A DNA stretch of 64,000 nt, taken from NCBI GenBank assembly GCA_018287875.1, contig JAGVVL010000022.1:1178001-1242000 (forward strand), in the 5' to 3' direction. The DNA is from Nigrospora sphaerica. Lineage: Eukaryota; Ascomycota; Sordariomycetes; Amphisphaeriales; Apiosporaceae. Below are positions 1 through 64,000 of the stretch, one piece after another. Under the pieces are notes generated by a model. That model did not search any database and was not told the origin of the DNA. It worked only from the letters and a program-made list of their open reading frames with translations. Position 1 is the first letter of the stretch. Every line of letters begins with the position of its first letter. A program made the position numbers and the translations under genes.

Positions 1-49
1 GTCTCTATCTACTCTTACAAGGCCTCGTCGAGCGCGCCGTCGCGCGTCG

Positions 50-2604
50 CTACAAATGGTTCCACCACCGCTCCGTGGTGACGACGAACTCGGCCGTCTG
101 GTCGCCCACGCGGACGCCGTATGTGCCGGCGGCGCGGTGCCACGCGCGGCGCGCCTCGTCCCAGTAGCTGCAGGCCATGTCCAGGTCCACCTCGAGAGTG
201 ACGGTGCGCTCCTCGCCGGGCGCCATCTCGGGAACCTTGGTGAAGGCCTGAAGCTCCTTCGCGGGGCGCCAGACGCCACCCGCTACGGCCGGCGGCGCGA
301 CGTACAGCTGCACGACCTCGCGCCCGGCCACGGCGCCCGCGTTGCGCAGCCGCACTTCGCACGCCAGGGTGCCGCCCGGCGTCGCCGTCTCGTCGGCGCG
401 CGCGGCGAGGCCGCCGTACGCCCAGGCCGTGTACGAGAGGCCGAAGCCGAAGGGCCAGCGGACGCGGCCGGCGCGGCCGGCGGCGCGGTAGCCGACACCG
501 ACGCCCTCGGCGTAGGACACAGCCACGCTGCCGTCCGCGAGCCGGCGCGGCGGGAAGTTGTCGCTGCTCGGCGCGTCCGCCAGCGTGTCGAACCACGTGG
601 TGGCGAGCCGGCCGCTGGGGCAGGCGCGGCCGGCGAGCAGGTCGACGGCGGCGCGGGCGCCCTCCTGGCCGGGGAAGTGGGCGAGCAGGACGGCGTCGAC
701 GACGTCAGCGACGGCGCTCACGTCGAACGGGCAGCCGCAGTGCAGGACGAGCACTGTGGCTTTGGAGGCCGCGGCCACGGCCTGGACCAGCCGCGCCTGG
801 TTGTCAGGCAGGCGGATGTCCTCAAGGTCGAAGCCCTCGGACTCGTACTGCGCGTTGCGGCCGGCGTAGATGACGCTGACGTCGGCGCCGCGCGCGACGC
901 GCACCGCCTCGGCAATCTGCTCCGCCTCGTCCTCGGCCTCTTCGAACAGGAGGGCGGCGGCGTACGGCGTGGGCTCGCCGACGGTGAGGGCATCGGGCCC
1001 CTGCATAACGAGCTCGACGGCATAGCCCGTGCCGGCCTCCATGGCAACCTCCGCCCGCGTCTCGAGGATGGCATGGTTGAAAAGGAACTGTTCCGTCGTG
1101 ACGGCGGGCGCCGGCCCCGCGGCCACCTGCCGCCCGTCGACGGCCAGGGTGAAGGCGCCCGTGCAGCGCGCGGCTAGGATGTGGCGGCCCGTCGTTGTGG
1201 GGGTGAGCAACGTCGAGATCCGCACGAACGACCCGGGCACCTTTAGGCCCGGCTTGAACTCGCCCAGCATCCAGACCTTGGGGTCCTCCTGGTGCTCCTC
1301 CAGGACGGCCGCGTCAGGCGCGTCGTTGTTGAAGAAGGCGACGTCGGCGCCCGGCCGGCCGTCGCAGGCACGAAGCTTCTCGAGGGGCGGAGGCGGGATG
1401 AGGCGCCGCGTGCGCACGCCGGGAGTGTACGCGACGTCGTCACCAAAGGTCTCGCGGAAGGCGTCGAGCGGGGAGTGGCGGTACTGCGGAGTGCAGGACG
1501 CGCTGCCGCCGCCGGTGATGACGGGGTCGCGCGCGAACTCACCCACGAGGGCGACGCGGGCGCCTGAATTAAGCGGCAGGACCCCTCGCTCGTTCTTAAG
1601 CAGGACCATGCCGCCGCGGGCGATCTCGCGGGCCAGCTCGTTGGCCTCGGGGCTGATATCGGAGCGCTCGGGCGCCGTCCCGTGACAGGCGCGCGTGCGG
1701 TCGCGCAGCTCCAGCATCTTGAGGACGCGGGCGTCGATCCGGCCTCAGAGATCTCGCCGGTTTTCATGCTGGCGACGAGGCGCGGGCCCCGGAAGACGGG
1801 CAGCGGCATCGTCATGTCCGACTGGTTCGCCGTGCACGACACGGTGGGCCCCATCCGGGCCGGCCTCGACCTCGAGAAGCCCCAGTCGCCGCGCAGGACG
1901 TCCTGGACCAGCTGGCCGTGCGCGCTGCAGAAGGTGCCGTCGACCTTGTTGTACCTGACCGTCCGCGGGTTAGCGGGGCACCGGGCGCCGAGGCTGGGGG
2001 GGACGGTGGGGTGTCTTACGCGGACATGATGCCTTCGGGGTCGCAGGCGCGCAGAAGGTGCTGCCAGGCGGCGAGGTAGATCTCGCGCAGCGTGAGGCCG
2101 TCGACGCGCTCGCGCACGTCGTAGAAGTGGCGCAGCACCTCGGCGTCGTTAGCGACGAAGTGCTTGGGGCAGGAGCCGAGGCCGCCGGCCTGGACGCCGT
2201 TCACGATGGCGGCGGCGAGCTGGCCCGACAGCAGCGGGTCTTCGGAGAAGCACTCGAAGTTGCGGCCGCCGCGCGGGTCGCGGTGCAGGTTGATGGTCGG
2301 GCCCAGCACAACCTGGGCGCTCTTGAGGCGGGCCTGGCGGGCCAGCTCGCCGCCGAGCCGGCCCAGCAGCGCCGCATCCCAGGTCGCGCCGTAGCACTTG
2401 GTGTTGGGGAAAGCGGCTGTCGGCAGGCTGGCATCGAAGCCCGTGGGCCGGATACCGTTGACCGAGTCGGCGACGCGCAGCGCCGGGATACCCAGCCGCT
2501 CCACGCCCGCGGCGTGCGAAGTCGCGTCCCGACAGCAGCGTCACCTTCTCCTCAAGTGTCAGCTGCGGCAGCAGGCTCACAAAGCTGGCGGTGGGTGAGG
2601 CCAT
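50..2604 (-). pseudogene. GH3 beta-glucosidase, broken by frameshifts and a micro-inversion
   Basis: Glycoside hydrolase family 3 enzymes release terminal beta-D-glucose from glycosides. On the minus strand the N-terminal part reads LTLEEKVTLLSGRDF, then LGIPALRVADSVNGIR, CPKHFVANDAE and TLREIYLAAWQHLLR, all typical of the GH3 TIM barrel. A GTAAGA...CAG intron lies at 1955-2019. The C-terminal 555 codons hold the alpha/beta domain (GGMVLLKNERGVLPLN), a PA14-like insert and a fibronectin III-like end (REVVQLYVAPP). Start chosen at MASPTASF. Frame breaks occur near 2521 (after SGRDF) and near 1735 (before IDARVLKMLELRD). The stretch carrying the nucleophile motif MSDW lies on the opposite strand at 1801-1876. 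As written, no active enzyme can be made. Either this is a true pseudogene or the assembly is wrong. It flanks the catabolic cluster, where a glucosidase would fit. Confidence 0.88.
1801..1876 (+). other. 76-bp micro-inversion carrying the GH3 nucleophile motif
   Basis: Plus-strand reading gives GIVMSDWFAVHDTVGP followed by IRAGLDLE, which is the GH3 catalytic Asp region, while every flanking piece of the enzyme (YNKVDGTFCSAHGQ..LRGDWGF on one side, PVFRGPRLVASMKTGEIS on the other) is on the minus strand. Flipping 1801-1876 puts the three pieces in one frame. The breakpoints lie next to short near-complementary stretches (GAAGACGGG and AAGCCCCAGTC). Confidence 0.8.
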
Positions 2605-2719
2605 GGCGAATGAAAGGGAGCTGTTGGGGGGTGTTTGTGACGATGGCGAGTCGTTGCCGACTGGCCCGCCGCTCATTCATACGACCGAGTGATACTGCGG
2701 CAATATACGCTTTCTTCCT

Positions 2720-3149
2720 TTTTAAGCGTAGGGTCCCGGGCTTCGACAGCCCCTGGTGCGTCTGCGGTCAGGGCAGGGAGACCGTCCGGCATATCCTCGT
2801 TTTCTGCCCACGGGAAAGAGAAGACGAGAGCATCTCGTCCAAGCTTTAGGAGGACCGATAGACACGGACAGGATGCTCGACACCCCAGGAAAAGCAGGAA
2901 TTATCGCGAGATGGCTACTCCGCTCCGGAAGGCTGGACATGTTCCAGCTGGCGAATCAACTCATCAGCTAGGAAGCGGGCGCGCTGAGCCCGATCTCGGT
3001 ATGGCAGGTCAAAGTGCAGATAGAAGCGGTGCGACGCAGCGGAACCTAGGTTTTTCACCCGGCCGGACGTCAGCCCGGAACGGTTTTCCTAGGCCAAGAT
3101 GCGCAGGGGGTCCTCATGGCCTAGATAGGTCGCTAGGTGTAAGAACAAT
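2720..3149 (+). mobile_element. 5'-truncated Tad-like LINE insertion (3' end of ORF2 plus 3' UTR)
   Basis: The start encodes the end of a non-LTR ORF2: FKRRVPGFDSPWCVCGQG and ETVRHILVFCP form the Cys/His knuckle usual at the C-terminus of fungal LINEs. The last 105 bp (CCTAGGTTTTTCACCCGG to GGTCGCTAGGTGTAAGAA plus an AAT-type tail) recur at 44631-44741, and the terminal part at 18279-18325. The insert is bounded by a target-site duplication AATATACGCTTT(C)TTCCT at 2702-2719 and 3150-3168 (one-base difference). It lies about 115 bp upstream of the GH3 start codon, so it may have affected that promoter. Confidence 0.85.
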
Positions 3150-3168
3150 AATATACGCTTTCCTTCCT

Positions 3169-3821
3169 ATCACTATACACACGACGAGCCCTGGCCGGCG
3201 GAAAGGGAGCATGTGGCCGGGGCTACATCACCCTTAGTCAGTCCCGCCTTCTTCTGAGCAACCGTCCCGTGCTTTCCGTCCGGCCGACGGGTAGACGTAC
3301 CGCTTCCGAGGCCGGGAATCACGCAGAGAGGCGTTACGCGCCAGAGCGGCATTCCCCGCCGACTCGGGATTTCCGAGGGGCGGGGCAACGGAAGTGGGGC
3401 GGAAAAGCCCTCCCGGTAGCAAGCGAGCGGTGGGGTCCCTCCCGTGACCTGCATGGGCATCGACGGAACCGGCGATGCTGGTTGTAAGTTCCAAGGCAAT
3501 TCATTCCCATTATGGGAGGCGATGGCACGCGAGTCGCCTATGATTGGTCGAGAGCTTTACGGGGTTATGTAAGCGATGCACAGCAGATTAGAAAGAAGCC
3601 TCAGATGCCCGTGGCTTGCTTGCCGACGATGCGATTAAGGTTCCACGGCATAGAGGGCTACGAATGCTGGCTGGCTGGTCGGCCGACTGGGCCTTCATCA
3701 GGGGAACTTTGGAGGATAGTACGATGGACTCTCATTACACTGCCTTGCAATAACCGTGACCATTGTCGATACATCAGGTCTCTTCCTTCCGAGGCGCGCG
3801 CGTCCGCAGTGCGCGAGGCTC
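3169..3821. other. Intergenic, no feature recognised
   Basis: Both strands were read. The ORFs here overlap each other in several frames, resemble nothing known and show no domain motif. It separates the LINE fragment from the 3' end of the DUF3500 gene. Confidence 0.5.
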
Positions 3822-5114
3822 TCATTCCCGCTTCTCTTCCCCACCCGTCCACACGAAGTCCTGCTCCCGCCCCTCGACCAGCGGCCGCAGGGCCATGCCG
3901 TAGTCGCCGCCGTTGGGGGTGCGCAGCAGCGTGTGGATGTGGAAGCGGGCGGGCTCGGCGTTGGTGAGGAAGACGCCCGAGTGGTGGTCGAACTCGGCGA
4001 TAACCACGGGACTCTGGATCCGGTAGTAGAAGGCGTCCTTCTCCCCGCTGCCGCCGATCCAGCAGAAGTACGTCTCGGCGTAGTGCGCCCGCGCCTGAGC
4101 GAGCCGCAGCTCCCGCGCCCGTGCCGGCAGGTAGAGCAGGTACTGCGCCAGGATGGCGCCGACGAGCGCCTGTTGCTCCGCCCCCATCTCGCTGACGCGC
4201 ACGCCCTCGTACGGCACCACGCGGTTGTCGCGGTACGCGCCGCAGAGATGGCGCTGGTCGTCGTGGTTCCAGCGGCCCAGCGGCATAGCCGGGTCGCGGA
4301 GCTGCTCGTACACCCGGGCGCGGTCTCGGAGCGGCGACGGCAGGGCCTGCATCAGCTCGAGCCCGAGCCGCTCCTCCTCGTATAGGATGCGCGTGCCGGC
4401 GTGCGGGTCGCTCGGGTCGTCGATCACGTTCGGCTCGGCGCCCGTGAACCAGGGCGAGAGAACCATCTGGTTACGCACTAGCAGCACGTTAAGGCATAGG
4501 TGGTGGCCGTAAAACGAAAACCCCCATGGGTGCTCGGCCGACGGCGTCCCGAACAGCACCAGGTTGTAGGAGAACTCGTTACAGACGCGTGGGGCGCCGA
4601 CGAGCCGGCCCAGGAAGCCGTTAATACGCATGGCGCCCAGGGCTTTTTCGTAGCCCTCGGGCGAGAGGGTGCGCCGCAGCAGCTCGAGGGCGGCGTCGCG
4701 CACGTCGTCGGCGACTTCATCGAGCCGGATGCCCTTATCGCTCAGCAGGAACTCGGGGTTGGACCAGGAGCGCCACTCGGGTGAGTCGACATGATAACGG
4801 ATCCTGTCCTCCTGGCGCGCGTCCAGCCGCGTCAGCAGCGCCTCGGCGGCGGCGGCGACGTCCGCCACGGGCACGCTCTCGTCCTGGAGCGCGAAGAGGC
4901 CCGGCCGCACGACGCCGTCGCTCGTGATGCCGCGGAAAGGCTCGGCGAACAGCCGCCGCCAGTGTTCCCAGAGGGCGTGCAGCCACGGCGGTTGCTTGGT
5001 CTGTTGGAAGGCCGCCGCGTACGCGTGCGCGTCCTGCTGCTGCATCGTCGTGAAGCGCGCATTGCTCAGGTCGGGCAGGAACTGGCGGAAGCCGGCCTGC
5101 TCTTCTTCTGCCAT
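3822..5114 (-). CDS. DUF3500 family protein
   Basis: Single-exon gene of 430 residues starting at MAEEEQAGFRQFLPDL; the open frame extends upstream, but that part is low-complexity promoter-like sequence. The body matches the DUF3500 pattern as I know it: NGFLGRLVGAPRVCNEFSYN, WGFSFYGHHLCLNVL, YYRIQSPVVIAEFDHHSGVF and RFHIHTLLRTPNGGDYG near the C-terminus. The many conserved His residues (GHHLCLN, DHH, HIH) suggest a metal-binding or hydrolytic role, but the biochemical function of the family is not established. No signal peptide or membrane segment is visible. It is divergently paired with the FAH-family gene across about 460 bp, which suggests co-regulation within the catabolic cluster. Intact. 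Confidence 0.85.
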   Translation of the reverse strand: MAEEEQAGFRQFLPDLSNARFTTMQQQDAHAYAAAFQQTKQPPWLHALWEHWRRLFAEPFRGITSDGVVRPGLFALQDESVPVADVAAAAEALLTRLDARQEDRIRYHVDSPEWRSWSNPEFLLSDKGIRLDEVADDVRDAALELLRRTLSPEGYEKALGAMRINGFLGRLVGAPRVCNEFSYNLVLFGTPSAEHPWGFSFYGHHLCLNVLLVRNQMVLSPWFTGAEPNVIDDPSDPHAGTRILYEEERLGLELMQALPSPLRDRARVYEQLRDPAMPLGRWNHDDQRHLCGAYRDNRVVPYEGVRVSEMGAEQQALVGAILAQYLLYLPARARELRLAQARAHYAETYFCWIGGSGEKDAFYYRIQSPVVIAEFDHHSGVFLTNAEPARFHIHTLLRTPNGGDYGMALRPLVEGREQDFVWTGGEEKRE

Positions 5115-5575
5115 GGCGTGGTTTGTGTAAGCGGTGTGTGTAGCTGTGTAGCGTGCGCAGTGCGTAGCGCGTGCGATTGTGCGGTGCGAGTACAAGTGTG
5201 GGGGTTCTGTACGTTTACATGTGGAATAGATGACCCGAAGTAGCTCTTTCGCCCCTCAGCAAGTACTTCCTCAGCCCCCGCCCCCGTACTTGTAGAACAG
5301 GTGCTCATGAGCTACCGAGTGGAATCTCTGTGCGGAGGAATCGCCATCGGAAGGGGGGCCCACGAATTGTCACCCCGGGTCTTCCGCCCCCCCCGGCCCG
5401 GCCACGCCAAGCCGAGATTGGCTTTCCCTCTTTCCGCTTCTTTACGCGCACGCAACCCTGCATGGTGGTTCAGATCGAACGATTATATGTCGGCTCACGT
5501 GGGACTATAAATTCGGCATTACAACCACCCCGTCTGAGACCCAGACCGTCCACCCAGAGACGGTCCCTGTCCTTC
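5115..5575. promoter_or_regulatory. Divergent promoter region, DUF3500 / FAH
   Basis: About 460 bp between two start codons on opposite strands. No specific operator was identified. Placement alone suggests that the two genes can be switched together. Confidence 0.45.
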
Positions 5576-6831
5576 ATGAGTACCGCCTTTGCCCGCGCCC
5601 GCGCCAGAATGTCGCTGCCTTCATTTACGCGTGCGTGGTCCCTGTCCCCCGACGCGACGCACGCGCCCAAACTAACCCGTGGCGGACCCGTAGGTTTCGT
5701 TCGCTTCGCGCCCAAGTCGGACCCGGCCCGCATTTGCATCGGCGAGCCTGAGTCCGACACGGTTGACGTCGGCCTCGCCCTGCGGCGGGGCGAGCCCCTC
5801 TCGGCCTTCGTCTGGTCTGGCGCCTCAGTGCTCAGCCCCGGCGTCCGCACCAATCGCCGCGAGGCCGTCGACCGCGTCCTGTCGCCCCTAGCCGCCGAGG
5901 AGGTTGGCACCATCCGCTGCATCGGGTTGAACGTGAGTCCGCTCCCGCGAAAGAGCCGTCCCCGAAGTGGGCTAACCACAGGGCAGTACGTGCAGCACGC
6001 CCGAGAGCTGAGCCTTGACCTGCCTGCCGTGCCGACCGTGTTCTTGTACATTCTTACGCGCCCCTCCTCTCCATCTCGGTGGTGGTGCCCTTCGCTGACA
6101 GTCGACACCCATGGCCAGGAAGCCCAGCACGGCCCTGGCGGACCCGTGGCCGGCACCGACGGTGCTGCCGGCGCTAACGCGAGCGACCGACACGGGCGAC
6201 TACGAGTCTGAGCTGGCCGTGGTGCTGGGGCGGCCATGCAAAAACGTGGCGGCGGCTGACGCACTCGACTACGTGCTGGGCTACACAGCCTGTAATGACG
6301 TGTCGAGCCGCGCGAGTCAGTTCGCCCAGACGCAGTGGTGCTTCTCCAAGGGCTTTGATGGTTCCTGCCCTCTGGGTGCGTGGCCCTCCCCGATTCCCCT
6401 CTCCCGTCGGGAGGGTGGGATTCCCGCTTGGCAAGGACGTGGATTGACAGAAGAGAACCCCCAGGCCCGACCCTTGTGTCCACCTCTCAAATCCCCGACC
6501 CGACGGCCCTGCGCATCCGCGGGAGCAAGAACGGCGAGGTCTTGCAGGACTGCACTACCGAGTAAGTAGGCGGTCTGCCACATGGCCATAGAACCAATCA
6601 CAATGCTAATAGGGGCGCCGCAGCGATCTCATCTTCGGCATCGGCAAGCTCATCAGTTTCCTCTCGCAGGGCACCACGCTGCCAGCCGGCACCGTCATCA
6701 TCACGGGCACGCCGGCGGGCGTGGGCACGAGCCGCACGCCAAAAGTCACGCTGCGGGAGGGCGACGAGTTCACCGTCGAGATCCAGCCGCATATCGGGAC
6801 CCTCGTCAACGTGTTCGAGAACGAAAAGTAG
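5576..6831 (+). CDS. Fumarylacetoacetate hydrolase (FAH) family protein
   Basis: Five exons, approximately 5576-5932, 5987-6045, 6119-6375, 6465-6561 and 6624-6831, each with GT-AG ends that keep frame. FAH-family enzymes hydrolyse, isomerise or decarboxylate beta-diketo acids from aromatic ring cleavage, using a divalent metal. Motifs: IGLNYVQHARE, KPSTALADPW, DYESELAVVLGRPCKN (acidic metal ligands), GYTACNDVSSR, QWCFSKGFDGSCPLGP and IITGTPAGVG near the end. This is the cytosolic family architecture with no transit signal evident. The start may be MSTAFARARAR (5576) or MSLPSFTRAW (5609). It ends 30 bp before the convergent regulator gene. In context it probably handles a ring-cleavage product, but family members differ in substrate, so this is inference. 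Confidence 0.9.
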
Positions 6832-6860
6832 GAACGGGGGCCCGAGCCTCCTCAGAGGGC

Positions 6861-9459
6861 CTACGGGAACAGGTGGTCCGCCTCGAAGTTGCCCAGCTGC
6901 AGCATGGCGTCGAGGTCCATGTCGACGCCCTCGAGGAGCCCCAGCGGGCCCCAGCAGGGACCCGCGTAGGCGGCGGTGGCAGCTTCATCGGCGGCAGCGG
7001 CGGCCCGGGGAAGCGGGGGCTCGCCCTCAGGGTGGTGGTACGCAGGGAGCGGCATCGTGGCGGCAGCCCAGCGCTGCTCGAGGCCCTCGACGGCGCGGCG
7101 TAGCATGCGGGCGGCCTCGAGGGCGACGACGCACTCGTCCATGATCTCGAGGATCTCGACGGCCATGTGCACGAGCCGGGCGAGGGGAGCCCGCGGGGAG
7201 CCCCGCATCTGCAGCCTCCTGGCGGAGGTAGAGGAGGACGACGGAGGCGGAGAAGACGGTGTAGGTCGTGTTGTAGAACCTGCGGGGGGGGCACGAGTTA
7301 GCGCCCCTCACAAGCGGCTTTCTAAATAGACTTACCAGGTTTGGAAGAAGTCGCTGTTCTCGTAGGTCTGGTAGATGATGCGAATGGTCTGCTCGGCCGA
7401 GTCGAGGCCCCGCTGGACGCTCTCCTCGCAGCCGGGGAGGGCACGGCGCTCGCGGGCCGTGGTGCGCGGCAGCAGGGCGCCGAAGAGGAGGACGCGCAGG
7501 TTGTGGTAGCGGAGGTGGAGGACGAGACGCTGGCGCTTGGCCCAGGGTGGGCCGTGGGCGGCGCGCAGGGTGGACGACGTCGACGCGTGCGATGGCAGGA
7601 CGGGCGGCCGGATGGCCGCGGGAGCCGTTCGATCCAGGCGTCGAGATCGCGCCCGATAGGGTCCGCCAGCGCTGCGGCATCCGCCACGGCCGGCTCGGCA
7701 AAGTAGATGCGCTGGCAGATGGTCCGCGTGATGCGTGATAGGTCCACCATGCAGGCGATAATGGCGCAGTGCGGCGGGTCGAGGAGCTGCGGGTCGACGG
7801 CGCTGCCGTCTTGCATCTCACTGGAAATCAAGGAAAGCGCCGGTTATGGTACATGTCGGCGCCCAGGGTCTCGGGGCGGCCCATCGAGAAGGACATTTCG
7901 CTGTACCTTGTTAGCTTCCGGCAGCAAACAGCCATGTTGATAGCGTCGCACGGGAATAACGTACGTTTCGAGCGAATACAGGCCCCTAGGAATCGATCAG
8001 CAAACGGGGCACGGCCCCACGATGCGAGGACGGCGAGCTTACCACCACGTCCGCGATTCCGCCCGGAGCTGGGCCGGAGCCTTCTTGGTGTTGGGCCCCG
8101 GGTCGCGATTGACGCCCATGGCCAAGGCGGTGCGCACAGCGAGACCGACATACATATACGACACTGAGGAAGGTATTGTCAGCAATGGCCTACCCCGGGC
8201 CACAGGAAAAGGGGGAGGGACACCCACGGTGGGGTTTGAGTTCGTTTTGGCAGACCTTGGCCTGGATGAGCGCGTGTATTGTTAGCCTGGGGCCCGCAGA
8301 GAGGGGATTCAGGGGGCGCCGTGCGTTGTACGTACCATGAGGAAGTAACACTGCACCATGGCGAGGTCCGTGACTAGGCCGAGCCGGTTGCAACAGGCGC
8401 GCGCGAGGTCGAAGAAGCGGCGGCCCCACTGGAGGTTGCCGAGGCCTTCGACGGCCTCGTCGCCGCGGACGCCGACGATGGCGCCGAGGGCCAAGACGCT
8501 GTAGTAGAGGGCGGTGAAGCTGGTAGTGGTGGCCGGGGCTCCGTCGTCGTTTTCCCCGGCCCCGGACCACAGCCGCGCCTCGCAGCTCACGAGGAACTCC
8601 TGCTTGTCCAGAATCGGATGGATGTAGTGCAGCGTCGAGAAGTAGCTCTCGAGGAAACCGCGGCACTGCGGGTAGTGGTGGCGGGCGCCGGGCCACGGCG
8701 GCTGGGCCTCGGGTCGCGCCTCGTCGCGGCGGCTGGCGGTCGCCGTCGGCGTCGTCGTCGAGGGCGTCGTCGGCACCGCCGGGTTATGCAGGCTCGAGAC
8801 GAGATGACCAGCGTCGTCGTCGTCGCCGCCGCCGCCGCCACCTTCGTCGGGGGCCGCGGGTGATCGGTATGCTGCACGTGCGAGAGGAGGGCGACCGAGG
8901 AGGAGCTGCCGTAGAACTCAACGTCGTGCGTGTGCCGGTTCACGCCCGTGACCTCGCGGTCGCGGGCCCGGGCGTGCGGCGACGCGGCGCTGTCGGGGCT
9001 GGGAAGGCCGACGAAGGCGGGGGCTCTCTGGTCCGGGCCGGGCGCGGTGGCGTCCTGGGCCAGGCCGATGAGACGGGGCCCGTCACCCGGGACTGAGGAC
9101 GATGACGGCGGCGGCGGCGGCTGGGACGCTCCCGCCGAGGCCGAGAGGCGCCTCACCTGGTCCTCGAGCTGCTGCACGTACTCGGCGGTGAAGCGGCGGG
9201 CGCCAAGGTCCTGGCCTTGGTACAGGCAGGGCATTTGGCGGTCTGGCCCGAGGAGTCAGCGGAGATGGGGGGTCGGGTGCGGGGATGAGGGAGGGACAGG
9301 AAGGGACGCACGGCGGCAGTACGTGCAGGGGTACGATTCATCGCATTTGTTCTTTTTGGCGCGGCAGACGTCGCAGGCGCGGGCCGCGCGCAGTCGTCGC
9401 GCGCGCGGGCGAGGCGACGACGACGACGACACGCCCGGCGCCGGAAGCGGTCGGTCCAT
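6861..9459 (-). CDS. Zn2Cys6 fungal transcription factor, several frameshifts
   Basis: Exon 1 (9312-9459) encodes CDVCRAKKNKCDESYPCTYC. Splicing to 9242 adds RHRQMPC, giving the exact C-x2-C-x6-C-x5-C-x2-C-x6-C zinc cluster. A coiled-coil linker follows (YVQQLEDQVRRLSAS), then Ser/Pro-rich sequence and the fungal-specific TF domain (FLESYFSTLHYIHPILDKQEF, SYMYVGLAVRTALAMGVNRD, MSFSMGRPETLGADMYHNRR, PPHCAIIACMVDLSRITR). The C-terminal part reads LVHMAVEILEIMDECVV. At least three apparent -1 frame breaks (near 8850, near 7828 and near 7620) sit in C runs, plus one near 7210, so the gene may be intact in reality. Likely the pathway-specific activator of the surrounding catabolic genes; inferred from position only. 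Confidence 0.85.
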
Positions 9460-10045
9460 GGGAAAGCGCAGCGCCGCGTGGGCAATGGGTCGGGGGGAAG
9501 GAGCACAGGCGAGAGGCACCTTGTGAGCAGAAAGTTGCGCGCGGCGAAAAGTCTCGGGGGACAAGATCTACGATGCGGAGGCTAAGGGATGGATCGCCTA
9601 CGGGCCACGGAACGCCTGGTCAAGTTCCGAGCCCCATTGGCTAGGATGCCACTCGGTGCGGGGATGGCTTAGTGCGGTGTAGAACCGACCCAGCGATGGC
9701 GACTGCGGGGAACACGCGTACCTCGGGTGGTAGTGCCCCAACTACTGTAGGATAGGCTGTGCGGGTCCACTTCGGGACCGCACACAGTCCCGTGAGCTAC
9801 ATAGCACTGAACCGAGAGCATACATGCTGGTTACTTCTCATCAGTTTGCACCCTGCACGTAGTCCAAGAAGTACTTGCTGAAGGCTCAAGAGCCGAGGGA
9901 CTGTGCTAGTATGGTATGTATGTTCATGCGGTACGACGGGCTTGAACGCGAAGCGCTGTGCAACTGTCGGCGCCTCCACCATTCTCTCCCCTCCCCTCGC
10001 TATTCTCTCTACCCACTGGCCGGCCTCCCCCATTGGCGGTTCTCT
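9460..10045. other. Intergenic, no feature recognised
   Basis: Upstream of the regulator and downstream of the small minus-strand gene. No coding pattern or RNA gene was recognised. It presumably contains the regulator promoter. Confidence 0.45.
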
Positions 10046-10455
10046 CTACCCCAGCAACTTCGGCACCACCTCAAGGAGGTGCTCGACCACAGCGTCGGGT
10101 CCCTTCTCGACCTGCAGACCGAAGGGAATGGCGTGCAGCTTGATGTCGGGCTTGATGGCGCGGCACGTCTGCTGGATCTCGGCCACGTCGGCCTCCGTCC
10201 ACATGGACGCTGTGAAGAGCACATCGGGCTGGAACTCGCGCACCTTGCTCTCCACCTTGTCTTTGCCTGCCACAGTTCTGGTTAGCACCCGCTCCCCGAC
10301 CGGCCGGCCATCGGTAGCTACGCACTGATGCAGTTCGCCACGTAGTCGATGGCGTAGTCGTCCTTGAGCGCCTCGGCCACGCGCCCGATCAGCACCTGCG
10401 CCCGCTCGGGCGCCGTGTTGACCGTGACGAGCCGGTACACCTTTGGGGGCGCCAT
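10046..10455 (-). CDS. Small protein of unknown function
   Basis: Two exons join in frame: exon 1 reads MAPPKVYRLVTVNTAPERAQ, and a GTGCGT...GGCAG intron then leads to SKDKVESKVREFQPDVLFTA and IKPDIKLHAIPFGLQVEKGP, ending EVVPKLLG. About 110 residues, with no signal peptide, membrane segment or metal motif. The pattern of alternating strands and helices (VYRLVTVNT; PDVLFTASMW; IKLHAIPFGL) resembles a small Rossmann-like or ACT-like fold, but I do not recognise a family. It is divergently transcribed from the FAD monooxygenase. High G+C at third positions and correct splice sites support a real gene. Confidence 0.65.
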
Positions 10456-11103
10456 TTGTCGATTCCCGGGCGTCGGCCGGGCTTGTGTGGCTGTGTCGGA
10501 GATCGTTCGCTATGGTGGCAGCCCGCCCTGTTCTGCGCGCGCTTGTCCTGGTGGTGGTCGTGACTGGGGGGACGCAGGCAGGCCACCAAAGGTGTGTCTC
10601 GTCCGGGGTATATAATTAGCCGACGATGCCTCGCCGTCCTGGCGTGGCGCCAGCCGGCTGGAGAGCCAGAAGGGAAATACTCCTGTCGCCGGAAGTCGTG
10701 CAGGAAGGGCGGGAGCATGTCCTATTGGTCCGGAAAAGCCGGACCCGCCGAGACGGGGGCCTCGGGTTTTCCGGCACTGCCCCCAAGGGCCAATGTGCCG
10801 TGTGGCATTGGATACCGCAGCAGAGAACTCTGGGGTCGAGCTGCGGGGTAGAATCAAGATGGCTATCAACATACAGGTCATGCATGGCATTTGTGTTTGA
10901 GGGGCGGGGGCGCTGTGATTGTTGGGCCATGGGATTTGGGTGAGACGAGGTTGTTATTATCTTGCCTCATTAGCATTGCACCAAGCCCACCCCAGACAGT
11001 ACAACACGCAATTGGCTCCCACCATCGTATGCGATTCTCCCCTCTGCTCCATCGCGAAGGACGCCGCCAAGGAACAAACCCATTCGAGCCACTGTTGCAC
11101 ACC
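10456..11103. promoter_or_regulatory. Divergent promoter region, small protein / FAD monooxygenase
   Basis: About 650 bp between two divergent start codons. A TATA-like GTATATAATTAG lies near 10608. No operator was identified with confidence. Confidence 0.4.
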
Positions 11104-12773
11104 ATGGCGTCTACGTCGACCTCCGCTGCCTCTTCGCCGCCGGGCCCTGCGCCGCTAGAGGTGATCATTGTTGGGGCCGGACTCAGCGGCCTTGCGACAG
11201 CCGTGGCTCTCGCCCAGTCTGGGTCCCGGGTCACCGTTTTCGAGGGGGCCAAGGAGCTAGCCGAAGTCAGTACATTCGGAGACGCCATGCCCGGGCAAAA
11301 CTGAGAGAGCCGGGGAGACTAACACGCAAGACACACGCGAAAACAGGTCGGCGCCGGCTTACAACTGACGCCTAACTGCACGCGCATCCTCCAGCGCCTT
11401 GGCCTGCCCGCCGCCTTCTGGGAAGCCGGGGCCGAGCCGGCCGCTCTCACGGTCCACCGGTATACGGGGAAGGTGCTGGCGCATGAGCCCGCCTTCGGAC
11501 CGAACATGCGCGCGCGCTACGGCTCCCCCTTCCTCGATATGCACCGCTGCGACCTGCAGCGGGCGCTGTGCGCGCGGGCGCAAGCCCTCGGCGTGCGCTT
11601 CCGGCTCGGCGAAAAGGTGGCCGACCTGACGCTGGACCGCGCGCGGCCCGCGGTGACGACGGCCGACGGCGAGACGGCCGAGGCGGACCTCTTAGTCGCG
11701 GCCGACGGGCTGTGGTCGCAGTGCCGCACCCACTTCCTGGGCCGCGACGACCCGCCGCGGCCGACGGGCGACCTGGCGTACCGCGTCGTGCTGCGCCTCG
11801 ACCAGATCACCGACCCGGAGCTGAGCCGGCGCGTCTCCGAGCCCACCTGCGACTTCTGGATCGGCCCCGGCTCCCATGCCGTCGGCTACTCGCTGCGCGG
11901 CGGCACCATGTACAATATCGTTCTGCTTGTGCCCGATGACCTCCCCGCCGGCGTGAGCCGCCAGCCCGGCTCTGTCGAGGAGATGAAGGCGCTGTTCAAG
12001 GACTGGGACCCCGTTCTGTCCCGCTTCCTTTCCCTCGTCGACACCGTCGATAAGTGGAAGCTCATGCACCGTATGTGTCCCCCCCCTCCCGGCCCGCGTG
12101 CGCGTAGTCTTCGGCTGACCGAACTTCGTAGTCGAGGAAATGTCGGCTTGGGTTAACCCACAGTCCAATCTCGTCTTTGTGTGAGTCTATCCCCCCCTTT
12201 CCCCCGCATCCAGCCGTTGTGTTGACGCATGCCAGGGGCGATGCCTGCCACCCCATGCTGCCGTACCTGGCCCAGGGGGCTAACTCGGCCATCGAGGACG
12301 GCGCTGTGCTGGGCGCCCTGCTGGGTCACGTCAGGTCGCCCGGCCAGATGCCCCACGCCCTGCGCCTGTACGAGAAGCTGCGGAAAGCCCGGGGCGAGGC
12401 CATCGTCCGCGAAACTTTCAAGCAGGTACGTTGCCATCCCATGCCCCCCTGTACATCAACATCCACTAAGGCTTTCCCGCGGCAGCGAGAGTCGTTTCAC
12501 ATGCCCGACGGCCCTGAGCAGGAGGCCCGCGACCGGCTGTTCCTGTCCCAGCTCGGCCAGGAGCTCAAGGGCCCGTTCCCGAGCCGCTGGACCTGCCCCG
12601 AGGTCCAGCCCTGGCTGTACGGCTACGACGCGTACGAGGAGGTGGCGACGGCAATGCGCGCGGAGCCCTTCCCCACGGAGCAAGAGAGCGCGCCACTCAA
12701 GGAATGGGGGTGGCTTTCGTGGCTGCAGGACTTGGTGCCCGTCCAGCTTGGGAAGACGGGCCTTACGGCGTAG
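11104..12773 (+). CDS. FAD-dependent monooxygenase (salicylate hydroxylase-like)
   Basis: Five exons (11104-11265, 11348-12070, 12132-12180, 12236-12425, 12486-12773) join in frame with GT-AG introns. Group A flavin monooxygenases hydroxylate aromatic rings, sometimes with decarboxylation, using NAD(P)H and O2. Motifs in order: the FAD dinucleotide fold VIIVGAGLSGLATAVALAQS, then the Arg region MHRCDLQRAL, the DG motif LVAADGLWSQCR, and the second FAD motif GDACHPMLPYLAQGANSAIE. About 475 residues, the usual length, with no membrane anchor. The frame is undamaged, unlike several neighbours. In this cluster it could act on benzoate or salicylate-type products released by the esterase; the substrate is inference. 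Confidence 0.92.
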
Positions 12774-13731
12774 TTCTAGCATACTATTTCGGTTAGTTCT
12801 CGAGGATGAGTTACGGCTGCAAGGACTCATCATAACCGTCGAAGGCCTCTGTAAAATAGTTCCAGTATTGTTTTGAAGCTTCGCCCTCTGTCAAGTTTTC
12901 TTGTCGTAGGTACTAGATCTAAAACGGCATATAACGAACATCACCGCCAGACACCACACTCTCATGGAAAGGAGACATGCCTGTGGGTTGCCGAAGTAGC
13001 AAGCAAACCAGCAGAGATTATGGACTTACCACAGCTACCGAATTGCCGAGTCCAGACTAATTGCTGTGACAAATTGCCTCGGAGGGATCACGGCGCACCA
13101 ATGATCCACGGCAAATGCAACAGTGGGCCACGCAGGACTAATAAGGATACGCGGTATTGGTGTGAAAGAATGAAGAACGGGATAGGATTAAGACGGTTGC
13201 TGGTGTAAGATTGATAGTCATGACCTCGGAACAATCTGAACATTCATCTCAACCTACGATGGATTTATACCGTAAGACCTTTTACATCGATGCCAGTACC
13301 TTATCATCTCTCTATGCTGTCAAGGAGTCCTTAAAATGGGGCGCCCTCGCCATTTTGAGACTGCCGTCCAGCCATATGATATAGTCGCTGTGAGCAACCT
13401 TGGAGCCAGCCCGTGCGTTCCGTCGGTCGCCGTCTTATGGCCACGGCGGACGTACGACTGCTTTTTTACGACGCTCACTACGGAGCTCCCATGTGCCCAC
13501 CTGTTCGCGGCAAAGCAATGCGCCTCAGCCGTGCGGGGCTTCCGGCAGCGTCGAGGGGGACGGCTTGTGCGTCGCGTCAATAGGCTCGAAATACAGCACG
13601 CGTAGCGGCGGTGGCCCATGAAGCTGGTGCTGGATGGTTCAATTATCCACGTAGTACAACTATAATACACGGCATTCCCAGCCTGGGGTTCCCGCGAGAT
13701 CTGCGAGGCATCGAGCCGCAGAGCATCCCCT
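12774..13731. other. Intergenic, no gene recognised
   Basis: Lies between the 3' ends of two convergent genes. Short ORFs at 13320-13670 overlap in three frames with no recognisable domain. No tRNA or repeat was found. Confidence 0.45.
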
Positions 13732-14862
13732 CTAGCGGATCAAGGACTGCAGGAAGTCGAAGCCCTCACGCTGCAGGTTCCACGTGGGCGAGCCGACTTG
13801 CATGCGGGCGGCGAAGGTGTGCTCCTCGCCGGGAATTTCGCGCATGTCGCAGACGACGCCGTGGTGGCGTAGGGCGGCGAGGAGGTCGCGGCTCAGGCGC
13901 GCGGGCACCATGGTGTCGGCGGCGCCGTGCACGATGAAGGTGGGCGGGAAGGCGGGGGTGATGTTGCGGAGGGGGTCGACGCGGTCCCAGGCGCGCGAGG
14001 GGAAGACGGCCTCCAGGACGCGGCCGCGCGCGATCTGCGTCAGGGCGTAGGCCTGGCGCGGGTCCGTGAAGTCGGGCGGGCCCGGCGCTGCCTGGCCCTC
14101 GAGTGAGATGCCGCCCGTGATGGGCATGGGGCGCTCGTCGAACACGCGGGCCAACAGCGCGGGGTCGAGGTCCGCCGGCAGCTTAGCCACCAGGTGTGGC
14201 AGCTCCTCGCTCCAGAAGGGGTCGTCGAAGTGGCAGGGCCCGTACATGTCGTAGATGCCGGCGACTGGCCGCGGGACCTCGAACCCCTACCCGCGGGTCA
14301 GCCACCCGATACACGCACCTACAGCCATGCCAACCGCTCCCCAGAAAAAAGGGGGGGCAGGGGTCTTGCTTACCAGACAAAGGGCCAGCGTACCGCCCGA
14401 CGAGGTGCCGAAGGCGAACACGTGGTAGAGGTCAAGACGCGGCCGCCGCTCACCGGCCTCGACGATGGCGGCCTCGAGCCCGCCGTCATGGATCCAGGCC
14501 AGGAGGTCGCGGCAGTCCGAGACGGGGCCGGCGAGCAGGTCGACCTGGGGGCAGAGCCGGTGGTTTGGCGCCACCACGACCCAGCCCCGGGCCAGGCAGT
14601 CGCGCACCTGGTCCGGGTTGACCATCTTGGCGGACCCAAGCATGAAGGCGCCCCCGTGGATGTTGATCACTGGGATCCCCCCGTTGTCTTAGCATGTCTC
14701 TCTTTTTTTCGGGGCGGGGGCGGGGGCGGGGAACGCCGGCATACAGATCGGGGAGCGTGCCTCCGGGGCGCCCGCGGCGGGGTCAGGCAGGTAGATGTCG
14801 ACGTCAATGTCCTGCCCCTCCACCGTCTTGTAAACGGCGCGAAAGGGGGAAGCGGGCGTCAT
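13732..14862 (-). CDS. Alpha/beta hydrolase fold-3 esterase (HSL-type)
   Basis: Three exons (14745-14862, 14374-14687, 13732-14286) join in frame from MTPASPFRAVYKTVEGQDID. The oxyanion-hole motif is VINIHGGAFMLG, the nucleophile elbow FGTSSGG (Ser), the acid HGAADTMVP (Asp) and the catalytic His EIPGEEHTF, a complete serine-hydrolase triad of the hormone-sensitive-lipase family. About 328 residues with no signal peptide, so probably intracellular. Convergent with the monooxygenase and divergent from the cupin gene. Quercetinase action on flavonols yields a depside ester, and an esterase would split such a product; that link is inference from gene context. Carboxylesterases of this family are broad, so the substrate cannot be read from sequence. 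Confidence 0.9.
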
Positions 14863-15346
14863 GGTGTCGGCGGTCGAGGCTTTCCGGGGTAGGCGATGGC
14901 AGGTGGCGCAGCCTGCTGGCGAGGGGGTTGCCAGGGAACGGTGGCACGCGGAATATAGGTACACACTGGTAGGCTCAGCCGAGGCCTCTCGGAGCCGCAT
15001 GTACGACTAGTTCCGGGACTTTCGGTGGGGGGATTTGTGGATCGGGAATTCCGATGGCGAGATTCAGCGGGACGGGAATTCCTCGCCATCGGTCGTGACC
15101 CCACCCTGCAGGCACATCCGAGTCGCGCATCCAAGTCAAGCTTGGCCTCGCCAAGGAAGAATGCGGGGACGTTGGGGTTGCCTATGAAAAGCGAGGGGCG
15201 ACACATCGCCGGCTTTCTGCACAAGACCACGCACACAGACATACCGACACCCACACGTCACTCGGCCTCGATTCTTCGCCTCCCACTCTCCACCAGCATC
15301 CCAACCCCCTTTTCCAAGCCACCGCGGGTCTCGGTGCGCCGCTACG
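14863..15346. promoter_or_regulatory. Divergent promoter region, esterase / bicupin
   Basis: 484 bp between divergent start codons of two genes likely to act in sequence. CT-rich stretches precede the bicupin start. No operator was identified. Confidence 0.45.
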
Positions 15347-16470
15347 ATGAGCCTTCCCGTAACGACGACGCCGCCGGCGGCGCGGACGTCCTACATCCTC
15401 GACCAGCTGGCCGGCGAGCGCGTGACGATCCCCGGCAGCAAGGGCGTCTTCCGCATCCTGGCTTCGTCCAAGCAGACCAATGGCGGCATCGCCGTCTTCA
15501 CAAGCGGCGCCGTGCTGTCCGACGCGCCCGGCTTTCACTGGCACGAGGAGGCCCACGACATCTTCCTCGTGACTAAGGGCTTCCTGAAGCTGTGGAACGG
15601 CGACAAGTGCCGGATCCTCGGCCCCGGCGACTTCGCCTACGTCCCGCCCGTAAAGCCACCCCCTTGGCCCCCTCACCGAATGGTCCCCGTGCTCACGACA
15701 TGACTCCAGAAAGTGATCCACAACCCGGAAATGCTGGGCCCGCACACCGAGACCTTTGGACTCGTGGCGCCGGGGGACTGGGTCGACTTCTTCCGTTACG
15801 TTGGCGAGGCGTACGCGGGCGTGCTCGTGCCCGCCGATGACAACCGTGACATCCGGGCGGGGCTGATGCAGAAGATGATGGCGGCCAAGGACCGCTTCGA
15901 CGTGCACTTTGAGCGGAACTACCAGCCGGCGGCGGTGGGCGAGTGGGAGGCCGATGAGAACCAGCTCCCGGAGCCGGGCCGCCCCTTCTTCCTGCGGGCC
16001 AACACGGGCCCGCGCTGGCTGCTGGGTGGCCTCATGTCCCGGCCCTTCATCCTGGCCGCCCAGTGCGCCGGCAAGTTCGCCATCTCCAGCCTCGAGGCGT
16101 CCCGCGAGCACGCCCGCCCGCCGCTGGCGCGCTGGCTGACCTTCGCAGCCGTCGACCACTGCCTCTGCGTGCAGGAGGGCCTGCTGCGCGTCCGTGTCCG
16201 CCGCTCCGGCGAGACGGGAGTCGAGGCCTGGGATGAGGTCCGCGAGGGCCAGACCGTCTTCCTCGCGGCCGGCGAGGCCTTCACCCTCGACTTCGCGAGC
16301 CGCTACGTCCGCGTCTGGTCCTTCACCAACGGCCGCGGGCTTGAGGAGTTGATCAAAGCCGCCGGGGCCCCTGCGAGAGCTTCATCCTGCCGGACGTACC
16401 GCCGGACTGGGAGGAAGCCAAGTTCTTGGAGGTTTGTAAGGCGATGGGTGTGGAGGTAGCAGATCTATGA
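15347..16470 (+). CDS. Quercetin 2,3-dioxygenase-like bicupin, C-terminal frameshift
   Basis: Two exons (15347-15649 and 15710 onward). The family opens the flavonol ring with O2, releasing CO and a depside. The first cupin has GFHWHEEAHDIFLVTKG and PGDFAYVPP then KVIHN across the intron: His-x-His and the last His are present, and the usual Glu position is Asp. The second cupin shows HCLCVQEGLLRVRVRR and GQTVFLAAGEAFTLDF but lacks His-x-His, as is common in fungal members. At about 16365 the frame shifts at a GGGG run; the other frame then reads CESFILPDVPPDWEEAKF and ends at 16470, a normal-looking C-terminus, so a sequencing error is likely. About 350 residues. Confidence 0.85.
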
Positions 16471-17100
16471 ATAAAAGCCCGTGGCTGCTGATATTGTACA
16501 AGTGAATTATGTTTGGCTTGAACGCTAGATTCGTAACAGTGAACTGTTGACGGCATTCAATTACTCGATGAGCCTCTCCAACTGTACGCGGCAAGACCTT
16601 ATCATGACTACCAACCACACGGCTCGCATCTGTGCTGCACGTCTTTTCCCCGGTCGGGATAGCGAACTCGGCCGTGTGATGCGCTGTGGCGGTGAGCAGG
16701 AGAGCCACACCACGCTTTAGCTCCTTCTACCAATCTGCTACACCCACTTCAGTTGAATCATGATCCCGTGGCGTTGGCTATGTGATTTACTTCCGGGCGA
16801 AGTACGAGGCCACATTCCCGAGGGCGGTTGCTACGAGGAGTACAGGTACGCGAAGGGAGGATAGCAGTGGTGATAGATAGTGCGGCCTTGTTCGGCGCGA
16901 CATATTTACACATGGAGGCAAAGGGGGCCAAACTGTCAAAATCGTGCAACTAAGTTCGAGGACCCCCATTTGGCCCCCCCACATTTGGCCCCCTAAAATA
17001 TTCACCGCCATCCCAGCCACCCAAATTAATATCTTCTATTTCTTCGCCAATTTTACTTCGAATTAGCTATAATCTGACTTAGAAGTGTAACAAATAAAGA
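16471..17100. other. Intergenic, left flank of pogo relic
   Basis: GC content falls sharply here relative to the catabolic cluster. The region with repeated TTTGGCCCCC strings (about 16920-17000) could be the left end of the transposon, but I could not find the matching right terminus. Confidence 0.35.
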
Positions 17101-18440
17101 TGAAGCCATATAACGAACAAGATCTACAAGGTGCTCTCGATGCCGTCGCTAGTGGAGCTTCAATCCATCAATTCGCTCAAGAATATGGGATACCAAGGTC
17201 GACACTTCGGAACCGAATTAAAGGGCATCAACGCAGGTCAGAAGCCTTCGCATACCAGCAGAGGCTTAGACCAGTCCAGGAAGAGCTACTTACGACTTGG
17301 ATCCTAACCCAAGCTGCCCTAGGGCTTCCACCTTCACACGCCCAAGTTAAGGAGTTCGCCGAACGTATCCTCCGGGCTCAAGGCGACAGCGAACCACTCG
17401 GAAAGAGGTGGCTACAGGTCTTCCTACGCAGGAACCCAGCTATACAGGTCCAGAAAAGCCGGTCTATCGACTCGCAGCGTGTTAATGGTGCCTCAGTCGA
17501 GGTAATTCGCTCATGGTTCCGATATCTTCAGCTACCGGAGATCCAGAAGGTGAAGCCGGCTAACCGCTACAACATGGATAAAGCAGGACTCCTAGAAGGT
17601 GCTGGATCGAACGGTCTAGTACTTGGAGGTTCAGAAAAATGCTCAGTCCGAAAGAAACAGCCTGGTTCTTGTACTTGGACCTCCTTCGTTGAATGCATCT
17701 CCGCTCAAGGCCATGCCCTTCCCCCTTAGTCATTTTTAAGGGCAAGACAGTTCAACAGCAATGGTTTCCGCTCGATTTAAGCCAGTTCAAAGGCTGGCAG
17801 TTCACTGTAATTGAAAACGGATGGATTACAGACCAAACAGCGCTCGAGTAGCTCGAGAAAGTCTTTATCCCGAATACCGCCCCCAAGGACCCTTCCGAGC
17901 ACCGCCTACTCGTTATGGACGGCCATGGCAGCCACACAACCACTGATTTTATGTTCCAATGCTTCTCGCATAGGATATATCTTCTTTTCTTGCCTCCTCA
18001 TACCTCTCACGTCCTTCAACCTCTCGATCCAGCCGTTTTCAGTTCTTTAAAATCGGCGTACCGGAAAGAGCTCGGATTTCTAACTCAATTAACGGACTCA
18101 ACGGTAGTTGGCAAGCGAAATTTCCTTGCCTGCTATCAGAAGGCTCGTTTAGCCGGGCTTACTAGCCAGAATATCCGGAATGGGTGGAAAGCAGCCGGTC
18201 TTTGGCCGGTGAGTATAGCGAAGCTGCTTCTAAACCGGAATCTGATTCAAAATACACACCAAACAACACCCGATACAACATGGCCTAAATAGGTCGCTAG
18301 GTGTAAGAATAATAATAATAATAATAACACCCGATACAATCGAAAAACATTTTCGAAACCGACCCCACACAGCGATAACTTCGCAACCACGACTCTATAA
18401 GCTACCAGATAGCCCGGAAACTGTTCCTAGGGCTTCATTT
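17101..18440 (+). pseudogene. Pogo/Fot1-like transposase relic
   Basis: Cut-and-paste DDE transposase. The N-terminal psq-type helix-turn-helix reads MKPYNEQDLQGALDAVASGA and EYGIPRSTLRNRIKGH. A CENP-B-type region follows (LPPSHAQVKEFAERIL). The DDE core shows YNMDKAGL (usually MDETG), LLVMDGHGSHTT and LPPHTSHVLQPLDPAVF. Damage: one base lost in a C run near 17725 shifts the frame before VIFKGKTVQQQWFPLDL, a TAG occurs at about 17848 (ALE*LEKVF), and a 47-bp LINE tail is inserted at 18279. After the insert the frame continues as TIEKHFRNRPHTAITSQPRL. Not functional as written. The right terminal repeat was not found and appears replaced by the adjoining LINE. Confidence 0.88.
18279..18325 (+). 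mobile_element. 47-bp LINE 3' tail insertion with 14-bp target-site duplication
   Basis: CATGGCCTAAATAGGTCGCT... ending in an AAT repeat is the last part of the LINE 3' end found at 2720-3149 and 44631-44741. AACACCCGATACAA stands on both sides (18265-18278 and 18326-18339). Removing the insert and one copy restores the transposase frame. Confidence 0.92.
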
Positions 18441-18491
18441 AGCCTAGAAATGGTCGATTCACCACCCTCGAGGCAAAGCGCGGGTGGTGGG

Positions 18492-20560
18492 AGCCGCCAT
18501 AGGCCCGCCCCACCCCCGAGCCGTCACCTCCGGACTCAAGAACACCATCGCCAAGCAGCAACACGGCACCCGGACGCAGTCCAGAGGCCATTCGCAGCAC
18601 CGTAAACAGCCTCAGACGCTTCTTAGCTGGTGATTCCGACGTTGCGACCTTGGTCGCAGCTGTACAAGCCGCCATCCCGGTCCTAGAGGCGGCAGCTAAG
18701 GAACCAGATAGCCAGACTAGCATCGAGAGACGCATCGATGCCATCGAGAACACGCTTCAGGCTATCCATAAGGATATTGTCGCACTGAAGGAGGCGTGGG
18801 AAGCGAAAGGTTCAAGGTTATCCATTAGAAAGGACAAAAGAAAGTGCCAGAGATGGCAGACTATATACTCGTAGCTGGGGACCGCTCCCCACATGCTCCA
18901 TAGGACCTACTGCAGGTACCAGTAGCTCCTCACGTGGTCTCAGGGGCGAAACTAGTGATAGCCTCATATTGCCACAGATATCAAGGCCCCTAAAACATAC
19001 GCTGCTACTGCCACCGCCATAACCGCCGCTCCCTCACATAGAACCCCTCAGATAGCTAAGGTGCTTCCTCCCCGTCAGGAACGAGAGATCACCGTCAAGG
19101 CCACAGAGACAGAAGGACGCACCTACGCAGAGATCGTTCGCAAGGTTAACGCCGCCGCAGGGAGAGAGGTGTTACGACCCCAAGAACCTAAGCCAAGAAA
19201 AGTGGCTAGGGCAACGCACCAGCCACTCTAGCATCCCACCAGCCACGAAGGGACCAGTCAAGGGAATGTCCCCAGGAACAAACAGAGGAACAACACCAAA
19301 GGAAAAGACAGTTCCGGATTGGGAACCAGGGGTCACGTGACGCAATATGAGCGATATGTGGTCACCAAACATATTCCACATATCGACCCCTGTCGCTTAC
19401 CCATCCGATATGTTAGGATATGTGGGATCACAACATATCCAACATATCCAAGTGAGGGAATGACTTGGTATATAAGTCAGAAAGGATTTCCTAGTTAAAC
19501 AGTCATTACCTCAGTGATCTATCTAAGCATCTATCTCGCCTATAGATGGGAGTAATCTCCTAACGACCTATTGTGAAGTTCAGACCAGCTACCCAGTCAA
19601 GCACCCTCGGTTATCAGTTACCCTACGACCAGTGTTCAAGCTAGACAGACGCTCTCTGTCCCTGATTGTACAAACTCTACGTCACGCAGTACTTGGGTAT
19701 AGCGTTCGTTACAAGAGGCAGCAGTAGCAGCACGCAAACTCCCTAGCGGAGACTACGCCATCACATGCAAGACAGCGGCGGAGAAACAAGCCCTAGAAGC
19801 CGACCTAGACTGGACCGCCGAGGCCTTCGGGGAGAGTGCCTCCATCCAGAAGAGAAAGATCCTAGTAGTGGCCCACGGTATCAACAAGGAAGCCATAGAG
19901 GTGAGCCAGGGGCAGCTAGGAGCCCAACTCCGAAACCAGCCCGGCGGCCCCATCGATGTCCTAGAAGCGAAGCTCCCTCGCAACGCCAAGACGTCGTCTA
20001 GGAAGGTCACAACTCTATATATCGCAGTCGCCACGGTCCAACAAGCAGAACAACTATGCCGAGACGGCCTCATCTGGCAGTATGGCTATTATCCATGCGA
20101 GCCTTTCGCTGAAGGAGCGCAGCTTAAGCAGTGTTACCGCTGCTATCGATATGGACACATTGCCCGAGTCTGCCGCCACGCACGACGATGCGGGCTCTGC
20201 TCCTCGATTAAACACGAGGAAAAAGAATGCCCAGAAACGGAGAATCAGAGCCGATATTGCTGTCCAGCATGCCGAGGACCACACACTGCGTGGTCTAAGG
20301 AGTGTCCAGTCCGCCAAGAGCAGGTCCAGATCGCTAAGGCTGCTTATGTCACGAGACCGAAGGGATTCGCACTGCCCTCACAAGAACCCCTTAAGCCAGC
20401 AGCCGAAGATTGGCAGACAGTACAGCCGCGGAAGGGTCGAGCAACCAGCTGCCGTACTAGAAGCACTGGCAGAGCCCGCAGCAGAGCCCACGAAGAGACA
20501 GACGACATGGACATCGAAACGCCGGAGTCAACACTGGATAGCATCCACGCTCGACCATGA
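18492..20560 (+). mobile_element. Tad-like LINE ORF1 (gag-like), interrupted by a solo LTR
   Basis: The frame runs through a Pro/Ser-rich start, a coiled coil (TSIERRIDAIENTLQAIHKDI), EREITVKATETEGRTYAEI and, after the LTR at 19170-19713, ARKLPSGDYAITCKTAAEK, IQKRKILVVAHGINKEAIE, then Cys/His zinc knuckles CYRCYRYGHIARVC and CPACRGPHTAWSKECP. ORF1 proteins bind the element RNA. A second copy of the middle part is on the minus strand at 25878-26490. The exact start is unclear because no good ATG is in frame upstream of the coiled coil. Confidence 0.85.
19170..19713 (+). mobile_element. Solo LTR (544 bp) with AGAGG target-site duplication
   Basis: Begins TGTTACGACCCCAAG, ends GCGTTCGTTACA (inverted TGT/ACA ends), and is flanked by AGAGG at 19165-19169 and 19714-19718. 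It contains GACTTGGTATATAAGTC, a TATA-like core promoter, on the plus strand. The same LTR family is present at 27588-28133 and, in part, at 26490-26940. Deleting it with one AGAGG restores LINE ORF1. Confidence 0.93.
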
Positions 20561-22430
20561 CAGCGCTAAGGATCCTACACTGGAACACGCAGAAAAGCAA
20601 GAAAGCACAGATCCCGGTAGTCGATGCCATCTCCGAAGAGTACGACGTCCTAGCTATCCAAGAGCCCTGGCGAAACCCACATATACCGACCACCTACTGC
20701 CCGAGATCCTCTCCGTACTACCTCATATACGCTGCTAAGGGAGGCAGAGCATGCATTTACATCAACAAGAAGTACTCCCCAACGCAGTGGACATACAAGG
20801 CGCAGCCAGATAAGTGTCGTATCACAATCCAACTACCAGACGGTCCTATAACGGTTGTCTGCATATACTCGCCTCCCCTGGGTCCACCAGCAGATCGGAC
20901 CTGCCCGCTATCGAAGCCCTCTATGCCGAACCCCAGCTAAGACGAACAGTCATCGTGGGAAACTTCAACGTCCACCACCCCGTCTGGGGAGGATACAACG
21001 TCCGACCCCATAATGCAGCTAACAAGCTGCTCCATCTAACAGAATCCTGGAGACTCCAGCTGATCACCCCCTGTAACACCGACATGGACTCGAAGAGGGT
21101 GCATGGACTCCACGATCGACTTAGCGTGGGTCACGGACGATCTCCGAGCTGCCTACGACGGGTATGCCCCATTTGCTGGATCCGATCACCTCCCTAGGTG
21201 ATACGCGTGGCTGGACCCCGTACAGACCGTCAAGACAGGCCACGACGCAGCTGGAAAACAGCTGACTATAACCAGGCGAAGGCAGAGGCGGCACACCTAC
21301 CACAGCCAGGGCGACTCGAGACACCAGAAGAAATCGATAGCTACACCGAAACATTAACTAAGGAATTAACTCGGATAGCCGACCTAGTTGCCCCCTCCGC
21401 TACTCTAAAGGGAGAGGTAAAGCCTGGTGGAACCGCGAGACAGAAGAAGCTATAGAAAAGGAGCGACGAGCCCAGCGGACATGGCTTTCCGATAGGACGG
21501 ACGCAGCTTGGCGAGCCCTCCGTCAGTCAACTCTCTTAAAGAAGAAAGCAATCCGAGAAGCCAAGACGGCGTCCTGGATACATATGCTCCACGAGGCGTC
21601 TAGCCAGCCAGCTGGCGTCTGGAATATTGCGAGATGGGCAAGAACGGAAGGAGCAGCACCGCCGTTACCCCCGGCAGTCCCTACACTCTACACACCGCGT
21701 GGCGAAGCAACGACCCATAAGGAGAAAACAGAGGCCTTCCGTGAGAGGTTCTATCCACTCCCTAAGGCTACGTACACTGGCCTCCGAACAACGAACCGGC
21801 TCGCAGCGCCTCTCAATATAGACGGCAAGGTGACAGCAGAACAAGTCCAAGACGTCCTTACCAAGGCAGGCCAGTGGAAAGCACCTGGACCAGACCAGCT
21901 TCCGAACGGATTCCTTAAACGCCTAGGAAAGCCCCTCTTCCAGGCCTTGGCCTCCCTAGCGGAAGCGTGCTGGCATATAGGATACTATCCAAGAGCGTTC
22001 CGCAAAGCAGTCACCGTTATTCTCCGGAAGCCAGGAAAGCAGCCAAACGAGTACCACCAAGCCGGCGGATGGAGACCTATCGCGCTGCTTAACACTATAG
22101 GAAAGCGATCGAGAGCCTACTAGCGCAACGGCTAGCTAGCTTTGCCGAAGAGAATGGACTGCTCCCGGACGAACAGATGGGCAACCGGAAAGGCCGCTCT
22201 ACGGAAACGGCCTTGCGGTTACTAACGGACCTAGTCCGCACAGCCTGGAAACATGGAGGCGCAGCAACTCTTCTATCGCTGGATATCTCAGGCGCTTTCG
22301 ACTCCGTCGAACATGGAAGGCTCCTCGCTAACCTGCGAGCGCTGAGGGTCCCTCGAATCACACCTCGGAATGATGAAGTCACAAATACGAGGCCGAAACA
22401 CGGTCATATCCACCGGCTTTACTGAATCCA
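20557..22430 (+). pseudogene. Tad-like LINE ORF2 (endonuclease-reverse transcriptase), frameshifted and truncated
   Basis: Starts MTALRILHWNTQKSKKAQIP with the APE-type endonuclease (LAIQEPWRNPH, VIVGNFNVHHPVWGGYN), overlapping the ORF1 end by 4 bp. The reverse transcriptase part includes APGPDQLPNGFLKRL, GWRPIALLNTIGK, QMGNRKGRSTETAL and LLSLDISGAFDSVEHGRL (motif A Asp). Frame changes occur near 20880, 21100-21200, 21420 and 22105. The sequence stops being recognisable at about 22430, before the YxDD motif and RNase H, so the element is dead. The ORF2 C-terminus seen at 2720 belongs to another copy. Confidence 0.88.
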
Positions 22431-23305
22431 TGCTTTAAAGCCCAGGTGGCGGTGGTTCGCACAATCTCCAGAGGCAGATGCCTAACACAAGGCAACCATA
22501 GTCATGCTTCTTCATCTCCTGTCCGAAACCTTGCTTACCTTCATCCCCTCGTGAGCCTTCAAACACTCCAAACGACCCACCCCTGAATTTGCGGTCATAA
22601 GGAGATGAGGATAGGAGGACCGTGCTAACACGCTAGATCTATTTTCTGGGGAGACGAACACTCCTGCGGCCACTCCTAATTTCACGCCTAAAACCTGTGC
22701 TTGAAGTACTCAGCTCGCACGCTGCGCTCTTATTCTGGCGGTCTGTATATAATTATATACGCTTAGCTTGAAGCCATCAGAAGGCTTGCGCCAGAGGACT
22801 CTGCGTCAGTCGGGCCTTAGTTGGTGAAGGCTAACAAGGACGGCCAACAGCAAGCCAGGGTATTACTTCACACGAGGCTCCCTGCCATCCGGCTGTGATA
22901 GGATTTTTTGTGTGCATTAGTTTAGTTGCCTTATAGTTGCCTTATGGTTGCCTTATGCGGTTGATCTGGTAACCTTTTTGGAATGGACGATTCATAGAGA
23001 ACATGTTCACGTAGTGCACGCGTCTCGAAATGTAGGTATTAAAGAGAGCCCACCTACGTAGCCTAGAACCTCTAATCAGACACCGAAGAAGCACACCAAC
23101 CGGAAACCATTAAACCCCCTTTCTGGCTCTCGAATCTGCACCAGAGTTGCTAGGGTGCACAGTTACCTCTGCAGACTCCTTGTGACCAGGTTGACAAGAC
23201 CGAAGTTGATCCCGGTATCTCGAAACGACAACAGGAACCACCGAGCAGCTTAGCATTATGTATGTTTGTTTCCTTAGCTGGAAGGTCTCTTCTTTAACTT
23301 TCGTC
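22431..23305. other. Intergenic, no feature recognised
   Basis: Follows the truncated LINE. A short palindrome TATATAATTATATA occurs near 22745. No coding pattern. It probably includes the promoter of the EST1-like gene. Confidence 0.4.
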
Positions 23306-25129
23306 ATGGCCAGGGAAACTATTAGTCAAAATTCATCAAGCTCAGCAGCGCCTGAGAGTCAACCGAGAGTCGTACAGATGAAGGACCGGCTCGACATCAA
23401 GGATGCAGAGGACACGGGACCTTTGATCCACTCGCGATCTCCACAGGGGGAAGAAGACCATGCCAGCCTGGAATTGATCAAGCAGCTTGAAACTCCACCA
23501 ATCAGCCAGGAACGGCTTGTTGCCGAGGTGAAGGGCATTTACGCAGGTCTTCGCATGGTTGAGTCCAAATGTGTTGAGGTTGCCAGTTCTCAGAGCACAC
23601 AAGGCGATGCAGAGCTTAACAACGAACAGTGGCAAGCCCTTATTGCCCTTCACCGCACTCTGCTGCAGGAACACCATGACTTCCTTCTGGCGTCTCAGCA
23701 CCCGTTCGCCAGCCCGGCCCTTCGAAGACTGGCCTCTAAATACAAAATGCTGGCCCGTATGTGGAGATATGGCATTCAATCGTTTCTGAAGCTCCTGTGG
23801 CGCCATTTGCCGGCGTCGCGAGAACACACGCTGACCTTTATTTATATGGCGTACTCTATGCTGGCTCTGCTGCACGAAACAGTGCCTGCTTTCCAGGGTA
23901 CGTGGATGGAATGCTTGGGGATGTCGCGCGCTACAGGATGGCGATTGAGGACAAAGATATCCGGGACCGAGAGCTCTGGACGTTGGTCTCGCGTCAATGG
24001 TATTCCAAGGCCTCAGACAAAGAGCCGACGACGGGTCGTTTATACCATCACCTGGCCATCCTGTCTCGCCCTGATGCGCTGTGGCAGCTGTTTTATTACA
24101 CGAAATCACTCTGCGTGGCTACCCCTTACAACCAAGCCCACGACTCCATCATGACGTTGTTCGATCCTCTCCTGAGCGCTGCCGCCGACCAGCCATCCAG
24201 GAAGCTGTCTATCCATACGGCATTTGTGAAAGCAAATGGGATCCTGTTCAGTGGCAAGATGATGGAGGAATACGATTCCACCGTTGCCGAGTTCGTCGGC
24301 AGCTTAGACGACGACATCAGAAAAACCATAAGGTGGACGGAGCCAGGGTGCGTGGCGCCGTATCCCCCTGCATCAAGAGCCCAGACAAGCTGACCAAGAC
24401 CAGGTATCTAATGGCCATCACGATCTGCATCTCGCTGCTGTCCTATTGCAAAGGTGACAACGCCCTCTACAGGACACTCCAGCCCCAGCGCACGGGCAAG
24501 GCGGCAGAGGCCGTGGATATCACTGAGGCGAGCGACCAGGGGGCGGAGAAACAGTTGGAGCATGCCCTCCATCTGGCCAGCGGCACGCACGAAAAGGTGT
24601 TCTGCTGCCTTGGGAACCTTGATATCCTTCCTTACGTCCATGTCGTTCTGGTCTTCCTGTCGCACCTGAAATCATACCCTTCCGCCATGGACCACATCGA
24701 CGGCGCCTTTCCATGGAAGTTGCTCAGTGAGCTTCTGAATTCACTCCTTCCATGCTACCATAATTATGACAGGATCCACAGCGACGAGTTCCCACGTCCA
24801 GCGAAGGGATCACCACGCCCCCTCCCAGAAGACTTCGCCATGAGGGGCTTGCCTTGGGCCGAGACATACTTTCCCTCCGATTGGTTCTCTGAACCAGTAG
24901 ATTACGACGAACAGCATTTCGAGATGATGTCCATGATGGAGGAGCGCAGAGAGAGAGTCCTGTGGCTTGGTGTCTGCTTAGCCAAGCCCGGAATATGGAT
25001 GGTGTACGACGAGACAAAGCATCAGTTTGGCGTAGCATACGGAAGGGAGGAGGAATTGAGAGTATAGAGGCCGCGCTGAAGGCAACTGTTATCGAGGAAA
25101 GCAAAGATGAGGTCGATATTGACGAATAG
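23306..25129 (+). pseudogene. EST1/SMG7-type DNA/RNA-binding domain protein, frameshifted
   Basis: Start chosen at MARETISQNSSSSAAPESQ. The protein reads across three frames: an N-terminal helical part (LIALHRTLLQEHHDFLLASQ, MWRYGIQSFLKLLWRHLP, LTFIYMAYSMLALLHETVPA) then, after a lost G near 23915, ARYRMAIEDKDIRDRELW, TTGRLYHHLAILSRPDALW and QLFYYTKSLCVATPYNQAHD, the signature of the EST1-type DNA/RNA-binding domain. Another shift near 24340 leads to LMAITICISLLSYCKGDN and LLNSLLPCYHNYDRIHSDEF, and one near 25040 gives the acidic end EESKDEVDIDE. Related proteins act in telomere maintenance or nonsense-mediated decay, but fungi also hold many accessory copies of unknown role. Whether the shifts are errors or decay cannot be told here. 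Confidence 0.75.
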
Positions 25130-25877
25130 GGGTATTCGGCACGCGAGGCACGTGTTTTTCATTAGATGTTGAGACGGTGTCATAGGAGGTACAAAAATAG
25201 GGTTTTGAGGGTTGTGTTACATGAGGAATAATAGATCGTGAGAGTTAACACTCTAAGCACGGTTTTAATTTCTCTTTTTTCGTCTTGGTTCAATGCAGCG
25301 ATTTCCTGCGTGTAGAGTAAGCCCATCATCTGCGGAGTGCACAGATCACAAGTCCGTGACGTGGCTAGCCGGGTTCCATGACAGGGAGGCAACGACCGCG
25401 GCCAAGACGAAAGTGACGGAGCCGGTGGAAAGCCCTGGGCTCGGCCGACCGTGAGAATATTATGGTACAATATAGTTAGTTAAGGACCTAATGAGACACA
25501 ACTTGGACCATGTGTGAGATACCATATAGCGCGCCCGCATGCGTGTTGAACCCTTTTCCACTTTTCCGTCATAGGGCGTCTCCGCAGGTGGCAGCCCCGG
25601 GTTGAGCTGGATGTCCACGCTGCACCCTACCATCGGTTCCCTTCATTCGGAGAAGGACTGCTTGGGGGAGATGTTGCGCTAAGGCGACCCCTGAAGTAGA
25701 GATTCAGGGTCTACAGGTCACCTGACCTCACCAATCAGCGACTAGAGGGCTTGCAAGGGGTGCCCTCCACTCTCTCTACCTGTATTTAACCAGGTCTTCA
25801 GTCCGGGTCTCACTTAGAAGGCTCGGGGCGACTTCTACATTCCTTATCTGACCTATACCTCCGATCTCCTGCAAGCG
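25130..25877. other. Intergenic with a possible LTR remnant
   Basis: From 25672 (TGTTGCGCTAAGG) to about 25875 the sequence looks like a short LTR with a TATA-like TGTATTTAACC, and it abruptly ends the similarity of the LINE ORF1 fragment at 25878. No matching target-site duplication was found. Confidence 0.35.
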
Positions 25878-26490
25878 TGACAGCAATATATAGGGCCGTG
25901 ACCTTCCTGGACGAGGTCTTAGCATTGCGAGGGAGCTTGGCCTCCAGGACGTCGATAGGGCCGCCGGGCTGGTTCCGGAGTTGGACTTCTAGCTGCCCTT
26001 GGTTCGTCTCTATGGCCTCCTTGTTGATGCCATGGGCCACCACTAGGATCTTTCTCTTCTGGATAGAGGCGTTCTCTCCGAAGGCCTCGGTGGTCCAGGC
26101 CCGGTCAGTTTCCAGCTGTCGCTTCTCTTCTGCTGTCTTGCAGGTAATAGCATAGTCTCCGCTAGGAAGCTTCCGTGCGGCTATTACTGTTTCTCTGCCT
26201 GTTACTGCGTTGACTTTCCGCACGATCTCTTCGTAGGTGCGGCCTTCAGTTCCTGCGGCCTTGACTGTTACCTCCCGTTCGTGTCGAGGAGGCAGAGTCT
26301 TGGCTACCTGGGGGCCCTAGGCGCTGTGGCGGCGGTAAGGGCAGTAGCGGCTGCAGCGTACGTCTTAGGAGCTTTAATTTCCTTATTGTCGCACTTCAGG
26401 GGACGTGAGGAACGAGATTCTAGTTGTTCTATTAGGAAAAACAAAGGAAAACTATCTGAGGATCCAGACGTAGATATAGTAGTTCCGTAG
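25878..26490 (-). mobile_element. LINE ORF1 fragment, second copy
   Basis: Minus strand encodes IKAPKTYAAAATALTAA, RKVNAVTGRETVIAARKLPS, IQKRKILVVAHGINKEAIE and GGPIDVLEAKLPRNAKTSS, matching the ORF1 at 18492-20560 at most residues. It keeps the uninterrupted site where the other copy carries the solo LTR. Similarity stops after ALYIAV. It lacks the zinc knuckles and is not functional. Confidence 0.85.
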
Positions 26491-26940
26491 CCTGCCTGAC
26501 AGGCTAGGCTCTTGAGCTTACATAAAGTCACGTGACCTGGTAGGCTTGTTAGTGACAATAGGCTCGTCTCGCGACAACTTCCTAGTTAGGATGGAAGGTC
26601 ACGTGATGGATATGAGGATCGCAAGCTATCCAGGCTATCCACAGCGGTGGATATGTTGGATCGCCAGCTATCCAACATATCCACGGAATCAGGAAGGGAA
26701 TGACTTGGTATATAAGTCAGAAGGATTTCCTACATAGACAGTCATTACCTCAGTGATCAATCTAAGCATCTATCTCACCATAGATGGGCCTACAGCCTAA
26801 CGACACTATCGTGAACTCAGTTACCCAGCACCCTCAGCATTCAGTTACCCAGCGACCAGTGTTCAAGCAGAAGATGCTCTCTGTCTCTGATTAGTACAAA
26901 CCCTACGGCCCGCAATACCATAGGTATAGCGTTTGTTACA
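26490..26940 (+). mobile_element. LTR, diverged or 5'-truncated, same family as 19170-19713
   Basis: Shares GACTTGGTATATAAGTCAG, CAGTCATTACCTCAGTGATC and the end TAGCGTTTGTTACA with the solo LTRs at 19170 and 27588. The left boundary is uncertain because the usual TGTTACGACC start is absent. Confidence 0.7.
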
Positions 26941-27587
26941 TGACGGCACCGGCTTGTAGGGTATTTACCGTCTTGAATACAATACCATACAGCAACACAT
27001 GTAGGCTACGTGGCACGCAATATCGTCGTTTTTTCAAACATGCTAGTTATCTGATTATTATAACTATTTATGTAACTAGGCTATGACATTAATATCACAC
27101 TTAGTCAATTACCACAAGACAACGCTTGCAGCGACGAAGCGAGCCGGAAATAAAGTGAGAAACCTAACCACATCGTCGTACCATGAAAAAAAGGAAGAAC
27201 GGACCAATGCCTAAGGAATTTCTGTGACCTTCTACTATCGCGTGGATGAACAACATAATATTTATATGCTGCTCATTCCCAGCTAGGCCTTTAGTAGCCG
27301 CATTTCCTCCCTGGATCTTCAACCTTTTTGGGTTCACTTGTGTTCATCTTAGTGCTTGGTCTTCGTGAAGCATGTGTTATATCTAGTTCTTTACATTTAC
27401 AAACCCTGTAACAAGCATGTTGCCAGAAGTGCTGGATAGCAATGGAATAAACCGAGCTGACCAAACCAAATCACCTATTCCACAATTAGTATAGGGTTTT
27501 GGGCATGGTAGAAACGGATGTGTTTCATCTAATTACATAGAAGGAGTGAAAACCATGCCAACGGAACAGGCCACCTGAGAAACAGAG
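26941..27587. other. Intergenic, no feature recognised
   Basis: Moderately AT-rich spacer between two LTRs of one family. No coding signal. Confidence 0.4.
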
Positions 27588-28133
27588 TGTTACGACCCCA
27601 AGGACCCAAGCCAAGAAAGGTGACTAAGGCCCCACACCAGCCACCAGCGAACCTCACCAGCCACAAGGTGGATCGGCACGAAGGGACAATAGGAAGAATT
27701 CCCTTGGCCTAGGAAGGGAACATTCCCCTAGGCAAGGAAACTTTCCTCTTTGGGAAGCACGGGAGGTCACGTGATGGATCCTGGGATCTGGTCGAAAGCC
27801 AGAGAGCCGAGCTCGATGGGATCTCGCGAGATCCGCGAGATCCAAGGCATCAGTAAGGGAATGACTTGGTATATAAGTCCGAAGGATTTTTTACATAGAC
27901 AATCATTACCTCAGTGATCAATCTAAGTATCTATCTCACCCATAGATAGGCATCATTGCCTAACGATCTATTGTGTTACCCCGGCAGCACACTTCCGCAT
28001 TACACCCTCGTATCTCAGTTACACCGACCGACCCTTGGTCAACTACCCAACAGTGTTCAAGTCAGACGCTCTCTGGTCTGTTCTTAAGCATGAAACCTAC
28101 GTACCGCAATACTTGAGTATAGCATTCGTTACA
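27588..28133 (+). mobile_element. Solo LTR (546 bp), second copy
   Basis: Starts TGTTACGACCCCAAGGAC, ends AGCATTCGTTACA, carries GACTTGGTATATAAGTCC, and is flanked by CAGAG on the left and TAGAG on the right, a target-site duplication with one C/T difference. Confidence 0.88.
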
Positions 28134-28497
28134 TAGAGGCAACAAGGATTGAATGAAGGGCTAACGCGTCGCACGGTAGCCAACTGCAGCAAGACTAACC
28201 GGACAGTCTCTACATTAGCAGCGAGGCATGCACTCCATGGCACAGGAAACCATAAAACCTTAAGGCAACTACGGCATGAAATCGTATCCCACCCATAACT
28301 CAGAAAAGCAGGTTAGAATGGGCACTGGCAGAAATGGCATGATTGCGCAATATCCCAGAGACCGATATCCTAGCATAGTAGAGTACGCATATGGCCTGGT
28401 CCATTTCTGGGCTTGTAAGGTCACACAGGTCTGGTGCGGTCCGTAGTGAGCTCTGGTCACTCCGAGCAGTTCGTTTGACAAACCTCGTACTCTGCTA
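28134..28497. other. Intergenic, no feature recognised
   Basis: No coding or repeat signal seen between the solo LTR and the first MITE-1 copy. Confidence 0.35.
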
Positions 28498-29044
28498 TAT
28501 AACAAAACTGGATTCCTACGTGCACAGCAAGGGGACAAACTCTCCGCTCAGGCCACGCCTAGTCTTGGAATACTGTGTTCCTTGAACACTGACCAACTGT
28601 GTCATCATTTCCCCTGACAGGCTTGGCAGGTACCTATCATCAACATTTGTGCATCCCAGGGTTGGCCGCCTTTGTCAGCCAACACCCTCCTGCAAAGCTG
28701 CAATCCATTTCTAGCATCGTCCATTTTCGGGTTATGTCTATTACGCGTCCTGATTGGCTTCTCTACCTTGTTCCACATTCCAGTGAAAATTTTACATTCC
28801 AATGGCGCTCTACATTCCAATAAGGATGACTCACGCAGGATCCTCTTGCGCACACCGCTCTGTCTGCCGCCAAGGGTTTGTCGGGTTGCTGGTGACAAAT
28901 GCTTGCCAATACTTCCAGGGGGACTTTGTGGCACACTTGACCAGCACTGAAGGAATGCAGTATACGATCCAAGAATAGGCATGGATCGAGCGGAGAATTC
29001 ATCCCCTTGCTGTGCACGTAGGAGTCCGATTTCCACACTATAAG
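28498..29044. mobile_element. MITE-1, copy 1 (about 550 bp)
   Basis: Long imperfect inverted ends: GGATTCCTACGTGCACAGCA at the left and the complement of CACGTAGGAGTCCGATTT at the right. The interior shares GTTGGCCGCC and ACATTCCAGTGAAAA with copies at 30415 and 32405. Non-coding. Boundaries are approximate. Confidence 0.72.
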
Positions 29045-29640
29045 TCTCATTCCCGCAGGGGACCAACTGCCATGCAGTAACACTATAGTTCGATCCCATG
29101 ATCCGGCTCGGTGGCCCGATTCATAGATCCGCTTGGATCATATAATCTTGGTCATGATCCAATCACGTGACCTGATCACTCGTTGTGGTGTTCCTCGTGG
29201 CGGTGCGCGAGACCCTTGAGGTCCTTGTCTTTCTTGCTCTCTTCCTGCTTGGCTGCATGTACTCTGGGTCCCATCCATACCGCTTGGCTGGCGGGGTTTC
29301 ATAACAAAACAGTGTGCATCAAAAACTGTCTGATAACAACAGTCTCTGTGGCATATTGGCAAGTGGTAGTGGAAAGATGAGATATTGATTTTGGGTGCAA
29401 GAATCTGCTTCATCATGCAATACAATGCTATCATCTATTTTCAAAATACCTACATATACAGGTATGTCTTTAATAGAACCTGTGAAAAAAGAACCGTTTC
29501 AAAGCAGGTTGCGGTGTTACAAGTAGCCACGTAGATAGAGGGGATCGATGAGAGCCGTTTACTTCCAATAGCGCTATCTTCTTTCTTAGCAAAACTGGTC
29601 CACGGATTCCGCTAGAGTCAAGCGACCGCACACTGGAATC

Positions 29641-30276
29641 TCAATTGTCGTAGTCATCCCGTGCCTTTCGGAGAAGCAAAAAGTCGTACACTAAGTACGC
29701 AGCAGCAGAGAATAAGAGGCAAAAACAAATCACCGATAAAGACAGCACTGCCATGATTGACCATTGCCCGCCTTGTACCGTGTAAATGTTGATCAATGAA
29801 GTGATGAGTCCTAAGAATGAGTTGCTGGCTAGAGGTCTGATCAGGCATCGTTAGCTCGCTCACCTACACATTTTGATGGCGGATACCTACATGATGAGCC
29901 GTCGGAGAATCCAAACATAATTGTTCCTGCATTGCCACCAGAGGTAGGATAACATCATAGCCGAAACTATACACAAGACTGAAGCAATAGACAGGAGCGG
30001 CGGATTTTCTACAACCCGGATTACCGAGTGGCCGAAGTTGCCAGCTCCTTCTACTAGTCCAGAACGAGCCAGCGATGTGAAGGTCGAAGGCAAGACAAGA
30101 TAGCCCGCCAAAAGAAGCCAACTAAAAATGCTTGCCATCAGAGTGAATTTTAATGGGATTCGCTGGTCACAGTCAATTAACATCCTTTCATAGCGAGAAA
30201 GAATGTGGTGTTGAGCATGATCAGCCTCGAATGCATCACAGTCTAAATTTCCCATGGTTGTATTGCTAGAAGTCAT
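29641..30276 (-). CDS. Hypothetical four-helix membrane protein
   Basis: Two exons (29891-30276 and 29641-29836) joined by a GTAGGT...GATCAG intron in frame; about 193 residues from MTSSNTTMGNLDCDAFEADH. Four hydrophobic segments: IFSWLLLAGYLVLPSTF, LLSIASVLCIVSAMMLSYLW, NSFLGLITSLINIY and MAVLSLSVICFCLLFSAAAY. The N-terminus is acidic and the C-terminus (LLLRKARDDYDN) is charged. I do not recognise a family, although four-helix proteins of this size are common hypothetical genes in ascomycetes. It lies between two MITE-1 copies. The open frame, splice sites and regular membrane pattern argue that it is real. Confidence 0.65.
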
Positions 30277-30414
30277 AGCGGGTATACTCTCACCGTATGG
30301 GATGAGTTGAAGCGTTCGATCTTTTAAATTATGCGTGGAAATATCATTTACGGTGTGAAGTCCAATTCAGCAACTTTAAAGCTTCTTGCGTAGAATTTCA
30401 GAAGCTACATATAA

Positions 30415-30952
30415 AGTAGGTATGTAACGAAATCGGACTCCTATGTGCACAACAAGGGGATAAACTCACCGCTCGGTTCATGTCTATTTTTGGATCGTAT
30501 ACTGTGTTCCTTGAACCTTGACCAAGTGTGTCAACATGTCCCCTGTATGGTTTGCTAGGTGCGCGTCATCATCATTTGTGTATCCGGGGTTGGCCGCCTT
30601 CGTCAGTGAAGTATACTTCATTTTGGGCCTCCGTTCATTTTCGGACTATGTCGTTATGGGTCTTGATTGGCCTTTTACAGTTTTCCACATTCCAGTGAAA
30701 ACTCCACATTCCGGTCATGGTTCTACATTCCAATGAAAATGACTCACAGGTAGGGTCCTTTCTGTACTTCCGCTCTGCCTGTCGCCAGGGGCCTGTCGGT
30801 TTGCGGATGACAGATGCTTGCTAAGACTTCCACGGTGACTTGATGACACCGTTGACCATTGTTGGGGAACACAGTACACGATCCCAAAAGAGGCATGGGC
30901 CGAGCAAAGAGTTAGCCCCCTCGATGTGTATATAGGAGTCCGATCTCGGTAC
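30415..30952. mobile_element. MITE-1, copy 2 (about 540 bp)
   Basis: The left end GTAACGAAATCGGACTCCTA mirrors the right end TAGGAGTCCGATCTCGGTAC. Interior blocks (TTTTTGGATCGTATACTGTG, GGTTGGCCGCC, ACATTCCAGTGAAAAC) match copy 3. Terminal bases are more diverged than in copy 3, so the target dinucleotide is unclear. Confidence 0.75.
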
Positions 30953-31652
30953 CGATTGTATAACATCTCCCCGCGAACGCGGCGTCTATATTGATGTGAT
31001 ATTGACGACCTGCACTAACTAGGGCCGCTACGATGGGTACCAAAACATGTCCGAGAAGATGGAATGCAAGCGACCAAAAGTAAAGAATATCATGAAGGGA
31101 AGAATATGAAGCCGCGGTAGTATTCGTCATAGAATGATTGTACCCCTGCAACCCATAGGATGATGGGGCCTACTTTCAGTCGCTACCTGGCTGCTTACAA
31201 CACTACAGATCTAGCCTGGTACCACTATTAATGATGCTGACAGTTGCGCCAGGAGTGACTTGGTCATACAAGTTGCAAGCATACCCGGGGACAACATTAT
31301 AGGAGCAAAAGGAGGGAATTTCTCGATCGGAGAATCTGTGCACACGTCACGCACATAATAATGCGCTTTCATCATCCACCGTGCGAGGTCGGGCTGAAGA
31401 GTCATGCTTCGTCGAGGGATTCTTAGAACCCATGACGAATTGTATCTGACCAATCATGATTTGAAGCTGCTTCTCGCTTCCCATCCTCATTCAGAGTTGA
31501 TGGATGGTCGGCAAGGTGGCTAGAAAGTAGAGTTGAATGGTATTTCTGTTATGAGTATATCTAACTAATCCATAGTCGCCTGTGTGCATTCCGCCACGGG
31601 AATAAAATGATGATCGCCAAGATAGTGCAATAGATGGTCGAAATGGTCGTCG

Positions 31653-31991
31653 CTATGACTGCCGGTCACCACCAACCGCTTGCTCAGCCACTGCCTTATC
31701 TTTGATGCCTTTCTCAGATATTCTCATGTTCCTGTGGTGCGTATAATCTTCCGGTGTTCTTGTAGTAGGTAGTGGATATGACCTTGATACTTCATCTCGG
31801 GTTGGGGGCCACGACGTCTGGTGGTTTGAAGTATACTCCAGGAATTTGCCAGAGCGCCGGATCAAAACATAAACGTCGGCACCGTATGTGCCTCGGATTT
31901 TGTCGCAGCGACCCATAACGTTGGTGCATGTTTTCTTGAAGTTTTCGTTGCTCCGATCACGTTTCTTAGAAGTCTTCCTGATGCCGTTCAT
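31653..31991 (-). CDS. Short MADS-box-like protein
   Basis: 112 residues, single exon. The basic start MNGIRKTSKKRDRSNENFKK continues as KIRGTYGADVYVLIRRSGKF, the alpha-beta pattern of a MADS-type DNA-binding domain, followed by SWPPTRDEVSRSYPLP. Small fungal proteins of this type with little beyond the domain are common and mostly uncharacterised. It is a shorter and looser match than classical Mcm1/SRF proteins, so a regulatory role is only likely. No intron. The neighbours are MITE copies. Confidence 0.55.
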   Translation of the reverse strand: MNGIRKTSKKRDRSNENFKKTCTNVMGRCDKIRGTYGADVYVLIRRSGKFLEYTSNHQTSWPPTRDEVSRSYPLPTTRTPEDYTHHRNMRISEKGIKDKAVAEQAVGGDRQS

Positions 31992-32337
31992 GTTTCGTAA
32001 AATGGGAAACTCAATGTGTCATAGTGACACGATATTGATGTAGATTGAGACAGTGAAGCCCCAGGCCCACAGAGAGAAGTCCCAGGTGACTCTTTGTAAG
32101 TATATTTGAACGTAGGCAGGCTCGCAAAGTGCGGCAATATATAACCAATCTTTGGACTTTCTGATGCCGTCCGCGCCACCCCACAGTCATCATGCTTTGT
32201 GTTGCTGTATGGATGTTCAGCTTTCATGGCTACGTGGTTTCTAGACCCGTATAGTTGCAAGGGAGATGGATGTGGACTCTAGGGGGGGATGGCAAATTGA
32301 TGCATCAAAATCCATCCTGCTAATGCACTGAAACCTA

Positions 32338-33202
32338 CGGTGAAGCTCAAGTTCAGCGTCCGGCTTCTAGAACCAAAGTTTCTGGAGCTGAGGGTAAAAG
32401 TGTACAGTAGGTAACGAAATCAGACTCCTATGTACGCAGGAAAAGGACAAACTCTCCGCTCGAGCCATGCCTATTTTTGGATCGTATACTGTGTTTCTTG
32501 AGCCTTGGCCGACTGCGCCATCAAGTTCCCTGTCAGGCTTGGGGGTACTTATCATCATCATTTGTGGATTCGTGGTTGGCCTCCTTCGGCAGTCGACACC
32601 CTCCTGGAAAGTTACAATCCATTTTTGGGCTTTGTCCGAAAACGGACTATCTCCATTATGGATCCTGACTGGCTTTCCAGAGTCTTCCACATTCCAGTGA
32701 TAGTTTTACATTCCAGTGCTTGGTTCACATTCCAATGAAGATGACTCACACGTAGGATCATCTTGTGCCAAACCTTTCAGGGGCACTTGATGACACAGTC
32801 GGCCAGTGTCCAGAGAATACAGTATACGATCCAAAAATAGGTATGGCCCGAGCGGAGACTCTGTTTTCTTCCTACGTACATAGGGGTCCGTTTTTGTTAT
32901 CTACTGTAGTACCTGCATAATAAGAGCTGGGGCATTGGAAGTACCTTTCATTAGCCTTAGCAGCATTTGGATGAAGCACCGCCATAATATGCCGCTAACA
33001 TTCTGGAAAAGATGTGTAGATGCGGATTCCCTTTAGCTCCAAACTGGATGCTTCTATTTCGTTTGAATAGAGTCAAATACCTTTCTCGTTGACTGAAAGT
33101 ACCTCATTGGCTCTACTTCCCACTGTAGGGCTATTACCCCACTCTACCATCAGCTCCAAAATGCTGATGATAGAAAGCGGACGATGAACCTGAACTTCAC
33201 TA
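32338..33202. mobile_element. MITE-2, copy B, split by a nested MITE-1
   Basis: The ends CGGTGAAGCTCAAGTTCAGC and TGAACCTGAACTTCACTA are inverted repeats flanked by TA. Without the nested insert it aligns along its length with the copy at 35689-36054 (for example GGGCATTGGAAGTACCTTTC and GCGGCATATTATGGCGGTGC-like blocks). Confidence 0.85.
32405..32906. mobile_element. MITE-1, copy 3 (502 bp), nested in MITE-2
   Basis: Left end CAGTAGGTAACGAAATCAGA and right end TCCGTTTTTGTTATCTACTG, inverted, with TA on both sides (32403-32404 and 32907-32908). The paralogous site in the other MITE-2 copy is empty. A Tc1/pogo-type target preference (TA) is indicated. Confidence 0.88.
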
Positions 33203-33749
33203 TAATAAGCGCTACACTCCACCCCAATGCTCTTTAGAAGTCAGATGCGTAACCGCTTTGTGGTAAGGGTCAAATATGAATTATTTCTTTAAAAGCACTG
33301 CATTGCAGCTGTACGTACTTTACCTACGCGGTACTTTACCGATGCCAAGGAACGCTAAAATACCCCGTGCATAGGATATGAAAGAGTAAATCAGAGTACA
33401 CTGATTTCGCGGATGGCGGTACGAATGAATCCGCCATCTTCGACTAAGCTCAACAGTAGTTACGTAGCTATCAGCCTCAATCCCACAAGATTCCAGGCAA
33501 TTTTATAGGGTCGGGACCCGGGTAAAATCCCCCGAGGCAACTTCCCGGTCGCCCGTGGTTTAAATACAGACAAGAGAGTCGTGTCCGGCTATTTTCTGTC
33601 CTGTAGGTACATTTTCCAATCTCGGCTGAACAATAGGCTTCCAACCCAGTCATTGTCTTGCCTTCAGGGCGCGCTCCTACTTCATGATCCCGATCTTGCC
33701 CAAAGGAATGCAACCAAGGACAAGCCAAGACCTACATCAGTCAGTCACG
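33203..33749. other. Intergenic, no feature recognised
   Basis: No repeats or coding signal beyond short open frames. It probably carries the promoter of the ORF at 33750. Confidence 0.35.
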
Positions 33750-34271
33750 ATGCCTTCAGCCAACAGAAGCGAGGCAGCCGCCAGATGCCGTGCAAGCCCC
33801 GAGCGTTCCACTGAAGTCGCCGCCGTTATGACCTGGATGAGGAACATAGGTTTATCTCGGCTTACATGGAGAAAACCCCTTGAGGAATCTTCTGAGCCAG
33901 ACAGCATCGATATGACCGAAGAGCAAGCAGCTAGAATGCTGTTGAAACTCAGTGCTCCCGATTCGGACTGCGCTACAGAGGCCACCTACACATCTCAACC
34001 GACGGGATCCACGACCCGGAGTCTACCCTTCCCAAAGTCTACACCAGACCATGGAAGCCATACCTCTCCAGTCTCTGGACTTCATGACGGCCTAGCAAAC
34101 ACGGAGGCCCTCGGCTCGCCTATACATTTCGAAAGATTTCCCAAGAGGCAAATCCATCGCCAAGGTGCGGCAGCCAATTCATCCCGTTCCGACCGAAACA
34201 TCGACTACCGTCACTGCCAGATTATGTCGTTAGTAATGAGAGATTCTATGCAGCTGGGCAGGCAAAGTTAG
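33750..34271 (+). CDS. Hypothetical protein
   Basis: Uninterrupted frame of about 173 residues from MPSANRSEAAARCRASPERS; the open frame begins earlier (33684) with a less likely start. It is hydrophilic, Ser/Thr/Pro-rich and without membrane segments. One feature, DMTEEQAARMLLKLSA, is an amphipathic helix of the AALLLxLS type seen in fungal regulators, but no DNA-binding domain is visible. I do not recognise it. It could be a chance ORF; modest confidence comes from length only. Confidence 0.4.
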   Translation: MPSANRSEAAARCRASPERSTEVAAVMTWMRNIGLSRLTWRKPLEESSEPDSIDMTEEQAARMLLKLSAPDSDCATEATYTSQPTGSTTRSLPFPKSTPDHGSHTSPVSGLHDGLANTEALGSPIHFERFPKRQIHRQGAAANSSRSDRNIDYRHCQIMSLVMRDSMQLGRQS

Positions 34272-34603
34272 TTGGGGTCAGGTTGAGAAATATACTGGCG
34301 ACATCAAAGATTCATAATAGTAAAAGAACGTAGTCTTCATCGGGGTACATAGCTTCGGAGCAGGATAATAAAGAATTAAACGTATGATACATGTGTCCTA
34401 AGGTGATGGACACTAAAGCCATGAGGTCCAAAGTATATCATTCTATCCACCCCTTTCTGGCCGATGCAAGAAACAAGTGCTAATCAAAACTAATAGCTAG
34501 AAGTGAGGTAGTTTCGCTTTTGACAACTTCATTCCCTATTGCTACCCTGATATGGCAAGGGCCGGCTATTTCACTAAAGAAACCGCCCTATTTTCCCCTT
34601 TAT

Positions 34604-35138
34604 TCAAGATTTCTTGCCCTTCCCTTGTTGAGAAAGGATGCGCTGGGAGCGTCTGCTGCCCTTTCGTAATAGCTCCGGGTTCTTGCGTGCTAATTGTCGT
34701 AGCCGTTGTGATCTCCGCAACCTCTTCGAGAGTTTGTGCGGATAGTTAATCCTTTTGCTCAGCTTAGGAGCCTCCAGAGTTGTGAGTGAAGATTGTAGTC
34801 GTGATCTAGGAGAATTTTCCCTTCCAAAAATACTATTGTCAAAGAAGTAATCTCGGTATCGGGTGGAGCTGGCGACGGAAGTTGGTGTGCCTGGGTCCTC
34901 GAGGCTTTGGAACACCTTGCAACCATCATAGTAGGTGAGAAACAGCCCCGATAGATAGCATAGCGTTCTGGATATGGGCACTGACCTCTCCCAGAACAGA
35001 AAACGTACTACCTCTCTCATCCTCCCCGACTCTGTACATGGCACTGGAGAGGCGGATAGCAGTTGGCGGTGTTTGACTCATGCCAGGCGGCACAGTTCCA
35101 ACCGGTGCCTCGGGTGAGCCGTGCCGTTGACACATTGA
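34604..35138 (-). CDS. Hypothetical basic protein, uncertain gene model
   Basis: A minus-strand ORF ends in a very basic tail (KLSKRINYPHKLSKRLRRSQ; RKGSRRSQRILSQQGKGKK), preceded by DPGTPTSVASSTRYRDYFFD. An upstream frame reads QTPPTAIRLSSAMYRVGEDE and STFSVLGE up to a GTCAGT that could be a splice donor near 34985. I could not find a convincing acceptor, so the join is not established. No family recognised. Confidence 0.35.
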
Positions 35139-35569
35139 CTGACCAGGAAGCGATTTATTAGCAGTGCATGAGCTGAAGCACATCGGATGACTTTCGAAAT
35201 GGCTGAACGGTATAATTAAGCCTGATATTTATCCACAGTAACCGGTAGCATGTTTTATTTGTGGGCGCTACCCTTGAGGGCAGCATATGTACGCCAAGTC
35301 GGGCATTTATTGCGCCGGGTAGCCGTTTTCAGGCGCGCGGGTGAATTGGTGGCGACGGTTATCTCACAGACACGGTAGCCTATTAGTCAGGTTTATAAAG
35401 GACCCTGCTAAGGATGAGCAGTAGATTAAAGCATACGATGCATATGTACTATGCTGATTAGGGCGTGATAAAGCAGTGTATGTTGTTGTCCCCGATTTCC
35501 CGAGGCCCAGGAACGGACAAGGTCCTACATCGGCCTATTTTGAGAGAATCACTAGAAACTCTAGATACA

Positions 35570-36606
35570 TAAGTTGGACCACCACGACTCGGGCCAGCCC
35601 ATTAATGGGCTACATGTGAACTATCACCAACTTCAATATTGCCAGGCATAGTCACTTATAATAAAACAACAACCACCCCTTTGAGATATAGTGAAGTTCA
35701 GGTTCAGCGTCCGCTTTCTAGCATCCGCACTTTTCGAGCTCATGGTAGAGTGGGGTAGCCCTACAGTGGGAAGTCGAGCCAATGAGGTACTTTCAGTCTC
35801 AACAAGAAAGGAATTTGACTCTATTAAAACGAAAATAGGAGCATCTTAATTTGAAATTGAACAAAATCCGAGTCCACATATCCTCTCCAGAATGTTAGCG
35901 GCATAATATTATGGCAGTGCTTCATCCAGATGCTGCTAAGGCTGATGAAAGGTACTTCCAATGCCCCAGCTCGTACTATGCAGGTACTGCACTTTTACCT
36001 TCAGCTCCAGAAGAGCTGTCACTAGAAACCGGACGGTGAACCTGAACGTCACTGTACAGCAAGCTCTAGAAGTCACAGAAATCATTCTCGAGACCCTATC
36101 GGACAGCCAGCGATTGAGGCAATTAGAAGCGCTTGTGGTGGCAGAGAATGGCGCGCCTAAGACTGCAGCGCGCCCTCACTGGAGTCGGCAGGTCCAGAAG
36201 GGTTTCGGCGCTTTCAACGATACTATAGCCGATACGCAGCATCGAAATAAAATTAAAAAGTGCGTTAGAGAGCCAAAGAACTAAAAACAGCGCAGAGCTC
36301 TCCCAAGGGCGCAGCAAGCCTTCATGGAAATGGCAGACATCCAGCAAGCCAAGGATCAATTGAAGGACAAGGCTGAAATCATTCGCCCACGGCGGTCTGT
36401 GCGGTAGCAGCAAAACAGGCGGTTGGAACAGCCTTAAATTGAACTAGGGCAGTCTGAGGATATAGAGGATATCCTCGAGCAGCTACAAGTGCTGTCTTAG
36501 CTATAGAGGCTTTGGGGTGGCTGCAAAACATCATAGTTAGGATGGTGTTGGGGAAAGTTGAAGTGGCCCACCTCCGGGATGGCCCGAACAGTGGGTGTCT
36601 AAGTTA
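35570..36606. mobile_element. Internally deleted pogo-like element (about 1.03 kb), with nested MITE-2
   Basis: The left end TAAGTTGGACCACCACGACT and the right end (reverse of CAGTGGGTGTCTAAGTTA) correspond to the terminal repeats of the element at 55734-57874. The right half (36056-36530) encodes a remnant of that transposase C-terminus: RLRQLEALVVAENGAPKTAA and SRQVQKGFGAFNDTIADTQH. The DDE core is missing, so it is non-autonomous. Confidence 0.8.
35689..36054. mobile_element. MITE-2, copy A (366 bp)
   Basis: Inverted ends of about 33 bp: TAGTGAAGTTCAGGTTCAGC and the complement of GTGAACCTGAACGTCACTG, flanked by TA. Non-coding. It has no MITE-1 insertion, so it records the empty site. Confidence 0.88.
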
Positions 36607-37912
36607 TAGAGTTTGGTAGATTTTTGAAGAAGATGAGAAACTCTCCAACACTCTATGGTTATCATGTGCCAAGGTCGGGTTGCCAACTGCAGGAAATTGC
36701 AACTATCTACAAGTAGCAAAGGCACTCGGAGCCGCTTCCCTGAGTGTTCAGTGTCCTATCTGTGGCAACTGAAGCTTGAGCCACCAGATTAGTATGAGTT
36801 TGCAAAGCTGCTTAAATCGGGTTTCCACCTTTTTCCTTCGTTCTTTCTTCCCCTCCAAGGTGAAAAGACAGGTTTCCTCTGTTCGTCTCCGCCTATTCCA
36901 GCAACTGCTTACGGTGCGTCGTCCATAGGCTGCCCCGAAAAAAGTGCTTAACTGTTTCTTTTGCTTGACCACATGGACAGCCAGAGATGGAGGGAAATAC
37001 TCTTCCCTAGCATAGAAGGAAGGGTGAGCCATGCCTGCGCCCCTGAGCGATCCCGCCATTCGGGGTGAGGGCAAAAGCGGTGCATGTAGGTGGGCGGGCC
37101 AATGGTTAAAAAAAACCGGCAGAAAAGGTACGTACCGTGGTCTCGTAGACTTGTGGTAGTGTTCTTCTCGGTAGCTTATCGGAATCGTGACAAACACTCT
37201 CGGGCGCCTGAAGTAGTGAAGGCTATTTTTGCGTACCCGTAAGTTGTGAGCTTGGGGATGAGGCTCCTCAATGAATCGAAATACCCCCATATCAGTTTAA
37301 AGTACGAGCCTTATATACTCAACCAACATCCTATGAATAACTTCACTATCACTAGTTCAGTAAATACACGGCCGAATTACTGTCTATACGAATGGCAAGG
37401 AATGGGGGAAGGAAAGAGAGGAGAGTATTGGGATGTCATAAGGGGAGAGATATCGTGAGTAGCCCGGTTCCGGCTCGGTGGGCATTCTATCCTACTCTTG
37501 CCGTAATCCATGCCACAGGTCATGATCCGCAATACATCCTAGGCTTTTCTTTCCCTTCTGGCTCTGGTAGATATACGTGAACGAGTATCAAGGAACGCCG
37601 AGGAGCTTTAAAATCATTAGTGAAGGATACCTGGAGCATGGATGCTGCACTGCTCCTTCCTATGCCCGTCTTTCTTATTTGGGAACAGAGAATCGTTGGG
37701 TCGCTGAAGTACATAGGACTTGGAATATTAGCAGCTTATTGATGGTTGTATGATGAGGAAATCAGTAGAAATATCATTCAAACAGCAGTAGTGTAGACTA
37801 CCTATGGAAAGCTACCTGACGAGGAAACCAGTAGAAGTGTTCTTAAAGCAGCTGTAGAGTGCTCCATGGAGCATGTAGACAAAGGGTTCATTAGTTAGAA
37901 CTTTATACTGCT
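36607..37912. other. Gap without a supported gene
   Basis: A 180-codon minus-strand frame at 36748-37290 is open but Arg/His-rich and domain-free. I could not support it as a gene. No repeats recognised. Confidence 0.35.
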
Positions 37913-38890
37913 TTACCGAATCTTCTGTGTCATGATCTTCCAGTGCTGTGACACGGCCGCTTCGCTTCGGCCTAGGCTTTTGGAAATCCAAACCCAGTCC
38001 ATCCCCTCCTCTACCCATGCCCGCAGCCGCCTCTCTTCCAAGTCCGACCAACGACGCCGTTTGCCACCTTGATCTTTATCCACTGTATGAAGGTTGGCAG
38101 CTTCAGAGGAGGTATCGTCACTCTGGTTGTCCACGTCGTCCTCTGCATCGTCCATACTTTCGTCATCGCTGGAAGCCTCCACCCAAGCCGATGGTCGGAT
38201 AGCGACAATCCCTCTGTTGTCACGCTCTTTTGTGGTATTCAAATTGCCTTGCCCCGTCTCCCAGCTAGAGAGATTCATGGCATAGTCTCGCACAGAACTC
38301 AGAAAGAGTTGGAGCATGACCATCCCTTTTACGCCATCAGAGAGATTCGCCGTACTCTTGATCAGTGTTTCAACGGCGTTACTTAGTTGGAGAAGGTGCT
38401 CTGGAGAAAAGCCACAAGCATGGCATGTCTCGAAGGACTGAATTGCTCTGATGACAGGATGAGAAGACAGTGCCTTTGTAGGAATCCGCCGTGTCTTCCT
38501 AGTGTTCTTCGAAACGCGGCTGGATGTCCGTGGGTAAGTCGGACGCCGGGTACTCGGGATATTGTGACTGCTGAATTGTCGTCCGCTGTGTCTGTACCTG
38601 GGAGCGGGTGTTGTATCCACCGAGACAGAGGTCCGAGTTGAAGAACAGGAGGAGCTTGGGGTGGCACTACTCAGTTGCTTTTCGGTCTGGTCCTGGTGGC
38701 TATTGTTATTCCCTGTCGCGCTCATGGAGTGCGAAGGAGAGTTGGGTCTTCCCCGTGAATATGTTGTAGCTCCGGGAACACACATCGGCTGTGCTGGAGA
38801 TAAAATTCGAGGCGTTTCGAAGCGCCGGGATGCCGAGTGGCGAGATGGTAAAGGTCGCAAAACTTTTTGGAAAGGATGGCAGGTCGGCAT
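37913..38890 (-). CDS. Myb/SANT-like DNA-binding protein
   Basis: Single exon, up to 325 residues; a later start at MSATGNNNSHQDQ (about 38725) is equally possible. The first half is Ser/Thr/Pro-rich and disordered (SSATPSSSCSSTRTSVS). The middle has helices (RAIQSFETCHACGFSPEHLL). An acidic stretch (DDESMDDAEDDVDNQSDD) precedes the C-terminal SANT/Myb repeat RWSDLEERRLRAWVEEGMDW then VWISKSLGRSEAAVSQHWK, with the three spaced Trp-type positions. It probably binds DNA. The target is unknown. It lies about 90 bp downstream of, and on the same strand as, the next gene. Confidence 0.7.
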   Translation of the reverse strand: MPTCHPFQKVLRPLPSRHSASRRFETPRILSPAQPMCVPGATTYSRGRPNSPSHSMSATGNNNSHQDQTEKQLSSATPSSSCSSTRTSVSVDTTPAPRYRHSGRQFSSHNIPSTRRPTYPRTSSRVSKNTRKTRRIPTKALSSHPVIRAIQSFETCHACGFSPEHLLQLSNAVETLIKSTANLSDGVKGMVMLQLFLSSVRDYAMNLSSWETGQGNLNTTKERDNRGIVAIRPSAWVEASSDDESMDDAEDDVDNQSDDTSSEAANLHTVDKDQGGKRRRWSDLEERRLRAWVEEGMDWVWISKSLGRSEAAVSQHWKIMTQKIR

Positions 38891-38978
38891 TGCTCATCAG
38901 AACGGAGATTTCGGCTTCCGACCTCTTCCTCTACGCTCTTGTGTAATTGGTGTTGTCCGCCGATGGCCTAATGGCGGG

Positions 38979-39994
38979 TCAATATGGACATACAAACGTC
39001 GGTTGAATGTAAAGAGGAGAACCAACGTTGTTAACCACGCTATTGATAGGTGGGAGCAGAGGCTTGGGCGCAACGCTTGATGAGCTAGAGCATGTCTTGT
39101 CGATCTCAAAGAAGTCTAGCACCCCGATGGCACGCTCTTCGCCGCCAAGCTTTTGTGCTGTACTTCCAGCTGGCACCCCAGGACGATCGGTGCAATCCCT
39201 AATAGTTTGGTTGCTTCCAGGAGTGACTGCATACATTCAAACTCAGCATTAGGCTTCCATCTTCTTATATATTACTTACCTGCGCTTCCTTGGCTCCCAA
39301 TATCATTTCCATGATTCAATCCTTCTATCGAACGGCTTGCCGAGTCGAAGACTGATGAGCAGGTCTCATGACCGTCAAGCCCTTTTAGAGTTGTCTGCTT
39401 AGAGGAAAGCTGAGAGTTCTGTCCGTTAGGTAGTAGGGGACCAGGAACAGGGTCAACCAAAGGCTCATCTGGGATGGGTGGACTGGCGAGTGCTGAAGTT
39501 AGGCTGTCACCGGTATTGGAAGCCAAGTTTGCCATTGTCAAGCTGCAAAGGGCTGGCTCGCTACCCTTGCAGGCCTCTGGACGAGTCAACTGAAAGTCTT
39601 TGCGGGCGGCATTACCCACACACATATCGGTGGCGGACAACGGGTGTTTAATATTGCCTATTCCCTGTGAGTCAAAGTCTGGAGAAGAATAAGAAGACGT
39701 ACATAAGAGATCTACAGTCCGGGCTCCTGTCGGGACTGTAGTTTCAGTTTTCAGGATGGCTTGGGGACCAGGAGTCACCATTGGGGGTTGACAGACTGTT
39801 TCCTGTCCTTTTTCGTATTTTCGTCGTTCAAGCTCTCTTTTATTTCGTCTTTCTTCTTTGTTCTGAATATGCTTCCCAAGCGATTCGACGTTGTGTGTCT
39901 GCAGAAACTTTGCTGGAGCCATCCCGAAGAGCGAAGGGTGATGTGAAGACACAAGTAGCGGGTTAAGTAAAGTCTGAAGAGGAATGTGAACCAA
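38979..39994 (-). CDS. Hypothetical protein
   Basis: Two exons (39280-39994 and 38979-39226) joined by a GTAAGT...ATGCAG intron that keeps frame: GSQGSA is followed by VTPGSNQTIRDCTDRPGVP. A second possible start is MAPAKFLQTHNVESLG (39922). A basic, Glu/Arg-rich helix (QNKEERRNKRELERRKYEKG) near the N-terminus could bind nucleic acid or form a coiled coil; the rest is low-complexity. I recognise no family. Good splice sites and a long open frame support expression. Confidence 0.5.
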
Positions 39995-40702
39995 AGGAAT
40001 GACTCTAAAGTGACGGAAAGTCAGGTATTTATATAGCCTTGGAGCCAGTATTGGGTTTTATAACCTACACCGCCTGCTGCCCAACAGTTGGCACGATGAC
40101 TATTCCACCTGGACTGAGAGAGGGTGCCAAACTGGTCTGCTGCAGATCACTCTATCACGAGGGCACGAAACGTAGAGTGGATATAGCCATGTCAGAACCA
40201 AACCTCGTCATTCTTGCCGGGTTTCCCGAGGGAAGACCTGTCAGCAGATCACGCAGTACGTCGTGGCACTTCATCAGCCAGCGGTTGTAACCTCGGCAGA
40301 GGCAAACATGACCCATCCCCACCTCGTATATGCAAGGACTTCTGCATGATTCAGGTCGTGGTAAGTTGTAGAAGGATTGCAGCGGATTGACTCAGGGCCA
40401 AGACTAAGGCTTCCTGAAGAAGCAATTCTTGACTCATGGAGCCTTTCGTAGCGATCGAGTGATCCTTGCAGAACCTTGTAGGTTTCCAGAACAGGAAAAT
40501 ACTTGGACGCCGACGTGTTTGTAGATGGAGTTAGTGGATTGATCAACCCACCTAGATGCTGGAACCCTGGTAAGTATTGGTCGTGATGAGTCACTGACCT
40601 GCATGTCCTGAAACCCTAAGCGCCACTCCGTCTCCCTCAGACGCCGCAGCAGGCTTGGGATGTACCATACGGGGGGTTAGGATGGCGTCCTTCGTCACCG
40701 AC
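39995..40702. other. Gap without a supported gene
   Basis: Only short open frames occur (for example 40274-40594 minus, 106 codons, no domain). No repeats except the start of the duplication at 40703. Confidence 0.35.
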
Positions 40703-41010
40703 TGATATGACTCAGTGGCTGCATTGTATCACTCGAAAGATTACCCTTTAGGGAAATGTGCTTACGGGTCTTGAGTAAGTAGTGTATGGCGACCTAAGGT
40801 TACAATAGGGGTAGAGGTGGAGGGTAACGGGGGTCATGAGTCAAGACCCTGTGAGAAAGTATTAACTACGGCGCAAGACTACGAAATCGGGTGAATATCA
40901 CAAAGATAGGGGATGTAGGAAATGTGCGGGCTGACGAATTGGTGTACATTTAGAAGTGGAAAATGGGCTATTGTTAGGCCGGATGTCACCAATCGAAGAC
41001 TGCATGGGTC
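40703..41010. repeat. Diverged tandem duplication, unit 1
   Basis: Shares CAGTGGCTGCAT, GTTACCCTTTAG/ATTACCCTTTAG, TGAGTCAAGACC and an ending ACCAATCGA with the unit 351 bp downstream, in the same order and strand. Non-coding. Confidence 0.75.
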
Positions 41011-41053
41011 GTACTCTGCTACAGAGAGTAGTATGGCGCTCCTATCCCATACG

Positions 41054-41353
41054 CAACATGACACAGTGGCTGCATGGTATGACTAGAAAGGTTACCCTTT
41101 AGAGAAATCTGCTTATGGGTGTTGAGGGGTGGTACATGGCCACCATTGGTTACAACAGAGGCAGAGGTAAGGGGCAACTGCAGTAATGAGTCAAGACCGT
41201 TAAAGGAAAGTATCAGCCACGAAAACATTACCATGTCGGGCAACTATCTCAAGGAAAGGACATATATGACACAGGCCGAGTGAAGAGCAGGTACACACCG
41301 AAAAGTGGCATATGGGCTGTTAATTAAACAGAATATTACGAATCGAGAACTGT
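41054..41353. repeat. Diverged tandem duplication, unit 2
   Basis: Second copy of the roughly 310-bp unit at 40703. Differences are spread along the length, so the duplication is old. Confidence 0.75.
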
Positions 41354-42268
41354 CCAGTTCGCAACGAATAACACCCCGCTATGGCCGTCGATTGAACTGG
41401 ATTGACTGCAAGCCGAATATTAGCTGGCACGAGGCTATTGGTCAAAGGGCTGACGGAATGGGAAGGGGAGGCACGCAAGAGCGCGTGGCCAAGGCCAGCA
41501 CCCTCCTCTGGACTGGAATGAACGGGCAAATGAAAAGGGTAGGTACTAAAAGGAACTTGAAGGTACTTGGCTTGCGAAGCCCCACAATAAGGACGCGAAA
41601 AGCAGCGAGAGGTGCTATGGCCGAGGATTTCCCGAAGTGGCAATCGCCTAAAATGGCAAGCCAGTGCCGCCATTTCCGAAGGCAGGCAAGCCGTCTCATA
41701 TATTACTTTTAAAATAATTGAATAATTATTTAACATAGTTACACATATTTCAAGCGGTTTTATAAGTATAACATAGCTATTAATATAAACTTACTCTTGT
41801 TACTTAACTACTCTTCATATGATTTTACTCTTTAGAGTACGTATCTATATCGTTTTAATTTAAAGGATACTAATCCTCGCTAATATTACGTATTTCTCTT
41901 TACTAATAATGGGCCTTCTTTACTCTTTAACGGTTCATGATCGGTGTGGTGGCCCGAGTGGTGGATGTTGAACTTATACTATTTGATTAGAAAACGTCCT
42001 GCTTAATAACCCCTACAACTTAACATGGCTGTAGCTCTAGTCGTAACCATGACCCTAGATATATCTAGCAGTATTGATGGCACCACGACACGTTGAAGAT
42101 TGAGCCGACATCGGGGTCGAAAGATGTGTGAAATCGAGTATGCTTTAATGTATCCGTGGAGGAATCGGCTTCGGCGTTCTTCAGGCGAGGGTCGGATTGA
42201 CGGGGCGATTCGAAAAGGTTCCAAGACCACCGCTTAGGCACATCCTCCACGGCCATGCTGCGTTCATC
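41354..42268. other. Gap including an AT-rich block
   Basis: 41695-41945 is strongly AT-rich with frequent TA steps, as in RIP-mutated DNA. The remainder shows no supported gene. Confidence 0.45.
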
Positions 42269-42475
42269 TTAACAGCAGCGGCAGCCGGCGCATAGCAGGT
42301 ACGTGGCAAAATCGTCGCCGGACTGGGCAACGCGCTTGAGCAGAGACATTCCGGGGACGTCCTGCTTGACCTCGAAAGGGACAGCCCCGGTGTTGTCGCT
42401 GTCTGGGAGCAGCGGAGCGGCCAGAGCGCCGCTAGCGAGGAGGGTGACGGCCAAGAAGATATTGCTGAAATGCAT
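42269..42475 (-). CDS. Small secreted peptide with Kex2 site and Cys-rich tail
   Basis: 68 residues, single exon. MHFSNIFLAVTLLASGALAA is a clear signal peptide. A propeptide follows (PLLPDSDNTGAVPFEVKQDV) and ends in LLKR, a Kex2-type Lys-Arg site. The remaining 20 residues finish FATYLLCAGCRCC, four Cys in seven positions at the very C-terminus. This is the layout of a proteolytically released secreted peptide. It could be a second RiPP-like precursor, a disulfide or metal-binding peptide, or a small effector. It lies about 900 bp from the repeat-type precursor on the same strand. No family recognised and function unknown; if it is a toxin, this cannot be seen from sequence. Confidence 0.68.
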   Translation of the reverse strand: MHFSNIFLAVTLLASGALAAPLLPDSDNTGAVPFEVKQDVPGMSLLKRVAQSGDDFATYLLCAGCRCC

Positions 42476-43371
42476 TTTGGACAGTGGGGAACAGTTGAAG
42501 CTTTAGAAAGGAGAGGCGGCGAGGACGGCGAGAAGGATAATAGCGGCGACAGCGGCAAGGACGGTGAAGACGGCGTTGAATGGATGGTGGTGGTGGTAAT
42601 AAGATGCATTCTACAAGAGAAAGAGCCGGCTTAATATATGTTCTACCGACCTGTTCATAGTGTCCCAAGTCATGTCATCGCCGATTAATGATATTCGAAG
42701 TTCTTTTCCTTTGTTCTTCGACAAGTTTCCTAAGCTGAGCTTGATGCTTCACAATGGGGCGAAGTTGCTGACAACAACTTGGCTGACCGCTGCGGCTGAC
42801 GACTTGGCGTTGTGACGATCGCCTTGCCCACGGCGGAGCGATTAGTCCGGTCTAAAGCTAACACTCCCCACAAGCCGACGCTAGGCCATTATGATCTGTA
42901 AGAAGTCGATCATTTCCCTAAACATGCCACAGCGCGGATAGCACTAGTGGTGTATGGGTACATGGGTCGCCGGCGAAGATAGATACGTACGTAACGAGAC
43001 AACCCACGAGCTCAAGCAAAGGATCGTCTGGGAACAGGGGAGATATGGTGCTGTTGCTGAGGTTTGTTATTTCGTTGGTGGCGGAGGTACGCCGTGGTCG
43101 GCCGCCTGGCGTGAAGTAAAGGACAGCTAATAGAATACCAGCAGCAATTGGATCGGTTGATACAGATATACCGAGGACCAAAATATTTAGAATAAGCCTT
43201 CTATAGACATGCTTAATACTAGATTCACTTAGAGGCTTATGAATTGTGTCTCATATTCTTCAAGGGGAATATACAAGATATAAAGACGTTAAAGTACAGA
43301 AGATCTGCTTATCCCTAACGTGATAGTTTAGAAAATGAGAGATAGGGTTGGCTTAAACCAGACGGCCATTC
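42476..43371. other. Intergenic between the two peptide genes
   Basis: No gene supported. It contains the promoter side of the small secreted peptide gene. Confidence 0.4.
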
Positions 43372-43848
43372 CTAGTAGATGGTGCCGCCGCGGGTCGCCG
43401 CCTCGAGCTCGCCCTCGTCCTTCTTGTAGATCGTACCACCACGGGTCGCCGCCTCGAGCTCGCCCTCGTCCTTCTTGTAGATCGTACCACCACGGGTCGC
43501 CGCCTCGAGCTCGCCCTCGTCCTTCTTGTAGATCGTACCACCACGGGTCGCCGCCTCGAGCTCGCCCTCGTCCTTCTTGTAGATCGTACCACCACGGGTC
43601 GCCGCCTCGAGCCCGCCCTCGTCCTTCTTGTAGATCGTACCACCGCGCGTCGCCACCTCAAGGCCACCTTCGTCTCTTTTGTTCATGGAAAAGTCGTCAT
43701 CATCGTAATAGTCCATGGGGCTTCGCTCTAAAGAGTACGAGTTAGAACTCATTAACTTAATGGACAGAAAGAACCTTAACTTACTCATGACTGGGGTAGC
43801 CAAGGCGACACCGCTGACAGCGAGTACGACTGCGACTGAGAAACGCAT
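43372..43848 (-). CDS. RiPP precursor with six Lys-Lys-separated repeats
   Basis: Two exons (43785-43848 and 43372-43727) around a GTAAGT...CTAAC...TTTAG intron; 139 residues. MRFSVAVVLAVSGVALA is a signal peptide. Splicing itself builds a Lys-Arg site (VMKR), followed by a Tyr/Asp-rich spacer SPMDYYDDDDFSMN and a second Lys-Arg. Six units of the form DEGELEAATRGGTIYKK follow; the first two read EGGLE, the first has Val for Ala, and the last lacks KK because the protein ends at Tyr. This is the layout of Kex2-processed fungal RiPP precursors (ustiloxin, phomopsin and asperipin type), where each repeat yields one core. The invariant TRGGTIY end makes Tyr, and possibly Ile or Thr, the likely crosslink sites. 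UstYa-family genes start 1.2 kb away. The product is unknown. Confidence 0.85.
   Translation of the reverse strand: MRFSVAVVLAVSGVALATPVMSKLRFFLSIKLMSSNSYSLERSPMDYYDDDDFSMNKRDEGGLEVATRGGTIYKKDEGGLEAATRGGTIYKKDEGELEAATRGGTIYKKDEGELEAATRGGTIYKKDEGELEAATRGGTIYKKDEGELEAATRGGTIY
43378..43683 (-). repeat. 51-bp tandem repeat, six units
   Basis: Six direct copies of a 51-bp unit encode the precursor repeats. Four central copies are identical at almost every base, while the two outermost are diverged, which indicates recent homogenisation or expansion. Confidence 0.92.
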
Positions 43849-45024
43849 CTTAGAATGATCTGAATAAGTCGGAGAGGGCTGGATTCCTTAGGTTTTGAGG
43901 GATTCTCTGGTTCAATAGTGATTTACGACGCAATTCAAGTCGCAAAGATATCCATACAGATATAGGATTGAATTGACAGTTTAAGCAGTTCCGCTTAGTC
44001 AAAAGGGTAAGTGTGGGTTAGAAAAGCATATACCAATCCAACGTAATTCGTTAGTATCGCGTGGTATCCAGAGCATTACGTGGACCAGGTCCATCAAGTA
44101 GCTTCGGCTTACGCAAGTCTGTTCATCGAAAGTGTAAATGTAAATTGGAAAAACGTGATTCGATAGTCTAGCGTCATCCGCTGGTGTTACGTAATATCTA
44201 AAGCATTACGTAGACCAGGATTATTAGCACCCTATGCCTAGTAGAATGTCGTAAGCTAGATGACATCAGATACATCTATCTAAACCTTATTAATCCAGGC
44301 GGAACACCCACTATATGATCTACTTTTCTCTGTGGAGTAATAGTGGCGGAAACTTTTGTGTTTGAAGGTCCGGTGGCAGTTTGAAGAGTGGATAAACTGG
44401 GTGGCGCAGCGGTCGGTTAAGGCGCTCATGGGTTTTCCACCATACAACATCGTCATTATCCTCGTACGTAGACTGTAACAGGTGGAAATAGACACGGAAT
44501 AACGATGAGTAAGTAGTCACAAATTAGACATATACTCTACTTGCAACATGTTGGTTCATTGCCTATTGAGAATAACGGGGCAGACACGGCAACACTAAAG
44601 CGGCGTTCAAATCTAACTTAAAAGCAAGTTCCTAGGTTTTTCACCCGGCCGGACGTCAGCCCGGAACGGTTTTCCTAGGCTAAGATGCGCAGGGGGTCCT
44701 CATGGCCTAAATAGGTCGCTAGGTGTAAGAATAATAATAATAAAAGCAAGTTGATACACGCTGTGGAAGTTGCTACTCGGCCACAGTAAAGAAAGTTAGA
44801 AAAGAGTAGGCCACTCCTGCTCCTATCGCCGTCATAACTGTTACTAGAAAGCCTGCAATGACCGGGAGCCATAGATTTCTAAGCAAAGAAAGTTAGACCA
44901 TGGACGCTTAGAATCGGTACGAGGCATTGGCTGATAAGGCGTAGAGAAGTAATCAATTGGCCAATAAATATACCGATAAAAGCTTTTTTTACTATATCTT
45001 ATTTGAACATCAACTCTTATCTGG
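43849..45024. other. Intergenic with a LINE tail insertion
   Basis: Contains the precursor promoter (minus strand, above 43849) and the LINE tail at 44631-44741. An ORF of 66 codons near 44320 could not be supported. Confidence 0.4.
44631..44741 (+). mobile_element. 111-bp LINE 3' end insertion with 11-bp target-site duplication
   Basis: CCTAGGTTTTTCACCCGGCC to the AAT tail is nearly identical to the 3' end of the LINE at 2720-3149. AAAAGCAAGTT flanks both sides (44620-44630 and 44742-44752). Confidence 0.93.
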
Positions 45025-45720
45025 CTAGCAATACTCTCTATAGGAAACAGTAGGCGTCTTCGTGTTGATAAGGGTGTAATTTTCATGCTTCTGAACCATG
45101 GGTAAGAGCATTTTGACGCAGTGATGCAGATGACTGTAGTCGCGAAGTTTTGGCGTCGCTGCGGTGCCGTCTCGAAGAACCTGCCCAACACTCAAGAAGA
45201 GGAATAGGCAGTGCGTCAGGTGCTCGCCGTGGCGGCTGTAGAGCTGCATGTTGTTGTTCATTGCCTTCTCCCATTCGGGTGCCGTAGCCTCGGTCCCCCA
45301 CGGATCCGAAAAGAACTTCCACTCATCGGTCGCAAGATACTCGTCGTTGGCGTAGTGAGGGCACTGCGGAGGGTACCATGCCCACATGAGCTGGTCAAAC
45401 GTGCATCCAGCAGCACGCGCTTCTCCGGTCGAATTGCCGCACACGTATTTCTGTCGCGAGTCGAATGGGTGGTGCGGATGCAATGTAGCTTGGAAGACAA
45501 GAAAAGACGCGGCGGATATCACAGCGATGCCGCACACACAAACTAGTGCCACGTACAGTCGTCTTCGTGTATTGCCTAAGAGAAGTCGAAGATTCCGCGA
45601 GAATGGTTTGATCAACGCGGCATCCTCTTCAGCCTTGGATTCAATATCCACACTGTGAATGCTTTGTGAAAGATGTTGGTAGTCGTGGGACTTGGTCCCT
45701 AAGAGAGATGATTGTGACAT
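45025..45720 (-). CDS. UstYa-like membrane protein A
   Basis: Single exon, 231 residues from MSQSSLLGTKSHDYQHLSQS; an upstream in-frame extension looks non-coding. One membrane helix (LYVALVCVCGIAVISAASFL) anchors a lumenal domain. The domain has YVCGNSTGEARAAGCTFDQL, then WAWYPPQCPHY, and two HxxHC motifs, HLTHC and HLHHC, the paired metal-binding motif of the UstYa family. UstYa proteins catalyse oxidative cyclisation of RiPP cores. This member belongs to the branch with a CG..EAR..GC.FD block shared by proteins C and D here; that branch is less studied. Divergent from gene B across 435 bp, which suggests joint control. The closest UstYa homologue to the precursor (1.2 kb). Confidence 0.8.
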   Translation of the reverse strand: MSQSSLLGTKSHDYQHLSQSIHSVDIESKAEEDAALIKPFSRNLRLLLGNTRRRLYVALVCVCGIAVISAASFLVFQATLHPHHPFDSRQKYVCGNSTGEARAAGCTFDQLMWAWYPPQCPHYANDEYLATDEWKFFSDPWGTEATAPEWEKAMNNNMQLYSRHGEHLTHCLFLFLSVGQVLRDGTAATPKLRDYSHLHHCVKMLLPMVQKHENYTLINTKTPTVSYREYC

Positions 45721-46155
45721 TGCTTTGTGATGGAAGAGGTAATACAGGGCGGGGAAAACAAAGTGGTTGGTACTTCTCTTCGAAGTCCACAACAGAGCCG
45801 AGTCCAGCTCTTTCAAGGAGCATAGGGTGACGATATGGAAGGCATAAGGGAACTTACATAAACTAGACATGCAGTGTTTGACAGGGATTAATGTTAGCAT
45901 GAGTATCACCACAGACAGTTTACGTGAGAAATTTTCTTATCACGTAATTCAACGTAAGCACAAGATAAGTATAGCAGGACCCATTCACGACTTAGGTGGC
46001 GTCTCCACTACATCCCACCACAACACACGTTTCGTTTTCTTCCTCGTAGATCCAGACTTTTTGACTCACCAAAGAAGGAAAAAGCCGTCTCCCTGTCGGC
46101 TCTCGGCTTCAGCTTCAGCTCGATCCTTACTACAACTCACTACTCATCGCCGAAT
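45721..46155. promoter_or_regulatory. Divergent promoter region, UstYa-like A / UstYa B
   Basis: 435 bp between divergent starts of two probable tailoring genes. CT-rich tracts precede the gene B start. No operator identified. Confidence 0.45.
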
Positions 46156-47223
46156 ATGCTCTTGTCGTACAGGGACAGTCCCAAGCCCGACTCGGGCAGC
46201 ACCGAGAGTCTTCTTGCTTCATCTGAAGAAGCTTCCGAATATGTGAGAAAAACTCCCGGGTCATTCCGCCTGGCGGTTCTGATCCCCTGGCTACTTTGCC
46301 TCGTCCTTTTTGCTTTGCTGGGGCTCTCTTCTGTGTTTCGGCCCCAGGGATACGGCTACGGTGACTTCTGGGGTCCTTACGAGTTCAGTAAGTTGACCCT
46401 GTAGACCATGTATGAAAATGAATTCTCACTAGCTGCAGAACCCGCTACAAGAGAGTTACCTTGGGCGTATCACGATGTCCAGTTCGACGCTGCTCTTCAC
46501 TACAATTCGAGCCATCTACTATACCGACCAATCACAGATCCTCCATTTGTCGGAGACCCCTCCCCTGAGATCGATGCAGCTTGGAAAGGCCTGATGGGAT
46601 GTAAGTTTCGGAACTGTGCGATTGACATCTTCGTTGCTGAAACAGAATATAGCCGTCGATATATTTGTGACACCCGACGAACAGAAGGAATACGGCCAGA
46701 GCTTGTGGCTTGACCCAGACACTGGTCTTTACGTTGGGCTGTATGTATTCTCGGCGTACTACACTTAGTTTGAGCTAAAAATCGTGTAGTCTATCCGTCA
46801 TGCATGACCTTCACTGTATTGTGAGTTGTCTTCGCTTTTATTATTCTTCCATCTCCGCTGACAGCTATAGAACATGCTTCGCATGAACTTGAACCCGGAA
46901 TACTATCCCAAGATGAAGCATTACACAAACAAGATCCACATCGGTGAGCATGGTTCCCTAGGCTCGTATGGAAAAAGCTAACAGGGTTGATGAAAGAACA
47001 CTGCATTGACGCCCTCAGGCTAAGCATCATGTGCAAAGGCGACATGACACTGATACCGACTAAAGACTCTGATAGTCGACCTTTCGAGGCCGTCTTCGAG
47101 TCCGTCCACGCCTGCCGAGACTTCTCGGCTATTAGGGACTGGTCTCTTGATCGGGACTCTGCCACACCAGAGAAGTACCACGAAAACGCGGATGCTTTAA
47201 AGAAGAAGAAGGGGATAATGTAA
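46156..47223 (+). CDS. UstYa family oxidase B (canonical)
   Basis: Six exons (46156-46387, 46439-46600, 46653-46740, 46790-46820, 46871-46943, 46997-47223) give one frame from MLLSYRDSPKPDSGSTESLL. A single membrane helix (LAVLIPWLLCLVLFALLG) is followed by the UstYa domain: YRPITDPPFVGDPSPEIDAA, PDEQKEYGQSLWLDPDTGL, VMHDLHCINMLR (first HxxHC) and KIHIEHCIDALRLSIMCKGD (second HxxHC), ending HACRDFSAIRDW. This is the canonical DUF3328 layout. The second motif is complete only if the last intron ends at GATGAAAG; the more usual CAG 10 bases earlier would leave MKEHC. UstYa enzymes form Tyr-based ether or C-C macrocycles in RiPP cores. Likely the main cyclase for the nearby precursor; inference. 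Confidence 0.85.
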
Positions 47224-47995
47224 TTAAACTTTTTCAATCTTCATTCCTCCTTTTTTTAAACGTACGAAGAACAGCTTTAGGCCGCATACCAAAGACAAAT
47301 CGCTGGTCCTTTGACTTGATATTGTAAAATTGTTGCAGCTGCGCTACGTGCGTGGCCCTCGAAACTGGTAAATGTGGCGGCTTTAAAAATCTTGTTATGA
47401 ATCGTCAGGATACGACTGGAGAATTCTAATTAAACCCGCGTATAGGTCACATTTTGTGTATTTACGACTCGCACAGAGTAAAATTGAGCTACAACGCACC
47501 CCGTAATTCCGCAAGGTGGATATTTGCAGCAGTAAATATGACGACGTAAAAAGCCCTATTGGAGTGGCGGCGGCGTGTTCAAACATGTGACTATCATGGC
47601 ATGTGCAAAACTACTAAAGATGAGACATTTACTAACTAGAGCCGCCTCCGGCTTCGGAGCGATTAATTAAAGACGGATCTTCGGATCTAATGATGATCTC
47701 TTACACCGTGTCTTATGCCAGGATGGCGGATGCCAGGTAGGTGGCTCAAGGAATCTTACCTAATGGTGTTATACCTGCTGACATGAGCAAGCGCGACCGC
47801 GAAGCTATGCAGGTCACGTAATTCGTCTCACGTAAGAGGTACACGGTTGAGATCTGCTGACGAACTAAAATTAATTCGGCAGTTTATCCCTTCGCAAGGG
47901 AAGCGAGCTCATTGAAAGCCTCCGAACAATTACTCGTAGCTGGCCGCATGTCTACGGCACCTTGAGACTGATTCACGTTCGGGCCTGAAGACACA
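47224..47995. other. Intergenic, no feature recognised
   Basis: Spacer between two co-directional UstYa-family genes. Presumably promoter of gene C. No repeats identified. Confidence 0.4.
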
Positions 47996-48754
47996 ATGCC
48001 CCCAGACGAAGAGAACCAACCGTTTCTTGACAAAGCGTACAGCAACGAGTTGCACGCAACGCCATCTCGCCTACGTGAACTCTCAGTGCTCTCCAAGCTT
48101 TGGAAACGGCGGCCTGTCATTGTGTGGACCCCCCTATCGACCGGACTTGCCGTTTTTACTCTCACCTCGCTTTTCTGGGGTGTAATATTCTTCCAGTTTT
48201 TCGCCCGTTCCCATTCCATACCCAAATTGACCAAGATACCCAACCTCGTCGACCACAGCCATGGAAAACCCTCCCCGGCTGACGCCAACTTCACACTACA
48301 CGCGAGCTGCGGCAAGACAATTGAAGAATCTCGACGCATGGGTTGCAAGTACGACATCCTGAGCAACCACTGGGTTCCGGCCGCCTGCATGGATGACGTC
48401 GCCGTCGCCGTCTACCAAAAAGATGACGGGCCCTCGTGGATCGGGTACCTTGACCAAACCCGCACGCAGCCGATAGGCAGCCCCGAGGCTATGGGTGACG
48501 TTGCCGTGTACCACACCAACATGCGAGACCACATTGTGCATTGTTCTGCGCTGTGGAAGAAGCAGTTCCGCGCTTTCTACGAAGACAGGACCTACTACGA
48601 CTCGATGTTACTCGATCCCATGCATACTTACCACTGCGCCGATTTCTTGGTCGAGATGACGGATAAGGGAGGTGTGGATTTCCGTGCGATCACCATTGAA
48701 GTGGAGGTCGGGCATGCAAAGTGCTGGACAAGGGGGAGAACATGCAAGCAATAG
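47996..48754 (+). CDS. UstYa-like membrane protein C
   Basis: Single exon, 252 residues. The cytosolic N-terminus reads MPPDEENQPFLDKAYSNELH, then comes a membrane helix (STGLAVFTLTSLFWGVIFFQ) and a lumenal domain with ASCGKTIEESRRMGCKYDIL, NHWVPAACMDD and two HxxHC motifs, HIVHC (in DHIVHCSALWKKQFRAFY) and HTYHC. It shares the CG..E.R..GC.[FY]D block and spacing with proteins A and D. The Cys residues probably form disulfides in the lumen. Co-directional with UstYa B. Role: probably a tailoring enzyme or partner in the RiPP pathway; its specific reaction is unknown. Confidence 0.78.
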   Translation: MPPDEENQPFLDKAYSNELHATPSRLRELSVLSKLWKRRPVIVWTPLSTGLAVFTLTSLFWGVIFFQFFARSHSIPKLTKIPNLVDHSHGKPSPADANFTLHASCGKTIEESRRMGCKYDILSNHWVPAACMDDVAVAVYQKDDGPSWIGYLDQTRTQPIGSPEAMGDVAVYHTNMRDHIVHCSALWKKQFRAFYEDRTYYDSMLLDPMHTYHCADFLVEMTDKGGVDFRAITIEVEVGHAKCWTRGRTCKQ

Positions 48755-48938
48755 TTGAAAGATATTGATGGCCCAATGTATATTTTGGTAGATCTTCCAC
48801 GGAAACGTTGGCGGGTTGTCCCTCTGCACTCTTTCACTCTGGCATGGTCAGTCAACAGCGGCCACAGCTTCCGTAGGTGAGCAGTTTTCGACCATCACAA
48901 ACAATATGGAAAAATTAGGGAGTTTATTTTCTCACCAG

Positions 48939-49821
48939 CTACGCATTGACATTAGCCCCGTGGGCCAAGAGGAGTGAAACAAGGGACTCCGAGCCCCCTT
49001 CGACGGCAGCGTGGAGGGCCACCTTCCCTGTGGCATCCTTCGCATTGACCTGCACCTCCGTCTCCTCAAGAAGGAGCCGCGTCGTGGTCTCGTGTCCGGC
49101 CTTGACGGCCAGGAACAGGGCGGTACGGCCCAGTGCGTCGACGCCGTTGGGGTCCGCGGCCTCGTCCAGAAGCAACTTGACGACAGCGTCCTTTCCGGCC
49201 GCGGAGGCTAGGTGCAGCGGCGTGCAACCGCTGCTGTCTTGCTTCTCGACGTCGGCACCGCTGAGAAGCAGCAGCCGCGTCATGGACTCGTTTCCGTCCC
49301 CAGCAGCCAAGTGGAGGGCGGCCCGTCCGGTGGGCGCGTCGGTGGCTCCCATTGTCCCTGTCCCTGTCCCTGTCGGGGTCGGTGTCGGTGGAGAGGGGAA
49401 ATGAAAAGGAGACGTGTCCGATCCGCTACCCCAGGCTGTCTCGAACTCCATGCACCATGGGCTTCTGCTGCTTTCAAAATTGCTTGGCTCGGCGATGCCC
49501 GGCGTTTTGCTTATGCTGGTGAGACAATCCACGAATGTTTCAAAGGGAGGCGACGATAAGAACGGCTCCGTGTCACATGACTGCCTAGACACGGCGGATT
49601 CTAGGGCCATGAGCCGTTGTTTCTGGTTTTTTCCTAGAAGTAGCAGTGAGCGCTGGACTTTTATCACCCTCAACACTTAGTCCTCTCTTACGATATGTTC
49701 GCTGTGCGATACGATTTTGCATCCTTTTACGTTCTTTCTTGTCGTCATTGCCCTTGACTGGCGTTGCCCGCATAGCGTGTGACATGACAATGGAGCTGCT
49801 AGGAAACATCGCAGAAGTCAT
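48939..49821 (-). CDS. bZIP-ankyrin (bANK, TOXE-type) transcription factor
   Basis: Two exons (49692-49821 and 48939-49633) joined by GTAAGA...TTCTAG. The join gives KKERKRMQNRIAQRTYR then KNQKQRLMALESAV, a fungal bZIP basic region without a long leucine zipper. After a Ser/Pro/Gly-Thr-rich linker come about four ankyrin repeats: GRAALHLAAGDGNESMTRLL, GCTPLHLASAAGKDAVVKLL, GRTALFLAVKAGHETTTRLL and GKVALHAAVEGGSESLVSLL, ending AHGANVNA. This basic-region-plus-ankyrin design is that of TOXE, the regulator of HC-toxin genes, and its apicidin-cluster relative. It therefore supports a secondary-metabolite locus; that it controls this RiPP set is inference from position between UstYa genes C and D. 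Confidence 0.87.
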
Positions 49822-51399
49822 ATTCGCGATTTAACCCAAAGCAAATCCCTTGTACTCCTGAGATGGTCACGAAAACCAGTGACACGCTTTCAGCACGTAC
49901 ATTTCCTCATTTATAACTAAAGATTGTAAGTATTTATCGTGGTAGATATATTAATGTGTTTATGCCGTTCATCCTATAATTACTGTGATAGGATCTGTGC
50001 CACATCACTGCGTTATCTAAGTCCTGCAGATCACTGGGACCCTTACCCCTCCCTTCAGATACTTCTGATCAAGATATTCCCAATGGTTGATAAGGTACAA
50101 AAAACCCTGGACCATGTACTTGTGGCAGGTGACCTTAATTAAAACCAAGCACGGCTCCGCGGCCGGAGCCATTTGCATGAGACAGCTTCGCCAAGGAACC
50201 ACACTGACATCAGCATGTTTGCATGGTCAGCACTAGAGCGCGGCACCAGCAAGTCCATGGGGTTCGGTCAATTTCTATGGTCCACCTCCTATTTATCCGC
50301 GGGGGCCGAAATCCTTTATGCATTGTTACCCCCACCTGATGCTGACATGGTACCAATGCATCGCCGCCCTTCCATCCTTGCTCTGACACTCATCCCCCTA
50401 TACACAGTCAGAACACTGCCGGTGAATGAAGGCTTGATGGAAACCACCTGAAACTTTGAACTAGGAACGATTGGCCACTTCCTGTCATTAAGAATGATCC
50501 TCACCAGTTGCGAATGAAACTGTTGGTGCTAATTGTTCGAAACCAAGTTTACATTTAAACGACAGTACGTATTGCTCTACCAAGGAGCCGTGCCGGTGAC
50601 CAAATTACTTTCCGGGCATATAGGTCAGGGAACGCTCGTATTTTGGCCTGATGAAATGATAGGAAGCTCACTGATGTGAGGCTTATCCAGCTTAAAGGTC
50701 TATTTAGTGTGGCGGAACATGCTGTCAGTCGCGTGCCCAATTCAACCTGCTTAATTGGCCTCTTTCGCGCTATACCCTTAATTGTTAGGACAGTGGTCGG
50801 GGACTGGTACCGAGGGAGTCGAAAGATTCCGCCACCCAAGCTAGGGGGATGCCGCCCCGGGGCCTAGATCCCGAAGTTCTTCTAGCTGAATAAGGAAGTT
50901 CCAAACTTCTAGCCACGGCCCTGAGCTAGAAGACCTGCGTTCGCAAACACACGCATGCTACCCCGCGTGAAGATGGCTCGAGCACCATAACTGTGATGGC
51001 AGGTGGTCGGATAGACAACCAGTGTGGGCCGGCAGACCTGACGATCCGTGCCACGGCCGTGCGTTAGGGCTTATCTCGCATACGCCGGCGCGAACCTAGA
51101 CCTTTTTCTTTTCACCTTAGGCCGTTTTCGGTGCAACCTTTCGAGATCGACTTATTCTCCATTTATCGGTCTGCTGCATAAACGCTGGATTTCTCACAGA
51201 GCCATTCGGTGCCCAGTTGTAAGCTCGGACCACCATCAAGCAGCCAACTGTCACGGGATGACCTGACACTCTGACCACCATGCTAAAAGACTAGGTAGAC
51301 TGGATCGGTAGATCCAGTCATCAGTGTGGCTAAATAGCTTGGAACAGGCCTGCCCCACAGTTTCGGCAGCCTGTTATAGCAACTCATTAAACAGCCACC
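49822..51399. other. Gap without a supported gene
   Basis: Only short frames occur (for example 50173-50451 plus). A sequence starting TGTCACGGGATGACC at 51249 resembles the start of the LTR family seen at 52257 and 60140 but has no matching end. No tRNA found. Confidence 0.35.
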
Positions 51400-52256
51400 A
51401 GTCTTGGAGATAAGATGAAGCTATTCACGGACCTTCAGACGCTATATATTAATAACATCCTATTATATAAAGCTGTAACCTAGTTCTTATTAATAGCTAT
51501 TGTTTTCTCTTTTATTTAATACTAATACTATAAATATTAGGTAGCTAGCTACCGCTCTTTACTTAGTGATTTTTAAGTAATTTATCCACGCCGTTGGTAA
51601 GTAAATTAAATTCTTTAAACATTATTCATAGGCTCGTTTTTATGATAAACTTATTAAACGCACTACATAATAACACTATTACCACTTTAATAGAGAGTAG
51701 GAGTATTAGTTAGTTAATTAAGTGGTTGTCTATTATAAAGTCGTCTTAGTTAAGCTCTTTCTAATAGCCATTTTCGTCTCTTCGCTTAAACTACTTTTAA
51801 TAACTTTAACGTTGACTATTAACTTGGTAAACGTTAGCATTGACGGCTTCTAAGCGCTAGCCGTAGGCTAAGGCCGTTATATTTACCGGAGTCGAATATC
51901 TCTGCGTTAACAGCGTATAGAAAGAGAATATTAAGGAGTTCTACGCTAAGTTTAAGCACTAATAGCCAGCTGGCGTTTCTTTAAAGTATATATAAAACTT
52001 CGATAAGGTTAGGGCTTAAATTAACTTTAAAGACAACACCTTAACTATTGGTTTAGCTATTTTATAATAGGAACTTACAATGAAAAGTAGTAAAGAGAAG
52101 TAGCTAACGTCTTTAAAGGCTATCTTTACTACTAGCTAAGCGCTATTATTTTAATTGTTTTTAAAGACTAGTTTGTTTAGTAGTAATAGTGTATAGCGTA
52201 ATTAAACGAACAGAATTTTTATACCCAGTCCTTTGCAGCCTTTAAAAACGGCTAAA

Positions 52257-52418
52257 TGTCACGGGGCAAGGCCCATGACAGCGGTTACAACCTGACCTGA
52301 CCTAAACCCTTATATATGATAGCAGTGCAGAGCCCTTTTGGTTCTGCATTCTAGTCTTTTGCGCTCGCTAGCGCAGCGGTAGTCCGCTTGAATGCGCCCG
52401 GAGGGCCCCACTATGACA
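52257..52418. mobile_element. Small solo LTR (162 bp) with CTAAA target-site duplication
   Basis: Begins TGTCACGGGGCAAGGCCC, ends GGGCCCCACTATGACA, flanked by CTAAA at 52252-52256 and 52419-52423. Contains CCCTTATATATGATAG, TATA-like. The ends resemble the gypsy LTR at 60140-60428. Confidence 0.9.
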
Positions 52419-52671
52419 CTAAATAACGAATTTAATTAATTTATAGTTGCTTAAAAAAGTGTTTTTATCTTTAATAATATTAGAAAACTCTTAATAGTAG
52501 CGTTATCTTATTCTTAATAGCTTTATTAGCTATATATAAGAGTACTTTATATTATCTTATTTTAAAGCTTAAGTTTTGCTTAACTTATTACCTACGTAAA
52601 ACTCTTAAGTTCTTTAGCCTATAAACTTCATCTCTTTCTTAGTATTAAAGCGCGTTTATCAGAAGTCCATC

Positions 52672-53242
52672 TGTTGGAAGTGGTGGTTTGATCGAAAAGA
52701 GGAAGCAACCCCTTTATAAGGGCTCTTTCGATCTCGGAGGTCGTTTCTATAAAGAAACACGGAAGGATAAGGAACTTCTCTTCAAGAGGAACGAGAGTGT
52801 ATTTCGTGTGCTTGCTTGCTTGCTTCAGGACAGACTAGTTACACGAAGAGGAGAGATTCAGCCTTTACTTATACCCGTTAAACCCTTATCCTCTTAGTAA
52901 TATAAGGAAGAGGACGCGTAAGTGATTGCGTAAGTGATTACGTGGCTTAGAAGCATATGGAACCTTATAGAGGTTTGTGGAGCCTCATGGGGGCTCGTGG
53001 GAGCTTCAGGGAGCCACGTAGAAACTCGTGGAAACTCGTGGAACCTTGCAGAAGCTTCCGCGTGGCGAACGCCACGCTTGTGGGTAAAGCGGGCCATGCT
53101 TGCGGGTAAGCTGGCCCGTGCTCTAGGGTAGGCTGGCCCGAGCTTTAGGATAGGCTCGGTTAAAGGACTAGCTTCTCGTTAAGTGCATAGCTTAGTCCGT
53201 AGTGATAGAGAACGGTATAGGATAAGTCCTATACCTGCAACA
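52672..53242 (+). mobile_element. Solo LTR (571 bp) with CCATC target-site duplication
   Basis: Begins TGTTGGAAGTGGTGGTTTGA, ends CCTATACCTGCAACA, flanked by CCATC at 52667-52671 and 53243-53247. TATA-like CCCTTTATAAGGGC near 52710. The first 36 bp recur at 60104. Confidence 0.92.
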
Positions 53243-54607
53243 CCATCCGTTAATTTTACGTCTTAACTTAAGCCTAACGTTAAAGGTATTACAGTTGTTA
53301 AAGGCATAGAATAAGGCTTATAAAAAGATCTTAACTTTATAATATATAGCTATTACTTAGTGTATAGTTAGAACCTTTTCAAATGACTTTAGTAAGCCTT
53401 TAAATAGCCAAGTAATAAGGTAAAGGGATTAAGATAAATAAAAGGCTGCTCTTTAATAAATTTCGTTATTAAAAAAAGCCCTTTATCATCATAAATGTTA
53501 GTAATTAAGTAGTAAAATTAAAACAATCTTGTCAAGTTTAGGGTATTTATTATAAGCTATATAAAATTAACTTCTTTTACTTAATAGTAAAATTATAATA
53601 CTTTTTCTGAAGACTACAAAGGCCTTTAATCAAGCAACAATTAAGATCGCTACCTTAAGGCAAGAAAAAAATAATTAACTATAGCGCTTGAGTAAAAAAA
53701 GCTAACAAAACATTGTAAAGTTAAGTCTAGCTTTCAAGAACATTTTATAGCGATATCAAATGTGTGTAAGGTTAAAGAGGGGATAGCGGTCTCGTTAGAT
53801 AAAAAAGTATGGTCACTATGTAATATAAACAGGTTCTTATAGAGAACCGGAATGAAAAAGACGCTTTAAAGGTAGAAGAGGTAATTAAGACTTTATAAAA
53901 CCCATCGGCTTATATGTAGCTGCTTTAATTATTAAGATATTTTAATTAATCTACTTTATGGTCATTGTATAAGGCCATCTACAGCAGTGGCTGTTTAATG
54001 GGGTGGCTGCTTGCTAGGAGCCCGAACTTATTGTTTCTCAAGTGTATTTCATAATCTGCAGGATTATAGAGAGCCTCCCACTGATCCAACCGGAATCTAA
54101 GGTTTAGCGTTTCGCTATAGAAGCTGCTTATCTATCTCTTTACTGCCGTTTCCAACGTGGATTGGTTGTTGAGAGACCTGCCTCCACGCCGCGTCTCGCG
54201 CTATTTAAGGGGTGACATACCTCTTAACTTAAGCCGAGTGTATAAAGATCAAGGAATGAGGCTATCGTGAACCTTATCGGCACTAGAAGGGCCTCCGTAG
54301 CGGACTGCGAACAGTCAAAGCCTTTTTATGCTAAACTTTATAACTTTCCTAATATCCATGTCCTCTTCGATAGAGAACAATAAAAGTCAAACAGTGGCTT
54401 AAAAAGTTAAACCACTGTATTAACTTATATCTAAAGGTTAGCGCTTGCTCTTTTAATACTAACGGCAGCTGAAATATCTAAGAAATGAACTTAAGAAGCT
54501 AGATGCAATTGCATAACTCGCACCGTTCACCTGGGTGTCTTCTAAGCTTAATTACGTCTTAAATCGCTTTGATTGCCCTCCATAGACTTTTCCCTATCAC
54601 TCCCTTC

Positions 54608-55374
54608 TTAATTGGGAAGGTGACGTAGCCAGTACTGGTACGAGGCGCAACGAAGAAAGCCTAATGCTACCTTAGTAGGCTTCACCCGCGCTTCTTCCTC
54701 AGTTCGGTTGTGGTAAGTCCCCAGAAGCACACTGTTGCAGTGGCGGATATGGGCGACGGACATGAGCGGCTCCAAGATCGGCCGCCTCTCCCCCAAGGAG
54801 CGTAATGTCAACTCCCACGAGTATGTGCAATGCTTTCGGTGGAACTCGGGTGGCGCGTATATAATGGGAAGTTCGCCACCACTCACTGTAACCAGACATT
54901 TCATGTCAGGAAAGGCCACATATGGAATCAGAAGAGAAATTCGTTCGGCTTACCTGACGTGTCGTCTAGCTCGTACCGGAGATCAGCGTCATGGTACCAC
55001 CCGCTCCTAGTCATTTCGGCCCAATAGTGTCGTGAATGTGCTTCGTCGTAACAGTCCAAGGGAAGCCATTTCTGCATCATGGGATCAAACTTGCAGCCGA
55101 GCTCTCTCGCTTCCGCCGGGGAGCCACCGCAGTCTGTGATGCGGCCTGGTGCGTCCAGTCCTATGCCATGTGACTTTCCCAGGAAGAAGCCGACAATGAC
55201 GGAGATCAAGACGCTCCCTACGAAAAGCGCAAAGAAGACAGCACACCGCCGGCCTCGTCGCTGTTGTGGAAGTTGCCGATCCGTGGTTATGTCTTCATCA
55301 GAGAGGTCCTTAATCGTCTCGTCACTAGAAGATGCTGAAACATGCTTATAAACCGCCTGCTGCAGTTTACTCAT
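54608..55374 (-). CDS. UstYa-like membrane protein D
   Basis: Two exons (54954-55374 and 54608-54895) joined by GTAAGC...TTACAG; about 236 residues from MSKLQQAVYKHVSASSSDET. The membrane helix is CAVFFALFVGSVLISVIVGF. The lumenal domain has DCGGSPAEARELGCKFDPMM, QKWLPLDCYDEAH and two HxxHC motifs, HRKHC (EFHRKHCTYSWELTLRSLGE) and HIRHC. Same branch as proteins A and C. It is intact although it sits between an AT-rich block and a degenerate transposon, 4.8 kb beyond the regulator. It may belong to the RiPP set or be an independent accessory gene. Confidence 0.78.
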
Positions 55375-55733
55375 CGTGAGAAACATGGTGGAAAAGAGGC
55401 TTCAAACATAGACTAGCAAATTTGCAAATGATCAAGTCTTCACGTATGGCCATAGATTTTGTAAAAGTGGCTGGAACCCAGGTATATGCGTGCATGTAGG
55501 GATTACGTCAGGTTTTGTAGAAGCTCAGAAATTCTCACCACACTCTCACCTAATACGTCCCATATTGTCTCACGTCATCCGTATCGCTATGCTTCACGTG
55601 CTAACCGTGGCGCTTACCGTCCTATGCAGCCTACCGACTTACTTCACGGAGTCGGATGAGCCGATTTGGTAACACACAGTAAATAAAAATGCGTATACAC
55701 ACACTTTCAAAGTGCACTCTTGCCTCGCTTTGG

Positions 55734-57874
55734 TAAGTTGGACCACCACTGCTCGGTCCACCCCCTTAATGGGCCACCTAAAAAGTATCACCAACCTCAA
55801 CAACCCCAGCACAGTCACTAATAAATAGCACGGTAACCAGCGCTCGTAAAAATGAATAAAATATACTATTCTACTCCTCTTTTAATTGCGCATCTTATAA
55901 CATGTTGTCCGACCACGAAAAGAACTTGCGTGCAGCCGTTAGAGCCCACCGAAATGGCCTATCTGTATAAGCCGCGGCCATCAGATATGGAGTATCCAGA
56001 ACCACCCTATAGCGCTATATAAACGGCGGTGTTTCGCGCTGTGAGGCCTCTTAGAAGCGTTAAACCCTATCCCCAACTACTGAGAGCTTTTTAATACGCT
56101 GGGTCAAGTTACAGATTAAGCTAGGCTATGCTCCTTTATACTTAAGGTTCCGTCTGTTCGCCATAAAGCTATCCTAAGCTTTAAGGGGCCCTTAGACCCT
56201 CGGAACACACTAGGTCCGGAGATTCCTACGGAGACATCCAGAGTTGAAGACTTTACAAAGCGTACGGTATAACTAGAGACGTGCTAACGCTACATGTTCC
56301 GTTAATATCGTTAAGTTCTTCGACCGGTGTCACGGTTCAAGGAACGGGGGATCTGTTGATGACCCAAGGGTTCTATTGAGATGCGAAAACTACAGGTGAA
56401 GAGGAAAAGAAGAGGAACAGGCTCCTCTCAGTCACTGTTTGCCAGGAATATATCCAGCCAAACGCGGTACGTACCACCGGCCAGAGGTCCATGCGTTCCC
56501 ATGCCCTTGTACCTATGTACCCATGTCGTAACACCGGCTAGATAACCCCCTTATATCGGCTATCCCTCCTGCTTACACTTATAACGCCGACGAAATAGGG
56601 ACGATGGTCGATATCGGAGACGCTCTTCTAGTTATTAGACCTTCTAAACTTAAGGAGGTCATTATTAACGACCCCTTTAACAGAGATTAGGTGACTATTA
56701 TAGAGTGTGTGTTTAGCGATAGCCGAGCTCTCTTCCCTCTAGTTATCTTTAGCAGTAAAAATGTTTAACAGCAGTGGTTTAACGACGAGATGTTTAACGA
56801 CGACGACCTTAAGCAGTGGAAGTTCGGCTCTAAAGGCTCCGGCTAGTCAAACAACGAGATAGCGCTACGTTAGCTACATGAGGTGTTTCTTCCATAGACG
56901 AAGCCTTAGAATTCGCGACAGTGGCGCTATCTGATTATCGACGGCCACAACAGCCATATTAACGAGCCTTTCCTTTTAGAGTGCCTCCAATCGAAGGTCT
57001 GGTTGAGTTTCCTTCCGACGCACTGCTTACAGATTCTCTAACCACTTAACGTCGGCCCTTTCTCAGTGTTAAAGCGGCGGTTCCGGTTTATCCTACATGC
57101 CACTTGCTATTATATAATGGCCACAGTTGCCGGCAAACCAGAGTTCGTGGCGGCCTAGAAACGGGCTCGGAGTAAAGCCCTTACGAAGGAAAAAATCCTT
57201 CGGGGCTAGGAGTCAACTAGCATCTATCTAAGAGACCGATCTAAGGCGCTTAATAGCAGGCTAGCTATGCAGGCCGATACTATGACCGCAGACGCACTAG
57301 ACCGGCCGAAAACACCAAACAGAGCCCTCCAGGCTTTAGAAAACCATCTCCAGACTCCTAAAAACAGTAAGGACCTAAGAGAATTGGATACATCTATGTT
57401 AGCAAAGGATGGTCTACCGCAGACTGCCGGGGTCCGCCGTATAAGCCATCAGGTCCAGAAGGCCCTTGATACTCTCAACGCCACTATTGTGGGACTGCAG
57501 CATAGCTAGGAGCAATTGAAGGCTGCATTAGAGAGACAGAGACCTCGAAAACAGCGCAGAGTTCTCCCTAGGGCCCAGCAAGCCTTCGTTGACATAGCAG
57601 ACATCCAACAAATTAAGGATCAGCTGCAGGACGAGGCTGAGTCTCAGCGCCCGCGGCGCTCTATACGCCGCCAGCTAAATAGACGGTCAGAATCGCCCCA
57701 AATTGAACCAGACCAAGACGAGGAGATAGAGCATGTCGAGGAAGAGATACGCGTTCAGTTTTAGCTATAGAGGCCTCATGGTGGCTGCATAACACCATAG
57801 TGAATAGAGTGGTGTTGATATTCTAGTGACGTGGCCCATACAGGGGGTGGCCCGTTCAGTGGGGTGCTAACTTA
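55734..57874 (+). mobile_element. Degenerate pogo-like transposon with terminal inverted repeats
   Basis: About 2.1 kb. Left TAAGTTGGACCACCACTGCT and right (complement of CACTGAACGGGCC... side) TAAGTTAGCACCCCACTGAA form imperfect terminal repeats. The transposase is ruined by stops but recognisable: MLSDHEKNLRAAVRAHRNGL at the start, a DDE-like LIIDGHNSHINEPFLLECLQ, and a coiled C-terminus QALENHLQTPKNSKDLRELD and SHQVQKALDTLNATIVGLQH. A solo LTR is nested at 56328-56533. Many stops are TAG/TAA where CAG/CAA or TGG would fit, as RIP predicts. Confidence 0.82.
56328..56533. mobile_element. Solo LTR (206 bp) nested in the pogo relic
   Basis: TGTCACGGTTCAAGGAACGG to CCATGTCGTAACA, flanked by CCGG at both ends (ACCGG if the boundary is moved one base). 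Related at the start to the LTRs at 52257 and 60140. Confidence 0.75.
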
Positions 57875-57894
57875 CCACCTCTTGCAGCCCATCA

Positions 57895-58845
57895 ACATGG
57901 ACTCTCCGAGCTACGCTCATCTGTCCGCTCACGATGGCGGCGATTTATCCAGTAGCATGGCGACGAAGTCCCGATGCGCAACCGCTTTTCTTATCTCCAG
58001 TTTTTTTTTCTCTAAATAGCCCTCCTGCTCTCCGTCCTGGCTCTCTTCTTCTCTAGCAATCGGGATATTGTTGAGCAGTGTCCCTCGACAACCTTGAAGA
58101 GCATGCCCCATTGTATTACGCCAGCTCCTCATGAAACTCTCCCAAATCTACTAACGTCTGCAAACGAAAGTCCCAACTAAGGCGGTTCTCTTCGAGGCCG
58201 ACGAGAATTTTATTAGTGCCGCCAGCTTTTCTAACATGTCGGCGCTGGACGCCACGCGGAAATATTGGACGCAAATGAAGGTTCGTAAGTATAATGGAAG
58301 GGCAGTATCTACTGAATGTGTGCAGTCTCCTCCCTCGGCGTCTGCTAATAACCGCACAGGAGGGCACGGGGCCATAGTTGTGGACCCAAGCGACCGTGCG
58401 GGCCTGCGGGACCCCTACGAGATTCCCATCCCAGAGAACGAGCGTAATGACGACAGACGAAGCAAGGAAGAGATTTACATGGTTGCCGTGTTCCATCAAC
58501 TTCATTGCCTAGTACGTATCCTACTAACTCTCCTTTAGAAACCCGTCGTGTTGCTTCTATTATCTTTATTAACCTTAACACATACGCATATAGTCTACGC
58601 TAATAACCTCTTACAGGCACGCTGTTATCGAGGGCAAGGCGCCTAATGATTTGGACCATGACGCCCATTGTTTTGACCTGCCACGCCAGTCTCTCCTTTG
58701 CGCAGCCGATACCACGGTCGAGGGGCAGACGGGCCGTGCTGACGGCTGGGGCACGGTACACCAGTGTAAAGACATGAATGCTATTAGAGTGTGGGTGGAA
58801 AACCGGGCTGGGTTTACATGGCATCACTTTCCCGAAGCATTATAA
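57895..58845 (+). pseudogene. UstYa family gene E, decayed
   Basis: Canonical UstYa relic. MDSPSYAHLSAHDGGDLSSS leads into a hydrophobic segment split by a frameshift in a T9 run and by a TAA (IALLLSVLALFFSSS follows in another frame). Then AVLFEADENFISAASFSNMS, and after an intron (58285-58359) RGHGAIVVDPSDRAGLRDPY, IYMVAVFHQLHCL (first HxxHC) and, after a second intron whose phase does not match, HAVIEGKAPNDLDHDAHCFD (second HxxHC), ending GWGTVHQCKDMNAIRVWVE. At least three frame breaks are needed to read it through, so it is probably inactive. It abuts the pogo relic (20 bp). Confidence 0.8.
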
Positions 58846-60103
58846 CGAGGTTTATCCACGAGTACGGGTGTATGTAACTCATGGGTTTCCTATCAACGGC
58901 GCGAGTTAAATTGCTAGTTATCCCCGGTTCGGCTGGCGTGAGGGGAATTTCCTGGGTATCCACGTGTTCAAACGCTGGCGGCAGTATCGTTCTCCGTCAG
59001 CAACATGCTCGCAATGCAAAGTGTGGTTGTAGTTTAGGAAGGCGCTGGAGTACATAGCATCGCTTTATAGCACACAGTTCCCGCCCCTTCGCTCGGGCTA
59101 TAGCCAGTAACGATGAAAAGTTTTAATGTTCGACAGTGCATAGTGAGAATTATCAGAAAAGGAAGCATTGCTTCCTATAGTCGGGTAGCGGGTGTTTATC
59201 CTAGTACTGCTATGCGACCGTGGAACGCACCACGTTCCGTACTTTACCCGTCTTAATTCGTCCCTTTGCCCCTCAGTCGTCCCCACCTCTCTACCCGTTT
59301 CTCGAGGCGTTCCGCCCTAATCTTAACGAAATGCCCGTTTCGCGTCGCGTTCCGAGCCTAGCCCAACCTTTTCTCGACGCGTCCCTTTATATTCGATCTT
59401 TAAGCGGAGCTTATAGTCTCCCTATTAACTTATACCATGTTCCCTTTAATAAAGCCGTGATAAGAAATAGTATGACTAAAAGATAATAGTCGGCGCTTAT
59501 CTTGTTTATTAAAGAGCGGGATACCTTCTTTAAAGAGCTTAGCTTAATCCTTAACACGTCCGAACGTCCCTTAATAACACGAAAAGTAAAGGGGATCAAA
59601 TGAAAGGTGAAGATTAAGCTATCTGCTACGGCGCTGGCGGCGCTGCTGGGATTATTTAGTCTTAAACACACAGCCCCCACTTTGTTAGATGGCAGGACCT
59701 TAACAGCTACTCTAGATTAGTAGAGTTCTAAGTCCGTCACGTATTATGTGCCGGCTTATAAAAGAAACCTCATTACTCTTAATAAGCGACCTTAATAGAT
59801 AACGGTCTCTATTTCTTTAATCGTTATCTTTTAGTTACTGAGCTTTTTATTAGAGCGCGTTATATATAAAAAAAGACTAGCGATCTATATAAATATAACG
59901 GTTTTAGCTAGATTCGCGCAAGTAATAGCGTTATTATGTAAGCTAACGTTGATAATAACGTTAATTAATAGCGTTAACAATATAAATAGCGTTAATCTTA
60001 AGGTTTAAAGTAGAACGCTTTATAACACTTACGTTGATATCATTAACGTTAAATATAGTAACGTTATTAATAGAAGTCTTATCTTTAACTTTAGTTTAAA
60101 TTT
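58846..60103. other. Intergenic, becoming AT-rich
   Basis: 58846-59380 shows no gene. From about 59380 the sequence becomes strongly AT-rich with many TTAA and GTTAAC-like strings (around 59860-60060), a RIP-like block. Confidence 0.5.
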
Positions 60104-60139
60104 TGTTGGAAGTGGTGGTTTGATCGAAAAGAGGAAGCA
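60104..60139 (+). mobile_element. Left end of an older LTR, interrupted by the gypsy element
   Basis: TGTTGGAAGTGGTGGTTTGA through GAGGAAGCA is identical to the first 36 bp of the solo LTR at 52672, then stops exactly where the gypsy LTR starts. The rest should lie beyond the window. Confidence 0.85.
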
Positions 60140-60428
60140 TGTCAAGGTGCGGTCAGGCAGGCAGGCAATGGAGTCGATTCAGGTTCTATGCTACAGGTCC
60201 AGGTTCCTATTCTGTTCGGTACAGGTCAGGCTAGCAGACAGGACGTAGCTTAGAGAGCTACAACTGAAGTCTTCTCGGTCGCAGACTTCTTATCTAAATC
60301 CCCAACGGAGGTCCGTACTAAGCGGTCTTAATAAAACTCCATCACGGGACGACTAATCCGTAGCCAGTTTAGGATGTCTCAGAGGCTGCCCTATGCCGGT
60401 ACGGTCTGTCACGGTCCACCCCGTGACA
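60140..60428 (-). mobile_element. 3' LTR of the gypsy chromovirus (289 bp)
   Basis: On the minus strand it starts TGTCACGGGGTGGACC and ends GACCGCACCTTGACA. It is adjacent to a polypurine tract on the internal side and to AAGCA (left half of the expected target duplication) outside. Confidence 0.85.
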
Positions 60429-60445
60429 GTACTCCCCTCCTTAAG
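60429..60445 (-). promoter_or_regulatory. Polypurine tract of the gypsy element
   Basis: Minus-strand AAGGAGGGGAGTAC lies directly before the LTR, the position and composition of a plus-strand DNA synthesis primer. Confidence 0.75.

Positions 60446-64000
<3,555 letters not shown>

Follow-up and report, generated by a model that had tools for sequence, protein, structure and literature searches.

Gene content and setting of the locus

The window analysed here is a stretch of 64,000 nucleotides (C13:1178001-1242000) from the 51.6 Mb genome of Nigrospora sphaerica, assembled in 33 contigs. It contains a repeat precursor gene, four intact genes with paired HxxHC motifs (A, B, C and D), a decayed UstYa copy (E) and a gene for a bANK regulator. 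The first 16 kb of the window has a GC content of 0.66 and carries ordinary genes (a GH3 glycosidase, a DUF3500 gene, an FAA hydrolase and an FAD-dependent oxidoreductase). Beyond this point the GC content drops to about 0.4-0.5 (0.41-0.50) and transposon genes are present, namely a Tc5-type gene at 17.1 kb and integrase and reverse transcriptase genes at 61.4-63.7 kb. The precursor and oxidase cluster sits within this low-GC, transposon-bearing second part.

The last 10.1 kb of contig C32 (95,099 bases) matches window positions 33674-43780 at 99.8% identity. The alignment has 2 mismatches but 13 gap openings, a number that suggests indel errors in the assembly. C32 terminates inside the precursor gene. 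The precursor match at C32:94697-95056, at first sight a paralogue, was taken to lie on a redundant assembly piece that duplicates the window, and it was not counted.

Two further features were noted near the precursor. A dispersed repeat of about 113 bases (44631-44744) lies in the gap between the precursor and gene A and has at least 40 further near-identical copies in the genome; it matched no Rfam family and no tRNA, and with its flank showed no unusual folding. ORF X (42269-42475, minus strand, 68 aa) has a signal-like start, a KR site and then a cysteine-rich tail VAQSGDDFATYLLCAGCRCC. It is single copy in the genome apart from the C32 duplicate, its resemblance to MF_alpha_N is weak and under the cut-off (E 0.013), and no TTACGTRA-type box was found within 500 bases upstream of it; we do not count ORF X as a member of the cluster.

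The precursor gene and its core peptide

The precursor gene lies on the minus strand at 43372-43848. An earlier note, made from the sequence alone, had proposed an open reading frame at 43372-43887; the coding repeat was right, but the frame ran through a 57-base GT-AG intron (43728-43784) that separates exon 1 (43785-43848) from exon 2 (43372-43727). The spliced product of 139 aa has a signal-peptide-like start, assigned by reading the sequence by eye, followed by KR and six units ending in ATRGGTIY with KK separators. Its N-terminal part is MRFSVAVVLAVSGVALATPVMKRSPMDYYDDDDFSMNKR, after which come the six DEG(G/E)LE(V/A)ATRGGTIY units, and the final tyrosine of the last unit is the C-terminus of the protein. 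At the DNA level the six units, each of 51 bases and encoding KR or KK plus DEG(G/E)LE(V/A)ATRGGTIY, occupy 43375-43680 on the minus strand. The tandem array at 43375-43659 scored 514, so that the six-unit repeat precursor is real as claimed.

The array is open in several frames, and openness alone is thus no proof of coding. What speaks for the chosen frame is its start codon followed by a signal-like stretch, the intron, the two homologues that share the core, and the synonymous variation. Five of the seven TRGGTIY codons vary among the six units and every change is synonymous, while the amino-acid changes fall only outside TRGGTIY. Such a pattern would be expected under selection on the core, although the sample is small, with six units of which three are identical in DNA.

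A protein search gave two homologues with the same core from 5.8 billion proteins (7,993 scored candidates). P0001, from Corynascus sepedonium, has four DE(A/Q)TRGGTIY units, and P0002, from Coniochaeta sp. 2T2.1, has two full units and then runs out. Both also carry the leader MDY(Y/H)DDDDFS found in the window precursor. Comparison of their units with those of the window identifies DE plus TRGGTIY as the conserved part of the unit, whereas only the window precursor has the GxLE(A/V) stretch.

Neither TRGGTIY, TRGGTI and RGGTIY nor AGWLY and RAGWLY were found in the open-access literature searched, and the string GGTIY gave only an unrelated occurrence there. None of the papers listed on the relative genera and RiPPs described a cluster of this kind in its title. 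Within the open PMC papers searched, the core ATRGGTIY thus appears to be undescribed.

UstYa and sister-family genes

Gene B (46156-47223, plus strand, six exons, 272 aa) lies 2.3 kb from the precursor, carries the motifs HDLHC and HIEHC and matches the Pfam UstYa family PF11807 with an E-value of 5.7e-41. Gene A (45025-45720, minus strand, 231 aa) has one membrane-helix-like stretch and the motifs HLTHC and HLHHC, and gene C (47996-48754, plus strand, 252 aa), of the same sister family as A, has HIVHC and HTYHC. Gene D (54608-55386, minus strand, intron 54886-54953, 236 aa) likewise belongs to the sister family, with HRKHC and HIRHC, and lies 6 kb away from the rest of the set. The claim of four intact UstYa-family genes therefore holds fully for B; A, C and D stand outside PF11807 but keep the paired HxxHC motif. 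No Pfam family at all matched A, C or D, and exon 1 of D alone gave a non-significant DUF3721 line.

We aligned 55 sequences of the A/C family (window A and C and 53 of the 81 matches from the homologue search). Throughout this alignment the first HxxHC motif keeps its H, H and C without exception, and the second does so nearly always. Comparison with a UstYa alignment by hhalign gave an E-value of 1.7e-4 and a probability of 49.5% for 51 columns over the HxxHC motif; with shallow profiles the probability was 13.9%. Nine of the 55 members matched PF11807 at E <= 0.1, weakly, with a best value of 0.0011. We take A, C and D to be a diverged sister family of UstYa-kind enzymes, an assignment that depends mainly on the HxxHC motif. 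They may also be related to proteins of the phomopsin locus.

The predicted structure of gene A was good (pLDDT 81), but none of the 10 PDB entries listed for it passed the threshold of E <= 0.001 (best E 6.2). The model of the B homologue P0003, built from 11 sequences, was poor (pLDDT 42) and was left unused for fold comparison. The UstYa alignment profile found no match among solved structures, and the A/C profile gave one chance-level line only (E 0.42). A tblastn search of gene A against plasmids found no match.

Gene E (57884-58852, plus strand) shows 73-76% DNA identity to the UstYa stretches at two other loci of this genome, on contigs C9 and C10. Stops and frame changes interrupt its reading frame, in agreement with the proposal of one decayed UstYa gene. 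E is a stray broken copy of the type found at those two loci, lies outside the A-B-C set and probably has no part in the pathway.

The broken state of E could be read as the mark of a cluster that was once functional and is now dying or silent in a transposon-rich island. The fall in GC from 0.66 to 0.41-0.50, the transposon genes, and the RIP-like TA/AT ratio of 1.43-1.44 at 50-54.5 kb and 58.9-64 kb of the window all fit such a history. Across 42-50 kb, however, the ratio is 0.91, and the precursor, A, B, C, D and bANK genes are all open, with usual introns where present. The core protein is moreover constant across units while its codons vary, and E itself is of the C9/C10 type and outside the A-B-C set. 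Taken together, a dying or silent cluster seems very improbable to us.

Among the 39 translations scanned, a subset of the open reading frames of the window, there was no tyrosinase, methyltransferase or transporter. A Peptidase_S9-like fragment was seen at 13732-14286, 29 kb away.

The bANK regulator and promoter boxes

The ankyrin gene beside gene C (48939-49785, minus strand, 262 aa) consists of exon 1 at 49692-49785, encoding the basic region, and exon 2 at 48939-49633, encoding the ankyrin repeats. The bANK regulator reported earlier is real, but its coordinates had missed exon 1. This exon encodes ERKRMQNRIAQRTYRKNQKQRLMALE, a bZIP-type basic region without the zipper, and it is this region that makes the ankyrin gene a bANK protein. 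Pfam detected four Ank stretches (E 2.2e-28); residues 15-46 matched bZIP_1 with an E-value of 3.7e-4 and 21 bits, below the cut-off of 27.6.

The promoters of the set share a short bZIP/bANK-type box. Upstream of the precursor it occurs as TTACGTAA (44187-44194), in the divergent A/B promoter as the pair TTACGTGA / TCACGTAA (45920-45947, starts 45920 and 45940), and upstream of C as TTACGTGA twice on the minus strand (47814-47835, starts 47814 and 47828). The variants TTACGTCA (55503) and TGACGTGA (55570) lie upstream of D (55503-55577). TTACGTRA is found at five places in the 64 kb, all of them in the promoters of the precursor, A/B and C. Counted over the whole window its matches are not unusual, with 6 against 2.93 expected, a number reached in 12 of 100 shuffles. 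For the wider form TKACGTVA, seven of the eight places in the window fall in the promoters of the precursor, A/B, C and D, which together measure 1,935 bases. When these promoters were shuffled 2,000 times (dinucleotide shuffles), no shuffle reached seven places and none had a place in all four promoters; it should be noted that the promoter set, with D included, was drawn up after the first box counts and that the motif was noticed before testing. In a ranking of 1,831 promoter 8-mers with one mismatch allowed, which is independent of the chosen motif, TTACGTAA came first and TTACGTGA second.

TTACGTRA was absent from 107,604 bases of 20 other loci, one of which (L021) duplicates part of the window, and TKACGTVA was found at seven places in the same bases. 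Paired boxes (TYACGTRA twice, 4-24 bases apart) occur at eight places in the 51.6 Mb, against four for the reversed control; the A/B and C promoters account for two of the eight. Four of the six places outside the window belong to one repeated 26-mer. This 26-mer, with paired TCACGTGA sites at C9:32561, C12:8941655, C13:4219717 and C13:4226543, is a dispersed element.

The bANK gene has no TTACGTRA-type box within 500 bases upstream. ToxE and Apf2 are described as bANK regulators, and the Api-box proposed for Apf2 is TGACGTGA (PMC4109984). Like the window protein, both combine a bZIP-like basic region with ankyrin repeats and are encoded beside a peptide cluster. The Api-box differs by one base from TTACGTGA and has an exact copy in the D promoter, and in Apf2 as in the window bANK the regulator's own promoter is without the box. 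A difference is that ToxE and Apf2 regulate NRPS clusters, while the window product would be ribosomal. We find good evidence for shared regulation of the cluster. The adjacent bANK gene and the TTACGTRA boxes are likely a regulator-box pair, from which we infer binding of the protein to the boxes.

Related loci in the same genome

PF11807 gave 52 exon-level matches in the genome, which fall into 25 loci if those no more than 20 kb apart are merged. Sequence within 10 kb of such a match makes up about 1.1% of the genome. With the duplicate on C32 set aside, the search of the genome with the precursor found one further place (C9, about 405 kb, E 3.0e-7), and this place lies at the end of a UstYa run that spans 394-404 kb. 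The precursor there has seven DNNVDAAATRAGWLY units (L024 5174-5677, plus strand). A second UstYa locus with a repeat precursor, at C10 3.523-3.531 Mb, has six DNNVDAAATRAGWLY units (L025 2192-2686, about 3.523 Mb, minus strand) beside its UstYa run. It came to light in a scan of UstYa loci for repeats and hence gives no independent support; the same check of two UstYa loci on C12 revealed no such precursor array. The repeats of the C9 and C10 precursors are of the ATRAGWLY type, and AATRGGTIY and AATRAGWLY have six of nine residues in common.

Orthologues of the oxidase genes in other fungi

The homologue search with gene B gave 11 matches at E <= 0.001 (949 candidates). The six closest, with 49-71% identity, are from Hypoxylon sp. 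EC38, Corynascus similis, Sphaceloma murrayae, Elsinoe ampelina, E. fawcettii and Hirsutella rhossiliensis. In all of these except C. similis and H. rhossiliensis, that is in four of the six, an orthologue of A and/or C lies on a contig of equal size. Hypoxylon EC38 has A (P0025), B (P0003) and C (P0016) at a contig size of 899,206; S. murrayae has A (CAC42_6557), C (CAC42_6559) and B (P0005) at 1,046,663; E. fawcettii has B (1g085680) and A (1g085690) at 2,345,732; and E. ampelina has B (P0006) and C (P0030) at 1,636,991. H. fuscum has A and C at 206,599. The A, B and C orthologues thus appear to share contigs, as judged from the equal sizes and helped by neighbouring locus tags. Since Elsinoe is a Dothideomycete and the other genera are Sordariomycetes, the spread of the oxidase set is wide and patchy.

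Homologues of the precursor found consistently without UstYa genes would have spoken against the proposed locus type. The Coniochaeta precursor P0002 and an A orthologue (P0023) are on contigs of equal size (1,124,188), but no match from Coniochaeta 2T2.1 was among the B homologues. The genus Corynascus has the precursor together with B and C, though in the records of separate species (the precursor in C. sepedonium, B in C. similis and C in C. novoguineensis). The annotated proteins of Hypoxylon EC38, S. murrayae, E. fawcettii, E. ampelina and H. fuscum gave no match to the precursor; the Hypoxylon, Sphaceloma and Elsinoe genomes may lack the gene, carry a different one or have it without annotation.

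Comparison with known systems and proposed pathway

A DUF3328/UstYa protein with two HXXHC motifs is given as the class-defining dikaritin enzyme, while an older five-gene definition asked for tyrosinase, methyltransferase, transporter and peptidase, at least one of which some accepted clusters lack (PMC12048977). The locus has a signal-bearing repeat precursor with Kex2-type sites and, nearby, the UstYa gene B with paired HxxHC. It resembles the loci of ustiloxin, phomopsin and asperipin-2a in the secreted repeat precursor, the dibasic sites, the adjoining UstYa/DUF3328 gene and the tyrosine of the core. It differs from them in that no tyrosinase or methyltransferase was seen among the translations scanned and that the UstYa gene is joined by three sister-family HxxHC genes. 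The core TRGGTIY also bears no resemblance to the ustiloxin and phomopsin motif EDYxI, in which residues follow the tyrosine (PMC6339444), whereas in TRGGTIY the tyrosine comes last. The paired HxxHC forms a two-copper site in CctR (PMC12435403). Like the DUF3328 copper enzymes of the cyclochlorotine pathway, to which CctR belongs, the window proteins combine the paired motif with an N-terminal membrane-helix-like stretch; CctR, however, hydroxylates a non-ribosomal peptide, and A, C and D are outside PF11807.

The same architecture and kind of neighbour are found in the 1,758 of 7,878 KEPs that have DUF3328 neighbours (PMC7329392). The remaining 6,120 genes of that survey are without such neighbours (PMC7329392), and the precursor could be a Kex2-processed repeat protein of this sort that gives linear, unmodified signal or pheromone-like peptides, with the oxidases acting elsewhere. 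This would agree with the failure to find the precursor in Hypoxylon, Sphaceloma and Elsinoe genomes that do have the oxidases. The box common to the precursor, A/B and C promoters, with exact TTACGTRA nowhere else in the 64 kb, argues for a joint function instead, as does the second place in the genome where a repeat precursor is paired with a UstYa locus. In addition, the last core residue is a conserved tyrosine, and it is at tyrosine that known dikaritins are crosslinked; the KEPs annotated in the survey as mating factors or pheromones are nearly all without DUF3328 genes (PMC7329392). We regard the production of linear peptides as unlikely.

A dikaritin-type (UstYa) RiPP gene cluster is what the locus most probably represents. 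This reading is supported by the UstYa gene B and three paired-HxxHC genes beside a precursor with a conserved core, by the recurrence of the oxidase set in other fungi, the shared promoter boxes and the adjacent bANK gene, and by the position of the sole further precursor place (C9) at another UstYa locus. Several points stand against it. The sites between the units are KK and not KR, the best Kex2 site; five genomes with A, B and/or C gave no precursor match, and Coniochaeta 2T2.1 gave none to B; the link of A, C and D to UstYa is weak by sequence, and the model of A met no PDB structure within the E threshold; and the overall number of TTACGTRA matches in the window is ordinary. The original proposal of a UstYa-type RiPP locus with an unfamiliar core remains the best reading, that is a known kind of fungal peptide pathway with a distinct core and a sister oxidase family, whose chemistry would follow by analogy.

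For such a dikaritin-type cluster we suggest the following course. The precursor would enter the secretory pathway by its N-terminal signal peptide, and a Kex2-like protease would cut at KR/KK, with the lysines trimmed, to release copies of DEG(G/E)LE(A/V)ATRGGTIY, in analogy to ustiloxin and asperipin. In the lumen, the oxidases B, A, C and perhaps D, as membrane-anchored copper enzymes, may then oxidise the conserved ATRGGTIY part and would probably crosslink it, most likely through the C-terminal tyrosine; as this is the last residue of the core, a tyrosine link would have to reach upstream. The acidic DEGxLE part would be trimmed and a small peptide exported, and the bANK protein would activate the cluster genes through the TTACGTRA boxes. 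Processing, copper chemistry, crosslink, regulator binding and product are all proposed by analogy with the known systems.

More tentatively, the cores of the form ATR(G/A)G(T/W)(I/L)Y might define a separate RiPP family under bANK control, in which the C-terminal tyrosine is crosslinked to an upstream residue by a conserved oxidase trio of one UstYa and two sister-family HxxHC members. We see this as possible rather than probable; if true, the ring type would be one that ustiloxin- or asperipin-like pathways do not produce.

The locus is of interest as a compact candidate cluster whose core was not met in the open literature searched and whose enzyme set recurs in distant Ascomycota. The Pfam UstYa model does not pick up the HxxHC family of A, C and D, so that such clusters may be more common than present counts suggest. 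For the dehydrogenated forms of ATRGGTIY the calculated [M+H]+ is 836.4261 at -2H and 834.4104 at -4H, and for DEGELEAATRGGTIY at -2H it is 1579.7234.
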